Of a DNA stretch of 64,000 nt, positions 1 through 64,000 are shown piece after piece. This DNA is from Acholoe squamosa. Its lineage: Eukaryota; Annelida; Polychaeta; Phyllodocida; Polynoidae. The position numbers were made by a program, and so were the translations under genes. The DNA is taken from assembly GCA_949317995.1 (NCBI GenBank), contig OX439038.1, positions 72,860,659-72,924,658 on the forward strand, in the 5' to 3' direction. The notes below the pieces were generated by a model, which saw only the letters and a program-made list of their open reading frames with translations, was not told where the DNA came from and searched no databases. Within the stretch, counting starts at the first letter, position 1. Each line of letters starts with the position of its first letter.

Positions 1-281
1 CCATGAGTGTAGCGAGCCGCTTTTTTAATATGTAGAGTTATTTTAAACAACACAAAAACACCTCTACCTCTGGACATATGTTGATAAAACATTACTGTGC
101 TTTACACACATGCATACGTTAGGGTAGATAAACAGGAAATACCACACCCACATTTAAGTACATCAGGATGATCTAATACTATTACATAATAATGCATCTT
201 GTCGTATGTCACATGATATGCTATTATAATGCTATTACTGCATGTGGGATTATCATACATGTCAGTAATGGGCAGATCATT

Positions 282-485
282 GGTAGCCCATGGACGTGTG
301 TGCGGTCAGGGGCAGTCATTGCTGCCAGCTGGTGGCTAAATCCCATACCAAAATCTATACAGGTCTCCACCTACCTGTAACTTATGTATCTAATTACCAC
401 AACCAACCCACCTTTCTTCACGCCGTATACACACGGTCTCATTCCATTCGTCTCTCTGCCCGCTCACCGTCAACATCTCAAATTT
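282..485 (+). repeat. Split direct repeat A1 of the Ngaro element
   Basis: This 204-bp segment starts GGTAGCCCATGG and recurs without visible change as A2 at 5521-5724. It forms the left end of the element. Confidence 0.92.
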
Positions 486-635
486 TATCCAGTGCAATCT
501 GATACCTTTTGGTCGCCTTATACACGGCTTTTACTCATCATACACACAGTTTTATTCAAGCTCCATACAGAAGGTATTATTTTCTCACTGGGATAAATAT
601 TTGGGTTAGAGAGGCGGATTTTCGCCGGAGTTATT

Positions 636-1994
636 ATGTCGTCGGCGGGGAATATGTCCACGAGGTCTAGGACCCGCTCCCAGGCATCAAGACGCTCTGC
701 CACACAGTCTTCACATCATACTTCAAGACATTCATCAAACTCCCAAAGAATAGACGATATGTCACAGGTATCAAGTACTTCAACTGATCCAGAAATTTCA
801 TTTAAAACTGTTGATAGAGCGCCCACGTCGGCGGCCGGGTCACATAATGGCACAAGGTCGCGCCGGTCAAGGCACTCTACTGCAAGGTCTAACCATGATA
901 ATTCATTATCACGCTCAGGTAGCATTCATAGCCTGTCTGGTTCTGCTATATTTCGGTTAGACACCCTGGAATCAGACGTCAATATCATGAGAAGTGACAT
1001 TCAAGGTGTTAAAGCTACCATGGAAGGGGTCACAGCGCAGCTGGCCATTTTGGTTAGTGCTGCCCAGTCGGATAGAGGTGTTACCCCCTTACCAAAAGAG
1101 TCATGTCCCCTCCCTAGTGTGCATAACAACGATAAGCCTACAGGGTCAGTGTATGCCCAGCCCTCTGACGCACCGCTCAACACTCATACTACAGGGCAGG
1201 CACAACAACTCCCTCCACCCCATCAGCTACGACAATTGCCTGCCGCCAGTGCATTTATTGAGGCCGGCATACGCAAAGAAGAACTGGCGCACACTAAGAT
1301 TGATGGTAAGAACCCGTTCATATCCAATATATTTGTTGACAAACTCATTGGGAAGCCGTATATGTTTGTAGAGAGGGATGGTGTTCGTACGCTCAAAGAA
1401 AAGCTTGAAATCAGATCTTCCTTGAAAAGTGGTGAATACATTAACGCCCTCATAGCTCTCCTGCAAAATCCTGTAGCATTTAGCGCTGAAGACCAACCGC
1501 ACATTTCAAAACATTTGTATGAAGTATCTTCAGACTCACTAACACGTCCATGGAAAAATGTGTTGGCGTGGTCACAGCATATTTTTGATGAGGTTGAGAA
1601 GAAAAATCTGGAATGGAAGCAGTATCAGTCAATCCAAAATGCACGCTTCAGGCTATGCTTTGCCCCAGTTCAAGATGGTGTCACTACTCCAGGCACCACT
1701 AGTAATGGGACCATGGCAAATGGCAAAATATTGGTAACATGTCCAGATTTCAATCAGACACGTGGTTGCAAACAGAAATCACACCATGACAATGGCGCTG
1801 TTCGCCTCCTGCATGTGTGTGCATTCTGCTTCGGCAAAGGCAAGCAGCTACCGCACAATGTCATTGCATGTAACAACAAAATGTTTGAGTCAACGCACAC
1901 TCATCAGCCATCCCAGAGTCTGCACAGTAAGACTCCCAGCAATAGTAACCAGGTACAGGCCTCCACACCATCACAGCAGCTACCAAAAAACTAA
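636..1994 (+). CDS. Ngaro ORF1, Gag-like nucleic-acid-binding protein
   Basis: 452 codons from an ATG at 636. The N-terminal 110 residues are rich in Ser, Arg and Thr, as in the disordered basic regions of Gag-like proteins. A helical stretch follows (about 120-150). The C-terminal part has a Cys/His cluster (CPDF...GCKQKSHH...HVCAFCFGKG...H...C) resembling the zinc-binding segment of DIRS/Ngaro ORF1 proteins. The end is Gln/Ser-rich. The frame closes about 115 nt before the ATG of the RT frame. The role in packaging element RNA is inferred from position and composition, because ORF1 proteins of this group diverge fast. Confidence 0.8.
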   Translation: MSSAGNMSTRSRTRSQASRRSATQSSHHTSRHSSNSQRIDDMSQVSSTSTDPEISFKTVDRAPTSAAGSHNGTRSRRSRHSTARSNHDNSLSRSGSIHSLSGSAIFRLDTLESDVNIMRSDIQGVKATMEGVTAQLAILVSAAQSDRGVTPLPKESCPLPSVHNNDKPTGSVYAQPSDAPLNTHTTGQAQQLPPPHQLRQLPAASAFIEAGIRKEELAHTKIDGKNPFISNIFVDKLIGKPYMFVERDGVRTLKEKLEIRSSLKSGEYINALIALLQNPVAFSAEDQPHISKHLYEVSSDSLTRPWKNVLAWSQHIFDEVEKKNLEWKQYQSIQNARFRLCFAPVQDGVTTPGTTSNGTMANGKILVTCPDFNQTRGCKQKSHHDNGAVRLLHVCAFCFGKGKQLPHNVIACNNKMFESTHTHQPSQSLHSKTPSNSNQVQASTPSQQLPKN

Positions 1995-2110
1995 CTTCGG
2001 GCGCTGACTGGCTTATTGTTGAGCCGCCAGCGCCCACCTATACGCAGGCTTTGTTTACAGCGCAGCGCCACGTGTTCCCACCGCCACGTGGTCCGCGCCA
2101 AAACAACAAC

Positions 2111-5107
2111 ATGGATGACGTCACGGCCACGCCTTCTCCTCTCCGGTCCTCGCCGTTCATTGGTCCCCGCTGTGCTCCCGGAATCAGCGTGGCCGTGGGC
2201 GAGATACAAGATGGCGGCGCCCATGTCGACGTCGTTCATAGTTTCACTGAATCATTTCACACTGATGTACACGACACTACCAGTTATATTACAGCTGAAG
2301 CTCCATGGAATGGCAAGATAGGGGCAGCCGCTACTTACGCCACTCCCGTTGCCGCCGAGGGAGGTGTAGGCACGCCTCAAGCTGCTACAACGACCACGGC
2401 ACCGGACGACGGCACACAGCGTGTTGGCACCCGCACTCCCCCAGTGACTCATGGAGTAACGTCGCCAGAGAGTGTATGTATGCCACCTGACTTCTCAGTT
2501 ATTAGAGATGTATGTGAGGGTAGAATTAGCCCAGCTCATATTGACATGTCTCCATATGCATTCAGTGAACATAGAAAATGCTTTTGGCCTGACATCGATA
2601 GCAGTGTCCCGTCGGAATGGGGTGAAATATACAATGCAGTGAAGGCCACTGGGCTCCCCAATGCTTTAGGTGCCAACATACAACTACCAACCACATTGAA
2701 TATTCCAGCATGGGAAAAGTATCTCCAGGCCTGTGACGATGAACGTGAACTGTTGCAATTTATTAAGTATGGTTTCCCTATGGGCTACATGGGGCCGGTT
2801 AGTGATACAAAAGGCGTCCCTAACCATACTAGTGCCACATTACATAAATGCAGTGTAAGTGAGTTCATCAATAAGGAAATGGACCTAGGCGCCATGTTAG
2901 GTCCGTTTGATCAACCCCCATTCAAACAGTGGATGCACGTATCGCCCCTCATGACTAGAGAAAAACGTGGCTCTGATGAGCGGAGAGTAATCATAGACAT
3001 GACATTCCCACGTCAATCATCAGTAAATGCGTTCATCATGAAAAATACGATATGTGGTAGAATGAGGCAGCACTCCCTACCAACAGTTGACCTATTGGTG
3101 CAAGATGTTCTTAAAATGGGTCAGGGCTGCTATCTCAGCACAGCAGATCTCAGTAGAGCATATAAACATTTTTCATCTGATGTCCTTGACCTCCCATTAT
3201 TGGGCATGGAATGGCAGGGGAAGTATTACTGTGACACTACACTGCCATTTGGTGCTAGGGCTAGTAGTTCAAGTATGCAGCGGGTGGCAATGGCATTAGT
3301 AAGGATCCTTAGAGATGAAAACATTGTATGTCACATGTACTTAGACGATCTCATAATTGTCTCACCAGATCTCGCCACTGCGCATCGTGACTATGGCCGT
3401 GCCAAGGAGTTATTCAAGGAACTGGGTCTGAAGGAAGCAGTCGACAAAGGCCAGCAACCAGCAACAATGGTCAGGTGGCTAGGTATCAATGTGGACACGC
3501 AGGAGATGTCCCTCGCTGTACCTGCAGATAAATTACAGGAGACCCTACAGCAGGTAGGATGGGTCATTAAACGCCGTTCTTTTACCAAGAAGACACTTCA
3601 GTCATTGCTTGGTAAGCTGTTACATATTGCAAAATGTGTGCGCCCGGCACGCCTGTTCATCAGCAAGCTACTAGAAGCCCTCAGAAATATGAAGCACTTT
3701 TATATAAATGTTAATAGTGAGATGAAGTCTGATCTGAAGTGGTTCATTGATTTTGTATCTGATTGGAATGGCGTTGCAATGATCCCTAGGGAAACTGTTG
3801 ACTTACACCTCTACGTCGATGCCTGTCTATCAGGGGTAGGTGCAACAGATGGCAAACATGCATACTGGCATCAAGTCACAGATGTAGATGATCCAGTGGA
3901 GTGTATAAGCGAACTTGAAGCTGCCAACATAGCGGTGGCACTCAACACTTTCGTCAAAGAGTCTAACAGAGGCATGCACATTAAGGTGCATTGTGACAAT
4001 GAGGGCTCAGTTAGTGTGTTCACCACTGGCAGAGGGCGTAACAAAGTAATACTAGATGCAGCTAGGAAGGCATGGCTAATACAAGCCAATATGGACATTC
4101 ATATTACATATGCTCATGTGCCCGGTGTAGACAATCAAGTAGCAGATAAGCTTAGCAGGGCACACTTAGATGATGATCACTTACGTGATGCTCACACTCT
4201 CATTCAAAATAATGCTCTGTTGCCAATCAAAGCCAAATATGAGTTGCTTAATGACTTGTCGCCTAACATTGTTTGCAGATCCGGCAATCCAATCCCTGCA
4301 GCAGTTAGCATCAAAGAGACAGCACTCAGCGAGGGCCCCAGGCACGATCAAAAACAGCAGGATAGGGTTGAGCACATACCTGGCATTCATGTGGTGGACA
4401 AAGCACGACCCCTACAAGCCTCACCACAGTGTAGTATGCACATACCTGGAGTACCTAGCACAGTTCAAGAACGCACCGGCCACTATCAGGAACTACCTGT
4501 CGCAAGCCAGGGTACATGTGTCATTGGTAACAGGCGAAATGTACCCACTCACCCACCTACGGATAAGCAGAGCCATGGATGCGATAAACAGAAACAAGCT
4601 CTATGTGCCCAAGGTAAAAAGCTCAGTTCCTATGGATGTGCTGTACCCGATAGTCATCAGACTTCAAGGCAACCCGCTGAACAATGTGATAAGGGCGGCA
4701 CTATTGGTACAGTATTATGCAGCACTACGCCCGGGAGAGGTCACACCACCCACAAAGTCCAAATACCGAAATACATTCCACCTCACAAGAGGCGACTTGG
4801 CTTTTGTGGGAAAGGACATTCAGTTAGTGATAAAATCAGGAAAGACATTGCAAAGGACTGGAGAATTCAGGAAAGTGCGCCTAGCTCCATCAGACTCCAG
4901 AGAGACATGTGTAGTGACAGCAGTGCTCCAGATGTGCATGGACACACCCACCATGTCGCCCAACGACCCATTATTCATGTTCCCAGACTCACGCCAACCA
5001 GTCCCGACGTCAGAGATACGCAAGCACTGGGCAAAGGGCCTGATCGACCTGGGCCTGCCCAAAGACATGTACACTCTGCATGGCCTCAGGATTGCGGCCG
5101 CCACTGA
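2111..5107 (+). CDS. Ngaro reverse transcriptase - RNase H polyprotein
   Basis: The frame is open from before 2051, but the first ATG is at 2111 in good context (AACATGG), giving about 998 codons. The RT palm is clear: the first catalytic Asp is in STADLSRAYKHF and the YLDD box is at residues 410-413. RNase H follows at about 565-690 with Asp in LYVDACLSG, Glu in SELEAANIA, Asp in VHCDNEGS and Asp in QVADKLSRA. The last 313 codons overlap the recombinase frame (from 4170) in a different register and are Pro/His/Gln-rich with no recognisable domain, so they may be a by-product of the overlap. It synthesises element cDNA. No methyltransferase domain, as found in DIRS and PAT elements, is seen. 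Confidence 0.92.
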   Translation: MDDVTATPSPLRSSPFIGPRCAPGISVAVGEIQDGGAHVDVVHSFTESFHTDVHDTTSYITAEAPWNGKIGAAATYATPVAAEGGVGTPQAATTTTAPDDGTQRVGTRTPPVTHGVTSPESVCMPPDFSVIRDVCEGRISPAHIDMSPYAFSEHRKCFWPDIDSSVPSEWGEIYNAVKATGLPNALGANIQLPTTLNIPAWEKYLQACDDERELLQFIKYGFPMGYMGPVSDTKGVPNHTSATLHKCSVSEFINKEMDLGAMLGPFDQPPFKQWMHVSPLMTREKRGSDERRVIIDMTFPRQSSVNAFIMKNTICGRMRQHSLPTVDLLVQDVLKMGQGCYLSTADLSRAYKHFSSDVLDLPLLGMEWQGKYYCDTTLPFGARASSSSMQRVAMALVRILRDENIVCHMYLDDLIIVSPDLATAHRDYGRAKELFKELGLKEAVDKGQQPATMVRWLGINVDTQEMSLAVPADKLQETLQQVGWVIKRRSFTKKTLQSLLGKLLHIAKCVRPARLFISKLLEALRNMKHFYINVNSEMKSDLKWFIDFVSDWNGVAMIPRETVDLHLYVDACLSGVGATDGKHAYWHQVTDVDDPVECISELEAANIAVALNTFVKESNRGMHIKVHCDNEGSVSVFTTGRGRNKVILDAARKAWLIQANMDIHITYAHVPGVDNQVADKLSRAHLDDDHLRDAHTLIQNNALLPIKAKYELLNDLSPNIVCRSGNPIPAAVSIKETALSEGPRHDQKQQDRVEHIPGIHVVDKARPLQASPQCSMHIPGVPSTVQERTGHYQELPVASQGTCVIGNRRNVPTHPPTDKQSHGCDKQKQALCAQGKKLSSYGCAVPDSHQTSRQPAEQCDKGGTIGTVLCSTTPGRGHTTHKVQIPKYIPPHKRRLGFCGKGHSVSDKIRKDIAKDWRIQESAPSSIRLQRDMCSDSSAPDVHGHTHHVAQRPIIHVPRLTPTSPDVRDTQALGKGPDRPGPAQRHVHSAWPQDCGRH

Positions 5108-5246
5108 GGCCTACAATGCGGGGGCCTCACAACTGGATGTACAGCGCTATGCAGACTGGAAATCAGACATATATAAGGCATACATTGCCTCAGACAACAA
5201 GACCTCGGTTAACCACAAACTGATTGCAGCTTTGAAACACAAATGA
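4170..5246 (+). CDS. Ngaro tyrosine recombinase (integrase)
   Basis: 358 codons from an ATG at 4170, in the +1 register relative to the RT frame and overlapping its last 938 nt. The N-terminal core-binding half includes APGTIKNSRIGLSTYLAF and NAPATIRNYLSQAR. The catalytic half has Arg187 (AALRPGEV), His304 and Arg307 (LHGLR) and a nucleophile Tyr338 in IYKAYIAS, the R-H-R-Y set of this family. It should integrate a circular cDNA by site-specific recombination, consistent with the split repeats and missing target duplication. All key residues are present, so the protein may be active. Expression probably needs reinitiation, leaky scanning or a frameshift, because no spliced path is evident. 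Confidence 0.93.
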   Translation: MMITYVMLTLSFKIMLCCQSKPNMSCLMTCRLTLFADPAIQSLQQLASKRQHSARAPGTIKNSRIGLSTYLAFMWWTKHDPYKPHHSVVCTYLEYLAQFKNAPATIRNYLSQARVHVSLVTGEMYPLTHLRISRAMDAINRNKLYVPKVKSSVPMDVLYPIVIRLQGNPLNNVIRAALLVQYYAALRPGEVTPPTKSKYRNTFHLTRGDLAFVGKDIQLVIKSGKTLQRTGEFRKVRLAPSDSRETCVVTAVLQMCMDTPTMSPNDPLFMFPDSRQPVPTSEIRKHWAKGLIDLGLPKDMYTLHGLRIAAATEAYNAGASQLDVQRYADWKSDIYKAYIASDNKTSVNHKLIAALKHK

Positions 5247-5339
5247 TTAAATTACAGACAATTTGTCATCAATTTTCATTTATCCTCACATCATTTCTTT
5301 TTCCCCACCCACCTTCACCCATAATCCTTGCAGGCTTGG

Positions 5340-5520
5340 CACTTATTATTTTATACATGTACTACATAAAATTCAAGGTATATTTTATACAATCACATGT
5401 CTTACATATGTATAATTCAATTTTAATATTTCATTGTTATCTCATATAACAACTCATAATAAATTTTATTCTCCAAGCCCTGCTCCTTCTTTTCATTTAG
5501 CCAAGCTTAGAGCAGTAATG
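5340..5520 (+). repeat. Split direct repeat B1 of the Ngaro element
   Basis: This 181-bp AT-rich segment follows the recombinase frame and recurs as B2 at 5778-5958 with one visible substitution. It directly abuts A2. Confidence 0.9.
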
Positions 5521-5724
5521 GGTAGCCCATGGACGTGTGTGCGGTCAGGGGCAGTCATTGCTGCCAGCTGGTGGCTAAATCCCATACCAAAATCTATACA
5601 GGTCTCCACCTACCTGTAACTTATGTATCTAATTACCACAACCAACCCACCTTTCTTCACGCCGTATACACACGGTCTCATTCCATTCGTCTCTCTGCCC
5701 GCTCACCGTCAACATCTCAAATTT
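5521..5724 (+). repeat. Split direct repeat A2 of the Ngaro element
   Basis: Second copy of the 204-bp A repeat. The short open frames it creates also occur at 290-502 and are not genes. Confidence 0.92.
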
Positions 5725-5777
5725 CCCACCCACCCACACCTATCATATTGTTCAATTACAAAATGTTATTTATTTAT

Positions 5778-5958
5778 CACTTATTATTTTATACATGTAC
5801 TACATAAAATTCAAGGTATATTTTATACAATCACATGTCTTACATATGTATAATTCAATTTTAATATTTCATTGTTATCTCATATAACAACTCATAATAA
5901 ACTTTATTCTCCAAGCCCTGCTCCTTCTTTTCATTTAGCCAAGCTTAGAGCAGTAATG
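5778..5958 (+). repeat. Split direct repeat B2 and right end of the Ngaro element
   Basis: Second copy of B. The element ends at CAGTAATG; the next bases ACTACATTACTG form a small inverted repeat with that terminus. Confidence 0.9.
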
Positions 5959-6430
5959 ACTACATTACTGCCCATGTCATTACCTAATAAGTCATCATTT
6001 TAGGTGACACTACTGTATAGTTCATTACTATACATGTCATTATGCATCTGCACATATAACATATGTTCAGGAAGATTTACAAGCTAACATAGCTAATTGC
6101 ATCCATTGGTTCCTAGATACCTAACCCATATGGCCTCCAAGTAGCCTACCACTGCCAATATGGACGCTAACAAGACGCAGGAGCTGCTCTTTGGCAGAAC
6201 TTCAATTGGAGACCAATGGCCAAAAGGCTCTGAGCTGCTCACTCAAAATAACCTACATAATTTGAGCATATTATGCGACAACGACCCCTGTTCAATCACA
6301 GTGTGTCAGCCAAGGCTGCTATTCATCCACATATCGTCCCAAGGGAGCTGCATTCCCCCAACATATGTTGGTGGCGAACTGCTCGCTATGTTACAGGTGC
6401 GAGCAGAACGCTGAGCAGTGAATTACTCAC
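5959..6430 (-). other. Intron 1 of the VAT1-like gene (part outside the Ngaro element)
   Basis: No coding exon is seen here or in 1-281. Read on the minus strand, the intron starts at 6430 with a strong donor (GTGAGT), and its acceptor must lie beyond the left edge of the window. Confidence 0.6.
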
Positions 6431-6633
6431 CCCGCCTTCACCCTGATGGTTACCTCGCCCTCTTTGGGGGTGACTTCGGACGTTTTGAGCACCTTGACCA
6501 TCCGGATACCGCCATAGCCAGTCAGGGTGACGGAGCGCATTTCTGGCAGTGCGGGCGGCTGTGCAGTGGTATCAGCGGGAGCCGCTGCCGCATCTCCCCC
6601 GGTCTCTCCTCCGTCTACCTTCGCGTCCGCCAT
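6431..6633 (-). CDS. VAT1L: VAT1/VAT1L-like protein, first coding exon (partial gene)
   Basis: Minus-strand ATG at 6633. A 30-residue acidic, Ala/Gly-rich leader is followed by EMRSVTLTGYGG...EVTIRVKAG, which matches the start of the alcohol-dehydrogenase-like fold in vertebrate VAT1 and VAT1L (an E-M-R-hydrophobic-G-GG start and an I-R-V-K-A strand). The exon ends inside a Gly codon at a perfect donor (GGCGGG|GTGAGT), the point where relatives continue with a Gly-Leu-Asn-Phe segment. VAT1 proteins are zinc-lacking quinone-oxidoreductase relatives associated with vesicle and mitochondrial membranes. The other exons lie left of the window. VAT1 versus VAT1L cannot be fixed from 67 residues. 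Confidence 0.75.
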
Positions 6634-6769
6634 TTCTGCCAGGGTGAGCGCTATGTCCGGGTTGGTCCACGTCTTGTCAGGTAGTGAGGGGGCAGGAGCA
6701 GCAGGTACCGGAGGTGGGGGCCTCCAGGTGGTCGTGTATCCAGGTAGCAGCAGCTAGCGGCGTGGGCGA

Positions 6770-7030
6770 ACACAAGGAGGAAGCAGTGATGATGGTGGTG
6801 GGGGGGAGTTCTGTACTGGTGGAGGTGATGCTGGCTGTTCTCTGCGTGCTGATGCTGCTGATTCTGCTGCTGCAGCTGAGGGCACTGCTGCTGCTATTGC
6901 TGCTGCTGCTATTGCTGATGTCTCTGGAAGCTGAGCTGCTCCAAGCTGCTCAGTATGGTTCCACCTGCTCCTCCTGGCCTGCCTACATCCCCCTGCAGCA
7001 GCAGAAGGAGCAGCAATAGCAGGCGCAGCA
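6770..7030. repeat. CTG/CAG-rich low-complexity tract upstream of the VAT1-like gene
   Basis: Interrupted GCTGCTGCT runs at about 6840-6945 and CAGCAG runs at 6995-7030 form two loosely inverted triplet tracts. They lie in the probable 5' flank or 5' UTR of the minus-strand VAT1-like gene. Leu-rich and Gln/Ser-rich open frames across them are composition artefacts. Confidence 0.7.
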
Positions 7031-8960
7031 ACCCCTCCCTCCTGTGCAGCTGTGTGGGGCGAGTCTTATTTGTGTGAAAAGATTGTAGCAAGTCACATAG
7101 ACTCACAGTGAAGAAATTTGATTCAATAGCTGTTGGGGGTTGGCCCAGAACACAGTCCATATAGGTGCTCAGAAATGATAATACCGCCACATGAACCTAA
7201 GCATTCAAGGCTCTCCTTTAGGTTCAGGGAAGGTTATGTTTTACTGAGTCTAACGTTATGCCAGAAAATCGTTGGGGAATTTTCTATGAAAAAACATGTA
7301 TTTATCTGATGTTTATAGTTAGTTATATATTCGTGAAAATTATGGTACCAGATGTATAGGACGTGTTTGGGTTAATGTGGCAGCATAGTAATGACAATGT
7401 CATGTTTACAATGGTGTAGAGTGGTCCCAGGTTCCTCCTGCCCCTTGCCAATGCTCCTGGTAGCTGTAGTGCTGCTGGTACTGGCAGAGAACAGCAGGAA
7501 CCAGCTTCCAGCTGCAACTTCTTCCACCAACATTTACTAACCCCTTAAGGGTTTCATGGTGTTTTTAAAGTAAGATGCACTTTGTTTGGACATCATGATG
7601 GAGGGATTCAGCCCCAGGTAACAAGTATATTCACTAGGGATGCGTGTATGCATCATGATTGTGTGCCCAACGGGATTGCATGGATAGACACTAACAACCG
7701 ATGGCCAATGCCCAGTATAGTTTTGAGCGTGGCCATTTAAGGAAATCTTAAAAGGAAACAACCTTCCTACTGGAACTGGTGCCTAGTGGCCTTCCCCTCT
7801 TTGATTTTGTGATTAAAGGCATTTCGAAATGGTGAATTTTTATGGGTTTTTTATATGTGTACAGGGAGATCAAGAATGTCAACTTGTATGTGAATATTGC
7901 CAGTAACATTCCTATTCTAGAGTTTCAATTTCTTAGATGACACAGGGGTTTTCCAGCTTCAAATCCCAGGCCAACAGCTTTCGGCGTGGGCAAATAGATT
8001 TATGGGGCTTTAGGCCCCGGTAGCTGGCCATTGGCTAAAAGTTTAGTGTCTACCCCTGGATTGATACACTCCCAAAAGGTCAGCATGATGCATAGGTAAG
8101 CTTTACCAGGGTGGAAATGAAGCATCAATGAATATAATATAGCACTATGTATGTCTTAAAGGGTTAGAAGACTTCACTAGGAGTAGAGACCTCCCACTCC
8201 ACAATAATCGACCCAACCCACCAATCACAGGGCAGTTCAACCTCCTTTGGCATTCTCGGGTTTCAATGTCAAAACGAGCTGCAGCTCAGCTGCTAGTCAA
8301 AGTGGACTGCCATCCAAAGTGATCTTTAAGGGCAGGTGGACCTTTGGTGAAATTTGGCAACTCACCAGAGAGAGATTAGCTAGGATAGAACCCCATGCCA
8401 ACAACATACAATAGATGCAATTTCAATTTAATTCTCCTTGAACGGCAGATTGTGGCCCTGGCATAATTAACCTATTTAACGTTATTTGTTGTGGTTAGTC
8501 CTCATGGGGTTTTCATTGCACATTCTTTCAGAGAAAATTATTGTTCTGCAAATACATGCAATTACAATGATTTTTGGGCGCAATTGTACAGAGAGGACAC
8601 TGTGCAATAAACTTTGCCCCCTGACTAAAATTGTGGTTTTAAACCCAATTTTGCTCAGGGAACAAGGTTTATGTGTTTTATGTGCAACATATAGATGCTT
8701 TTACATAGGGTTCTACTATATGTTTTGCTGGAACTGAGCAATATTTGAGTGGGTATTCATGTTCACGTACTCAGAAACTGCTCACCTCTGATCCCAGCAC
8801 CGCTTTTTACTGGGCTCTTTACCCAAACTCCTATCTTCAAGCCGCCCCGGGTCTCCCTATTATAAACCCGTTCTTGAAAGGGGTCTTGGACTGCCTTTAC
8901 TGTCCTCTCTGTTACCTCTTTCTTTTACAACTCTTTCTACTCTTCTCCCTACTGACTGGA
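7031..8960. other. No gene recognised
   Basis: AT-rich unique-looking sequence with only short open frames lacking domain signatures or paired splice sites. Confidence 0.5.
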
Positions 8961-9140
8961 CTTCCCTAGCCCACTTAAAAGGGTCTATTTCTCCTCTTTC
9001 CTATCCTCTCGGATGTATGTGGTGCACATAGTCGTGGGCACCGACACATTCCTCTGTGAAAATGTTATGTAGTTCTTGCCTTGAATATGACCTTAGCTGT
9101 CGAAATGACGTTAAACATCTATTACTCACTCACTCTCACT
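8961..9140 (+). repeat. SINE-like dispersed repeat, copy 1, with (ACTC)n tail
   Basis: This segment, from CTTCCCTAGCCCACTTAAAA to the ACTCACTC tail, recurs at 58247-58432 in the same orientation with only scattered changes. The most conserved part is the 3' end (GACCTTAGCTGTCGAAAT, then ACGTTAAAC and the tetranucleotide tail). Conserved body plus simple-repeat tail fits a SINE. No clear pol III boxes were found in this copy, so the head may be missing. Confidence 0.65.
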
Positions 9141-9670
9141 CCCACTACCAGTCTACATCTTGCCCACCCAATACCAGTCTACATCTCACCCACCATCAGT
9201 CTATATCTCACCCGCCAAATACCAGTTTACATCTCACCCACTACTAGTCTACATCTCACCAACTACAAGTCTACATCTCACCTACCACCAGTCTACATCT
9301 CACCCGCCAAATACCAGTCTTCATCTCACCCACCACCAGTCTACATCTCACCTACCACCAGTCTACATCTCACCAACCACCAGTCTACATCTCACCTACC
9401 ACCAGTCTACATCTCACCTACCCATCACAAGTCTACATCTCACCTACCCATCACAAGTCTACATCTCACCCACCACTAGTCTACATCTCACCCACCACCT
9501 GTCTACATCTCACCCACCACTGGTCTACATCTCACCCACCACCAGTCTACATCTCACCCACCACCTGTCTACATCTTACCCACCACTAGTCTACATCTCA
9601 CCAATCCACCCACCACTAGTCTACAGCTCACCCACCCACCACCAGTCTACATCTCACCCACCCACCAGTC
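9141..9670. repeat. Minisatellite, unit about 20 bp
   Basis: About 25 head-to-tail units of roughly ACCAGTCTACATCTCACCCA with variants and occasional 4-8 bp insertions. It begins at the tail of the SINE-like repeat, so it may have expanded from it. Repetitive Ser/Thr/His/Tyr open frames here are not genes. Confidence 0.93.
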
Positions 9671-9845
9671 TTCATGTTACTGTCAATTGCTCCTTTACTG
9701 CATGTAACAGAATGAATAGCGGAAGTGCACATTCCCGATATCGCTCTGACTGCATCATGGGTTACTCAGTGCTTTTTGCTGGATATTCCCATGCACATAC
9801 CTGTCGATATTGCACACCCTGTAGGCTGTAACATCATTCTTGTAA

Positions 9846-9908
9846 GGCATGCGGTTATCCATGGATAACCCACACCCAGTGTGTTTATCCATGGATAACC
9901 CGCATGCC
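9846..9908. repeat. Nested palindrome (cruciform-capable)
   Basis: The 63-bp segment is an inverted repeat overall (GGCATGCGG...CCGCATGCC). Each half also contains its own palindrome centred on TTATCCATGGATAA. Confidence 0.85.
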
Positions 9909-9957
9909 TCTCATGTCCTTACATGTCATATGTTACATGTTAAAACCCATGAATGTC

Positions 9958-10035
9958 TTGACCAGGGCAAGGCTTGAACCTGCAGTCTAAGATTCCTAGT
10001 CCAACTCCCTATGCATTGTGCCACAGGAACTGACG
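9958..10035 (-). repeat. tRNA-derived SINE head, minus strand
   Basis: On the minus strand an A-box-like TGGCACAATGC (10013-10023) is followed about 33 nt later by a B-box-like GGTTCAAGCC (9971-9980), the internal pol III promoter arrangement. No intact tRNA cloverleaf or anticodon arm is convincing, so this is a SINE relic rather than a tRNA gene. Confidence 0.6.
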
Positions 10036-10262
10036 GGTAGTGGTTAGCTAGAACCAGGCCTTGATATGATACAAAGCCCGGGGAGGTTACTCACATATAA
10101 CTACTATACATTAAAAGTGTGAAAATCCCCAGCAGTCTGGGTTGTGACCCCCCCCCCAGCTTTGTCGCTGCTGCTGCCATAACAAGTGGGGGGCGCCGAC
10201 TGCGGGCTGTCGGCTACCATAACCACGGGACGCATTCAAACATAACCAAGCCGAAAAGGGAG

Positions 10263-10350
10263 GAGACACTGTGGCCTAGTGGTTAGCGCTTTGCGCTCAG
10301 CCGTCAGAGGTACGCTGGTCGAGCCCCGCTCCGGGCGCATCTTTTTTTCG
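10263..10350 (+). repeat. tRNA-derived SINE head, plus strand
   Basis: An A box TGGCCTAGTGG at 10272-10282 and a B-box-like GGTCGAGCCCC at 10317-10327 have tRNA-like spacing. Short tandem units follow. A functional tRNA is unlikely because the B box has lost a base and the acceptor ends do not pair. Confidence 0.6.
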
Positions 10351-10354
10351 CCGT

Positions 10355-10535
10355 GTGCACTGTCGCTGTCCGCTGCTGGGCGACGAGGTGTATTATACAC
10401 AAACATAACCGCGAGAAGCATCTTCTTTTGCCGTGTGCGCTGTCGCTGTCCGCTGCAGGGCGACAAGGTGTATTATACAAACATAACCGCGAGACGGGGG
10501 CTGTCGCTGTCCGCTGCCAGGCGATGAGGTGTATG
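10355..10535. repeat. Three imperfect tandem units of 60-75 bp
   Basis: Units share TGTCGCTGTCCGCTGC, GGCGA and AGGTGTATTATAC...AAACATAACCGCGAGA. They directly follow the tRNA-derived segment and may be its internal duplication. Confidence 0.75.
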
Positions 10536-10650
10536 TACCTGTACACACACTATGGCTGGCTTCGAGTCCTGGGGAGGAGGAATAATTTTTGTTTTCAACT
10601 TGAATTTATTGGTATTTTATTGATTATTTTTTGGTTTCGTGGTATAAAAT

Positions 10651-10773
10651 AAGTAGTCAATGGATAATTCATGACTCGTGTGTGTTAGCAAAGGCTAATT
10701 ACACTTGGCCTACGGCCTCGTGTAATTAGCCTTCACTAACACACACTCGTCATGAATTATCCATTGATTACTT
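10651..10773. mobile_element. Short foldback (MITE-like) element
   Basis: A nearly perfect inverted repeat with arms of about 54 bp (10651-10704 and 10720-10773) and a 15-nt spacer. No transposase frame is present. A target duplication is not obvious. Confidence 0.75.
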
Positions 10774-11775
10774 GTTCAGTAACCACTCCTGCAACTAATG
10801 CTCACACAAGCTATGAATGATTATGGGGAAAGCCACATGTAAGGTGCCTCTTTCAATCAGATGTACTGCGCAAACACCAATAAGTGCCAGATATAGATAG
10901 CTTCAGTCTACAATCGCTGTATTGTGCGGAGAAACATCCTTGGACCATGTTTATTTCATCAGAACCACAGCTATAAAGTAGATAGTTTAAACCCGGGGTT
11001 TAACGCCAGCTGAATAGTTACACTAGAATGTTCTAGAATGTTGTTGCCGTTGCTGTTTTCATTGGCGTCATTTATCACAAAGAGCATCTTCTCCTATGAT
11101 AACCACTTACAAACATTTAGACATACATACATACTGAATGGCATTTGTAAGCTAAATTATGGACGTCTTGCTTCAACCCATGTCTGACCCTCTCAGGAAG
11201 TAAGAGAACTCTATGTTTTGATAAAAACTCCAATAGTCTGGACTTGGGGAAGCTTGCTCCTTCTTGTACGAGACAAGTGAGTTAAGTAGAAGTTAGACGA
11301 ATCGGATAGCGTAGGCGAGCACGGTGGGAGTATTAAACCTTTAAGGAACACACATTGATGTAATGCACTGCATAGTGATTTAGCGCAATTTGCCCTTTTA
11401 TCAGCTTGATACATGAATGCAGCCCTGCTGAACATCTCACCAGTGCTGCATCCATGCACCATGCAGAACCTATGTCCTGGAGGACACTTCACAAGATCCT
11501 AGAATTGGAGGTTGAAAGTCTAACTAAATAGCAGCCTACATTGGTGACCACTAATTACTGCATCACTACGACAGGTCTATCATAACCCATGTATTTCTTT
11601 ACCTAAAGGTTTATTGTATTGCCCAATCTAGGTCACTACCTAAGATCAATGATGGTGTGCGATCACAGCATCTTTTTGCAGAACCCCCAGATGCCCCAAG
11701 CATGCATAAGGCAGTGCTGGCAAGGGAGGGTGAGAGTAGATCCTAAACACACCAAGCAGTACGCAGGATACACTT
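10774..11775. other. No gene recognised
   Basis: Only short open frames without domain features. Confidence 0.5.
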
Positions 11776-12545
11776 TAAGTCCCTAGGACTAAAGTTGTAG
11801 GCCTCAGGACTAATGTCCAATCACCAGGAATGTCTCTAGTCACTAGCACTAGGTCACTAGCACTAGATGTGTAGTCCTCAGGGCTAAAATATCATCCTGA
11901 GGACTATAATCTTTAGTCCTCAGGACTAAGTTTTTAGTCCCAGGGATTATGTCTTTCTAGCACCGAGGGCTGTTCCGTGTACCCATGTGGTCTTAAAAAT
12001 AAAACGTAGGGCCTTAGTCCCAAGGATTGTATCTTAGTCCCAAGGATTATGTTCTAGTCCCTGGGACTAGACAGACAGGCTTTGAAGCTACAAGGCAAGT
12101 CCTGGGGACTAAAAAGTAGCCCCAGGGACAAAAATTCTAGTCCCCAGGACCAAACCTTGACTCCCCATGAGCATGCATCTAGTCCCTAGCAGTTTCAGCA
12201 TTGTTACTTAGATTCAAACCCTAGGCCTATAGTCCCTGGGACTACACAGTAGTCCGAGGGACTAAAGACACAGTCCTAGGGACTATATTATAGTCCTTGG
12301 GACTGAGACCCTGCCTCATAATCATCCAAGAGAAGCGAATAGTCATGGTGCCCTGGGGATGGCATTCATAGTCCCAGTGACCACCTGTTTAGTCCTGAGG
12401 ACTAAACTGTAGCATGCATAGTAAGGGCGCGTTCTAGTCCCCAGGACTAGATGTTGGTGCGTGGCTGCTGCTAGCCGCTGCAGCGTACGCGGCAAACAGG
12501 GGCAGCGCGGATGCGCCAGGCACCTTAGTCCTCAGGACTAGCTAG
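11776..12545. repeat. Block of imperfect palindromes with AGTCC...GGACT half-sites
   Basis: Roughly twenty full or half copies of a 13-15 bp palindrome (TAGTCCTCAGGACTA, AGTCCCTGGGACT, AGTCCCTAGGACT, AGTCCCCAGGACT and so on) are scattered at irregular spacing over 770 bp. Arms keep AGTCC/GGACT while the centre varies. Sequence between copies looks unrelated. The block is bounded by short inverted copies of GCAGGATAC (just left of 11776 and about 12560), which could be element ends. Function unknown. Confidence 0.75.
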
Positions 12546-13922
12546 ACTGCTGTCATCGGTATCCTGCAAGCAGTACCCCACCCACGCCGATGTACTTATT
12601 GTAACATGGGCATGCCAATATGAGGAATATCGATCAGCACCTAAGTTTACCACCGTCTACCCACTGCCCCATTTCCATTCTACACCATGCCATAGCTTCT
12701 CCCACCACGCAACCTCTCTAGGCATAATCTTAGCCTGGAACTGGACAGCATGCATGTTCCTTCAATGGACGAGCCATTTATTACTAGAAAAGAGTGGCGG
12801 TTAGGTTAGGGTTAAGTTTAGCGTTTCCTCATTGTGGTGTTATATTGCCTCCCCCCGAACATTAATAAACCAAATGAGTTAATTACTTTTATCATATTTC
12901 TTTTTTTTCCATTTTTGTTTCATTTCTTTATTTTGTTTGTCTTTTGTTTTCCAATTTTATCAACAATTTTACGGGGGGAATTGTCATCTTTGGTGAGGCA
13001 AAATGGCTACGGTTGATACAGCGGTCTCAATAATAGGCAATAACTGAGTCATTTTGCAGTATCGGAATTAATATAAAACTCAACATCAAAGTTGATACAG
13101 TACTCTGATATGTGTATTGGAATATGTATGAACTGGAGACTGGCCCCTCTTCCCCATTTGCTCGATGGAGGGTAAACTTGCACGGAAACAGCCAAGTCCT
13201 GCTACAAGACATGTGCCTTAAGAAATCCAATGATTTTGTATTTTCGGAATCAAATCATTGATAGAGATACTGTTGGGACAATTTCTAGCATGAATGCGAG
13301 GTCATTGTTAGATCAATTGCCCCCAAGTAGGGGCATACGGAAATTAATTGTGCATGCTCTAAGACAGTCGTATACAATCATTAAAAAAATCACTACATAG
13401 ACAAGTCAGAAGTTCTAATGGGAAAGCGACCAAATAACCATGTTGTAAGACAAGAAAGCTCAGGAATGACGATATTTCTTTAGTACTGACGGTTTATTTG
13501 GCTCCAAAATCATTAGAACGATGTGTACTGACCATGACAATGTGTGTTAGTTACTCAAAAACATCTCAATACTGAAGAAGACACAAAATGCAATGTATCA
13601 AGATTCATAATTCAATAATCCTCAGAATATATAGCGTGGTACGTGAAGAGACAAAGTACTTGCAGGATGAAGTAATCTTATCGTCAATTTCTAATCATAT
13701 AGCTATGGTATAGGCCTGCCGCCTAATGCTGATGGTGATTTCTTAAAAAGTAAGTTTATTTTTCCAAAAAGAAAGCGAGGCAAACTATTCAAGGAGGATT
13801 GGCTCATCCATGTATTACCCATAATTTAAAAAGCGTGCGAACCTTTAAAAGGGTTGGGAAATGCAACACATTGAGAGGGTTAATAGCTTTGGGCTGTTTA
13901 CATCTGCTCCATATCAATACAA
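12546..13922. other. No gene recognised
   Basis: AT-rich DNA with short open frames and no supported exon. Confidence 0.5.
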
Positions 13923-14384
13923 CTAACCAATAGTGATGGCATAACAATGTGCAAGTGGACCTTCGAGTTGGAGGAAAGGGAAAGAGTGAGACGCTCTTAT
14001 AGGTGGATAGCAGTAGGAGATCTCAATGCCTTGTTCTGGTTGACGAGCAGGTATTGCCTTGGTACACACTGCGTCGCCTGTGCAATTCTGGCATTCAGGT
14101 TTGACAAGGTTTGGCCCACTGTTGATGGTGAAGTTGCAAACTTGATAAGTCTTATAGGTTTCATCTTCGATGGGATGGGGGATTGTCAACCACCGGGGCC
14201 TGTAACAATCGTAGAGATTCACGGTAGCATTGAATGGGTCTTGGGACCACGGGGGTGGGGACCATCCCAAGCGCCCATGGCAATGACCACATGCTTCAGC
14301 ACCCTGAGCTCTGCAGGATATTCTTTGCCCGTACGGTCCAGCGCACGGGCATGGACTGGTTACCAGGTTCAGTCTGTGTAGGTG
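13923..14384 (-). CDS. Unidentified cysteine-rich open frame, possible exon
   Basis: The minus-strand frame is open from 14384 to the stop at 13923. It has no convincing ATG and probably enters from an acceptor near 14369-14358. It encodes a Cys-rich extracellular-looking segment with spaced cysteines (SPCPCAGPYG, ACGHCHGR, YDCYRPRW, QVCNFT, ECQNCTGDAVC, ISYCYPP) and three Asn-X-Thr sites (NAT, NFT, NCT). That composition is unlike random intergenic translation. I do not recognise the family. Its 5' end runs into the inverted repeat at 14344-14643, which carries a second copy of the putative acceptor. It could be a relic exon. Confidence 0.35.
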   Translation of the reverse strand, partial: HLHRLNLVTSPCPCAGPYGQRISCRAQGAEACGHCHGRLGWSPPPWSQDPFNATVNLYDCYRPRWLTIPHPIEDETYKTYQVCNFTINSGPNLVKPECQNCTGDAVCTKAIPARQPEQGIEISYCYPPIRASHSFPFLQLEGPLAHCYAITIG

Positions 14385-14643
14385 TTATCCATATGCTATA
14401 GAAGAGTCGGACAGTAAAGGGAACAGTGCTGCCCTCTGGTGCTTTTATTTGATATGCACAGACCTTGATTACGGAGGTGAGGGGTTACTTTGGCAAAGTC
14501 ACCCCTCACCTCCGTAATCAAGGTCTGTGCATAGCAAATTAAAGCACCAGAGGGCAGCACTGTTCCCTTTAGTTTCTCACCCTTCTATAGCAAATGGATA
14601 ACACCTACACATACTAAACCTGGTAACCAGTCCACGCCCGTGA
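14344..14643. repeat. Large inverted repeat with near-zero spacer
   Basis: Arms of about 145-150 bp (14344-14494 and 14497-14643) pair with few mismatches. The centre near 14490 reads CTTTGGCAAAG. Outer ends share TGGACTGGTTACCAGGTT. It is either a MITE or an inverted duplication of the edge of the neighbouring open frame. Confidence 0.88.
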
Positions 14644-14753
14644 TCCAGCGCATACTGTAGTCAATGCTGTTAGTATGAGTAGTAGCGAAACCTATAGGAA
14701 ATCAATGAACATGAAAAAGACATGAAAGCAATTCAAGGAACAGTGCAGATAGA

Positions 14754-14754
<1 letters not shown>

Positions 14755-14818
<64 letters not shown>
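14755..14818. repeat. (TA)n microsatellite followed by short (TATG)n
   Basis: About 26 TA dinucleotides, then TATG units. Confidence 0.97.
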
Positions 14819-14819
<1 letters not shown>

Positions 14820-15690
14820 GAGGGATTAGCTCTTCCATACATAAAGACAGATCAAAAACAGTAATTAAGGAAGATCTAGCGTAATAATCTGATCTTTCCC
14901 TTTCTTCTACCCGTCTCCTCACATCCCCCAATACTGATGTCTATTCTGTCCCTGTTTACCTATTCAGAATGCCAAGGAGCAAAACACCTACCAGAGCCAT
15001 TGCAATTGCACAGTCAATGAGCTGGAAGTCTTTGGGTCTGTTTCAGTCTAAGCTTATTGTCTGGTGCTGGGTTTGACCTGTCACACCGCTGGGTATTAAG
15101 CCTCTGAACACCTTCTATTAAATACTGCGTATTTGTACATTGTAGTATTGTTCTACAGGTGCCACGTAGTATGAGGTATTGGTTTTTATCCAAAGCCATT
15201 CTTCTTTATCAACTTACAAATTTTATTACAAGCATACAGTCATGTTGAGAAGGTTTGGTTCGGATGTGTGTTGAGTCTAGTGTTCATGTACAGACAGTTA
15301 ATAACCTTTAAAAGGAAAGACCACCCCTTTTCCATGGACTTTCTGTTAAATAAGAATATATTCTGATATACATAGCACCATATGCACTACCCTAAGGGCG
15401 AGCTGCAGACCATTCTTATGCATTGTATGATGTCACGATCGACCAAATGCAGCACAATATTGACTGCACAGCACTGTCTACAAAGACATGCCCATCTCAG
15501 CCTTTGTGTTAAACTGATTGTTTATTTCTTTTGTCAATAAAGAGGGAATAACCCTGCACATGGATCCTGTCATGACGGAGATACATCTACTGCATTTGGC
15601 CACTGGTGACGTCATTTAATGCCGCCAAGAAGCCTACTTCTCTTCATTAGATTCCTGCTTATTTCACTACAAATAGGTTGGTATTTTAGT
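14819..15690. other. No gene; relic related to the 32.2-kb inverted-repeat element
   Basis: 15306-15326 (CTTTAAAAGGAAAGACCACC) resembles the terminal repeat of the element at 32176-32940. GTCACGATCGACCAAATGCA at about 15434 resembles the sub-terminal GTCACAATAGACCAAATGCA of that element. The opposite end is not intact. Confidence 0.5.
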
Positions 15691-17216
15691 GCCATGGTAA
15701 GTAACCTGCCTGGGGTGCATTACAGCCATATGGTAGGTAACATGCTATAATTGCATTACAACCATAGCTTAGTAGCAACCTTCCAGGGCTGCATTACAAC
15801 TGTGGTAAGTGACCTGTCAGGGCTACATTACAGCCATGGTAAGTAACCTGCCAGGGCTGCATTACAACCATGGTAAGTAACCTGTCAGGGCTACATTACA
15901 GCCATGGTAAGTAACCTGTCAGGGCTACATTACAGCCATGGTAAGTAACCTGCCAGGGCTACATTACAGCCATGGTAAGTAACCTGCCAGGGCTGCATTA
16001 CAACCATGGTAAGTAACCTGCTAGGGCTGCATTACAGCCATGGTGAGTAACCTGTTAGGGCTGCATTACAGCCATGGTAGGTAACCTGTCAGGGCTACAT
16101 TACAGCCATGGTAAGTAACCTGTCAGGGCTACATTACAGCCATGGTAAGTAACCTGTTAGGGCTACATTACAGCCATGGTAAGTAACCTGCCAGGGCTAC
16201 ATTACAGCCATGGTAAATAACCTGCCAGGGCTGCATTACAACCATGGTAAGTAACCTGTTAGGGCTGCATTACAGCCATGGTGAGTAACCTGCTAGGGCT
16301 GCATTACAGCCATGGTGAGTAACCTGCTAGGGCTACATTACAGCCATGGTAAGTAACCTGCCAGGGCTGTATTACAGCCATGGTGAGTAACCTGCTAGGG
16401 CTGTATTACAGCCATGGTAAGTAACCTGCTAGGGCTGTATTACAGCCATGGTGAGTAACCTGCTAGGGCTGCATTACAGCCATGGTAAGTAACCTGCCAG
16501 GGCTGCATTACAACCATGGTAAGTAACCTGCTAGGGCTGCATTACAGCCATGGTGAGTAACCTGTTAGGGCTGCATTACAGCCATGGTAGGTAACCTGTC
16601 AGGGCTACATTACAGCCATGGTAAGTAACCTGTCAGGGCTACATTACAGCCATGGTAAGTAACCTGTTAGGGCTACATTACAGCCATGGTAAGTAACCTG
16701 CCAGGGCTACATTACAGCCATGGTAAATAACCTGCCAGGGCTGCATTACAACCATGGTAAGTAACCTGTTAGACGCGGGACCACCACGTCTGTTACCAGC
16801 CCTGGCAAGTAAGTAACTTGCCAGGGCTGCATTACAGCCATGGTAAGTAACCTGCCAGGGCTGCATTACAGCCATGGTAAGTAACCTGTCAGGGCTACAT
16901 TACAGCCATGGTAAGTAACCTGTCAGGGCTACATTACAGCCATGGTAAGTAACCTGTCAGGGCTGCATTACAGCCATGGTAAGTAACCTGTCAGGGCTGC
17001 ATTACAGCCATGGTAAGTAACTTGCCAGGGCTGCATTACAGCCATGGTAAGTAACCTGTCAGGGCTGCATTACAGCCATGGTAAGTAACCTGTCAGGGCT
17101 GCATTACAGCCATGGTAAGTAACCTGTCAGGGCTGCATTACAGCCATGGTGAGTAACCTGTCAGGGCTGCATTAGAGCAATGGTAAGTAACCTGCCAGGG
17201 CTGCATTACAGCCATG
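15691..17216. repeat. 34-bp minisatellite, left part
   Basis: About 45 units with consensus GCCATGGTAAGTAACCTG plus CCAGGGCTGCATTACA. Variants (GTGAGT, TGTCAGGG, CTACATT) are shared between distant units. The block at 16003-16262 recurs at 16513-16772, exactly 510 bp (15 units) later, so a higher-order duplication occurred. The array resumes at 30057 after the inserted Ty3 element. Confidence 0.96.
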
Positions 17217-17221
17217 GTAAG

Positions 17222-17689
17222 TGTGGTGGTCCCGCGTCGTCTTCGAGGTACCTTCGTGGTCCTCGTGGGCGACGTCGAGAGCACCTCTATTACCCGACGC
17301 CTGGGGGCGCTGGAGTCCAGCGCCACGTCACCACTTGGTCACGTGGCCCTCGACTCCGGTGTATATAAGGCCGTTGTACGGCCTTCCTCAGGGTCAGTCC
17401 AGCCCCGACTGACCATCGTGAGCGATGGTTGGCGGCTGCCCGGCTACCATATTCTAGTACTCCTCTGTGCTGCTGCACAGAGGAGGTGTATGTGGAATAT
17501 CAACTGTAGACACTAGAAGGCCTAGTGTCGAACCTGTTATAGAGTTCAAACTCTGCCACCTGTAACTGTGATTGAGAACGGCTGATGCCTATGTGTTATT
17601 AGACAATAAAGTTTTAACTGGAACCTGAATAGTTGTTCTTCGTTGTTTATCGAAAGATTCGATTAGACATCGAGGGGTAGAACACTACA
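17222..17689 (+). repeat. 5' LTR of the Ty3/Gypsy-like element
   Basis: Starts TGTGGTGGTCCC, ends GAACACTACA. It contains TATATAAGG at 17362, an AATAAA at 17605-17610, and three perfect hairpins: AAGGCCGT/ACGGCCTT just after the TATA box, CTCCTCTGTGC/GCACAGAGGAG (about 17459-17484), and GACACTAG/CTAGTGTC (about 17507-17527). Confidence 0.96.
17361..17400 (+). promoter_or_regulatory. Core promoter of the 5' LTR
   Basis: TATATAAGG at 17362-17370 is followed about 25-30 nt later by an initiator-like TCAGTCC near 17396. An 8-bp perfect hairpin with a TGT loop separates them. Confidence 0.6.
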
Positions 17690-17690
17690 C

Positions 17691-17708
17691 TGGTGCCATG
17701 ACCAGTTG
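17691..17708 (+). promoter_or_regulatory. Putative primer-binding site
   Basis: TGGTGCCATGACC starts one base after the 5' LTR, the expected position for pairing with a tRNA 3' end. The tRNA species is not assigned. Confidence 0.6.
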
Positions 17709-17749
17709 TTAACTTTAGTCCGCATAGGTACTGCGAGCTTAAGTTCGAC

Positions 17750-20518
17750 ATGCAGGGTCACTTGGATGAAGGTGATGACCCCAATCACCAACATCAAGTG
17801 ACTACAGGCCCGTTAGTGGATAGAAATGATCCACTAATCGGTGGTGGTTTGAACCACACCCTGATATTAGGTCCATCGTCTGACCCGTTGGGCCTGTATC
17901 AAAGGAGCCGACTACTCAATTGGCGAGTATCGACTCAACGCTCTCCGGCGGCTGAGAACTTCTTGAGGACACAGAGTTTGTCCTATGTAGAAAAATCAGC
18001 CTCGCCCGTGGGAACTCCAATGGGCCTTGGCAGTTGGTCCTTCGAGGGTCCCTCGCCCGTGTCGATACAAGGAAGTATTGACAGTGGCAGGGGACTCAAC
18101 GAGGAGTTGCTACAAGAGCAGCAACGCCAACTGCGCCAGGGTCGCCAGCAATTGGATGCTCTCGCGAGTAACACCACGGAAGCTCAGGAGAAGAGTACAG
18201 ATATAGAGCTGAAGTTGGAACAGCTTAGGCAGCAGGCGTTAGAGGCTTCGAACAAGACTCAGATCGCGAATAGAGAACTTACTGATCTTCAAGAGAAGGT
18301 CAAGCAGCTCTCTAGCGAAAAGGAGTCCTTGCTTGCAACGAAGTCTGAGATCGAGCGTAGTCGGTTGACAGCAATGGATTGTCAATCGCTAAAAGCAAAG
18401 ATCGATCGCCTTGCTACAAGCCGCCGAGAATGTGTCGAGAGAGCTCAAAACGATTTTCGGGATGCCCAGCACGAGCAGACGTCCCTTAAACATAAGTTGA
18501 AACTACAAGAAGTAGAAAAGACTATGTTGGAGGAACAACTGCAAGAGTTGCGGCATGAGTTGAACCAACAATCAGCCGAGCATACTGAAGAAGTAGCTGA
18601 GCACCTAACGGCTTATGAAAAGCAGGTGAAACAGCTACGTCAGGAACGGGAGTCGTTACTCTGTCAGATGCAAGCTGACGAGGATGCTCGAGCCAGGGAC
18701 GAGGCAGAAATGCGTCGTCGCTGTGAGGAATGCATCGAACACGCAAACAAAATGGCGGAATATCAGGTCCTAATGGAACAAAAAGCGAGGCATGAGGCCG
18801 AGCTTAATTCCTTGAAGTCTGAATCCCTAGTAGCCCAGTCACTGAAAGATCAGAAGGATTCGGATACTTTGGGAGCCATGCGTGGTGAAATCGATGAGCT
18901 CCGACGAGAGATATTGTCTCGCAGAAAGGCTGATGAAGCCAGGGTGAATAAAGAAGTTCGTGATGAACTCGCACTCGAAGAACGTCTGAAGGAGCAGACG
19001 GAATCGAAATTGCGTACCGCTAGACTTCGAGATAAGCAACAAAGTAGTGAATGCAGCACTACTAGAGTTGCTACTCAAGGGGATCTAGTCGAAAACCCTG
19101 ACTACAGAGAGTGGCTCGACCGTGCCATGAAGGAGGTCAAGCAACTCTTTGCCATCAGCGAGCAACGAGATCTCTCGAAGCCCGAACATTCCCGCCTGGA
19201 ATTCCTAGTGTCGGAATTAAGGCAGGCGGAACGTTCAAAACAGCAGGCTGAGATAGATAGAATGGTGGGGGCATTCGACGACATCTCGAAAGTTGATTCG
19301 AGGTCGCGTCAGACCCTACCTGTTCCTTCGATGCCACGCACCGATGGTCTAAGTGGAGTGATCGGACAGTTCTCGACCCCTACCACGACCCAACAACATG
19401 TTGATCCGCCCAAATATAGGGATATCAGATTCGAGGCTTCGCGCTTGAGTGATGCCGATTCTGGTAATCCCTGGGGGATGAATCACAGTCGTGCAGACAC
19501 GACTATGAGAAACATGGGGATGGACCATCAAATACCTAGAAGAGGCACAACATTCGCCCTTGATCAGGTCAGGAGATCAAGCAGAATGTTTGAAAATACC
19601 TCTATCGGGCATGAACCAGCCCGAACTAGGTCAGTCGAGTGCCCTCCATTTACATGGAAGGACGATTGGTTCCGTTGGTACCACGGATTCAATCACGTCC
19701 GTCGAGTAAATGTATGGACCTCGAGTATGGCATTAGCTCAACTCCTCATGTTACTCCAGAATGGCCCTGCAGCTGATACTGTGTGGCTTTGGGAGGAGCA
19801 TGGAGATGGGACTTTGGAGGGACTGGTCGACATGGTGACGGAAGCCATGACTTCTAGCCTTCAAGACCCCATTGTTACAATGGAGAAGAGACGCCAAGGC
19901 AAGAACGAAAGCATTAGGGCCTATGGCTTTGCTTTGAGACGTCTTGCCGGCGATGCCTATCCAGGTGTGGACTTCTCGGTTGAATGGCTCATAACCAAAG
20001 TCAACCAGTTGTTCATAGGAGGATTGTATGACGTTGATTTACAACAAGACGTTCTTCGGGAGTGGCGCACTTACATGTCCCTAAAGGATCTCATGGACTT
20101 GGCAGACGAGTTGTTGCGGAAACGACAACTCCTGCGGAAGTTGGTGAATCCTACCTTGACAAATGCATTGTCGGCGTTGGCCGACGCCGCTTTGGTCGAG
20201 GAGGGACAGGGCGAAGTCTCCTCATACTCGAAGCCCGGGGCGGGGAGTAAGACTAAGAAAGGTCAGAAACCCGCTGGTAAATCGAAAACACCAAACAAGG
20301 CCTCCAAACCCAAGGTACAGGAGCAGACCTTCTCGCTGAGTCAATTGAAGAATTTACTCAGGGTTATCGAGGGAGGGGATGTCCCTGGTACTAGCTCGGA
20401 GAAGCCGAGTACCCCTCCGTCTGACGCCAAGTGTTGGAACTGCAAGAAGCAGGGGCATTTCGCACGAACTTGCCCCGAGCCGATTAAAGGTCTACCACCT
20501 GACGCGACGGAAAACTGA
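17750..20518 (+). CDS. Gag of the Ty3/Gypsy-like element
   Basis: 922 codons from the ATG at 17750, 60 nt past the LTR. This is long for a Ty3-type Gag. Residues about 118-450 are a Gln/Glu/Lys-rich predicted coiled coil. A capsid-like region (about 625-820) begins near PPFTWKDDWFRWYHGF and includes the helical segment ending in KKRQ-type basic residues. A CCHC zinc knuckle CWNCKKQGHFARTC occupies residues 895-908. It forms the particle and packages RNA. The pol frame lies in the -1 register and is open from 20503, so the two overlap by 16 nt up to the gag stop at 20516. A -1 ribosomal frameshift in that overlap is the expected way to make Gag-Pol. Confidence 0.92.
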   Translation: MQGHLDEGDDPNHQHQVTTGPLVDRNDPLIGGGLNHTLILGPSSDPLGLYQRSRLLNWRVSTQRSPAAENFLRTQSLSYVEKSASPVGTPMGLGSWSFEGPSPVSIQGSIDSGRGLNEELLQEQQRQLRQGRQQLDALASNTTEAQEKSTDIELKLEQLRQQALEASNKTQIANRELTDLQEKVKQLSSEKESLLATKSEIERSRLTAMDCQSLKAKIDRLATSRRECVERAQNDFRDAQHEQTSLKHKLKLQEVEKTMLEEQLQELRHELNQQSAEHTEEVAEHLTAYEKQVKQLRQERESLLCQMQADEDARARDEAEMRRRCEECIEHANKMAEYQVLMEQKARHEAELNSLKSESLVAQSLKDQKDSDTLGAMRGEIDELRREILSRRKADEARVNKEVRDELALEERLKEQTESKLRTARLRDKQQSSECSTTRVATQGDLVENPDYREWLDRAMKEVKQLFAISEQRDLSKPEHSRLEFLVSELRQAERSKQQAEIDRMVGAFDDISKVDSRSRQTLPVPSMPRTDGLSGVIGQFSTPTTTQQHVDPPKYRDIRFEASRLSDADSGNPWGMNHSRADTTMRNMGMDHQIPRRGTTFALDQVRRSSRMFENTSIGHEPARTRSVECPPFTWKDDWFRWYHGFNHVRRVNVWTSSMALAQLLMLLQNGPAADTVWLWEEHGDGTLEGLVDMVTEAMTSSLQDPIVTMEKRRQGKNESIRAYGFALRRLAGDAYPGVDFSVEWLITKVNQLFIGGLYDVDLQQDVLREWRTYMSLKDLMDLADELLRKRQLLRKLVNPTLTNALSALADAALVEEGQGEVSSYSKPGAGSKTKKGQKPAGKSKTPNKASKPKVQEQTFSLSQLKNLLRVIEGGDVPGTSSEKPSTPPSDAKCWNCKKQGHFARTCPEPIKGLPPDATEN

Positions 20519-23500
20519 GGCGGGCGGCTCGACGTGGCAATCGAGCTGCCCGACCATCGAAAAGCCAAGGTATCAGCACCTCTGGCACTCCTGATCAGAC
20601 GACAGTAGATTCGAGGGAACTAGGTAAGGTCCCGGTAGGGCCGTCCCAGCCCTTTACCACAGCGGCACCGGTTGATCACCGGTCGGGTTCCGAAGATGTC
20701 GGTGTAGAAAAAGCCTCAATGGCCAAGGAACAGGGTGCTGGCAGCCCGAACTCCGAGGTCGAGGGTTCGACTGGATCGAAAGTGAAAGTCGACGCCGGGA
20801 GAGAAGCCCTGATGCGGCAGCTGGCCAGAGTCTGCGCAACAGAGCTTCCCTCAGATGATCCCTGTCTCTCTTTTCTGAAGAAGAGAGGGATCGATCTGAG
20901 TACTGACGTAGGGTTGAGAATGCTAGCAGGAACCGCCCCCTTGTCGGGGAAACGATGGTACCTGTCTGCCGAGATTCGAGGGCGTTCTCTAGACTTCCTG
21001 ATAGATACTGGTGCCAGCCACACCATTGTCTCTCGGGAACTCGCGAAAACGTTAGTGGTGCCGTCAGATAATCTCTACGAGGGAATAACAGCGTGCACTG
21101 CGTCTGGAGCCGAAATGCGGACCTATGGTCGATTGGTTCTACCTCTTAAGGTCGCATCGACCCACTATGTGTTTAGCCCAATAGTGGCCGATGTGGCTGA
21201 CGATGGCATTCTGGGGCTCGACTTCGCGGCATTATACGGTATGATCCTGAACCCAAGGACGGGGCAATTGGTCATGACCGAGCCGGTAGAAGAGCACCAT
21301 CAGTGTAAACTGAAGAGAGTGTCATCGATAGCCTCAGTAGCACAGACCACTAGGATACCTGCCAGACATCGGTGCGATGTCTTGGTAAAATCCGACGGTC
21401 TAGAAAGAGACCGACAGGGCATAGTCGAACCCGACCTGAAAACTCTGAGAAGTTTTGGGTTGGTTGGTGAGGCTGCCCTTGTCAGCAATGTCCGTCGAAC
21501 AGTGTTTCCCGTCTGTAATCCACTGAATCGAGACATTGTCCTGGAGAAAGGCCAGGTGGTCGGTACTGTACAGTACGCTGACAGAAACGGTGAACTCTCT
21601 TCACCGGAGGTAGGATCTGTGATCATGCGTCTCGAGCAAGAAGCTGCAGACATCGAGACGGCGGAAATCGCGAGCACCCGCACGGGGGAGCTCCCTACCT
21701 GGCTGTTAGACATGTATAGCGACACCCACCTGACCCAGCCAGAAGAAAGACTGAAACTGTCCGCCTTACTACGTAAGCATGTGGATGTCTTTAAATCCCC
21801 AGATGAACCGTTAGGGCGCACCGATCGATGTCTGCATAACATCGACACGGGTGACGCACAACCTATCCGAGTCCCTTATAGAAGGATTCCGCTCAGCAAG
21901 AAAGCTGCGGCGGATGAACAACTTAAGGAGATGTTGGATACGGGGGTGGTTAGGCCAAGTACTAGTCCCTGGTCCAGTCCCGTCCAGATGGTGACGAAGA
22001 AGGATGGGACCATGAGATTCTGCGTCGATTATCAATGTCTGAATGGAGTGACTAAGAAAAATGCTTACCCCCTCCCGCGCATCGACGAATCCTTGGATGC
22101 CCTAGGAGGAAACAAGTGGTTTAGTTGTCTCGATCTCCAATCTGGATATTTGCAGATCGGGATGAATCCCGACGACGTCGAGAAAACCGCTTTTTCCTAC
22201 CAGAGGGGGCTCTACGAGTTCGATCGCATGGCGTTTGGTTTGTGTAACGCCCCCGCCACATTCGAGCGAATGATGGAGGAGATGTTGAGAGGTTTGCTAG
22301 GTAAAAGTTGCCTGGTTTACCTCGATGATATCATCGTCTTCGGCAAAACGACGGATGAAGCAATGGCGAATCTGGCAGAAGTCTTCAACAGGATTCGGGC
22401 ATGGGGACTGAAGTTAAAACCTAAAAAGTGTCAACTTTTTAGGACTTCAGTCGAGTACCTGGGCCGAATCGTGTCTGAACAGGGTATAGAAGCCAACCCG
22501 GGGAAAATTAACGATGTAATGACTTGGGCTAGACCCACTACAGTGAAGGAAATTCGATCCTTCATTGGTTTTTGTTCCTACTACAGAGAGTTCATCCCGG
22601 GGTTCGCGGAACTCGTAAGCCCTTTACAGGACTTAGTGATCCAAAAACCTAAAGGTAGTAGAGGTCGTTACGAGGCATTCGCGTGGACGGAAAGAGCCGA
22701 ACATGCCTTTGTCGAGTTAAAACAAAGTTTCAGGGAGACACCTGTGCTTCGATTCCCCACACCCGACGGTCGTTTTATCTTGGCCACTGACGCCAGTAAT
22801 ACCGCGATCGGGGCTGTTCTATCCCAAGTGCAGGATGGAGTGGAGGTCCCGATCTCATTTGCTAGCAACACTCTAAGTAAAACACAACGAAACTACTGCA
22901 CCACCAAAAGAGAACTGCTGGCGGTTGTCGTGTACACCAGGAAGTTTAGGCACTACCTCTATGGTGGTAACTTCACTATCCGCACCGATCATTCGTCTTT
23001 GAAATGGCTCCTGAATTTCAAAGAGGCCGAAGGAATGATGGGTAGGTGGCTGGCCCACCTTTCGGAGTTCGGTCTCGAAAACTCTAAGATCGAACATCGA
23101 AGTGGGGCCAAGCATCTAAACGCCGATGGTCTTAGTCGTATCCCTGTGCGGCTATGCCAGAGGTCGGATTGCACAGACTGTGGCAGTCATAATGCTGTTT
23201 TGGCAGCTGTAGGTGGTTTAGTAGACAGCCGGGTGGGTGTTGCATTTTGGTCTCTCGATGAACTCATTGATGCTCAGAAAGCGGACGCCGACATCAAACG
23301 AGTTGCTGAATGGCTAGTTAAGGGGGCTAAACCCACTAGACCTGATGTATCAATCGAGAGCGCCGAGGTACGGAAATTAGTAGGGCAATGGCCTCTATTA
23401 ACCTTCCGTGAAGGCTTGTTGTGTCGCTGGAAAGTCGAGGCGGGTAAACGAACGCTCGAAAAAGTGAAAAGGAGATATTACTGGCCCGGAATGGGAAAGG

Positions 23501-25116
23501 ACATAAGTCGTTGGGTTCGGCACTGTCCTACCTGTTGCCTGGTAAAGCCCGGCGAGGGCATGGGTAAGTCTCCTCTGCACCAAGAGTTGTTCGGGGTGAG
23601 GTTCGGGAGGATAGCTATGGATATCATCTCGGGATTTGCACCCACGCCAAACAAGAATACTTGCATGTTAGTAATCCAGGATTACTTCACCAAGTATGTA
23701 CGCGCTATTCCCCTACCAAATCACACGGCAGAGACCTGTGCAGAAGCCTTCGTGGACGAATGGGTTTTGACCTTTGGAGTCCCGTTGCTTCTGCATTCCG
23801 ACCAAGGATGAGAATTTGAGTCTCGACTCTTCTCTGAGATGTGTGAATATTTGACAATTGTAAAACAGAGAACCAATCCATACAGACCACAGAGCGATGG
23901 TCAGGTGGAAAGGTTCAATAGAACGTTGATTCAGAGCCTGACTATGTTGGTAGACAAACATATGGACGACTGGGATGAACAGGCTAAATATGTGGTGTCC
24001 GCATATAACAGCTCTGAGCACAGTTCTACTGGATGCAGTCCAAATATGATGGTATTCGGGGAAGAAATTCTCATGCCAGCGGATGTGATTTTCGGCTCAA
24101 TCGAGAACCCACTCGAAGTCCCTTGTTCCGTCACTTTCGTGGAACAACTTCGTGACCGATTGAGAGAGAGTTACAGCATGGTAAGGGAAAACCTAGGTAA
24201 ATCTGCGGAACGCCAGAAGGTCGGGTATGACTATGGGCTGAAGCAGAGAAGATACTCAGTTGGGGAACAGGTGGTGAGGTACCACACCCCCCAAGCAGCT
24301 ATGAAGCTTGCCCCCAACTGGGATGGGCCGTTCGTAGTAGATTCTGTCCTCTCTGAGTCGACATTATTACTTCGATCATCCCGCGGACGGTTGCAAAAGA
24401 GCAATGTCGATAGAGTGCGCCGGTGGTTGGGCGTAGAGCTATCACAAACTGTCGAGTTGTTGCAACCACAACTTGATGATGATTCACCTTCTCGTAAGGC
24501 TACGAAAAGGGCTAAGTCTGTTTCTGGACAGGTCGAAATAGAGATCGAAAGGTCGCGGCCAGAAGTTCAGTCTCAAAAACAAACTACGCAGGGTCATCGA
24601 AAACGACAGCAAAAGGCTCGAAAACTGAGCGAGGTGGAGGTGTTGGATGCCAGTAAACCATCAAAGCGGCGCCGTCGTCGACCGGCCCGTCGAGATAAGT
24701 CGAAAGCATCTAAACAGCCTTTGAAGGGATGTCGGAAGCCCGACCCCCCCTCGAAAGCGCGAACGACTGAACAAACTTCACATCGAGACGTCTCGATTGA
24801 AGTCAAAGATCAGTCACTCCAGTCCGGACCTATGACTCGAGCGAGGCTTAAGCGCCAAGGCTCATCAAAGGAACGGTCAGCGAGTGTCGAGGATGAAAGG
24901 AAATCCAGAGCAAACACTCTGGCTCCTACATCCACACCGTCACAAGTGATGGGAGGCAGACGCCGACGGAAACGGGTTAATAGCCCGGTCGGCCCGGCCA
25001 CATCAAAGGACAGCGGGCTAGGAGGGGGTGATAGTAACCTGCCCCGAGGCTCAACACTCGTTCCTATAGTAAAGGTTAAAATCAGGAAAAGTCCTAGATT
25101 AAACCCTACTCAGTAA
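20503..25116 (+). pseudogene. Pol (protease-RT-RNase H-integrase) with an in-frame stop and an integrase deletion
   Basis: One register runs from 20503 (first ATG 20719) to 25116, interrupted once by TGA at 23809-23811. Counting from 20719: protease DTGA at residues 96-99, RT YLDD at 534-537, and the first RNase H Asp at 691 (LATDASNTAIGA). Integrase keeps the CPTC cysteines of its zinc finger, but the two histidines are absent: only about 14 residues separate LLCRWKVE from RRYYWPGM, where relatives have roughly 50. The TGA falls directly after the second catalytic Asp (LLHSDQG). The catalytic Glu (DGQVERFNRTL) and a GPF-type C-terminal domain lie beyond it, then a 200-residue Lys/Arg-rich tail. 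No standard chromodomain is recognised. Confidence 0.9.
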
Positions 25117-25685
25117 TCGATGTTTCGCACAATACTAAGCAGCAGCTTTACTAACCTGTGTTTTTAACGAGGCTTTAAAATAACGGGTGCCGTTCTTGAG
25201 TAAATCTGTCTGTGGACGTGAAGCCGACGGTGAATAAAAAATTACACAACGAGAAGTCATGCGATTGCCTCTTAGTTTGAGACAACCTGATGCTGGAAAC
25301 ATGGAAATGTGGGGCGTCCGACTTTTATTTTGGCTGTGTGGAGGGGTTCCCAGCATAGGCTGGTGGATTCTGCCCGATGGGTAGATCCATATTGGAACCC
25401 CGGTAGTCTGATGAAGGGGGGGGTGCCCAAATTATCCATGTTAATAGTGTTGGAACCCATAGACCGCATACGAAATAACGGCATATGCAAAAATTGCGAC
25501 TGGAGAACCAGAGCGTGACGGTGAGGGGAGAGTGAGTCGTTCTATTTTTTGAGCATTACCTTATTTGGTCATTGCGTGATGCGCGGTGGACCAATGGGGC
25601 TCGCCCTCCTCGGTCACGTAGGCCCTTCCTCCAATCAGAGGCGTGCGCCACAGGGATAAAAGGCCGCGTCGCACACCCCGGAGGT
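25117..25685 (+). promoter_or_regulatory. Putative internal promoter upstream of the third frame
   Basis: Non-coding. CCAAT at 25591-25595, a second box CCAATCAG at 25631-25638 and a TATA-like GATAAAAGG at 25655-25663 sit at distances typical of a pol II promoter, predicting a start near 25685-25690. Nothing here resembles a coding sequence. The alternative is a spliced subgenomic RNA from the LTR, but I saw no clear acceptor. Confidence 0.5.
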
Positions 25686-25774
25686 CACATCTGCGCCCTT
25701 CTCGTGAGAGTCGGACGCAGATAAGCTGGACTAAGCCTAGCTTATTCCAGCTGGTACGCTCCGTCTGGGGACTT

Positions 25775-25998
25775 CCTACCTGAGTGTAGGAGGTCTCCCC
25801 TGCCTAGTGTCGAGGGACACGACCTGTGTGAGCGCAGGTTCGTGTTCTCTCGAGACTCCAGTCTTCGGTCCCTCGAGCCGCCTGAGTGCGGTTCGAGGTA
25901 CATCGAAGGCACCTTCGAGGCTTCGACCCGCCAGAGTGCGGATCGAAAAACCTCGAAGATTCTCTTCGACGTCTCGTCCCGTCTGAGTACGGTTCGAG
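25775..25998 (+). other. Series of five small RNA hairpins with GAG/GAGT loops in the ORF3 leader
   Basis: CCTAC/GTAGG around CTGAGT (25775-25790). ACCTGTG/CGCAGGT around TGAG (25822-25839). CCTCGAGCCGC/GCGGTTCGAGG around CTGAGT (25871-25898). TTCGACCCGC/GCGGATCGAA around CAGAGT (25922-25947). A CTCG..CCGT/ACGG..CGAG stem around CTGAGT (25973-25998). Stem sequences differ between copies but still pair, which argues for selected RNA structure. Confidence 0.65.
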
Positions 25999-26048
25999 GC
26001 CCGGAGTCTTCTTTCTCCCTGGTGGAACCCGGCAGTTCAGGAAGAACC

Positions 26049-29024
26049 ATGGGGTCCTCGTCTGACGAGCAGTCAGGGTACAGCTCTTCGGCGAGCCACA
26101 AGTCGCAGAAGAAGAAGAAGAAGAAGTCCAAGAGGACCAGACCCGAGCAAGAGCTCGAGTCTACCTCGGCTAAGAGTGCAGCCCTTCTGAAGCAGATCAA
26201 GGATGCACAGAAAGCCTTGGCTGAGTCCCAGGAGCGGGAGAAGGAGCTCCGCCGGAAGGCGAAGGAGGCAGCTAAGCAGCAGAAGCGCGACTTGAAGGTC
26301 GCAGCTGCTGCCGCCTCGAGAGACTCTTCTTCCGATGAGATGGAGGTCGACGAGCCGTCGACACCTGCTCCATCGAAAAGTGCTACCCCTTCAGGTTCTA
26401 AGGGCAAGAAGCCGACTGAATCGAAGGCATCCAAGGGCACCTTGAAGGATTTCAAGTTCCCTAGGGTGCCCAAGAAGGAAAGTAGCAAAAAGGAGTCCGC
26501 AGCCAAGAAGGCTCCAGCCCGGGAGAGGAGTAGCGAGTCTACTGCTCCACCGGAACCTGGAACCGAGCCGTCGGAGGTCGATGCCGGTGCCGTGGAGAGC
26601 ACCGTATCCTCACCCCCAGACACGGCCAGGGCTGTCGACGAGTGGAAGCGGCTGTCAGCGATCACTGCCAAACGACGTGCTGAGTACGTCGATGACAGGC
26701 CACTGACAAAGCTTCAGGACTACCGCAAGAATGGTCAAGTGGTACTCCCAAGTCTCGTCGGAAAGGATGGTAGTGACGACGAGGAATGGTATTCGGACGA
26801 TAGTCATGCCATTGACTGGTATGTCTCGATGATCGAGAATATTACGAATGCCTCAGACTCGTCGGGGGTGTCGCTGCCCGAGCGACAGCGGATTGGGTTC
26901 GCATGGCGCATCTTCAATCCAGGGCAGCAGTGTGCTTTCGAGAACTGCACACGTAAGGGGTTCCCCCCTCGCGTATATGCGACGGACGGCAGGTATGCTC
27001 GACACTTGGTTGAAGAGCATCGAGCCATCCGTCCGCAGTTCGGTTGTGTTAAGGTGGAAAAGACCATTCCATGTTACCAGGACCCGGATGACCCGACCTC
27101 TCCTCCTTTCGTGACTTCACGAAGGGGCTTGATGGCGCGTCATCTCGAGTCGTACAAGCAGCCCCATAAGTACAACGCCGAGGGCGCTATCCAGCTAGTG
27201 GAGACACTGGTTGGAAAGTGTGAACGGAATGAGAAGACAGGCGCGCCGACTAGACACTGGATGCGGATGGCCCCCGCACCCCCGTCTACGAAGCGCCTGT
27301 ATATCAGACCGGAGCTGATGCCCGCTTTCTACGGTGCCTACCCCGAGTTCAGGGTAGAGCAACGGAAGAAGCTGGAGGCCAGTCGTCCTCGGGACCCAGG
27401 ACCTACAGCCTCTACGAGTGGGAACAAGAGGCCCCACTCTACAGAAGCTGGAAAGTCTGCCGGTTCGACTGAACCTAAGAAGCCTAAGCCGCAGGCTGCT
27501 CCCTCGAAGCCCGAAAAGGCATCGAAAGCCGCCCCGGCCCCGGCTCCTAAAAAGTCGAAGACTGCTTCGACCGGTTCAGCCAAACCAAGCACCAGTGGTG
27601 CTAAAACTGGAGGCAAGACGGTGGAAACCCGGAGTGGTCGTGATCGGCAACCCAAAGTGACCACCAACTCGTCTCCCCCTGTCAAACCCCCTGCGGCGGC
27701 GGAGGACAGCACCCCAGCTGCCACGCCGCGTGTTCACGTGGGAGGCGCGACACTGACCTCGGCAGCAGGAGCTAGCTTCTCCAACGTCGTGACAGGCGCC
27801 GACGCCCCAACAGCAACCTTGCGTTGGGAGTTGGCACAGCCTGCCTACGGCGATGGCGTCGAACGTGGGGTCCCGAAGACGTTCGTAGAACGTTGTAAGG
27901 GACTTCTACAGATGACGGGCAGTCCTGCTATCGACAAGTTCGGTGAGGCATTTCGTGAGGAAGCGAGTGCCTACTTGTTCGGCCTGTTTGATAGAACAAA
28001 CATGGCCATCCGTAACGAGCTCCTTCCGGCTCTTAGGAATGAGGCGCGCCAGACCGTTCAGATGGAGATGGACTCTCGTCTGACCGACGTCCGAACGCGT
28101 CTCAATAACTTTGAGGCACAGGCCCAATATGATATTACCAAGAGGGATAGTATCATAGAAGGCTGGGAGGAAATCGACCGCGAATTCTTTAGAGTCTTCG
28201 GGGTCCAACTCTCGGAATGGATGAGGGACAAGCACCATGGCGTCCGAACCCTGAAGCCCGTTCGAACTGAGCCCTCTCGCGAAGCGCAGAGGTACCTTGT
28301 CGAGGGTGGAGTGGTCCCTGACGTCAGGACGCTGGCGGCTCAGACGAATCCGTTGAGAGAATTGTCTCCAAAGATGGATAGTCTGAGCTCGGCTATGACG
28401 ATGTTGGGCCGAGAGCGGGTGGTGCAGGACAAGCCTGACACCCCGGGTAGGTCTCTCGGTGCCTCCGTCTACCCGCCAGCAGCCCGGTCTTCCTCCTCGG
28501 TTCCCTTGATAACCCTCTCAGGAACCACCGAGCCTACGCCGCCACCGGTCCAGAGAGTGGTGTCACCGAGGATCTATCCGGATCTTCAGGGCATCACTCC
28601 CCTGGCCCCGGCGAACGTAGCCGTCTGTCCGGACCCGTCGGCTTCCGCCCAAGCAGTAGAACCTGCCGAGGTGGAACAGTCGATGGATATAGACGGGGAC
28701 GTCGATGTCGTCGATCATTCTCCAACGCCTCCCCCTGACCAGGGAGACAAGGACGACCGTGAAGGTCAGGAGAGCGACGACGACGACGGAAGCGACTCAG
28801 CAGACTCGGCCGTTCTCCACTCAGATGCTGAGGGGGACTCCCGGGATGCACCCGAGACCTCTAACGAGGCTTGGAGTACGACAATGGACCGTGAGGTCCC
28901 ATTGCCGGAGTCGCCGACGTTTTCGGGCCAGCTAGCCGCCAGCGCTCCACATGGAGAGGAGCGCACTGACGGAGAGCAGGCCGAAATCGACGCCGCTACA
29001 GGGTCCATCTCGGAGGATCAGTAG
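26049..29024 (+). CDS. Third frame of the Ty3 element: large accessory protein of unknown function
   Basis: The frame is open from 25842, but the first ATG, in excellent context (GAACCATGG), is at 26049, giving 991 residues. There is no signal peptide, membrane helix or fusion-peptide-like segment, so it is not an envelope protein although it sits in the envelope position. Visible parts: a Ser-rich acidic start with a K-rich nuclear-localisation-like run near residue 20; a Lys/Glu/Ala coiled-coil-like stretch; a globular middle (about 195-450) with a C2H2-like motif at C295, C300, H319 and H324 (C-X4-C-X18-H-X4-H) and a second Cys/His cluster after VEKTIPCYQ; a Pro/Ala/Lys-rich linker; a helical region about 590-760; an acidic Asp/Ser tail. 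I do not recognise the family. Chromatin or nucleic-acid binding is a guess from composition. Confidence 0.8.
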   Translation: MGSSSDEQSGYSSSASHKSQKKKKKKSKRTRPEQELESTSAKSAALLKQIKDAQKALAESQEREKELRRKAKEAAKQQKRDLKVAAAAASRDSSSDEMEVDEPSTPAPSKSATPSGSKGKKPTESKASKGTLKDFKFPRVPKKESSKKESAAKKAPARERSSESTAPPEPGTEPSEVDAGAVESTVSSPPDTARAVDEWKRLSAITAKRRAEYVDDRPLTKLQDYRKNGQVVLPSLVGKDGSDDEEWYSDDSHAIDWYVSMIENITNASDSSGVSLPERQRIGFAWRIFNPGQQCAFENCTRKGFPPRVYATDGRYARHLVEEHRAIRPQFGCVKVEKTIPCYQDPDDPTSPPFVTSRRGLMARHLESYKQPHKYNAEGAIQLVETLVGKCERNEKTGAPTRHWMRMAPAPPSTKRLYIRPELMPAFYGAYPEFRVEQRKKLEASRPRDPGPTASTSGNKRPHSTEAGKSAGSTEPKKPKPQAAPSKPEKASKAAPAPAPKKSKTASTGSAKPSTSGAKTGGKTVETRSGRDRQPKVTTNSSPPVKPPAAAEDSTPAATPRVHVGGATLTSAAGASFSNVVTGADAPTATLRWELAQPAYGDGVERGVPKTFVERCKGLLQMTGSPAIDKFGEAFREEASAYLFGLFDRTNMAIRNELLPALRNEARQTVQMEMDSRLTDVRTRLNNFEAQAQYDITKRDSIIEGWEEIDREFFRVFGVQLSEWMRDKHHGVRTLKPVRTEPSREAQRYLVEGGVVPDVRTLAAQTNPLRELSPKMDSLSSAMTMLGRERVVQDKPDTPGRSLGASVYPPAARSSSSVPLITLSGTTEPTPPPVQRVVSPRIYPDLQGITPLAPANVAVCPDPSASAQAVEPAEVEQSMDIDGDVDVVDHSPTPPPDQGDKDDREGQESDDDDGSDSADSAVLHSDAEGDSRDAPETSNEAWSTTMDREVPLPESPTFSGQLAASAPHGEERTDGEQAEIDAATGSISEDQ

Positions 29025-29588
29025 TATGAAACTACTGCTCCTCCTCGTCAGCCTGGATCGCTGACATCGAACAGAGTCTCGATGTCAGCACGGAACCCCT
29101 GGGAACTCGTTCCCGGACGACGGTGTACCCTCCACGAGTGGGGGTACCTTTCCTGTCCCCGGACCTCCCTGCGAAGCTGTGTGGATCCGACGCCACCCTG
29201 GTCTTAGGACCCGGCGGTGCCACACATCCTCGGCCTCACGGTCGAAGGACCATCATAGTGTACAGTACACTATCGATGGGCTTCCTACGCTGGAAGGAGC
29301 TTCTCAACGAGACAGGGAGGAAACGACACGACCCCGGTTGCCATACCCGGTCGTGCCTCCCTCGGATCGACCAGGAGCAGGTCGTGAAGCAGTGTTTCGA
29401 CACTGGTCTCCTACGTTGGATGGAGCAATGCCTTATAATTTAACTGTGATAATAATTTTTTTTCTACAGTACAGTAGAAACTATATTTCTATATATTCCT
29501 CTACTGTTTCTGTCGACTATGTCGATGGATCCAGTAGTTCATATTATTATCTAATTGTTTAGACTGATCCGGGTCTAGTGGGGGGTGG
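29025..29588 (+). other. 3' untranslated region and polypurine tract of the Ty3 element
   Basis: Two more hairpins with GAG(T)-containing loops: a perfect 11-bp stem GCTGACATCGA/TCGATGTCAGC around ACAGAGTC (29060-29089), and GTACCC/GGGTAC around CACGAGTG (about 29125-29147). The segment ends in GTGGGGGGTGG (29578-29588) immediately before the 3' LTR, the expected polypurine tract. Confidence 0.7.
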
Positions 29589-30056
29589 TGTGGTGGTCCC
29601 GCGTCGTCTTCGAGGTACCTTTGTGGTCCTCGTGGGCGACGTCGAGAGCACCTCTATTACCCGACGCCTGGGGGCGCTGGAGTCCAGCGCCACGTCACCA
29701 CTTGGTCACGTGGCCCTCGACTCCGGTGTATATAAGGCCGTTGTACGGCCTTCCTCAGGGTCAGTCCAGCCCCAACTGACCATCGTGAGCGATGGTTGGC
29801 GGCTGCCCGGCTACCATATTCTAGTACTCCTCTGTGCTGCTGCACAGAGGAGGTGTATGTGGAATATCAACTGTAGACACTAGAAGGCCTAGTGTCGAAC
29901 CTGTTATAGAGTTCAAACTCTGCCACCTGTAACTGTGATTGAGAACGGCTGATGCCTATGTGTTATTAGACAATAAAGTTTTAACTGGAACCTGAATAGT
30001 TGTTCTTCGTTGTTTATCGAAAGATTCGATTAGACATCGAGGGGTAGAACACTACA
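29589..30056 (+). repeat. 3' LTR of the Ty3/Gypsy-like element
   Basis: 468 bp, differing from the 5' LTR at two visible positions (C/T near the start, G/A in the segment after the initiator). TATATAAGG at 29729 and AATAAA at 29972-29977 provide promoter and polyadenylation signals. Confidence 0.96.
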
Positions 30057-30729
30057 GTAAGTAACCTGTCAGGGCTGCATTACAGCCATGGTGAGTAACC
30101 TGTCAGGGCTACATTACAGCCATGGTGAGTAACCTGTCAGGGCTACATTACAGCCATGGTAAGTAACCTGCCAGGGCTGCATTACAGCCATGGTGAGTAA
30201 CTTGCCAGGGCTGCATTACAGCCATGGTGAGTAACCTGTCAGGGCTACATTACAGCCATGGTGAGTAACCTGTCAGGGCTGCATTACAGCCATGGTGAGT
30301 AACCTGTCAGGGCTACATTACAGCCATGGTGAGTAACCTGTCAGGGCTACATTACAGCCATGGCGAGTAACTTGCCAGGGCTGCATTACAGCCATGGCGA
30401 GTAACTTGCCAGGGCTGCATTACAGCCATGGTAAGTAATCTCCCAGGGCTACATTACAGCCATGGTGAATAACTTGCCAGGGCTGCATTACAGCCATGGT
30501 AAGTAACCTGCCAGGGCTGCATTACAGCCATGGTGAATAACTTGCCAGGGCTGCATTACAGCCATGGTAAGTAACCTGTCAGAGCTGCATTACAGCCATG
30601 GTGAATAACTTGCCAGGGCTGCATTACAGCCATGGTAAGTAACCTGCCAGGGCTGCATTACAGCCATGGTAAGTAACCTGCCAGGGCTGCATTACAGCCA
30701 TGGTGAATAACTTGCCATGGCTGCATTAG
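30057..30729. repeat. 34-bp minisatellite, right part
   Basis: About 20 more units of the array at 15691-17216. GTGAGT, GCGAGT and GTGAATAAC variants dominate here. Confidence 0.96.
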
Positions 30730-31590
30730 TGCACTTTGAAGACAATGGAGCAGGAACGTGGAGGCAGATTGCGACCCTCAAAGGATATTCTAAAGCATTC
30801 ATTACAGTTTAAATTTCATGATTACATAGTCATTTTATATGACATTGTGATTTGTAGTGTACACTTTACCATGGTCATGTTACCCTATTTGACCAGCTGC
30901 CTTCCTAGAAGGGACCAAAAGTCATTATTTCACTTCATAAGTTTCTAGTTTCATTTAGATAAGTTTGAGTGACAAATACTGATATTAAATAGGAGTGTTT
31001 AATGCCTGAAAAAAAACATGAAGTAAAGATTTAGATTCAGGATCGAGGCGGTTTGGTGCATGTAGCCCCAACACTACACTTTTTTTTCACACTCAAGTGG
31101 ATCTTCCATGACGAGCATGGTAAAAATTCAACGCTAACACACACGACTCATATGTGGGTTACTTTTTAGTGCCAGTACAGAATGAAATCTAGACATATCA
31201 GATGTGGGTAACTTGGGTACTTCCCATTGCAGGTTTGGGGTGAGACAAATGGGTAATATTGGAATTTAAACAAAAATAAAATTGATTACGAAATGTCTGA
31301 TATATTTAGCCCTAGGGTTTCCCTATGTATAAAGGAAAAATTTGATGACAATGTAAACTAGATGAAGTCCACCATTTGTAGGCTCTTAATGGCTAATTTG
31401 AATGAATAAGTGAGTCTTGTGATGTCCAGTTGAATGAAAATGGCGTTTATTAACAGTAGTACAAACAAGGGCTAACAAGTGCATATTTCTTTTTCTTTCA
31501 GTAGGATCAAAGTAGGGTTGGGCATGTTTAATACCAGTAGGTAAAGTTGGGCAGGGGAGGAATTTATTTATTTCCATTTCTTAATTTCAG
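30730..31590. other. No gene recognised
   Basis: Unique AT-rich DNA. Confidence 0.5.
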
Positions 31591-31754
31591 TTCACATAGC
31601 AGTGGGGAAGTTCCCACGCCGTGGGATAAAGGAGCAGCATGCACGCAACCCTAAATGACATTTCGTTGAATCTCCCATGCTTTATTTCCTGAGCACGTCG
31701 TCTTTAGGTGGAGAGCCCCCACCCCACGGAAAACTTTCCCGCCACTGCTGTGAA
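31591..31754. mobile_element. Short terminal-inverted-repeat element
   Basis: Left end TTCACATAGCAGTGGGGAAG pairs with right end CTTTCCCGCCACTGCTGTGA with small gaps. CAGTGGCG-type ends recall hAT MITEs, but no 8-bp target duplication is clear. Confidence 0.45.
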
Positions 31755-32175
31755 TGAATTACTCACTGTTTCTGTTTCAAATTTCACCCAGCATATCTTG
31801 AAGTCTTTATCTTGTTGACCATCATGTTATTTTGAACAAAATTGGTGAAAGTTCAAGAAATCCAGACCTTTTTTAAAGTGTGCACCTCAACTTTAAACTC
31901 TAACTGTCATTTTTGGCACTGTGCCAGAGCAGAGCTTCACTGGAGATCTACCATCTCCTACAGCAAAATAAGTCTGGGTTATTTAATTTCAATAAATCTG
32001 AGAACCCCCAACTCTGCCAAATGGTAAAACAGTATTAAAATCAACAAAAGTGACTTTTTGGTGCACAAGAAGTAAGTAATTCAGTCAGAAGAGGAGATTG
32101 GTTCTTGAGATTGTAGGCTTTCTACAGGCTTGCTCTCGAACTGAGGGAAAGCTCGAGCCTCTACGATCTAGTCGT

Positions 32176-32940
32176 CTTTAAAGCAAAAGACCACCCTATT
32201 TGTGGACATGTGTGGGCATACGAGACCCACGCCTAATCAGCATCCCAGATCTTCACACGCTGTGCGACTTGAAGAAATTACACTCTAGACGAGACAGATC
32301 TCTTTTGTGTGTTATGTACAAATTCTCCCGTAACCCAAACAACGTAGTGGAGGCCCCCAGACCCCTATGGAATGCAGCGAAAATTAGGCTAAGAGTTGCT
32401 AGACCAACTTGTCAATTATACCGGGTGAGTCCCTTATATAGGGGCCAAACACTGTGGAATAAGTTGAGAGCAAATGTGCAACGAGCTGCATCAAAAGAAA
32501 TATTTGTGAACCACTTATAGTTCCATAAATAAGGTATTGTTTATGACTACTACCCAACATGCCAGTAATAAGCACATACAAATGATGTAATCACGAAGTA
32601 TGAAAGCCAGTAATAATTATACATTAGACTGTGTACCTGTATCTACCTACTTTGCGCCTACTTTGCTGTCTATTATTGTTATGTCCTGGTAATGTGTAGG
32701 ATAATTTGTAAAGTATCTTGTATATGAACTTATAGTTGTTGCAAAATCTTTTCAAACTCAAAACTCAACTCAAACTATTTTCATGATGCCCTCTTTTGGT
32801 AGACTTTATATTGAACGAAAAGATTCAGACAAACTTATGATCATATCTGTTTTATAAGGGAGTGCAGGGAGCTTCTATGATGTCTTCTATGACGTCACAA
32901 TAGACCAAATGCATCCATAGGGTGGTCTTTTCCTTTAAAG
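32176..32940. mobile_element. 24-bp terminal-inverted-repeat element carrying a LINE fragment
   Basis: The ends (left CTTTAAAGCAAAAGACCACC..., right ...GGTGGTCTTTTCCTTTAAAG) match at 23 of 24 positions. A LINE reverse-transcriptase tail begins directly after the left repeat. A degraded relative of one end is at 15306. No transposase frame is seen. Confidence 0.65.
32200..32520 (+). pseudogene. C-terminal fragment of a non-LTR retrotransposon ORF2
   Basis: The 106-codon frame resembles the end of CR1/Jockey-type ORF2 proteins: LHTLCDLKKLHSRRDRSLL, then RPLWNAAKIRLRVARPT, then a WNKLRANVQ...FVNHL ending. RT and endonuclease are missing. It lies between the inverted repeats at 32176 and 32940, so it is a dead 5'-truncated copy or a captured segment. 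Confidence 0.7.
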
Positions 32941-34489
32941 TGTTGTAGCAGAAAGAAAAACAGCGCATGTTATTCCCAATGGTTTCCCATCTTTATGAAA
33001 TATCTAGAATGACCCATTTTAGTTACTCTTTCAGCACACTCTTCATTACTATGTTAAAAAGAAGAACGCCTTTGTTACTTTTCGGAACAGTAAAGGGGTT
33101 GGGTAAAAATCTTTTGTAAAAGATGTGATTCTTATTCTTTAAAAGAAAACGTACATTATGCCCCCAATATAATTGACTTGTAGATTATAGGGATCCAGGG
33201 ACTCTCGGCCTCATATCAGTGAGTGCGTAGGAGTGCGTGGACTCCCTAGTTGTACGTTGGTAGGTTATGGAGAATTTTTGGGTATGTATAAAAATACCAA
33301 ATCTCCAATGGTACTTTCATCCGAAGTATGCCTGTGCAAGTTTCCAGTATATAATACCAGCTGCCTAACCACAAGTCCTTGTCATAATGATCCCTATCTT
33401 TCATTAAACAAAATCTCAAAAGACTATCCGAAGTGCTATGTCAATGATAGATACATAATAATGGTCTAAGAACTGTAATCTCACCATTACCTTGCTAGGT
33501 ATCGATGCCTGTATGTGACACAATTTGTGGTAAGTCTCCCCCTAGTGTGTTAAAGTGGTGTATGTTGCGACACGGCACCAGTAATAGGTCTCGGGAATTA
33601 CACTAGAGGGCGATGGTGAATTTTGGGAACCACTTCAAAATAACTACATGTACAGGAGGAAGAATAGAACATAAGGATACTGTTGTGATTTTAGGACAGC
33701 AAATATGAAATACCCAGAGATATAAATATTAATTTAGAATAAATAAATAAAGGAATTAAAAATAGCAAATGGTGCATAAAAAAACATAACAGTGTGATTG
33801 CGTTCTATTCTCCCTACGGTACTTTTACATCTTGTGATATTGAGGTATCCCCCAAAATTGCAGCAGGTTAAAACTTAATCATTGATCTGTTGTAATCCCT
33901 CACTGAGTTGAAGGAAAGATTATAAGGAGCAGTGAGGGTTTTAACTATACTTAGAGAATAGACAATGATTTTCTTCACATCAAGACTGTCTATTGTCCTA
34001 TAATGCACGAATGCATCTGATAACAGAGCATTAGCTATAGTTTTGTGAGAGCTTCCTAAGAAACATGATCGATACAAGTTTACCCACTCAGTAGGCACAT
34101 TCCATGTTAAGTCTTGCAAATAGGGAGAGAAAATGTCTAAAATTGGATATATTCACGGAGGTAAGTGTGAGGTACCAACAAAAACTTGAAGTCATCCTGA
34201 TACTTCCAAAAAAAAAGAAGTGAACATAAATGTTTCCTGGTTATCAAAATATTAGCCCCCGAATACAGGTTGCGCAATTAAATTTCAGCCCCCCCCAGGC
34301 AACTGGCGTGGAGACTGGACATTTTTCCTATATAATTATTTTCTCCCTTTTTATAAAAAAAAAAAAACCTTTTTAGAATAAAAAAAATTGCATCTGTCAA
34401 TGACCCCTAGGTTTCTTCTTGACTATTTGTGCAAATAGGACCCATCTTATAAAATGGCATACTTTTTTTCTGGCAAGGCTTGTTTCCAG
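32941..34489. other. No gene recognised
   Basis: Short open frames without domain support. Confidence 0.5.
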
Positions 34490-35110
34490 GTTACCATGGA
34501 AACCAGCTCAAACAAAATGAGAAATGAGGATATCACATAATGAGTCATACCATTGGTTTAAATTCATTTTCAACACACTTTGAAATTTAAAAAAAAAAAT
34601 GATCCACTCCTTGAGTACTTTTTCAAGGTTATGACATGTTGACCTTGACCAAGGTCAAACACTAAAATTTGGCAGAAATTAGCAAGGACACCATATTTAT
34701 GGCCATAAAACTGGATTAAATTCACTCTTTGATATGTTTTAAAATGCTAAAATGGTCAAGTCTTTGAATCCTTTTTCAAGGTTCCAACATCATCAACCTT
34801 AGCTTTGGTCAAGGTCATCCTTCTTAAGGACAAACCTCTAAATCTGATTGAAATTAACATAAAAATAAACGTTTTGGCCATGAAATTGGTTTAAATTCAC
34901 TATTTTACATGCTTTAGGATAATAAAATAGTCCACTCCTTAAGTTACATTTTACTAAAGAATAGCCACATCTAAGTCTGTCAACTCATTTTTTGACACAC
35001 CTTGAAATCCAAAGATTAGCTACTCATTGAGTACAAGGTCATGCCACATTTAACCTTGACCAAGGTCAGGGTCACCCTTTTCAAGGTCAAACACCTAAAC
35101 CTTGGGTCCA
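34490..35110. repeat. Degenerate tandem repeat (about 150-bp unit) rich in TCAAGGTCA-type sites
   Basis: Three or four diverged units share a G(A)CCTTGACCAAGGTCA core, AACACCTAAA, GGCCATAAAACTGG and TTAAATTCAC. Cores at about 34638, 34810, 35053 and 35085 contain extended nuclear-receptor half-sites (TCAAGGTCA), in two cases as inverted pairs. Binding is not established. Confidence 0.6.
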
Positions 35111-36010
35111 AACGGTCTACTTATCATATCCAATACCTTAAATATGATCCATACACATCAAGTAAGGTACTGTGGTTTAAAGGTATTTTCAGAGGTTGAA
35201 ACCTTTGAGGCCATTTAGGACTTAATTGAATAATATGGCTGAATTAATGCATAATGCTGATGCTACATCATATTGATGAAGTTCAGCAGACTGTTTGGTG
35301 CAACTTTCTGATGACAGAGGAACATGGAGCTACCCACTTGAAAAGCGTAATTCCAATGTTTCTAAAAGTTTCGAAAATATGCGGATAGAAACGACTGTAA
35401 AGACTTTTTTCTCTTAGCAGAGAAATGTCATTTTCTTCGCCAACTCGGTGGGGGGGGGGGGCATTTACTGGCACCGAAAGGGTTAGGTGGATTCACTTGT
35501 TGAGGTCGGCATCCGGGCACTGATGGTGCATATTCAGTTATCAATAGTTTCATTGTTGTTCATCCACTCTATGGGATCTGAACCACTTCCACGTCCAGGA
35601 TTATGAACCAACATGATAAAGTGGTTCCTCATAGCAACTAATAACATAACAATGCATAACCTTTCACCATCAAACCAACCTACCCAAAGAGGAATCTACC
35701 GCCTGGTATAAACCAGGCATCCATCAGACGCAATGTAAAAGATAACTGTTGAATCTACCAGGGATCATCGTAAAACTGAATTGCGAATGTCCCTTATTAT
35801 ATTGTATTGAACCGGTGTAGTTTCTACACGAAGCCTTAGGTGGCAGTATGCTGGTACAGTAAAATAACGACGGATTTGGGACAAGGGTTCCGCCTTTATT
35901 TCGATGACTTTTTCTTACAATGAGTATACCGCCAGCTGTGACACACACCATTCTTTCAATTGAAAATATGCCGAATTTTTCTATAGTGTCGTTGCTTCCC
36001 TGCAGTCCCT
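35111..36010. other. No gene recognised
   Basis: Contains a G12-type run near 35450 and otherwise unremarkable DNA. Confidence 0.5.
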
Positions 36011-36065
36011 GGAGGTTAGTTAATTCAAAACAGTGATGAATTTGCACTGTTTTGAATTAACCTCC
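36011..36065. repeat. Perfect short hairpin
   Basis: GGAGGTTAGTTAATTCAAAA and its near-perfect inverse (ending TTGAATTAACCTCC) are separated by about 15 nt. Confidence 0.8.
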
Positions 36066-36728
36066 AAATTTACCCCATACGAAGGGGTGCGTCGTATTAC
36101 CCTAGTCATGGTCACGCCCCCTCCTTTTCTGAAACCTCTTCTGTAAGTCATATTCAATGGCTGCCTTGTGGTGCCAGTGCTTACTGTACACTCTTAACAT
36201 GGATATTTATAAAGTTGCATTCAGTCCTGCTATGTAATGCACACCTGGGGTGATTATTTCTCCAAACAAAGACCCATTACCTGTGATCCGTGTGAGTCCA
36301 GTGATAGACACTTAACAATTACCATGCCGGAGAGCTGACTTCGATTTTTAATTTGACAAAACAAAGCCTGAGACAAAACATTCTTGTTTCTAAATCAAGA
36401 GTCAAGGTCTAAATCAATGACCTTGTATGCCGATCCTTTGGGGTGGTATCAGCTCCCGTGGGGTTGTCATGACGCATGAAAGCATTGACATATTGGCTAT
36501 ATACATTATGTGTATGGATAACACTCTGAGGACCCCATTCTCATCAAGGTTTCACTTGCTTGTGTTTCCAGTGAAGCTTATTTCCATGTATACCTACATT
36601 TAAAAAGCTTCATGCTGTATACCAATATAAGTAGTCTGCAATTATCATGTCTACCCCTTCCACATAAAACGGGTTGCTTCATTGTTGTCAAAATTAATAA
36701 CAAAAAAAAAATGAAAGAGGGGAGGGAG

Positions 36729-36801
36729 GAGAGAGAGAGAGAGCTCTAGAGAGGCAGATAGAGAGACAGACAGACAGAGAGGGAGATAGGCAGAGGGATC
36801 G

Positions 36802-36846
<45 letters not shown>
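36729..36846. repeat. (GA)n-rich microsatellite
   Basis: Interrupted GAGAGA/GACAGACA runs ending in a pure (GA) stretch at about 36806-36845. Ser/Leu-rich minus-strand open frames here are artefacts. Confidence 0.95.
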
Positions 36847-36848
<2 letters not shown>

Positions 36849-38543
36849 AGAGAAGTAGAAAAGGAAAAGCACATCCCCTTGCCAAATAAGGCCAAAAAGA
36901 ATTGTTGTGTGTTTCCAGTTACATGGCTAAAATGTCTAGGGTTGGTAGGTCGGATTTCTTTTTCCTTTTTTCTTTTTTTTTTATCAGTTTGTATAGAAAT
37001 GTATGGGAAGACATGTTGGATTCTATTATTTAACAGTAGAAATATTAAAAAGCGTAAGAAATGTGAAGCACATGTAAAATATTTAAATGACTGCTATGAA
37101 CTGTTTATTATTAGATAAGGACCTAGATAGGCTCCACAAAAAATTGATGAAAAATTATGAAAATTACGGGAAAAATGCCTAAAAATTCCCCAAAATTTCA
37201 AAAATAAAAATGAGTTTCTAGGGTCAGCCCTGTTTTGCTAGGGTCGCTCGGGTAACTGGAAACAAACCTTTTATTTTTAGGCCTAACTTTGATGACTATA
37301 ATAGTTCTAAATTTTTATTCATGAATACCACCCTTTTCATTCTCCTGACCTGCACTAACTCCTAATCTGCGCTAATTTCCCACGATGTTGGGGCAGCATG
37401 TGCTCTCTTTTTACCACTCCATACGTGCACTGCGCAGTTTTGGAGTAGTCGGGAGTTTTTTAAGGACATGGGGAGCGTGTTGCTCCTATGGTAAAAAGAA
37501 CTGTCAGTAGGTACCCTCTTTTCAAAAGAAGTCATGCTCTGCTTCACCATTTAACTTGCACTCACCACATTAGTCTGAAAAGTCACCTGCCTTGTTTAAA
37601 ACAGGGAGGGCTGCACTATCAGGTACCTACTCATGTCACACACTCTATAGTATATACTGACTGACTTCTCCCAACTAGGTACCTACTCAAACCCCCCTTT
37701 TTTAGCACCATACTTGAATGACCAATTGTGAGCAACAAAAGGGACAAGTTACAGCTACATGAAAAGAAAGAACTGCAAATGAGGGCATTTTTAGCCAGCT
37801 CTTCCTTTTACTATAGGAGCAACACCCTCGAGTTGTATTGCCTATCCTACCACCGAGCTACGCTATCGTATAGCGATGGTCATTAAGTATAATGTTGTTT
37901 TATTTCATTACTTTATTGGTCCATGGACATTTGCAGTCTATTTTGCCACCGTGCCAGTGGCCAGTCGCCTGCCACGCCAAGGGAAATATCCGGTCCGGTC
38001 TCTAATATAGAGTTCGAGGCCCAGGGAACAGTACTATGGCCCATATCCCACATTCTATTCCACAGTTTAAATGTGTACAAGGTAAAAGCTGTGAGTAAAT
38101 TATTTGATCATGATGCCTTTTTAAGACAATGAATTCACTTTCATAGATCTTCAGTAATTCGACATAATCATCTCTTTCCGTCCGAAATAGAGATGGTTGG
38201 GTGGGTGGATGTGGTTAGTGTGAATTAGTGTGGGTTTGAAGGGGGGGCAAAACTTTCTCAAACCTTTGACTGGGGGGGGGGGGGCTCAAAGTATTTTTCA
38301 ACCCCTCTGAAGGGAGGTCAAAATAATTTTGCCCGCTATCAGTGAAAAAGCCCGCACATTTTATGTTAAAAAGGTGCATTCACATGCAATTTCCAGGCCC
38401 TCCGGGGGATAAAAAAAATTGACATTCTCAAGGGAGAGTGCAAATATTTTTTCACACGCCTGCGCGGAAATCCACTGCCCCCTCCCCCTGTTGCTGAAAA
38501 ATGATGACCCCGTAGTGGCAGGTGACTGCAGAGGTAAGATGAA
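36847..38543. other. No gene; G-rich degenerate repeat at 38220-38350
   Basis: 38220-38350 (GGGTTTGAAGGGGGGGC, CAACCCCTCTGAAGGG and similar) resembles the interior of the elements at 56027 and 59417. A weak tRNA-like A box on the minus strand near 37845 has no convincing B box. Confidence 0.4.
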
Positions 38544-38642
38544 TGACGTCATATCAAACTCATACCAAAGTGAGGCGAGGCTGGTTAATATAGGGACGTC
38601 ACTGAGGGAGCAAGCATCAGTCAACTCCTCAGTCCCGTACAG
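38544..38642 (+). promoter_or_regulatory. Putative promoter and non-coding first exon of the DEG/ENaC gene
   Basis: A perfect CRE palindrome TGACGTCA (38544-38551), a second CRE-like GACGTCAC (38595-38602), a TATA-like TTAATATAGG between them, an initiator-like GCATCAGTC near 38613, and then a perfect donor CCGTACAG|GTAAGT at 38642/38643. The next strong acceptor, 1.75 kb downstream, is that of the first coding exon (40390). The link to the channel gene is inferred from order, strand and splice signals. Confidence 0.4.
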
Positions 38643-40390
38643 GTAAGTTCTACATCTACTCTTCACTTTTAACGATTATTACTAATAACTTAAAAAAAAT
38701 CCAAAATAAATATAAGAATATACTAATAATCCTGTGTATAAGCCGCACCCCTATCTCTGGAAAGAGCTATAACCCAAAGCCTAAAGATTCCGAATTCAAT
38801 CCTGTTCCACAGTGTTGTTAAGGCTGCTCCTAAAAGCCACAGCAGGACTCTGAATGGTAGAGGATTAATGGAAATTCAAAGGATTGTTTAATTTTAAAGG
38901 CCCTTGTGGTAGTTTAGAGGAAAAATGCTGATACCTTTTAGATCGAAAAGCCTTTTTTGTTATGGCTATTAAAATGGCAACTATAGATTGTGTGGAAGAA
39001 TCCTCGATATTGACATCAAATAACTGTAAATTGTATAAATGAAACATTTGACAACTTTATCATACAGAACTATTGTTGTCGAGGAGAGCCTTTGTCTTTG
39101 TGGTAACTATTTCATGTACAAAGTTCGCGCACTTTGTATGGTAAAACTGAGGAGCGGATACAGATGGAGGGCTATTTACAATCAGACTCGAGATTTACTT
39201 CTATCGCTGAAAGCCTATAAAAAGAATTTCCTCAAGTACATGTATAGATGCTTCTGTACAATTATTATGATGTAGTAGAAGTTCCCTCAATTCCATATTG
39301 AAAACACATTGAATTCACTCTAATGGGATATGTATATCCTTGATTGGCTTGATCCGATGCGTGCCTACAATGTGGTTAGAGGTGTATTTGGCCTTTGTCT
39401 TAAGCCAATAGGTCGGTAAATAGGAAACCCTTGATACTGCTCAGTGTCACACATTAAGGTTTACCCTGAGTACATTCTGCTGTTTAAATGGCACAAGCTT
39501 CTGTGTTGTAATCCAAGAACTATGTCTATTATCTGTAGAAAATAGCCCAGACTTCCTTGTGGTTTTTTGACATATGTTAGACTGCATGAGAGCTCTGCCA
39601 CATGAGTCTGTCGGAATGAAACCGTAATAATTTGCGTATACTAAAGACAAACCTTTTTTTTCATTATTGATACATTCTATACAAACTATAGGCTTGCAGG
39701 GCTACTACTTACTACCCCAACCTTTGAGCAAATTATGTGGTCCGAAACAAGCAAATAAAGGCAAAAAGGAGAGCACCTCTCGTCTAAATCTGCCACTGGC
39801 TAGTTGCTTGAATATAAGGCTCTCCTGGATAGTCCAATGGGTGCATCCATTGCTGAGCTGGTGTTTAGCTAAGTAAAGGTAGTTAAGGAGGGTCTTGCCA
39901 AACGTTGACGAGAGTGAACTTTTCTTAATTTTCTTAGAGAGTGCTGAGGCAAAGGTGCATGGCCTAACTCGTTCTATAGTGTTGACAAACAAATTACCAT
40001 TGAATCTATGGAAAACTCCTTTTGAGAAGTAAAAAAACGTGCATGTTTTCTCTAAATGATTATTCAAACAATTATATAGCAAGACAAAAACGTGCACGTT
40101 TTCTTTTTTGGTTCACATCTCTTTTTTGGCAAGACCCTCCTGATGTGTCACATTGTTTACTAGTTGTTGACTACCCTGAATGTTCCGCAGTGACTGAAGG
40201 GAACTATCTCCCTCATAGGTTGAAAATACATCCCGCTATCTGGGATGGCTTATACAAGGCTCATTGTAACACAAGAGGTGCGCCTTATAGACAAGGTAGG
40301 CAGCACAAACTAGAATAAATACAGTGGCGGTCTCTACCTCTGTATGTACCACTACCAGTTTTGTAACTTCTCTTCCTTTGGCTTCTCCAG

Positions 40391-40549
40391 TGTGGTATGG
40401 AATAACTCTGCACATCATGAAGGAGGAACAGCTGGAGAAGGGTCTAGGGGATATAATAACTACTCCAGATGAAGGATATCAAGTTATCTGGAACCGATTT
40501 AAGGGAAATACTACTGCCCATGGAGTGCCACACATCACCAATGCCACAG
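40391..40549 (+). CDS. DEG/ENaC exon 1: cytoplasmic N-terminus with HG motif
   Basis: Pyrimidine-rich acceptor CTTTGGCTTCTCCAG at 40390, start ATG at 40417 (ATCATGAAGG), donor ACAG|GTAAGT. The end of the peptide, NRFKGNTTAHGVPHITNAT, carries the His-Gly pair (35-36) that governs gating across the family. The exon ends in phase 1. Confidence 0.82.
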
Positions 40550-43500
40550 GTAAGTACTCTAAATAATATACCAAATGGACCTGAGTAGTTTTCTGGTATA
40601 TAGGGGTAGGGCCTAAGATGTCTGGAGGCGACAAGACCAAGGGGGGACTTGTCCAAGAATTACCTTATAGGATTGGGCACAGTTGGGGGTGTGGCTTGTA
40701 GCCCTATAAGGTGCCCCTCACAGCATTTCCTTCAACTCATGGTGCGTCTATTACACGGAGTGCACCTAATTCATGAGGTATTAACGTACACATTCTAGCC
40801 ACTTTGTCTGGATTAATAGTGTGTGGCCAACCTTGTGACAGGCTTTAGATCTGCCAGGATTTTGAGTCATTCATTAAAATGAGTATTTTAATTACCAAAC
40901 CACCTCCGCACTTATAGACAGCATATGTTACTTACTGAGAGAAATATTTTGAGAACTTCATAAAAGAAAATGTTAAGATTAACTAGGGTACAGTTTAATG
41001 GGTTTAAGCCTAGAAATCTATTTCATTTTCACATTTACAAAGGGACGCTGAAGAAATCTTTCTGGATCCTGATCACACTAGGCACGCTAGCACTTCTTGT
41101 GTTGACACTCTACTCTTCATTCACCAAGTACTTCTCCTACCCCGTGGAGGTCAGGCTGAAGATCACTACAGCAGCTACTTTAAATTTCCCAGCTATTACT
41201 GTGTGTAATATGAACCCTATCAAAAGGTACATATTTCTAATCTTCACAGCTTGTGACTAATGATATCAAGTCAAGCTTGCAATGTATTTGTAATATTTTA
41301 ATAGGGCGTGTGTTTTTGTCGCCTTATCACAGCACCGTTCCATGTCGAGCAATCACTCAAATAAGTTGTATGCGACCATTTCAGAAAATTGGTACAAAAT
41401 GCATAGCAAAATTTATTATCCTTCTGATAGAACTCGGAGTACAGAATGTTTTAATGTTATGATTTGGGTTGCATGTGACTGTATGGCTCCACTATCACTT
41501 ATGAATCTATATGGATATTGCTCATAAAAATACTTTTGTCTAAAGATTTTCGTGACCTCCCTTTTCAGTTCTTTACTGAGTACTGTTACAAGCCTTCAAA
41601 ACGTTGTCTCGGGAAAGCGTAGACGAAAAAGGGATGTGGTAGATCTCGAGGATTTACCAAAGGAGAGTTTACATCATAATGAAAAGGCTAAACATAACCG
41701 ACGACGTCGATCCAGTTCAGTATTCATTATGTTTCCAATTTCTTAAAAACTGAATCCAGGTAACTCTAATTGAATAGATAGCTTTTGCTATATTGTACGG
41801 ATAAAGGACGTATATGGAGGAATCGGTGCATACTTAGCTCCTTTATGGCAATGGTTGCATATTGAATTAATGCAGCAAGCCCATTTAATGCCTTTATAAA
41901 TGAATGATGATGAAATTTTGTAGCCTCCGCCAGGCCCTAAATGTCCCAACATGGCCTAGCCAGAAAAAGCTTGAGCTTATGAATATTTGGGATTCTCTTG
42001 GTTTTGGTTCAGGCACATTCTTCAAGGTGCAGCAGATTCGTTAACGTCTATGCTACACCTCATCTAGTCCACACCAGATGCTACAGCAAATTTGATAAAC
42101 ATCATAACTCTGAACAACATGTTTTTCTTCAGCTTGCAGTATACCATTGTTCAATGATACCACGATGTCGTGGTGTTACGAATTTTATGATTCAAATAAC
42201 TACACCCTAAATGATGCCACAGTCATTTGTCCACAAAGTGGCAGTGGAAGAATTATGGTAGTATTGGACAGCGTTGAGAAGATCAACCATGCAAGAGACA
42301 ATTTTGGTACTGTTGATAGGTTTGTACTGGAGCCGATAAAGCTGGGGCACCACTATATTATTTTAAACAAATTAATCCACAAAGTTTGTTAATACAAATA
42401 CCCGGATACAGATAACATCTGCACTGAAAACATGGAAGATCCGAAACTAGTCAGCACAGACCACTTTAGGTCCTCAAGTTGACGATACCTAAAACTACAA
42501 CTTTAGTTAGTCAAAATGACGACTTTAAGTCATCATCCTGATGACCGTAGTCATCGATATGACGACCCTGTACTGTCAGTATTGTCATCCTGATGACTCA
42601 GCTCGTCAGGATGACGACCTAAAGTCATCATTTTGACTACATAAGGCTGTAGTTTTAGGTATATCGTCAACTTGAGGACCTAAAGTAGTCACCGCTGACT
42701 AGTTTCATATCTTCCATGTTTTCAGTGTGAATTTTATGGTCACAGATGGGGTGAGTCTCTAAATTTTGTTTGCATTAGCATAGGTAATTCTCAAATAAAT
42801 CTGATATGATGCAAGATAATGATAACAAATTGTTCTACAGCAACTACTGCAAATGAGCAGTAGCTCACAAATGGCTAAAAATAACCATTGCTATAATTGA
42901 TTAGGGGAGGATGTCAAACTATGTCCTTGCCTCGGGCATGTGCTGTCAAATTGTGAAAAGAAGAAGAAAAGCCAAAATTCGTAAACCAGATTGACACCAG
43001 AAATCTTGCCGATTTTCATTAAATGATTTCCAATGGGTCAACTGGCTAAATTTAAAACAATCAGACATCTTTTGTAGCTACTGGCTGAATGCCAACCAAA
43101 GTGGAGGTTCAAATGCAAGGAAGTGGAACTGGGGAGATGGCTCTGGAGAGGTGGCAACTGGCAACTGGAATGCAGATGACGCTACTGGGAATGGCAAACC
43201 AGCTACAACAGGCCCATGTCTCTATGTTGATGGCCAAGATGACCATAAATTTGTACCTTCAGACTGTGATCAAACCCATCGCCTGATGTGTCAAACTCCA
43301 ATGGGTAGTAAGTACTTTTATCTTTTATATCTCCGACAAATCACACATCTATGTGAATAATACCAGCCTAACTTTCAAACACAAAGTGCAACATGCTTAT
43401 GGTATTACGTCAGAATTCATGTCATTGGAAGGTTATTCACCAGACAACTTTTCCTCATTTTGAAATCTATTTCAACATTGATCAGTTCTTGCCATTCCCT

Positions 43501-46500
43501 TTACGGTTATTCCAATTCGAAATAGTTACAAAATAGATCTTTTCATGCATTGGGCGCTCTTCCAACATAAGATATTTCAATCATGAAATAATCTATTTTA
43601 GTCAATTCCTTATAGACAGGATTAAAATTAACACCAAGTCATACTTTATTCTTGATGGTGAAGTTCTCTGGAGAAAAAAAAGATGAATCAAACAAAAGAT
43701 TTGACATAAGATTCTCCTTGAAGGACACTAATCCTATTGGGCCACTATGTTTGTGTTGCAGGCATTCAATCCACGAGCATCACCAGTTCTGCACCAGGTA
43801 GGGTCAACTAGGAGCAGATTAACTTTGTATTTTTAAGTAAATTGTTTACAAGTTTATCCTGTTGAACACTTTTTTGTGACTCTTGCATCACTTAAGTCAG
43901 AGGTGGAGGGTGCTCACCATAATGGCCATAATGGCCATTTCGCAAAATCAGTTCTTAGTGGGGGGTCGCGATAACTTTCGCCGTAGTGGTGGGGGAGGGG
44001 GTTGGAAAAAATTCTGCCAATCCACCGAAATCCATCAAGCCCCCCCCCCCCTACCTGGCAATAAATGGCGTGGCCCTAACTATGCTGTAGGGACAAAATG
44101 AACGACAATGACAACATAACCCACAACTGTCACTACTACTGCCACTTTCAGACCTTAGTACAAGGAATACATCATATACTCTCCTTACATTTTGGCAGCA
44201 TACTCTTTCTTAATCTTAATTGCTTAATAGAAATAGACTAATTTATCCTACAAGTCTCCTAAAAGGCCTCCAACTACGGGGCTGTTTTGTTAATCAGGGT
44301 TTCTTTTGGTATCTGGACGGAAACTTAATGTTACCTTCAAACTTTGTAAATCTCTGACATATACTGAGAATAGGCACCTTAATGCATCCTGCACTAAGGG
44401 CCCTTTTTGCAGATCCTGTCAACTTCGAGAACTGTGACATACATTATTATCACTCTGAGGTATATCCTGGGGGCTTGGTTTTATTACTTTTAACTCTCAA
44501 AAAAATTATGAATACATGGGTAAGCCCTATTAATGATAATGAGTAACTTAATTTTGTCAACAGCAAAATGCAAAAAAAAAAAAACAAAAAAAAAAACAAA
44601 CAATATATTCCATCATTTGACCAATCAAAGTTAATCATTATTGAATACATCTTCAAGCTATAGTTTTATCCGTGTAGGAGCGAATGTCCATATATTGGGC
44701 CTAAGCAGGGCTGGATCTGGTTTCTGGCAACATGCACTCATAAGAGCTGATAAGATGGGACCAGCTTGTCCCTAGAAGTGATTGTTATCCAGGGACAAGG
44801 TTACCATCATACCATGTCTTATCAGTGTGTTTTGCCACCTTTAGAGCAACCAATAAAATGGTGGATCCACTGGGTATGAGTCTAGAATCCTATAGAATTT
44901 TAATGATCATGAGAGATTAAGGTTGTTCCTAGATATTGATTTATTCTTAACTGATAATACTGAAAATGATCATGCAGGGTGGTCACTTTATCAATGTTGT
45001 AGGTACACAGTCATCGGCGATGACAACAGAACCGACCACTGTTACTGACACTGCTACTGCCACTGCTGAACCAGGTACACTGACATTAAACATGTGAGAC
45101 TGTAGTGAGTAATGACAAACTTGGTGCACCCACTTTCTATCACCCATTGACCAGATTTTGATACTTTTAGGCGAAATAAGCATGAACATTGATAGCTTAT
45201 TTTGTACATGGCAAACTTTGTAATTCTAGTATCAGTTGATTTGGGATGTGTTAGTACAATGGTTGCGCCAACACTTACATTGTCGATGTGGGTTATCTGC
45301 CCATTTGTGACCCGAAGTTTATTCCATGATATCAGGGGATATCTCCCCTTCTTGCATAGGCTGTGCACCCTCCTGTTCCAGAGCCTGGATCTGGCACTGC
45401 ATTCCACTACCATATAATCATGCAGGCTGGACTGACTTTATTTTTAATTACTTTAGTACTGTTCTATTATACACCCCTTCACTGATGCAGGAGTGGATCA
45501 TGCACATTAGTACTGAAGTCTGCTTGTAAGCACTTTAATGGTTTATCATACCGACCTGTGGGAGTATATCAACCCAATTCAGTTCGCATTATGCATTATT
45601 GCACTATCGGCCTTTAAAGGGCTAAGAGAATTGTTTTTCCACATAAAGACACATTTCTGTTGGTGAGTAGCTCTTATTCAAAATGTCTGTTTTTGAGCAG
45701 CTGTTATTTAACATTTCTGTTTTTGAGCAGCTCTTGTTTTAACATTTCTTTTGCTGAGCAGCTCTTACTGCGGATGAGATGCCCCTGACTGCTGAGTATG
45801 TCCAGGCTGAGCTGTTCACAGAGAAACTCGCTGACCTACCAACTGCTCAAAAGTCAGCCCTTGGCTACCAGCAGAGTGAGCTGCTCATTGAGTGCCAATA
45901 CAATGGACGTCTTTGTGTACAAAGGTGAGTAGATTGAACATCACAATTTCATTTAAACTTAGTGTACCATGCAATGATAAAATAGTGAATTTCGAGGTCC
46001 TCGTTATACAATATCTGCATTATGTTGTTAACCATGTGTGGGGAACATAACATGATTTTGTAAAGCATTCCTGTGGCAAAGCAAGACCCATTTAATGTCA
46101 CTTGGTCACGAAAAAAAGCCAATTTACATCCATTTTACAGCATTATTTAGGAATGCTATCTATAAGGTTCCAGTTTCTCCCCCAGTAGACATACTAACTT
46201 TAAGAGACTCACTTTGTTAGAGGAGGCCTATGAAGCACTGTTTATTTTCAAATAGTCATCGTGTGTGGGAATGCATAGATTCCACTCTTATGTAATCAAT
46301 ACCAGTGTGTTGCAATAGATTTTTCCTGTACTCGTGGGCCCTAAAAAGAGTGTTCAAAGGTTTCTATGGCACCATCTATTTATTTTAGGTGGTCATTGGG
46401 GGACAAAGATAAATCTCACCAAAATCAGATAATGGAGTTAACGTTAAACCTTATATTATGTATGGGTTAAGGTGTTGACAGCACTTCTGATAGAATGGAA

Positions 46501-49500
46501 CAGAATAGTGTAAATGATTGTGGGAAATGCAGACCTCTTTTTGTCAACTGGCCGGTGGGGAAATTTGCTAAGGTACCATGTGACCACAGTGAGGGTAATA
46601 GGTGTTAAAAAAAATGCAATTGCCTCGGTCGGACTGTGGATAGTGTTGGGAACCCTCCCTCGGCACTGGTTCCAATATCAGTGTGTTTGTTAGAGTATAA
46701 TATTGGATCAAACAATTTTGCATGTCTGGAAATCGATACGCCATAGTTGTTTAACCAGTTACTGGGCATGGCTCTACCTGGTACACATACCACATGTTTG
46801 CAGTTATCTCATCACGTGGTTGCATGTCTTTATGATTTTGTGACTCAAGTATAAAAAAAAAGTGAGCTATAAAATGCGTTATAAAAACATCTCTGTTTCA
46901 GTGATATAACATTCTACTTCAATCCAATTCTTGGTAACTGCTACACATACAATTACCACGATCAACGGAAGGCTTCCAAGACTGGACGCCGATATGGTAT
47001 GTCTGTGACACATCCATTGTGATGTGAAGAAAGTTTCTCAGAGGAATCAAGAATCGTGAATATTTTTGCTGTGATTAAATATAACCGATGATCAAATACG
47101 AACATGTACACATTCCCCACAGACCATTACATGGCTATTCCAATAACCAAATGTTTCTTAATTGCCATGTTTTCAATTTTGAAATGCAAATGATCAGGTA
47201 TGAAATAATAGAAAGTAAGTTCTTTTTTGTGCTCTTTTATGCCTATGTATCAAATGCAGGTTTACTTTGTAGCAATACTCACTTACCAATAGGCCTACAT
47301 GTATTTCTTATTCCTCTCTCAGGACTGTCCCTAGTACTGAATGTGGCCCAGGATGAGTATGTGAGGACCTCAGGGGATGTTGCAGGTGTAAGGTTAATAC
47401 CCCATCACCCAGACACCATGCCCTTCCCAGAGGATGAGGGACTCATCCTACAGCCTGGACTCCTAACCTCCATTGGTTTAAGACAGGTGAGATATGCCTA
47501 AACCATTGGTGGATCCAGGATGTGAAAAATGAGGGGACATGGCTAAAAAAGAGGGGCACATCCCCTATTTGTGAGCAAATTTTCGGGTCCAAATTATACA
47601 AGTACTGTTCAGTAATTAACAAAAGAATTGGGCGTCCCCCCTCTAAATCCGACACTGTTTAAAAACTCCACTGACTGGCTAATGGTATTGGCTTTATGTG
47701 TGACATAATTTGTTTGTATCAATGTTTACATCATGTATGCATATACATAATTATAACTTAAGGGTGGCATTAAAGCATTTAATAAATTTCATTGCTGAAT
47801 CAATGTACTCCCAGTAATTACCTCGCCATTGCTGCAATGCATTATGTGCCCATTAAAGTGTTACAAAGTATCCAATATTCAGAAAATACAATATTTCGTT
47901 GACAGACATTACAATAATGATTATTCTTCTTTCAGACAAATATCACAAGACAAGGAGGAAAATACAGTGACTGTATTCCTGATGCTTTCAAAGATTACAC
48001 AAAAGATCTATTCATGGAGACCTACAATAAATCATATGGTCAATCTGTAAGCGTACATACCTCAAAAGCCATTTTACATGAAGATTGGTAGAAATAGTTT
48101 TGTTAGAATAGGCTGAATGACTGTTATAAAATTCTTTTAGGGGCTGTATAATGCCTCGAATTTACTTTTCAAGGAAGTTCATGAAATTGCATGATAATCA
48201 GAAATGATAATCAGAATAAAGCTCAGACTGTTGATGTCTCTTATGAAATTAGGAAATCGCCATTGAAACTATTATAGCATAAACCAAAAGAAAGCAATCA
48301 ATACTATATTTGTGACAGAGTTGCAGCAAGACGTGTTACCAGAAGGCATTGACAGCATCCTGTGGTTGTGCTGATCCATCCTATCCTATGTCAGGCCAAG
48401 CCCTTGGAGGCCAGTCTTATCATGCATGTAGCACTGCCAATAGCACCCAAGGTAAGACAGATATCCTCTTAATTGTAAATAGAGGGACTATGCTCAAGGC
48501 TAAATTGTAAAAAAAAGTAACTATATATCTGATCTATTTGAATTGGATTTGAATAAAAAAGAAATTGATGAAATGGTATAGCATATGTGTGTCATAAGGA
48601 ACCCTTTATCACATCCCTTTGCATTTCCAGTTTCATGTCGTGGGGTTGTAATTAGTTTGTTCAACAATAACTCACTGAAGTGTGACTGTCCATCGCCATG
48701 TCGGTAGGTGATAAGATGATAAGTACTTTATAAAATGCATTTTCAAATAAGCTGTGAGGAGCGGTGTGTCTACACCCTTTGATACACTACCACAAAGTGT
48801 CAGTTTGACTGGAAAGCATCCACTGTGTGTACCATGGCAACCAATGGACTGGCCAATAAGGGGCTAGTGCATTGCTCATGTGACATTCACTAGATCTCAA
48901 AGTGAGGCTCTACAGGCACATAGATGCTGGGAGAGTGTTCACTTGTAGTAATCTGTTTCCAAACAGATGTTTGGTGCAGGCTGAGATACAGTGAGTGGAT
49001 TACACAGATGTAATAGCCCATTAATGGGGATGTTTAATGTGGTTTCAATCTAAGTGTCTCATCAGGCGTAATTGTTTAAACCCAGTATCATTCATATTAG
49101 TGAATATTATTGAGATTTAAGGGATTTAATTGATTATGTGGATATAAATAGTGATTTGGATCTTCATAATAGAATGAAAAAGCTGAAATAATTATTTTAA
49201 TCATTAAACTTGTACTCTCTGGTATCTGTGTTTGGAAAATTGAGGTGTGTCATGCTAAGTCTGCTCTAGGATTAGTGTCATGTTTGAAAGTAAAGTAATG
49301 AAAATTAGTTTTATTTCATTAAAAAAAAAACAGGTTTCTCAAATGTCTCTGGGATGATGATGATGCTAGACCTGGGGTTATTTTCCCTGGGCATCAGGCT
49401 CCAAGAAGCTTGGGGCCTCTTCCTTTCAGCAGCAGTGGTCTTAAGGTGGTAGGACAATGTCCGAGTGGCAGTAGTGCCACTTAATTCTGCAATCAGATCT

Positions 49501-52500
49501 GGTCTGGTCTGCTGTAAGCATGTCTTTTGAGCGGTTTCTTTTGAACTGACTGGCCTTCTGATACTTTAATCGAGTAGGTTCAGCCCAAGAGGAGGGATGG
49601 TGTCCAAACGATGCATCCAGCGTCTCTCTTCTTGGTTCCTTTCAAGTTGACCCTCTCTAGAAGTAGAAGGGTTTTTGATGAAACTTAATATTGAAATTAT
49701 AGGTCCATCCTCCCAACATTGTTCGGGGGTTCTAGTGGTGTCGGGGCAGGATCGGAAATGTCTAGCTACTGTGGTGTCTTGGCCAATATTTTTTTATGTC
49801 AAACATGTGGCTTTTGAATCGCTCCAGTAGCTTCTTCTCTGTTTGACCCACATGCTGTATGCCACAGTATTTACAAATGATGGCATAAATGAGATTGGAA
49901 GTCTGACAATTTACATAAATCAAGGTTCTAAATCTCTTTCCGTCGTGTAGAGAGAAGATGTATCCACTTTTATTGAGTTTTGGACAGTAATTGCAAGGGT
50001 TAGGACGTTTGCATGGGTTCTAGACAATATGGGGAGGCCTTCTGGTGTCTGATTTGGTGCTGGTTGACGCTTTTACTAACTCATCTCCCAGTGACTTGTT
50101 TTTTTCGTTTCCCAAATACCAGCTTGGCACCATGCAGAACCCGTGTTCTTTTAGATTTTAGCATAAGGTCCCAATGTAAGCGTATTATTTGTTCAATTGG
50201 GGGGTTAGCTGGGATGTGAGTGAGTATGCAATAAAATGCCTTCTCTTGTTCAGCGATTTTCTCTTTCACCTTTAGCAGGTCAGTGCGAGGTCGGTCTTCA
50301 ACCCTGACCATGGTCTGAAGGACTGACCTTTTGGGGTATCCCCTTCTGAGGAAATGTGTGCAGAGCATCAATGCATTGCGTCTGAACTCTAGTTTACTGG
50401 AGCAAATGCCTCGTACTCGGAGGAATTGTGAGTAAGGGATTCCCTTGAGTACATGTCTAGGGTGTTCAGATGAAAATAGAAGGTAGTTGTGGCTATCTGT
50501 AGGCTTGCAGTAAAGGGTCGTGCCCAGATTACCTTTTAGGTCATGTAGGACTTTTACGTCAAGGAAGTTGATCTCTGTTCGTGACTGTTCAAGAGTGAAT
50601 TTGATTGTCTTGTGGCAGTTATTTAAGTAATTGACAAAAGACAAGAGAGATTCTTCTCCATGTGTCCAAATCATGAAGATGTCATCGATGATTCTCTTCC
50701 ACAACAGAGGTTTAGTTTGGTAGGGATAAACAAATTTAGATTCAAAGTCTCCCATAAAAATGTTGGCGTATGACGGGGCCACCTTGGTCCCCATGGCAGT
50801 GCTGCTAACTTGTAGAAAGTGTTTATTGTCAAATTCAAAATTGTTGCAAAGTGTAATAGCTCACAGAGTGAATTAGTTGTTGGGTTTTGGTATGGGTGAC
50901 GATGTGCGTTCATCATTCTTCTGACAGCCCTTATACCCTCATCGCTAGGGATGTTGGTGTATAGACTGGTGACATCTAGGGTGGCTAGAATCGAGTTGGA
51001 GGGAATTTTGAGGTCTTTTATTTGATTAAAAAAATCACTACTGTCCCTTAGATAGGATGGTAGTGTAGCTACTAAAGGTTGTAGAAAGTGATCCACTAAT
51101 TGTGAGATACGTTCTGGGGGGCATTCATTGGCTGACACAATGGGTCTACCCGGTGGTGGCAGTTGGTTCTTATGAATTTTAGGTAATAGATACAACTTTG
51201 CAGTTCTGGGCCGAGGAATTGTTAGGTAATCCAAGGCCGCTTTGCTGAGTTCGCCATGTTTATGCATTTCCGAGACTTTGTTCTTAACTAGTGATTGGTG
51301 GAAATTAGTGAGATTTGCTTCCTGCAACCTATAAAAATCTCTGTCATATAATTGACGGAGACCTTCCTTAATGTAGTCCTCTTGATTTTGTACTACCACT
51401 GCTGTACCCTTGTCTGCCTTCTTAATAACTATAGTTTTATTGTTTGATAGTTTAGCCTCTTTTTCGGGTCTGGTGATATTAGATCTTAAATGAGGAGTGA
51501 TTGGGCAATTTTCTAAGTCCGTCTGGTTTAGGAGACACATATGTTCTATAATAGCAGGGCCTGGTGGTTTCAATTGAGATGGATTCTTGAATTTGCTATT
51601 GTAGAATACATTTTCCTAGCCTGGAGATTAAAAAGCCTTTAGCTACGAAACTATAAGAAAGAATTAGAAGAAGGAGGGCCATAAGGGTATATTATTCTCC
51701 TCTCATCTGAGCTTCAGCACCTTTTTACGTGCTGCATCGTCCCTTTGTAGTCGTGCATGTAGAGGTAAATTAACCATGAGTTCGGCACCCACCTGAAGTT
51801 ATCTATTTGTAACTATATGCTAAACCGTGTTGCATGCTGTTCCTGTTGATGAGAACAAGACATTACATAATACTGTAACTCACAGTAAGGATGGATAACT
51901 AAAACAGGAGTGTCTGACTGGAGACATATATCCGACTTATGGTTAATTAATGAATAAGGTTTAATTCAGTTCTATTCAATTCAGTTCTGCTTTGGCGGTT
52001 TAGTCTGTGGCGGTCAGTTGTTACCTTTGACCACCATCGATAGTTATAGTATGGTCATCCAACCATATCAAGGTCACTCTAAAGATATTATTAGACACGT
52101 GCCGAGGCACCCGGTTGTAAGACCAGTTCTAAGTTATTTCTATCATGTCACATGGATCCCTCTACTCTACTATAAAAGGGGAGTCTGGTCGTCTCCCTAG
52201 GTTCAGTCCCGGACTGGCCACGCTGGTGTCCAGTTCTACTGATCCAGTGTTATAGCTTACTTCTCTCCCTATCAGCACTTGTGCCTAAGGGAGAGTGATG
52301 TGATTTTACTTTAAGGTTTAACTTGACAGAGCTTGCTCTTGAGTATTTGTGATCATTGATAGCCGAGGCTACTCTTGCCCTATTAATTGACTGATGTCAA
52401 GACTTGTTTACTGGTGTATACGAGAGATGAATAACTTGCCTGCTCTGGAACCTGAGTAGTGTGTCATTGTCTTTCTTTTTAAGAATACAATTGACTTGGG

Positions 52501-53746
52501 TTTGGGAAACACTACAAGTCTATCAACGATATACAAGGAAATATGTGTTCATTAATATCAAATATTTGTCACTGCTTTTACAGACAGGTGTGGTACTCAA
52601 GTCAGACATCTCATGGACAATGGCCAAATGATGTACAAAAGGTAAATTTAACTTTTTCATAAAAAGGGTCGATGTGAGAGAATCTTTTATTTGGAAGATG
52701 TAGGATGCAGTAATCTATCTTTCCCAGAGCGATCCTGATCAATCTAGTGCTATTCATTGTTTGACTTCAGGGGGCAGGTTTACCTTTTCATCACCTTTGT
52801 TAGTGTGCAAAGACTGATAAGATAATCGTGTTTTTTTCCCCTATTGCTGGGGCATTCATTTGTCTGTTTGATTATTGATGAATCTATTTACTTATTACTC
52901 TGAGCGCATACAATGCCGGAGAGGGATTCTTTGCAAGCAAATTTCCATTGTAGTCGTCGCAATGATCATACACACGTTAATTCAATGAATCAAATATTTT
53001 ATTCTTCGATATCAAATTACCTCTCCTACAGAACACAACTTTGGAATCAATGAGGGCTCGAATTCCAGGCATTTTAGATGTCCCTGGTGACCCTGAGAAA
53101 TATAAAAGGAACCTGATTAAAACAGAGGTGTACTTTGAAGAACTCAATATGGAGGAGATCTCAGAAATACCTTCCTACACGGTAAGCATATTGGATGTAT
53201 GTTGGGAAAGGGGGGGGGGGTATGTGGAGCAAATTATATGTAGCTGCCGGACATAGTTCTAAATCAAAGAGAATGTGATAAATTCACCCAATTATTCCCA
53301 AAGTGGAACAAATAAAAAATAATGCATTACCCTCTTTCTTTAGGGACATCAATAGTTTTTCCTTTTCAATTTCCCAATGGAATACCCACATAGCTATGAG
53401 TACTATAGTTATGAGCACCAATAAATCTTCCTTTCTATTTCCATTCTCTAAGGACGCGCAGTTTGTCTCTGACATAGGTGGGTTGTTGGGGCTCTTCATC
53501 GGTTTCTCTGTGATGACCATCTTTGAATTCCTTGAACTGCTAGTTGAGGTCATGGTCTTCTGCATCTCATCCAGTTGCTTTAGGAGTCACACCACTAAAT
53601 CTACAATCACTAAGGTAGCCCCAAATGAGCCTTCAGTGGAAAAAACGACAAAGGCGGGCTGTACCGACAAAATGCAGATTAAAAGTAACATTAATGGAGG
53701 ATTCAGTCTGAGTCAGGGCTTTGCAAAGACTACTACGGTAGCCTAA
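40417..53746 (+). CDS. DEG/ENaC-family sodium channel subunit with an inserted C-type lectin domain (16-exon model)
   Basis: Coding segments: 40417-40549, 41043-41226, 41569-41759, 42133-42319, 43078-43307, 43762-43797, 45003-45074, 45762-45924, 46902-46996, 47323-47486, 47936-48046, 48319-48451, 48631-48703, 52584-52641, 53032-53181 and 53453-53746. All boundaries are GT-AG, phases agree, and the sum is 2274 nt (757 residues). Family features in order: HG gating motif, TM1, FPAITVCNMNP, Cys-rich extracellular domain, CPSPC, VYFEELN, TM2 with GFS selectivity residues. Between TM1 and the extracellular core lies a six-cysteine lectin domain (about 170-307) and a Thr/Ser linker. One defect: TAA at codon 165. 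Acts at the plasma membrane, probably as a trimeric amiloride-sensitive-type channel. Confidence 0.85.
41043..41226 (+). CDS. DEG/ENaC exon 2: first transmembrane helix
   Basis: Acceptor TTTACAAAG, donor AAAAG|GTACAT. TM1 is SFWILITLGTLALLVLTLY. After the post-TM1 YPVEV segment comes FPAITVCNMNPIK, a hallmark of the family's palm domain. Confidence 0.92.
41569..41759 (+). CDS. DEG/ENaC exon 3: polybasic segment with an in-frame TAA
   Basis: Acceptor CCCTTTTCAG. The peptide includes a furin-like cluster KRRRKRD and a second RRRR run. The strongest phase-1 donor is CCAG|GTAACT at 41759, but it leaves TAA at 41744-41746 in frame. Weaker phase-1 GT sites at 41706 and 41715 would end the exon before the stop. 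Confidence 0.65.
42133..42319 (+). CDS. DEG/ENaC exon 4: N-terminal half of the C-type lectin domain
   Basis: Acceptor TGTTTTTCTTCAG, donor GATAG|GTTTGT. The peptide CSIPLFNDTTMSWCYEFYDS has the long-form lectin N-terminal Cys pair. ATVICPQSGSGRIMVVLDS and the Glu-containing helix EKINHARDNFG follow, as in CTLD cores. Phases 1 to 2. Confidence 0.85.
42422..42727. mobile_element. Foldback element with GTCAT palindromes in intron 4
   Basis: Arms of about 125 bp begin CACTGAAAACATGGAAGAT and pair with few mismatches. The centre holds further GTCATCCTGATGAC-type palindromes. It lies between the two lectin-domain exons and lacks a coding frame. Confidence 0.85.
43078..43307 (+). CDS. DEG/ENaC exon 5: C-terminal half of the C-type lectin domain
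   Basis: Acceptor ATCTTTTGTAG, donor GGTA|GTAAGT. Joined to exon 4 it reads TVDSYWLNANQSGG, the strand before the long loop. WNWGDGSGEV, GPCLYVDGQDD, SDCDQ and HRLMCQ supply the remaining conserved cysteines. The EPN/QPD calcium-site triplet and the WND triplet are absent, so calcium-dependent sugar binding is doubtful. Confidence 0.88.
43762..43797 (+). CDS. DEG/ENaC exon 6: 36-nt Ser/Thr mini-exon
   Basis: Acceptor TTTGTGTTGCAG, donor CCAG|GTAGGG. Encodes about IQSTSITSSAP. Symmetric phase 1-1, so it can be skipped without changing frame. Confidence 0.6.
43798..45002. other. Intron 6 of the channel gene
   Basis: AT-rich, with A-rich runs near 44570-44600. No further exon is convincing, although other short Thr/Ser mini-exons could be missed. 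Confidence 0.5.
45003..45074 (+). CDS. DEG/ENaC exon 7: 72-nt Thr-rich linker exon
   Basis: Acceptor CAATGTTGTAG, donor CCAG|GTACAC. Encodes TQSSAMTTEPTTVTDTATAT, a likely O-glycosylated spacer. Phase 1-1. Its start and end resemble exon 6, suggesting exon duplication. Confidence 0.65.
45762..45924 (+). CDS. DEG/ENaC exon 8: extracellular domain
   Basis: Acceptor TTTTGCTGAGCAG, donor AAAG|GTGAGT. DLPTAQKSALGYQQSELLIE followed by CQYNGRLC matches the LGH-x-L...C-x-F-x-G-x-x-C segment of ENaC/ASIC channels. The acceptor region is present as about three tandem 31-34 bp copies. Confidence 0.9.
46902..46996 (+). CDS. DEG/ENaC exon 9: extracellular domain
   Basis: Acceptor CTCTGTTTCAG, donor TATG|GTATGT. 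ITFYFNPILGNCYTYNY corresponds to the conserved GNCYTFN segment. Confidence 0.92.
47323..47486 (+). CDS. DEG/ENaC exon 10: extracellular palm/beta-ball segment
   Basis: Acceptor ATTCCTCTCTCAG, donor GACAG|GTGAGA. GLSLVLNVAQDEYV, GVRLIPHHPD and EDEGLILQPGLLTSIGL follow the G-L-x-L-x-L-x-V...G-x-x-V-x-I-H pattern of the family. Confidence 0.92.
47936..48046 (+). CDS. DEG/ENaC exon 11: extracellular thumb region
   Basis: Acceptor TTCTTCTTTCAG, donor TCT|GTAAGC. GGKYSDCIPD and NKSYGQS fit the segment leading to the Cys-rich thumb. Confidence 0.85.
48319..48451 (+). CDS. DEG/ENaC exon 12: Cys-rich thumb
   Basis: Acceptor ATTTGTGACAG, donor CAAG|GTAAGA. SCSKTCYQKALTASCGCADP corresponds to the family's C-x3-C...C-x-C thumb signature. 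Confidence 0.92.
48631..48703 (+). CDS. DEG/ENaC exon 13: CDCPSPC signature
   Basis: Acceptor TTGCATTTCCAG, donor TGTCG|GTAGGT. SLKCDCPSPCR is the conserved C-x-C-P-x-P-C motif preceding the palm. The following 3.9-kb intron holds a Penelope-like element and a solo LTR. Confidence 0.92.
49590..51600 (-). mobile_element. Penelope-like retroelement, decayed, antisense in intron 13
   Basis: Minus-strand RT frames plus a downstream GIY-YIG-type endonuclease identify a Penelope-like element. After the RT, reading toward lower coordinates, CNYCPKLNKSGYIFS and NLIYAIICKYCG...HVGQTEKK (about 49990-49800) match the zinc-finger-like and GIY-YIG parts. Stops and register changes interrupt it. Exact ends are unclear; conserved-looking sequence may run to about 49330. 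Confidence 0.85.
50081..51573 (-). pseudogene. Penelope-like reverse transcriptase, frameshifted
   Basis: Two overlapping frames make one RT. 51573-50671 holds the N-terminal part: KKADKGTAVVV, KLYLLPKIHK, GRPIVSAN and the first catalytic Asp in LATLDVTSLYTNIP. 50794-50081 holds the rest: TKVAPSYANIFMG, the catalytic DD in RIIDDIFMIW and the thumb. The register changes near 50850. In Penelope elements this RT primes on nicked or telomeric DNA and is followed by an endonuclease. Confidence 0.88.
52006..52516 (+). mobile_element. Probable solo LTR in intron 13
   Basis: 511 bp from TGTGGCGGTC to GGAAACACTACA, bounded by AGTC on both sides (52002-52005, 52517-52520). It has TATAAAAGG at 52171 with CAGTCCCGG about 30 nt downstream, as in an LTR promoter. 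The ends resemble those of the Ty3 element here (TGTGG...ACACTACA), but the body differs. Confidence 0.6.
52584..52641 (+). CDS. DEG/ENaC exon 14
   Basis: Acceptor CTGCTTTTACAG, donor AAAAG|GTAAAT. QVWYSSQTSHGQWPNDVQK continues the CPSPC motif as in relatives (Y-x2-S-x-S...W-P). Confidence 0.88.
53032..53181 (+). CDS. DEG/ENaC exon 15: pre-TM2 palm strand
   Basis: Acceptor CTCTCCTACAG, donor ACACG|GTAAGC. NLIKTEVYFEELNMEEISE is the canonical strand just before TM2. Confidence 0.92.
53453..53746 (+). CDS. DEG/ENaC exon 16: pore, TM2 and cytoplasmic tail
   Basis: Acceptor CCATTCTCTAAG, stop TAA at 53744. SDIGGLLGLFIGFSVMTIFE contains the family signature with G-F-S at the selectivity filter and is followed by FLELLVEV. 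A 57-residue Lys/Thr-rich tail has no recognised motif. Confidence 0.94.
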   Translation, partial: DAQFVSDIGGLLGLFIGFSVMTIFEFLELLVEVMVFCISSSCFRSHTTKSTITKVAPNEPSVEKTTKAGCTDKMQIKSNINGGFSLSQGFAKTTTVA

Positions 53747-53869
53747 AGAAACACCACCATTAAGGCTTAATGCAGTTTTATATATATATTCCACTGAAGT
53801 GTTGCATATTGAGATGTCTAAGCTCCAGATGGCATTACACACCTTTTAATGACTAAAGCTTAATTAAAG

Positions 53870-54327
53870 GTCACCATGCACGAAGAGCCCAATCTTGAGA
53901 TAAACCAATATTTACACACTTTTAACTTATTATGGCTAAGTAAGAAAATATTGTTTCTTTTTATAAATATTCCTACTTTTGTTCTGTGGTATGACAGATG
54001 CAGCTCTTGTCTTACCTCTCAGTGGGTGTTTTCACTCCCTTCCTCAAGGGGGCACCCCAGTCACCCTGATAAGGGCGTACTGATGATGTCATCAGTACTC
54101 TTATCAGTGAAGACAACCATGCATTGGGGTGCCCCCTTGAGGGAGTGAGTGAAAACACTCACTGAGAGGTAAGACAAGAGCTGCATCTGCCACACCGTAC
54201 AGCAAAAGTGGGAATATTTATGAAAAGAAACAAATTTTCTCATAAATATTTTCTTTACTTAGCCATAATAAGTTAAAGTATGTAAATATTGGTTTATCTT
54301 TAGATTGAGCCCTTCATGCATGGTGAC
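53870..54327. mobile_element. Foldback element, probably inside the channel gene's 3' UTR
   Basis: 458 bp with arms of about 220 bp meeting at GTACTGATGATGTCATCAGTAC. The ends are GTCACCATGCA and TGCATGGTGAC. It lies 124 bp past the stop codon and upstream of the likely poly(A) signal. Confidence 0.88.
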
Positions 54328-55275
54328 ACTTGGTGTATATGTGGTACAATGCTTAAGGCTTATGCCGTTATGGTAAGCATAAGTTCTTCCCAGTTTCTGT
54401 GACATTCCGCTAAAATTCTAGGAATTATGATTACATGTATATGCAACATTGGTACGTCGTACTTTCCCAAAAGCTCCTGATTTGAGTAATAGCTGTGAAG
54501 TGGGAGTCTAAGTCGCACTGAACATATGTATTAAGATGCTTATATAGATTTGGATGCTTATGTAGAAGTGCCTGTAGATAATTAGGACCCAGTTTTAGTT
54601 TATCTTATTTTTCAAGGGTCTCGAGATGTGTGTCACTTTGCTCCCACTTCGCCTTAAAAAACTACTCGTCATAGGATGTACTAGACCTGTCGTGGCTGTA
54701 TAGGGGGCCATTGAATCAATCAAAAACGAATGCCATAGAATTCAATATCACAATTAACCACAACAATAGATATGACGTTTGTAACTGCCAATTTTTATAG
54801 AGTATGTTTAGTTTCTTTCTTGTTGTTGGACCTGATCAATCATATTTATATATTACTCCCACATAAGGTGTTCAGATTGCAGATAACCCGTACTATAAAG
54901 ACTATAAGTATGACTTCTCTTAGATTGGATCTTTACTCGATACAACTAATGGTACAGCTTCTGTGATATATTATATTGTGTAGGTCTATGTATAGTTCTA
55001 ATTGTGCCGGCCTATGCCTATACATATCATACCGGAATCACTAAGATGTATTTTTACAGTGATTGTTCCGATATTACTCGGTAGAACATGTGCACTTCTA
55101 GGTAGATTTGCTACAGCTTCATCGGATTCTGTGTGATATTAGTTAATTTGTTAATTGTTAATGACCCTCATTTGTATATGTAGATTGATGGAAAATACAT
55201 GTTTATTGCTCTGTAAATAGTTGTTTCTTTATTGACAACTTTGGATGGATGTTATTGTATTTTGTGAGATACATC

Positions 55276-55281
55276 AATAAA
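55276..55281 (+). terminator. Candidate poly(A) signal of the DEG/ENaC gene
   Basis: AATAAA after a T-rich, TGTAAATA-containing 3'-UTR-like stretch, followed by a GT-rich TCTGTGTCC. This implies a 1.5-kb 3' UTR. Assignment is by position only. Confidence 0.4.
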
Positions 55282-56023
55282 TATATTTTGAAAAAGTAAT
55301 CTGTGTCCAGGCCTATGAGAAGTGTCGATGAAAAAATAAAAACAACTCCTTCATGGATAATAATGTGATCCACTCTCATAGGGTGGGGTGAAATGGCACA
55401 AACTAATAGGGGGATGGAGGAAACGAACTTCCATCCATACTGGGGGCACGTGATCGGGTTAAAACTAAAACAAATATACGCGTGCTTATATCATACCAAC
55501 TTACCATTCCCCATTTCGTTATTTCTTATCTCATTTCCAGCTAAATCCTCGGGAGCAGAACTCTGGTTGCTAGGGACCTGACAAAGGGTCAAATTATATA
55601 GGGAATGTACTAGAAAAAGTAGCATTTCAGCTGTTTTCTTTCCTACTATTGGCATTAGAAAATAGTGCATCAAGTACGTGATGCAGATTTTTTATATCTT
55701 TCAGATTTTGTAATCCATTTTATAGTGTGGGATGTTTAGATCTTTTCTGATAAGGGTTTTGACACCTTTTTCTAGTATATTTCCTATATAAAATAACCCT
55801 TCATGAGGATTCTGATCAGCAGGGAGATAAGCCTGATAAGGGCCGCGCTGGTTACTATGACGTCACTGCAGCACTCCCAAGAATACAAAAATCTTCACCC
55901 CCCCCCTCACTGCCATCCAAGTCTGCTGTGTCTATTCCTACTAGGGCCTATAATTACGTATTAGTATCAATTAATAACAATAATGATATCTTTTATTGGC
56001 AACTTAAGGAAGTCATTTCTGAC
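55282..56023. other. No gene recognised
   Basis: Unremarkable AT-rich DNA. Confidence 0.5.
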
Positions 56024-56026
56024 TTA

Positions 56027-56347
56027 GGGAGTGGTCATTATTTATCAAAAGGGGGGTGGTGGGTTTTCGCACGGTCGAGACAAAAAGTTTTGCACCCTCC
56101 CTTGACGGTAGTCAAAAATTTTTGCGACCCCCGCACCAGAGGCGCGAAGTGTTTTCTCGCCCCTGTTTGAGCTATAGTAATGCATGGGCCTTTTTTGCTA
56201 AAAAGAGGGTAAATTTTTTTAGCCCCCCACCCCAAGAGGGGTAAAATTTTTTTAGCCCCACCCTCCTCGAGAGGGGTCTGAAATTTTATGCCCCCCCTCA
56301 AACCCACCAGCCCGGCCACCCCCTGTTGATAAATGATGACCACTCCC
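56027..56347. mobile_element. MITE with 3-bp TTA target duplication
   Basis: The ends GGGAGTGGTCATTATTTATC and GATAAATGATGACCACTCCC are inverted, flanked by TTA on both sides. The interior is C/G-run-rich. The left end of a relative is at 59417, also preceded by TTA. Confidence 0.75.
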
Positions 56348-56570
56348 TTATGTGTCATACAGAAATGACTAAATAATAAATTAAATGACTAGGCGTATGC
56401 GTAACGTAGCAGACACTTAGTCTTAGGCTACGGACTGGGCCTACACTGTAAGGGGAAGCCTCTTCTTAGTCTTAGATGAAGACTATTGGAGCATACCTAA
56501 GACAGATGTCTCATATCAAAGGACCCTTTGTTTAGTGATGCCGTGATCTCTTCTATCGGAATCCAGATCG

Positions 56571-56784
56571 ATGCCTGTAGACACGCCTCCCTTTCTGCGT
56601 AGACATGTAAATAGCTCTTTGCTTTCTGACAGCGCGCCAAACCGCTCAGCACGTGCGTTTGTTGTTGTTCCGGCCAGCGTCTCGTGTACTTCCGGTTTGG
56701 CCGACGAAACAATTTTGCGGAGTAGCTCTTTGTATTACCATGCTGCATACAGTCGTGTTTTAAGGTCTACGTCGCTTCAAACGG
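56571..56784 (+). other. Possible first exon with promoter-like sequence
   Basis: A GC-richer patch with an ETS-type ACTTCCGG at about 56690 precedes a strong donor AACGG|GTGAGT at 56784. A frame from ATG 56571 runs through it with an Arg/Ser-rich presequence-like composition, but no partner exon or homology is seen downstream. Confidence 0.25.
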
Positions 56785-58200
56785 GTGAGTAACATGGCAC
56801 ATACTACTATTTAGTATTCGGATAAAGTGATCTATGCGAATTCATTATATTTTGCTTTGAATTGCGATTGTTTCGAATCATGAGCGATAATATGTGTATT
56901 CCCTATAGTTTAGCCTAAGATAGCTACCTAAGACTTAGGCTAAGTTAGGGGGGGACCCGGGGGGGGGGGGTCATCCCTGAATATTTTGCTGACCGCCGCA
57001 CAAGCTGTTCCTGCACAGCAGGGTTGTGCAGGCTGCTGTAACCTCATGAGAGGATGGCTGACTGTCATGCTGACAGAAAAGTATAATATTACTAGCCACT
57101 CCCCCTGGGTAGGCACTTACCTAATATTTCAAGACTTTATCCCATTAAACCTATCTAATGATCAATGGATGGATCTTGAGAAAAGAAGTGGATTTCGCTT
57201 TGAAATGAAGTCCCTATGTCAATTTTAAGTGGAATTACGACCAGTCAAAGGTACCAAATCAGACCCAGAATTCTGCCATAGTTAAGAGTTTAATTTGGAT
57301 CCAATTTTGTGATCAAGCAAGTTGAATCCAAGATAGACTAGATCACTAAAATGATTATTTTGGGCAATTTTCTTTTCAGGTAAGCAAGATATACCCTCAA
57401 GAACATAAATAATGATACATTTTATCATAATCAAACAATGTAAAAGCAAATTTTTGATGTCATCTTTTCCCTTGAACTGCGCGCTCTGACAGAACCACGG
57501 CAGAATAGCGTCTTTGACTCAGGATGTTTGAATGATCATAACTTCCATTTAAATTGTCATAAAAACTTCCTTTAAAAAGCAAAACCACTTATTTTTATCA
57601 CAGCTATCAATGTCTCACCATAAAAAATGCATACAACAAGGTTTTAATTGATAGGTAAGTGCCCAACATGGGGGAGGTTGGGACAAGTGTCCAGAGATAA
57701 TCTCGCCTAAAAGGTTTGCAGGGTCTGTCAAACATACTGCAGCCCCTTAGAAAAAGAAAAGCTAGACATTTTCTAGATGATTTTTATCCATGGAACAGGT
57801 GGGAACCATTTATTTTTAGGTGCTCAATGATCTTCTCATCATAAAATGGTTCTAAACTTTTGGTTGAACTTTGATGGGGTCAAAGGCAAAATGCCCTGCA
57901 TTCAACCTTGTACAAGAAATATTCATTTTAAAGGTCTAGCCAAGCCTGTTAAAATGAGCCCTTGTTTGTAAAGATCCTCCAGTAAATAGCTTCAGAATAA
58001 ACTTGCAAAGAAAGGAGAGTTCAACACTACCCAGTTTCAGCTTTATCACAGTTTCACACCTCTACTGCAGCAGACTCACACACTGGAGGTATTTCAGTGC
58101 CTACCCTGGGCCTAGCCCCAGGCCCTAGCTTAGCCTTAGAAATCTATATTTCTAAGCTACCCTGGGCCTTGAATTAAGAGGGTCTGGATGGGGGGGTCCC
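56785..58200. other. No gene recognised
   Basis: No supported exon. An AGCTTAGCCTTAGAAAT hairpin lies near 58130-58160. Confidence 0.5.
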
Positions 58201-58246
58201 CCATATCACATGTCGATTTTAAGAAATGGTCATGTCACATGTCGGG

Positions 58247-58432
58247 CTTCCCTAGCCCACTTAAAAGGGTCTATGTCTCCTCTTTTCTATCCCCTCGGAT
58301 GTGTGTGGTGCACATATGCACGGGCACCAACACATTTCTCTGTGAAATAGTAATGCAGTTCTCGCCATGAATATGACCTTAGCTGTCGAAATGGCGTTAA
58401 ACACCTATTACTCACTCACTCACTCACTCATG
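58247..58432 (+). repeat. SINE-like dispersed repeat, copy 2, with (ACTC)n tail
   Basis: Same orientation and nearly the same sequence as 8961-9140, including CTTAGCTGTCGAAATGGCGT and the ACTC tail. Confidence 0.65.
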
Positions 58433-58456
58433 TCACATGTCACTTAATTTAAACTA

Positions 58457-58610
58457 AGGGGCCCTGGCACGGCAAAGTACAACATGGGTACCGACCCAAA
58501 GATCATTGACATTGGTAAACTCGCAGGAACTAGCGGAGCGCCCTGATTGGTCAATGGGTGGTCACGTGACCTTTTAATGCGGGCATGCATTCCCCGTGCC
58601 AGGGCCCCTT
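58457..58610. mobile_element. Small terminal-inverted-repeat element
   Basis: AGGGGCCCTGGCACGG at the left and CCGTGCCAGGGCCCCT at the right are perfect inverses. The 154-bp element has no coding capacity. Confidence 0.7.
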
Positions 58611-59416
58611 TAAATCCTCATGACGTCATGTCCCATGTCAGCTCTAAGATCATGTCATGTCCTATGTCGAATTTAAGAAAGCACCTATGTCATACTATGT
58701 CATGTCCCCGGGTCATGTCACTAACTTTTTGCCTCATGTAGTTAAGGTCCATGTCACATGTCGATTTTAAGAAATGACCATGTCACCATGTCAGATTTAG
58801 TGGTCCACATCCATAATTAAGCCTTAGTATGGGCCATTCATAATTTTTTGATACCGGTAAATGACAAATTTGTTTTCTTCTCCAATGCAAACCTGTTTCA
58901 CACATGCGATCGAAAAAAAACAAAACAAAAACCACCAACAGCCATCCTAGGCTAGTGGCATCAGAGGGGTTGACAAAAATTAACACTCCTTTGGAGGCTC
59001 GGTCAAGGGAGGGGTAGCTTAATAGGAGCCTAAACTCTCATCTCCGTACCTACGTGAGAGTTTAGGAAAGCTGGTGTTTCCCGATAGGTGAGGAACTCTC
59101 CAGAGTTGGGGGGGGGGTGAATGCAGAGAGTTTACAACCTACTTCTGGTCTATCTTTGTACCTCCAGTTCTTCCCACTCCGATGGCGGTGAAGCTTGCTG
59201 ACTAAGGAGTCCTCTAAGGAAATCTGCTCTAAAATATTCAATATCAGCCATTCTAATATATTTCGAACATCAATGCCTGAAAAAGTGCAGTTTTGATGGG
59301 GATACGCAGACGTTCATCCACAGGAGAACATGAGGTTTCTCTGCCTCTCTAAGAGAGTAAGAGAGGCAGAGTTCCTCAGCCTAAGGGAGGGGGGATGTGG
59401 ACCCTCTCCGCTGTTA

Positions 59417-59640
59417 GGGAGTCGTCATTATTTATCAACAGTAGGGTGGTGGGTTTGAGGGGGGGGGCGTAAAATTTTATTACCCCTCCTGAGGGTAGGG
59501 GCGTAAAAAAATTTGGCCAAAATTTTAACCCCTCTTAAGGGGGGGAGGCATAAAAATTTACCCTCTTTTATAGATCAAAGAGGGGCGTGAAAATCCTCTG
59601 CCTTGCATGAACGGGGGGGGGGCGCAAAAAAAGGTTGACT
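59417..59640. repeat. Truncated relative of the 56027 MITE
   Basis: Starts GGGAGTCGTCATTATTTATC after TTA and continues into G-run and AAAATTT-rich sequence. The right end is not found. A separate 11-bp hairpin (CTCTGCCTCTC/GAGAGGCAGAG) lies at about 59337-59370. Confidence 0.55.
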
Positions 59641-60654
59641 TCCCTTGGCACAACCCTTGTACATTGAAACCACTCGCAACTCGATAAGATTTGCACTGAT
59701 ATGCCACTCTGTGCCAACCACAGTCACTCAGGTTTAATACCCTGATGGTTGATAGGCCATAGTTAAGCCCCCATCGTAATGTACGCCTTACATTATTGGA
59801 CTTGCTATGTACCGGTATGTCAAAGAAGGCTCTATAAGCCACAGTCAGCCTCTGAGAGGGTCCAAAAGCCACGGCTTATACACAGGGATTTATAGTTATC
59901 ACCCCCCTCCCACATCCACCATAATTGTGCTGCGAATCTAGGGCATGTCAGGGGAAAAATGATGTAGGGGTGCAAGGTGCACCTTAAATGCAGGGGTTTG
60001 CGGTAGTTGGTAATTACCGTAATACCTCGCGTATAAGGCGAGGTATAACTGTAAGTCTTTCTAGATTTCGTCTAAGATATATGTTGGTTAAACATTTAAC
60101 ATGGTGTCTATGCCTTGTCATTTAATTTAATCCAGTGTCAACCATTCAAGTCTCTCAGTTGAGATAATATAACTACAGGATAATAAGAAATATGTCATAT
60201 GCATTTCCTAGAAACTATTAACTTAGATCGATAAAAATATTGAACAACTAAAGCTACAGAGGCCATTGTTTCCTCTATTATCGCTCAGGAAGGGGAAACC
60301 ACTCTAAACATGAGCAGGCCTACATTACATGGTCCCTGTACTGTAAAGCAGCATGCACACTATGAAAAATGCCGAGAAAGGAGATACATTTTCATCAATT
60401 TCACACTTCCCGATTTGGTATTAATGGATGGCCCCATACCCTTAGATTCGACATGGTACAAGGTGTTTTCTTAAAATCGACATTGGACAGGTGACATGGA
60501 ATATAGAATATAATATATTACAGTAAAATTCTGTTATTGCGAGTGTATGGGACAAGCACAAGACTTCGTTATAAACGACAAATTTCAAAGTAACAAAATA
60601 AGACATTAGAGCCATTTCCCTACTATCAATGAGGCCTTTGGGATGAGGGGGGGT
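59641..60654. other. No gene; fragment of a TACCGTAAT-ended element near 60016
   Basis: TACCGTAATACCTCGCGTAT at about 60016 resembles the ends of the elements at 62176 and 63039. Confidence 0.5.
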
Positions 60655-62010
60655 TGGCAATTCAATTCAATTTTATTCTCACACAACCCTGTTCGGGCAA
60701 AGGAGTAAGGGAAGGAGAAAAGTTCCTGGTATAGCCGATAGTTACATTGGCATTGCCGGGTAGTATACATGTTTAAAATATACAATATGTAAAATATAAA
60801 GTCAATAAAAAGACTAGCACCAAACTCAGATCTATACTAGGATGGTTACAAATAACTACTGTTCACCCTACAAGTAAATCCAACCTGCATAGTGTCAATG
60901 GGTGATTAAACTATATGCTACAAGTCAACATTACATGCATAAAACTAAATCAAAGTTAATGTTTCTCGAGGAAAGGATTAGAGAGAGGATGGAGCCAAAC
61001 ATATGGGTTGAAAGGACATAGTACCATGGGACCCATATTAGCACCTCAGTTTAGATTGAACTGCTGTTAAGTTGGTGGACTTCTGCCTCCTCCTCTCCAC
61101 TCCTTTCCTCTTTATCTTATCCCTGAGGTGCGAAACCTTTGAGGTAGTAGAGCCCCTCCTTTTAGAGTTTCTTCCCTTAGGCAAGGGTCTATTTTTAGTA
61201 CTGCTACAGGTTTGGGTACCCTCCTTGGCCTCCCTCTGCACCCTTCTTGTGAAACTTGCCATGATAACCCTACAGAACTTTGAGAGATTTGATAGGACTT
61301 TAGGGTCCTGGCTATTGAAAAGCCTGTGCATCTTCTCACTCTCAGTCTGTAGAGTGTAGATGTCTTGACACAAGTGTAGAGCTCTCTCTTTTACAAAGGC
61401 TTCACAAACAATGAGGTAGTGGAACCCATCACCAATTACATCAAGATGGCACATTGTGCATTTACGCAGTTCCCTTTTCAATGTCGTTATACCTGCCAGC
61501 CACCACTGGGAGGTAATAGTCGCTACATCTAAACCTGCAGAGATCAATAGCCTCCCTCTGGTTCAAGATCGTGAGATAGGCTTTAAAGACCAGTTCCTTC
61601 TTATGCATCGAATAGCTTGTGCACCGACTGGATTCAGCAACTTTGCTGCTCCAGTTTTGTTTTTCTATACGAAAGAGATATTTTGTCCTTTCTACCTGTT
61701 ACTAACCTGGACCAAAAGTTCAGCATTCTTTGCTTAATGATACATTGTAGACTGGGAAGTCCCAGTTCTCTCCTGGCCATGCAGTTATCTGTATTCATAT
61801 TGAGGTTGAGAATATATTTACAGAAATAAGTATGTACCTGCTCCACTTCTTGGAGCTTAGAAAAGCCCCAAACTTCACAGCCATATAAAAGAATAGGGAC
61901 TATATAGGCATCAAATAGATGACATTGGATATCTAGTGGTAGTTGAAGTTTTCTTAGTGGTAGTTAAAGTTTTCTTGACTTTGTTAGTAGACTAAACATT
62001 GCTCGCTTTG
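60655..62010 (-). mobile_element. 5'-truncated LINE (non-LTR retrotransposon), minus strand
   Basis: Reading from about 62010 down: YIVPILLYGCEVWGFSKLQE, FCKYILNLNMNT, RRELGLPSLQCIIKQRMLNF and, in another register, KCTMCHLDVIGDGFHYLIVC with the C-x2-C...H...C pattern of ORF2 C-termini. The copy ends near 60655-60690 with an ATTGAATTGAATTG tail on the minus strand. Frames are broken at about 61550-61640. Confidence 0.82.
61038..61547 (-). pseudogene. LINE ORF2 C-terminal fragment
   Basis: A 169-codon minus-strand frame with the zinc-finger-like CTMC...H...C segment and a long Lys/Arg-rich tail. It continues, after a register change, the fragment at 61634-61930. RT catalytic residues are absent. 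Confidence 0.75.
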
Positions 62011-62175
62011 CCAATGACATTTGTTTTTTTATGGCTACAGTGAATCATTAACGCGGCGGATTAATGTTTTTCTGGTGTCGCCCAAAAAGCCATGACACAC
62101 ATATAGGGGAACTTGATGTATTGCTTTTACAATCCACCTTAAAAGTAAGAAATCTCAACCATCCTCTATTCTAAT

Positions 62176-62471
62176 TACCGTAATCTCCCGCGTATAAGGC
62201 GCAGCCCGCGTATAAGGCGCACCTAGAGTTTTGGAAAATTCTCAAAAAAATGATAAATTCATAACTTTGGTTCTACTGAATGAATTTTCAAAATTCAAAA
62301 ACCTATGGGTAGCTTGGGCCACCTTGGGCCCTCCTGGGCCCAATTTTGTCCTATTATGACCAAGAGGGCATGTAAGATATCAAAAGAAAGGTCTTGGTGT
62401 CCCCCTTGTGGATCCAATGAGAACTAAAACCCCCCGTATAAGACGCGCCTTATACGCGGGAGATTACGGTA
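62176..62471. mobile_element. Tc1/mariner-type MITE flanked by TA
   Basis: The ends TACCGTAATCTCCCGCGTAT and ATACGCGGGAGATTACGGTA are perfect inverses with terminal TA dinucleotides. GCGTATAAGGCGC occurs twice at the left. No transposase. Confidence 0.85.
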
Positions 62472-63038
62472 TGTGGAAATGAAGGGGAACATGTTGGCAC
62501 ACAATGTAATCCTTATATTTCTTTGCGAAACTGTGTATTATTATGGAAAAAGGGTAGTAAAGTAACAAATATTCCAGATAAGATTGTAGGATTAAGACCG
62601 GTAGAAGTATCGCAATATCTCGTGTATATTGCAAGAAGTCACAAGAGTTCGTGCAAGCTGTCACCAAACGCCCATACCGTAGGTCTATGGTTTAGAGATT
62701 GAAACTTTGAACAGAATTGTTCACAAAGAGGCAGCGAGGTCAAGGTCGTATGCAATCTTGTCAAGAGCCGTAGATTAAATGTAGTATCTGACCTCTCCCC
62801 CTCTCAAAAGTCAGAGTGACAAGTGTACCTACAGAGACTATCTTACAAAAAATTCACTGTCGTTATTCTGGTGACAGATTGTCAAAATAAAAAAATCCAA
62901 TATGGAGAGTGAACAGGGAGACGATTGGTCCTGGGGTGGAAGACCGGCATGGCGACAAAATGTTTACAGGAAGTGTAAGGGTAGCTCCGGGCCCAAGCGG
63001 TCATCCACTGCCACGGCTGTGTATTCTATATTCCATTG
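62472..63038. other. No gene recognised
   Basis: Unique sequence between two TA-flanked elements. Confidence 0.5.
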
Positions 63039-63884
63039 TACTGAATCTCCCGCGTAGAAGGCGCGTCTTCTACGCCAAACAAAATGCTGCTGGGTCTTAT
63101 ACGCGGGAGGGTAATTGCCTTGAGTTAGAGGTGCGCCTTATACGCGGGTTTTTCCAACATCTCATTTGGGAAAATGCGCCGATGACAGCTTGAACTCATA
63201 GCGCCAGCACCGCGGCAGACCGGGAGGTGTCGACGCGCTCGCCACGGATAAGGCCCACCATGCGCCGATGACAGCTTGAACTCATATAGCCAGCAATTCG
63301 GCAGACCGGGAGGTGTCGACGGGCGCTCGGCTGGTTTGACGCCGACCGTGTGCCGATGACAGCTTGAACTCATATAGCCAGCAGCGCGGCAGACCGGGAG
63401 GTGTCGATGGGCGCTCGGCGGGGAATACACCGACCGTGTGCCGCTGACAGCTTGAACTCATATAGCCATCAGCGCGGCAGCCCGGTCGGTGTAGATTTGC
63501 TCGGCGGGTTTGACGCCGACCGTCACACCGTGTACCGATGACAGCTTGAACTCATATAGCCAGCAGCGCGGAAGACCAGGAGGTGTCGACGGGCGCTCGG
63601 CGGGTTTGACGCCGACCGTGTGCCGATGACAGCTTGAACTCATAGCGCCAGCAGCGCGGCAGCCCGGTCGGTGTACAATAGGGGGGTGGGGAAGGGGGGG
63701 TGGGGAGGGGGGGCGCCTTCTACGCGAAACAGCCCCCCTGTGAGTTGGGGGGGTGCCTTATACGCGGGTTTTTCCGGAAATCGATCCAGAAGAGGTACGT
63801 GCGCCTTCTACGTGAAAAGGCCTTCTCTGAGTTGGGGGGGCGCCTTCTACACGAGCTGCGCCTTCTACGCGGGAGATTACGGTA
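63039..63884. mobile_element. Expanded TA-flanked inverted-repeat element containing a satellite
   Basis: The left end TACTGAATCTCCCGCGTAGA and the right end CTACGCGGGAGATTACGGTA belong to the same family as 62176-62471. Several internal GCGCCTTMTACGCGGG fragments (63126, 63750, 63800-63870) show repeated internal rearrangement. Confidence 0.75.
63177..63680. repeat. Satellite of about 88-bp units inside the 63-kb element
   Basis: Six units start at GATGACAGCTTGAACTCATA or a close variant: 63181, 63267, 63355, 63443, 63537 and 63625 (spacing 86-94 bp). Shared parts include GCGCGGCAGACCGGGAGGTG and GGGTTTGACGCCGACCGTG. Open frames across it are repeat artefacts. Confidence 0.92.
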
Positions 63885-64000
63885 GTTGAAGAGTGTCCCC
63901 AGGTAATTATAGCTATGTTCAACTGCTAGATTTGTACCCCCTAATTGGACACAAGGCAGATTTCTGACTTTGCCTCTGGAGAAAACAACTACTTTGGTCT

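What the first reader, a model, noticed from the sequence alone, without database searches (positions are those of the whole stretch)
40417..53746. DEG/ENaC channel with a C-type lectin domain inserted after TM1
All family landmarks (HG motif, TM1, FPAITVCNMNP, thumb cysteines, CPSPC, VYFEELN, GFS pore, TM2) are present on one strand with compatible splice phases. A six-cysteine CTLD encoded by two exons lies between TM1 and the finger/thumb region. I know no characterised DEG/ENaC protein with this arrangement. It suggests a channel whose extracellular head binds a ligand or surface directly. The loss of the EPN/QPD and WND triplets suggests the ligand is not a calcium-dependent sugar.
Basis: partly seen in the sequence, partly recalled or inferred. 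Interest (0 to 1): 0.9.

Follow-up and report, generated by a model that had tools for sequence, protein, structure and literature searches.

The report
Sodium channel with inserted lectin domain
An animal gene appears to encode a sodium-channel subunit of the DEG/ENaC family with a lectin-like binding module spliced into the part of its outer head where related channels carry a gating-control insert, which would be an unusual way for a channel to sense its surroundings; one exon junction still needs transcript proof.

Summary
A 15-exon plus-strand gene (40417-53746) gives a 718-aa DEG/ENaC subunit (PF00858, E=1.4e-88) in which exons 4-5 encode a divergent six-cysteine C-type-lectin-like domain (Lectin_C E=8e-4, 2 bits under the curated cut-off; 0 of 9 shuffles match). 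It lies between finger helices alpha1 and alpha2, the slot of the ENaC GRIP domain. Two paralogs of the same genome have a phase-1 intron at this point and no convincing lectin match in it; the lectin exon pair is a symmetric phase 1-1 module. That is the signature of exon shuffling. Another database protein, P0028, has channel N-terminus, TM1, polybasic run and two strong CTLDs (E=5.2e-24) in one frame, though not the channel's second half. The weak joint is the 3' end of exon 3: every stop-free in-phase route found uses at least one poor splice site, and the good in-phase donor (41760) follows an in-frame TAA. Transcripts are needed. Most likely the CTLD, without calcium-sugar motifs, is a protein- or matrix-sensing head or intrinsic modulator of gating; that part is inference. 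New variant of a known kind.

The parts
40417..40549 (+). exon 1: N-terminus with TTAHG motif
   Evidence: GT border, phase 0->1
41043..41226 (+). exon 2: TM1, palm strand beta1, FPAITVCNMNPIK
41569..41714 (+). exon 3: start of finger alpha1 (by homology) and polybasic tracts RRKR and RRRR; 3' end uncertain (41714, or 41759 with in-frame TAA 41747-41749, or a shorter exon plus a small extra exon)
42133..42319 (+). exon 4: N-terminal half of the CTLD (phase 1->2)
42412..42737 (.). palindromic MITE-like element in the intron that splits the CTLD
   Evidence: two nested inverted repeats, 86 nt (80%) and 76 nt (87%)
43078..43307 (+). exon 5: C-terminal half of the CTLD (phase 2->1)
43762..43797 (+). 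exon 6: 36-nt S/T-rich linker exon (phase 1->1)
45762..45924 (+). exon 7: finger alpha2 and first finger/palm cysteines (phase 1->2, as in paralogs L037 and L040)
46902..46996 (+). exon 8: GNCYTYN (phase 2->1)
47323..47486 (+). exon 9: palm, MPFPEDEG
47936..48046 (+). exon 10
48319..48451 (+). exon 11: thumb cysteines (SCSKTCYQK..CGCADP)
48631..48703 (+). exon 12: CDCPSPC
52584..52641 (+). exon 13
53032..53181 (+). exon 14: EVYFEELN
53453..53746 (+). exon 15: pore motif IGFS, TM2, cytoplasmic tail, stop

Best explanation
The gene encodes a DEG/ENaC channel subunit whose outer head gained a C-type-lectin-like domain by exon shuffling. A two-exon CTLD (phase 1-1) entered a phase-1 intron that separates the exons for finger helices alpha1 and alpha2. 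Alpha1 to alpha2 is where vertebrate ENaC subunits carry the GRIP domain, which sits in the finger-thumb cleft and gives up inhibitory tracts on proteolysis. Shown by sequence: order, phases, slot, six cysteines, polybasic tract before the CTLD. Inferred: the CTLD projects from the finger on an S/T-rich linker, can be partly freed by furin-type cleavage at the polybasic tract, and changes the finger-thumb contact (hence gating) when it binds a protein or matrix partner or a neighbouring subunit. Sugar binding of the classical calcium type is unlikely.
For: Spliced model hits PF00858 over 3-455/455, E=1.4e-88, and aligns to ENaC-beta in two blocks, leaving query residues 111-312 unmatched between chain residues 109 and 214, the alpha1-alpha2 region that holds GRIP (PMC6197857, passages). 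CTLD: Lectin_C over 3-107/107, E=8e-4; 0 of 9 shuffles match Lectin_C; lithostathine E=0.0028; the CTLD landmarks invariant in a six-CTLD alignment are present, the window being one of the six. Exons 4+5 are a 1-1 module of 417 bp. L040 and L037 both have a phase-1 intron at this point and no CTLD match better than E=0.1 in it. P0028 has TM1, a polybasic run and two CTLDs in one frame. Nearest channel kin in a 27-row tree are Capitella P0002/P0030 and P0001 (98/96); P0001 and P0030 carry a polybasic run after TM1, the model P0002 does not. Precedent: an N-terminal polycystin-1 fragment containing its CTLD activates the PC-1/PC-2 channel (PMC7728438, abstract and passages).
Against: Every stop-free in-phase route found out of exon 3 into the six-cysteine CTLD uses at least one poor site, and the strong donor 41760 follows an in-frame TAA; this copy might make only a truncated N-terminal piece, or the CTLD's start may differ. 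Lectin_C is below the curated cut-off and not listed in the full-length scan; hhalign against five other CTLDs gives probability 17% (E=0.0015, 78 columns); phmmer finds no match between the window CTLD and P0028/P0029. P0028 lacks the channel's second half, and by N-terminal score it ranks only sixth, after P0002, P0030, P0001, P0010 and P0013, among the window's non-self matches. Furin motifs arise in 4.8% of shuffles of the window's linker. No transcript, structure or physiology was available.
Confidence: 0.62

Rival explanations
1. The channel is expressed mainly without the lectin: exons 4-6 are an alternative or rarely used cassette, and the main transcript joins exon 3 to exon 7.
For: The introns before exon 4, after exon 5 and around exon 6 are phase 1 in the model, so skipping exons 4-6 keeps the frame. 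Paralogs L037 and L040 have no convincing CTLD match in the corresponding intron.
Against: The exon 3 donor problem is the same for exon 7 as for exon 4. The CTLD exons keep an open frame with six cysteines, which unused exons would tend to lose.
Confidence: 0.15
2. The copy in this assembly is a recent pseudogene or null allele: exon 3 ends at 41759 and its TAA truncates the protein after TM1.
For: 41760 is the only phase-1 donor of exon 3 with a good score (9.0), and TAA 41747-41749 is in frame before it; paralogs have a phase-1 intron here.
Against: The rest of the model has no stop or frameshift in 718 codons, and all its other borders are GT-AG.
Confidence: 0.2
3. The lectin exons are a separate nested gene unrelated to the channel.
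For: No transcript evidence; weak exon 3 donor.
Against: Phase 1-1 fit to the intron seen in paralogs, same strand, a linker exon in frame, and the fusion in P0028.
Confidence: 0.06
4. The inserted domain is not a CTLD but another cysteine-rich finger insert that resembles one.
For: Sub-threshold Pfam score, low hhalign probability, no phmmer match to P0028/P0029 CTLDs.
Against: Profile covered end to end (3-107/107), CTLD landmarks and six cysteines in order, the four PDB hits at E<=1 are CTLD proteins by name, no shuffle matched.
Confidence: 0.08

Closest known systems
Vertebrate ENaC alpha/beta/gamma subunits with GRIP domain (PMC6197857, PMC8791634; passages read)
   Same: Same channel family; insert between finger alpha1 and alpha2; polybasic tract(s) in the insert.
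   Different: Insert is a CTLD, not the GRIP beta-strands; proteolytic control untested here; PMC8791634 ties paired tracts to terrestrial vertebrates and lungs.
P0028, unnamed database protein (539 aa)
   Same: HG motif, TM1, FPAITVCNMNPIKRS, polybasic run KRRRRRKR, then CTLD.
   Different: Two CTLDs, together well above the Pfam cut-off; no finger-to-TM2 half in the record; CTLDs not recognisably close to the window's.
P0001 and Capitella P0002/P0030 (nearest channel kin)
   Same: Clade with the window, 98/96; P0001 and P0030 carry a polybasic run after TM1.
   Different: P0001 has a cysteine-containing and T/S-rich stretch in place of the CTLD; the Capitella models lack the alpha2 part of the finger (read).
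P0024, Ptychodera flava DEG/ENaC with PAN domains
   Same: Polybasic run RRRRKR after TM1 followed by an inserted extracellular module.
   Different: Module is PAN, not CTLD; the model ends before TM2.
Polycystin-1 / PC-2 complex (PMC7728438; abstract and passages read)
   Same: A CTLD in the ectodomain of a cation-channel subunit; an N-terminal fragment with it activates the channel.
   Different: Unrelated channel family; the CTLD lies in a long N-terminal ectodomain, and the authors propose that it contacts a glycan on PC-2.

Membership tests
DEG/ENaC (PF00858) | Profile match above curated cut-off over full length | tested here: met
   298.4 bits vs 23.6, 3-455/455
DEG/ENaC (PF00858) | Two TM segments flanking a cysteine-rich ectodomain; HG motif before TM1 | tested here: met
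   hydropathy peaks at residues 53 and 641; TTAHG in exon 1
DEG/ENaC (PF00858) | G-x-S pore motif in TM2 | tested here: met
   IGFS; kin have IGFS (P0002, P0003) or LGMS (P0001)
DEG/ENaC (PF00858) | Trimeric sodium-conducting channel | not testable with these tools
   no physiology or structure of this protein
C-type lectin-like domain | Pfam Lectin_C above curated cut-off | tested here: not met
   20.6 vs 22.6 bits, E=8e-4
C-type lectin-like domain | Long-form six-cysteine pattern and W..W.DG core | tested here: met
   depends on exon 4 starting at 42133
C-type lectin-like domain | CTLD fold | not testable with these tools
   by its stated rule the fold predictor takes only proteins read straight from the DNA, so the spliced product was not submitted
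Calcium-dependent sugar-binding C-type lectin | EPN/QPD and WND triplets | tested here: not met
   neither triplet at those places of the alignment (read; motif names recalled)
ENaC GRIP-bearing subunit | Insert between finger alpha1 and alpha2 | tested here: met
   alignment blocks; paper passages
ENaC GRIP-bearing subunit | Two polybasic tracts around an inhibitory tract | tested here: inconclusive
   RRKR at 124 and RRRR at 150 in the model; the second depends on the exon 3 end; cleavage untested

The most novel reading that the evidence does not exclude
The phase-1 alpha1/alpha2 intron of DEG/ENaC genes is a recurrent docking site where lineages insert different recognition modules (CTLD here, two CTLDs in P0028, PAN in P0024), in these three cases just after a furin-type tract. 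The GRIP domain of vertebrate ENaC would then be one instance of a general rule: cleavable, swappable gating heads. The window gene would be a CTLD-gated sodium channel. The intron phase was seen only in the window gene and two paralogs.
Probability: 0.3. Interest if true: 0.82.

Novelty: new variant of a known kind. Interest (0 to 1): 0.62.

Why it matters
How DEG/ENaC channels came to answer to such different stimuli (protons, peptides, force, proteases) is an open question. A subunit that gained a recognition domain at the gating-control slot, with the slot still without a recognisable lectin in paralogs of the same genome, gives a clean test: delete or swap the module and measure gating. 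It would also place ENaC's GRIP domain in a wider evolutionary setting.

Tried and rejected
Separate lectin gene: judged unlikely because of the phase fit, strand and P0028. Routes out of exon 3: strict search for a small extra exon, 0 paths; looser search, 8 stop-free paths into an exon 4 starting at 42133 (best sums 6.3, with an alpha1 donor of -5.0, and 3.1, with an acceptor of -3.4; both keep the six cysteines; for comparison the lowest acceptor in the model scores -1.4) and 10 into a start at 42140 (best 15.3: donor 41639, 14-nt exon 42013-42026; all sites good, but it drops the first CTLD cysteine and leaves alpha1 in phase 0, unlike the two paralogs). I kept 41714 for the model as the simplest; none is excluded. 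The splice scores use a matrix typed from recall. Large insertions in other genomic DEG/ENaC matches (listed open frames of 857-891): L009-L012 hold no open frame above 192 aa, and L009 read by its ORF list looks like an ordinary intron-bearing gene; L010-L012 were not read further. CTLD elsewhere among DEG/ENaC loci: none in the 30 loci L009-L038 (3402 ORFs, best E=0.53; tblastn none at E<=0.5), but these are stretches of at most 10 kb, many holding part of a gene, and L001-L008 were not in that scan. Sushi/LamG modules read by eye in the Watersipora protein P0026: dropped, because one search found no Pfam domain there besides ASC at E<=0.01. HYR/LDLa of Amphiura P0016: not counted in this slot, because the protein gave no beta1 anchor. 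A CTLD-only search of the genome did not complete. No structure was predicted. Whether P0028 and the window share one insertion is unresolved. Paper PMC9316843, listed, matched 'enac' through the word 'enacted' in the passages shown.
Full report
What is there. The window is a stretch (C4:72860659-72924658) of a 1.48-Gb genome in 63 contigs. On the + strand, 40417-53746 holds a 15-exon gene model. All internal borders are GT-AG and the phases agree. The 718-residue product matches PF00858 over positions 3-455 of 455 with E=1.4e-88, and solved ENaC chains with E down to 8.3e-48. Hydropathy peaks lie at residues 53 and 641. Intron 12 carries reverse-transcriptase-like open frames on the minus strand (by eye), and the intron within the lectin carries a palindromic element at 42412-42737. 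Exons upstream of the ATG were not looked for.

The lectin. Exons 4 and 5 (417 bp, 139 codons) encode six cysteines in the order C..WCY..A..C..YW..W.W.DG..NW..C..C..MC. Alone the domain scores Lectin_C 20.6 bits, E=8e-4, over the whole profile; Pfam's cut-off is 22.6. In the scan of the full-length protein Lectin_C is not listed at E<=1. Nine shuffles gave no Lectin_C match (0 of 9). Four PDB sequences match at E<=1, all CTLD proteins by their names: two lithostathine sequences (0.0028, 0.0077), the PLA2 receptor (0.023) and CLEC1B (0.87). A profile of five CTLDs from P0028 and P0029 gives hhalign probability 17%, E=0.0015; phmmer against P0028's and P0029's CTLDs gives nothing, while an HMM from five such pieces ranks the joined exons first of 1202 sequences (joined exons plus the window's six-frame ORFs; E=0.0049). 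The two exons separately score only 3.7 and 3.6 bits, below three other ORFs (all). So it is a divergent CTLD: good, not overwhelming. The classical calcium-site triplets are missing.

The slot. The best alignment to ENaC-beta has two blocks; the first ends at query 110 / chain 109, the second starts at query 313 / chain 214. In ENaC the stretch between finger helices alpha1 and alpha2 is the GRIP domain, described as unique to ENaC, with the inhibitory tract wedged between finger and thumb (PMC6197857, passages). The CTLD therefore occupies the GRIP slot. Polybasic tracts RRKR (124) and RRRR (150) precede it in the model. Runs of six or more K/R after the FPxxTxCN strand occur in 7 of 28 anchored sequences (32 examined, 4 without an anchor): the window, P0001, P0008, P0013, P0024, P0028, P0030. 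For P0028 and P0030 the stretch had no end anchor and ran to the protein's end. Shuffling the window's linker gives a furin motif in 4.8% of 500 trials, so such motifs are not very rare by composition.

How it got there. The exon pair 4+5 is phase 1 in and phase 1 out. Exon 6 is also 1-1, and exon 7 starts in phase 1. In two paralogs, L040 (C9) and L037 (C12), the alpha1 exon leaves in phase 1 and the alpha2 exon enters in phase 1 and leaves in phase 2, as exon 7 does. Their introns are 237 and 6703 bp, and the best CTLD-profile matches in them are E=0.21 and E=0.1. The whole-genome search with the 718-aa model returned 61 matches at E<=1e-3; the only rows covering most of the lectin (residues 154-221 and 216-294) are the window's own. 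That search sees exon by exon and scores only the best candidates, so a distant CTLD donor is not excluded. The pattern is what exon shuffling into a phase-1 intron predicts.

Support from elsewhere. P0028 (539 aa; two contigs; no name) reads TTAHG, TM1, FPAITVCNMNPIKRS, KRRRRRKR, CTLD, CTLD, then an S/T-rich stretch in one frame; Lectin_C E=5.2e-24 and ASC 8.1e-19 over profile 1-101. The second channel half is not in the record. Its N-terminal 100 residues score best with the window (70.9 bits), then Capitella P0002 (67.8) and Haliotis P0011 (67.4); seen from the window, P0028 (72.0) comes after P0002 (97.1), P0030, P0001, P0010 and P0013. One shared insertion cannot be told from two. P0024 (Ptychodera) has PAN domains after RRRRKR and before the finger. 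In a tree of 27 rows (three short rows left out, P0028 without a match in this part), the channel core groups with P0001 and Capitella P0002/P0030, support 98/96. The protein database returned 28 hits to the model, 2 to P0028's channel-CTLD part (one of them itself) and 25 to a profile; P0028 is the only one whose listed domains are PF00059 with PF00858. The search needs shared five-letter words and scored a capped list, so more may exist.

The weak joint. Exon 4 at 42133 needs a phase-1 donor. With a donor matrix typed from recall, the model's exon 3 donor (41715) scores -4.1, against 3.6-12.7 for the other 13. The strong phase-1 donor 41760 scores 9.0, but TAA 41747-41749 is in frame before it. 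Small-exon routes exist on paper: 8 into 42133, each with a site at -3.4 or worse, and 10 into 42140, the best of which has good sites throughout but loses one cysteine. The difficulty is not special to the lectin, because exon 7 also enters in phase 1. I keep three readings open: an unusual donor, a null or pseudogene allele, or a different small exon. No transcript data were available.

Mechanism. Shown: order, phases, slot, cysteines. Inferred: the CTLD is a recognition head that alters the finger-thumb contact. Two precedents guide this. In ENaC, double cleavage at polybasic tracts of the GRIP domain releases inhibitory tracts and activates the channel (PMC8791634, passages). [quoted passage not shown] A calcium-independent protein or matrix partner fits the lost sugar motifs.

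In print? Searches of the held open-access library listed no paper that I recognised as describing a DEG/ENaC protein with a C-type lectin domain. Of the papers they listed I looked at passages of four: PMC10396339 and PMC9316843, both unrelated in the passages shown, and two DEG/ENaC phylogeny papers, PMC9822975 and PMC10507113, whose main text has no word starting with 'lectin'. Subscription papers and preprints are not covered.

Noticed in passing
window 1949-5243 (+): DIRS-like retroelement: RVT_1 (E=3.2e-12) followed by a tyrosine-recombinase-like frame (Phage_integrase E=1.7e-5, 25.1 bits, just under the curated cut-off of 27.1) (the name DIRS is recalled).
   Followed up: partly
window 17702-25113 (+): Gypsy-like element (name recalled): zinc knuckle, aspartyl protease, RVT_1, RNase H, H2C2 integrase domain; rve_3 below its cut-off.
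   Followed up: partly
window 49765-51615 (-): Penelope-like reverse-transcriptase frames (by eye; three frames scanned, no Pfam match at E<=0.001) inside intron 12 of the channel gene, opposite strand.
   Followed up: partly
window 42412-42737: Palindromic MITE-like element within the intron that splits the lectin.
   Followed up: no
G000:C8:6.25-6.37 Mb and 13.85-14.19 Mb: Two clusters (5 and 10 of the listed places) of DEG/ENaC matches over nearly the whole profile in single open frames of 536-590 aa, so without introns in the matched part; suggests retrocopy origin and tandem expansion (origin is inference).
   Followed up: no
L014 (C1:70566500-70571000, minus strand): A single 768-aa open frame holding a DEG/ENaC protein with a long S/T/D/E-rich insertion and dibasic sites after the CGC thumb region, a different insertion point from the window gene (by eye).
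   Followed up: no
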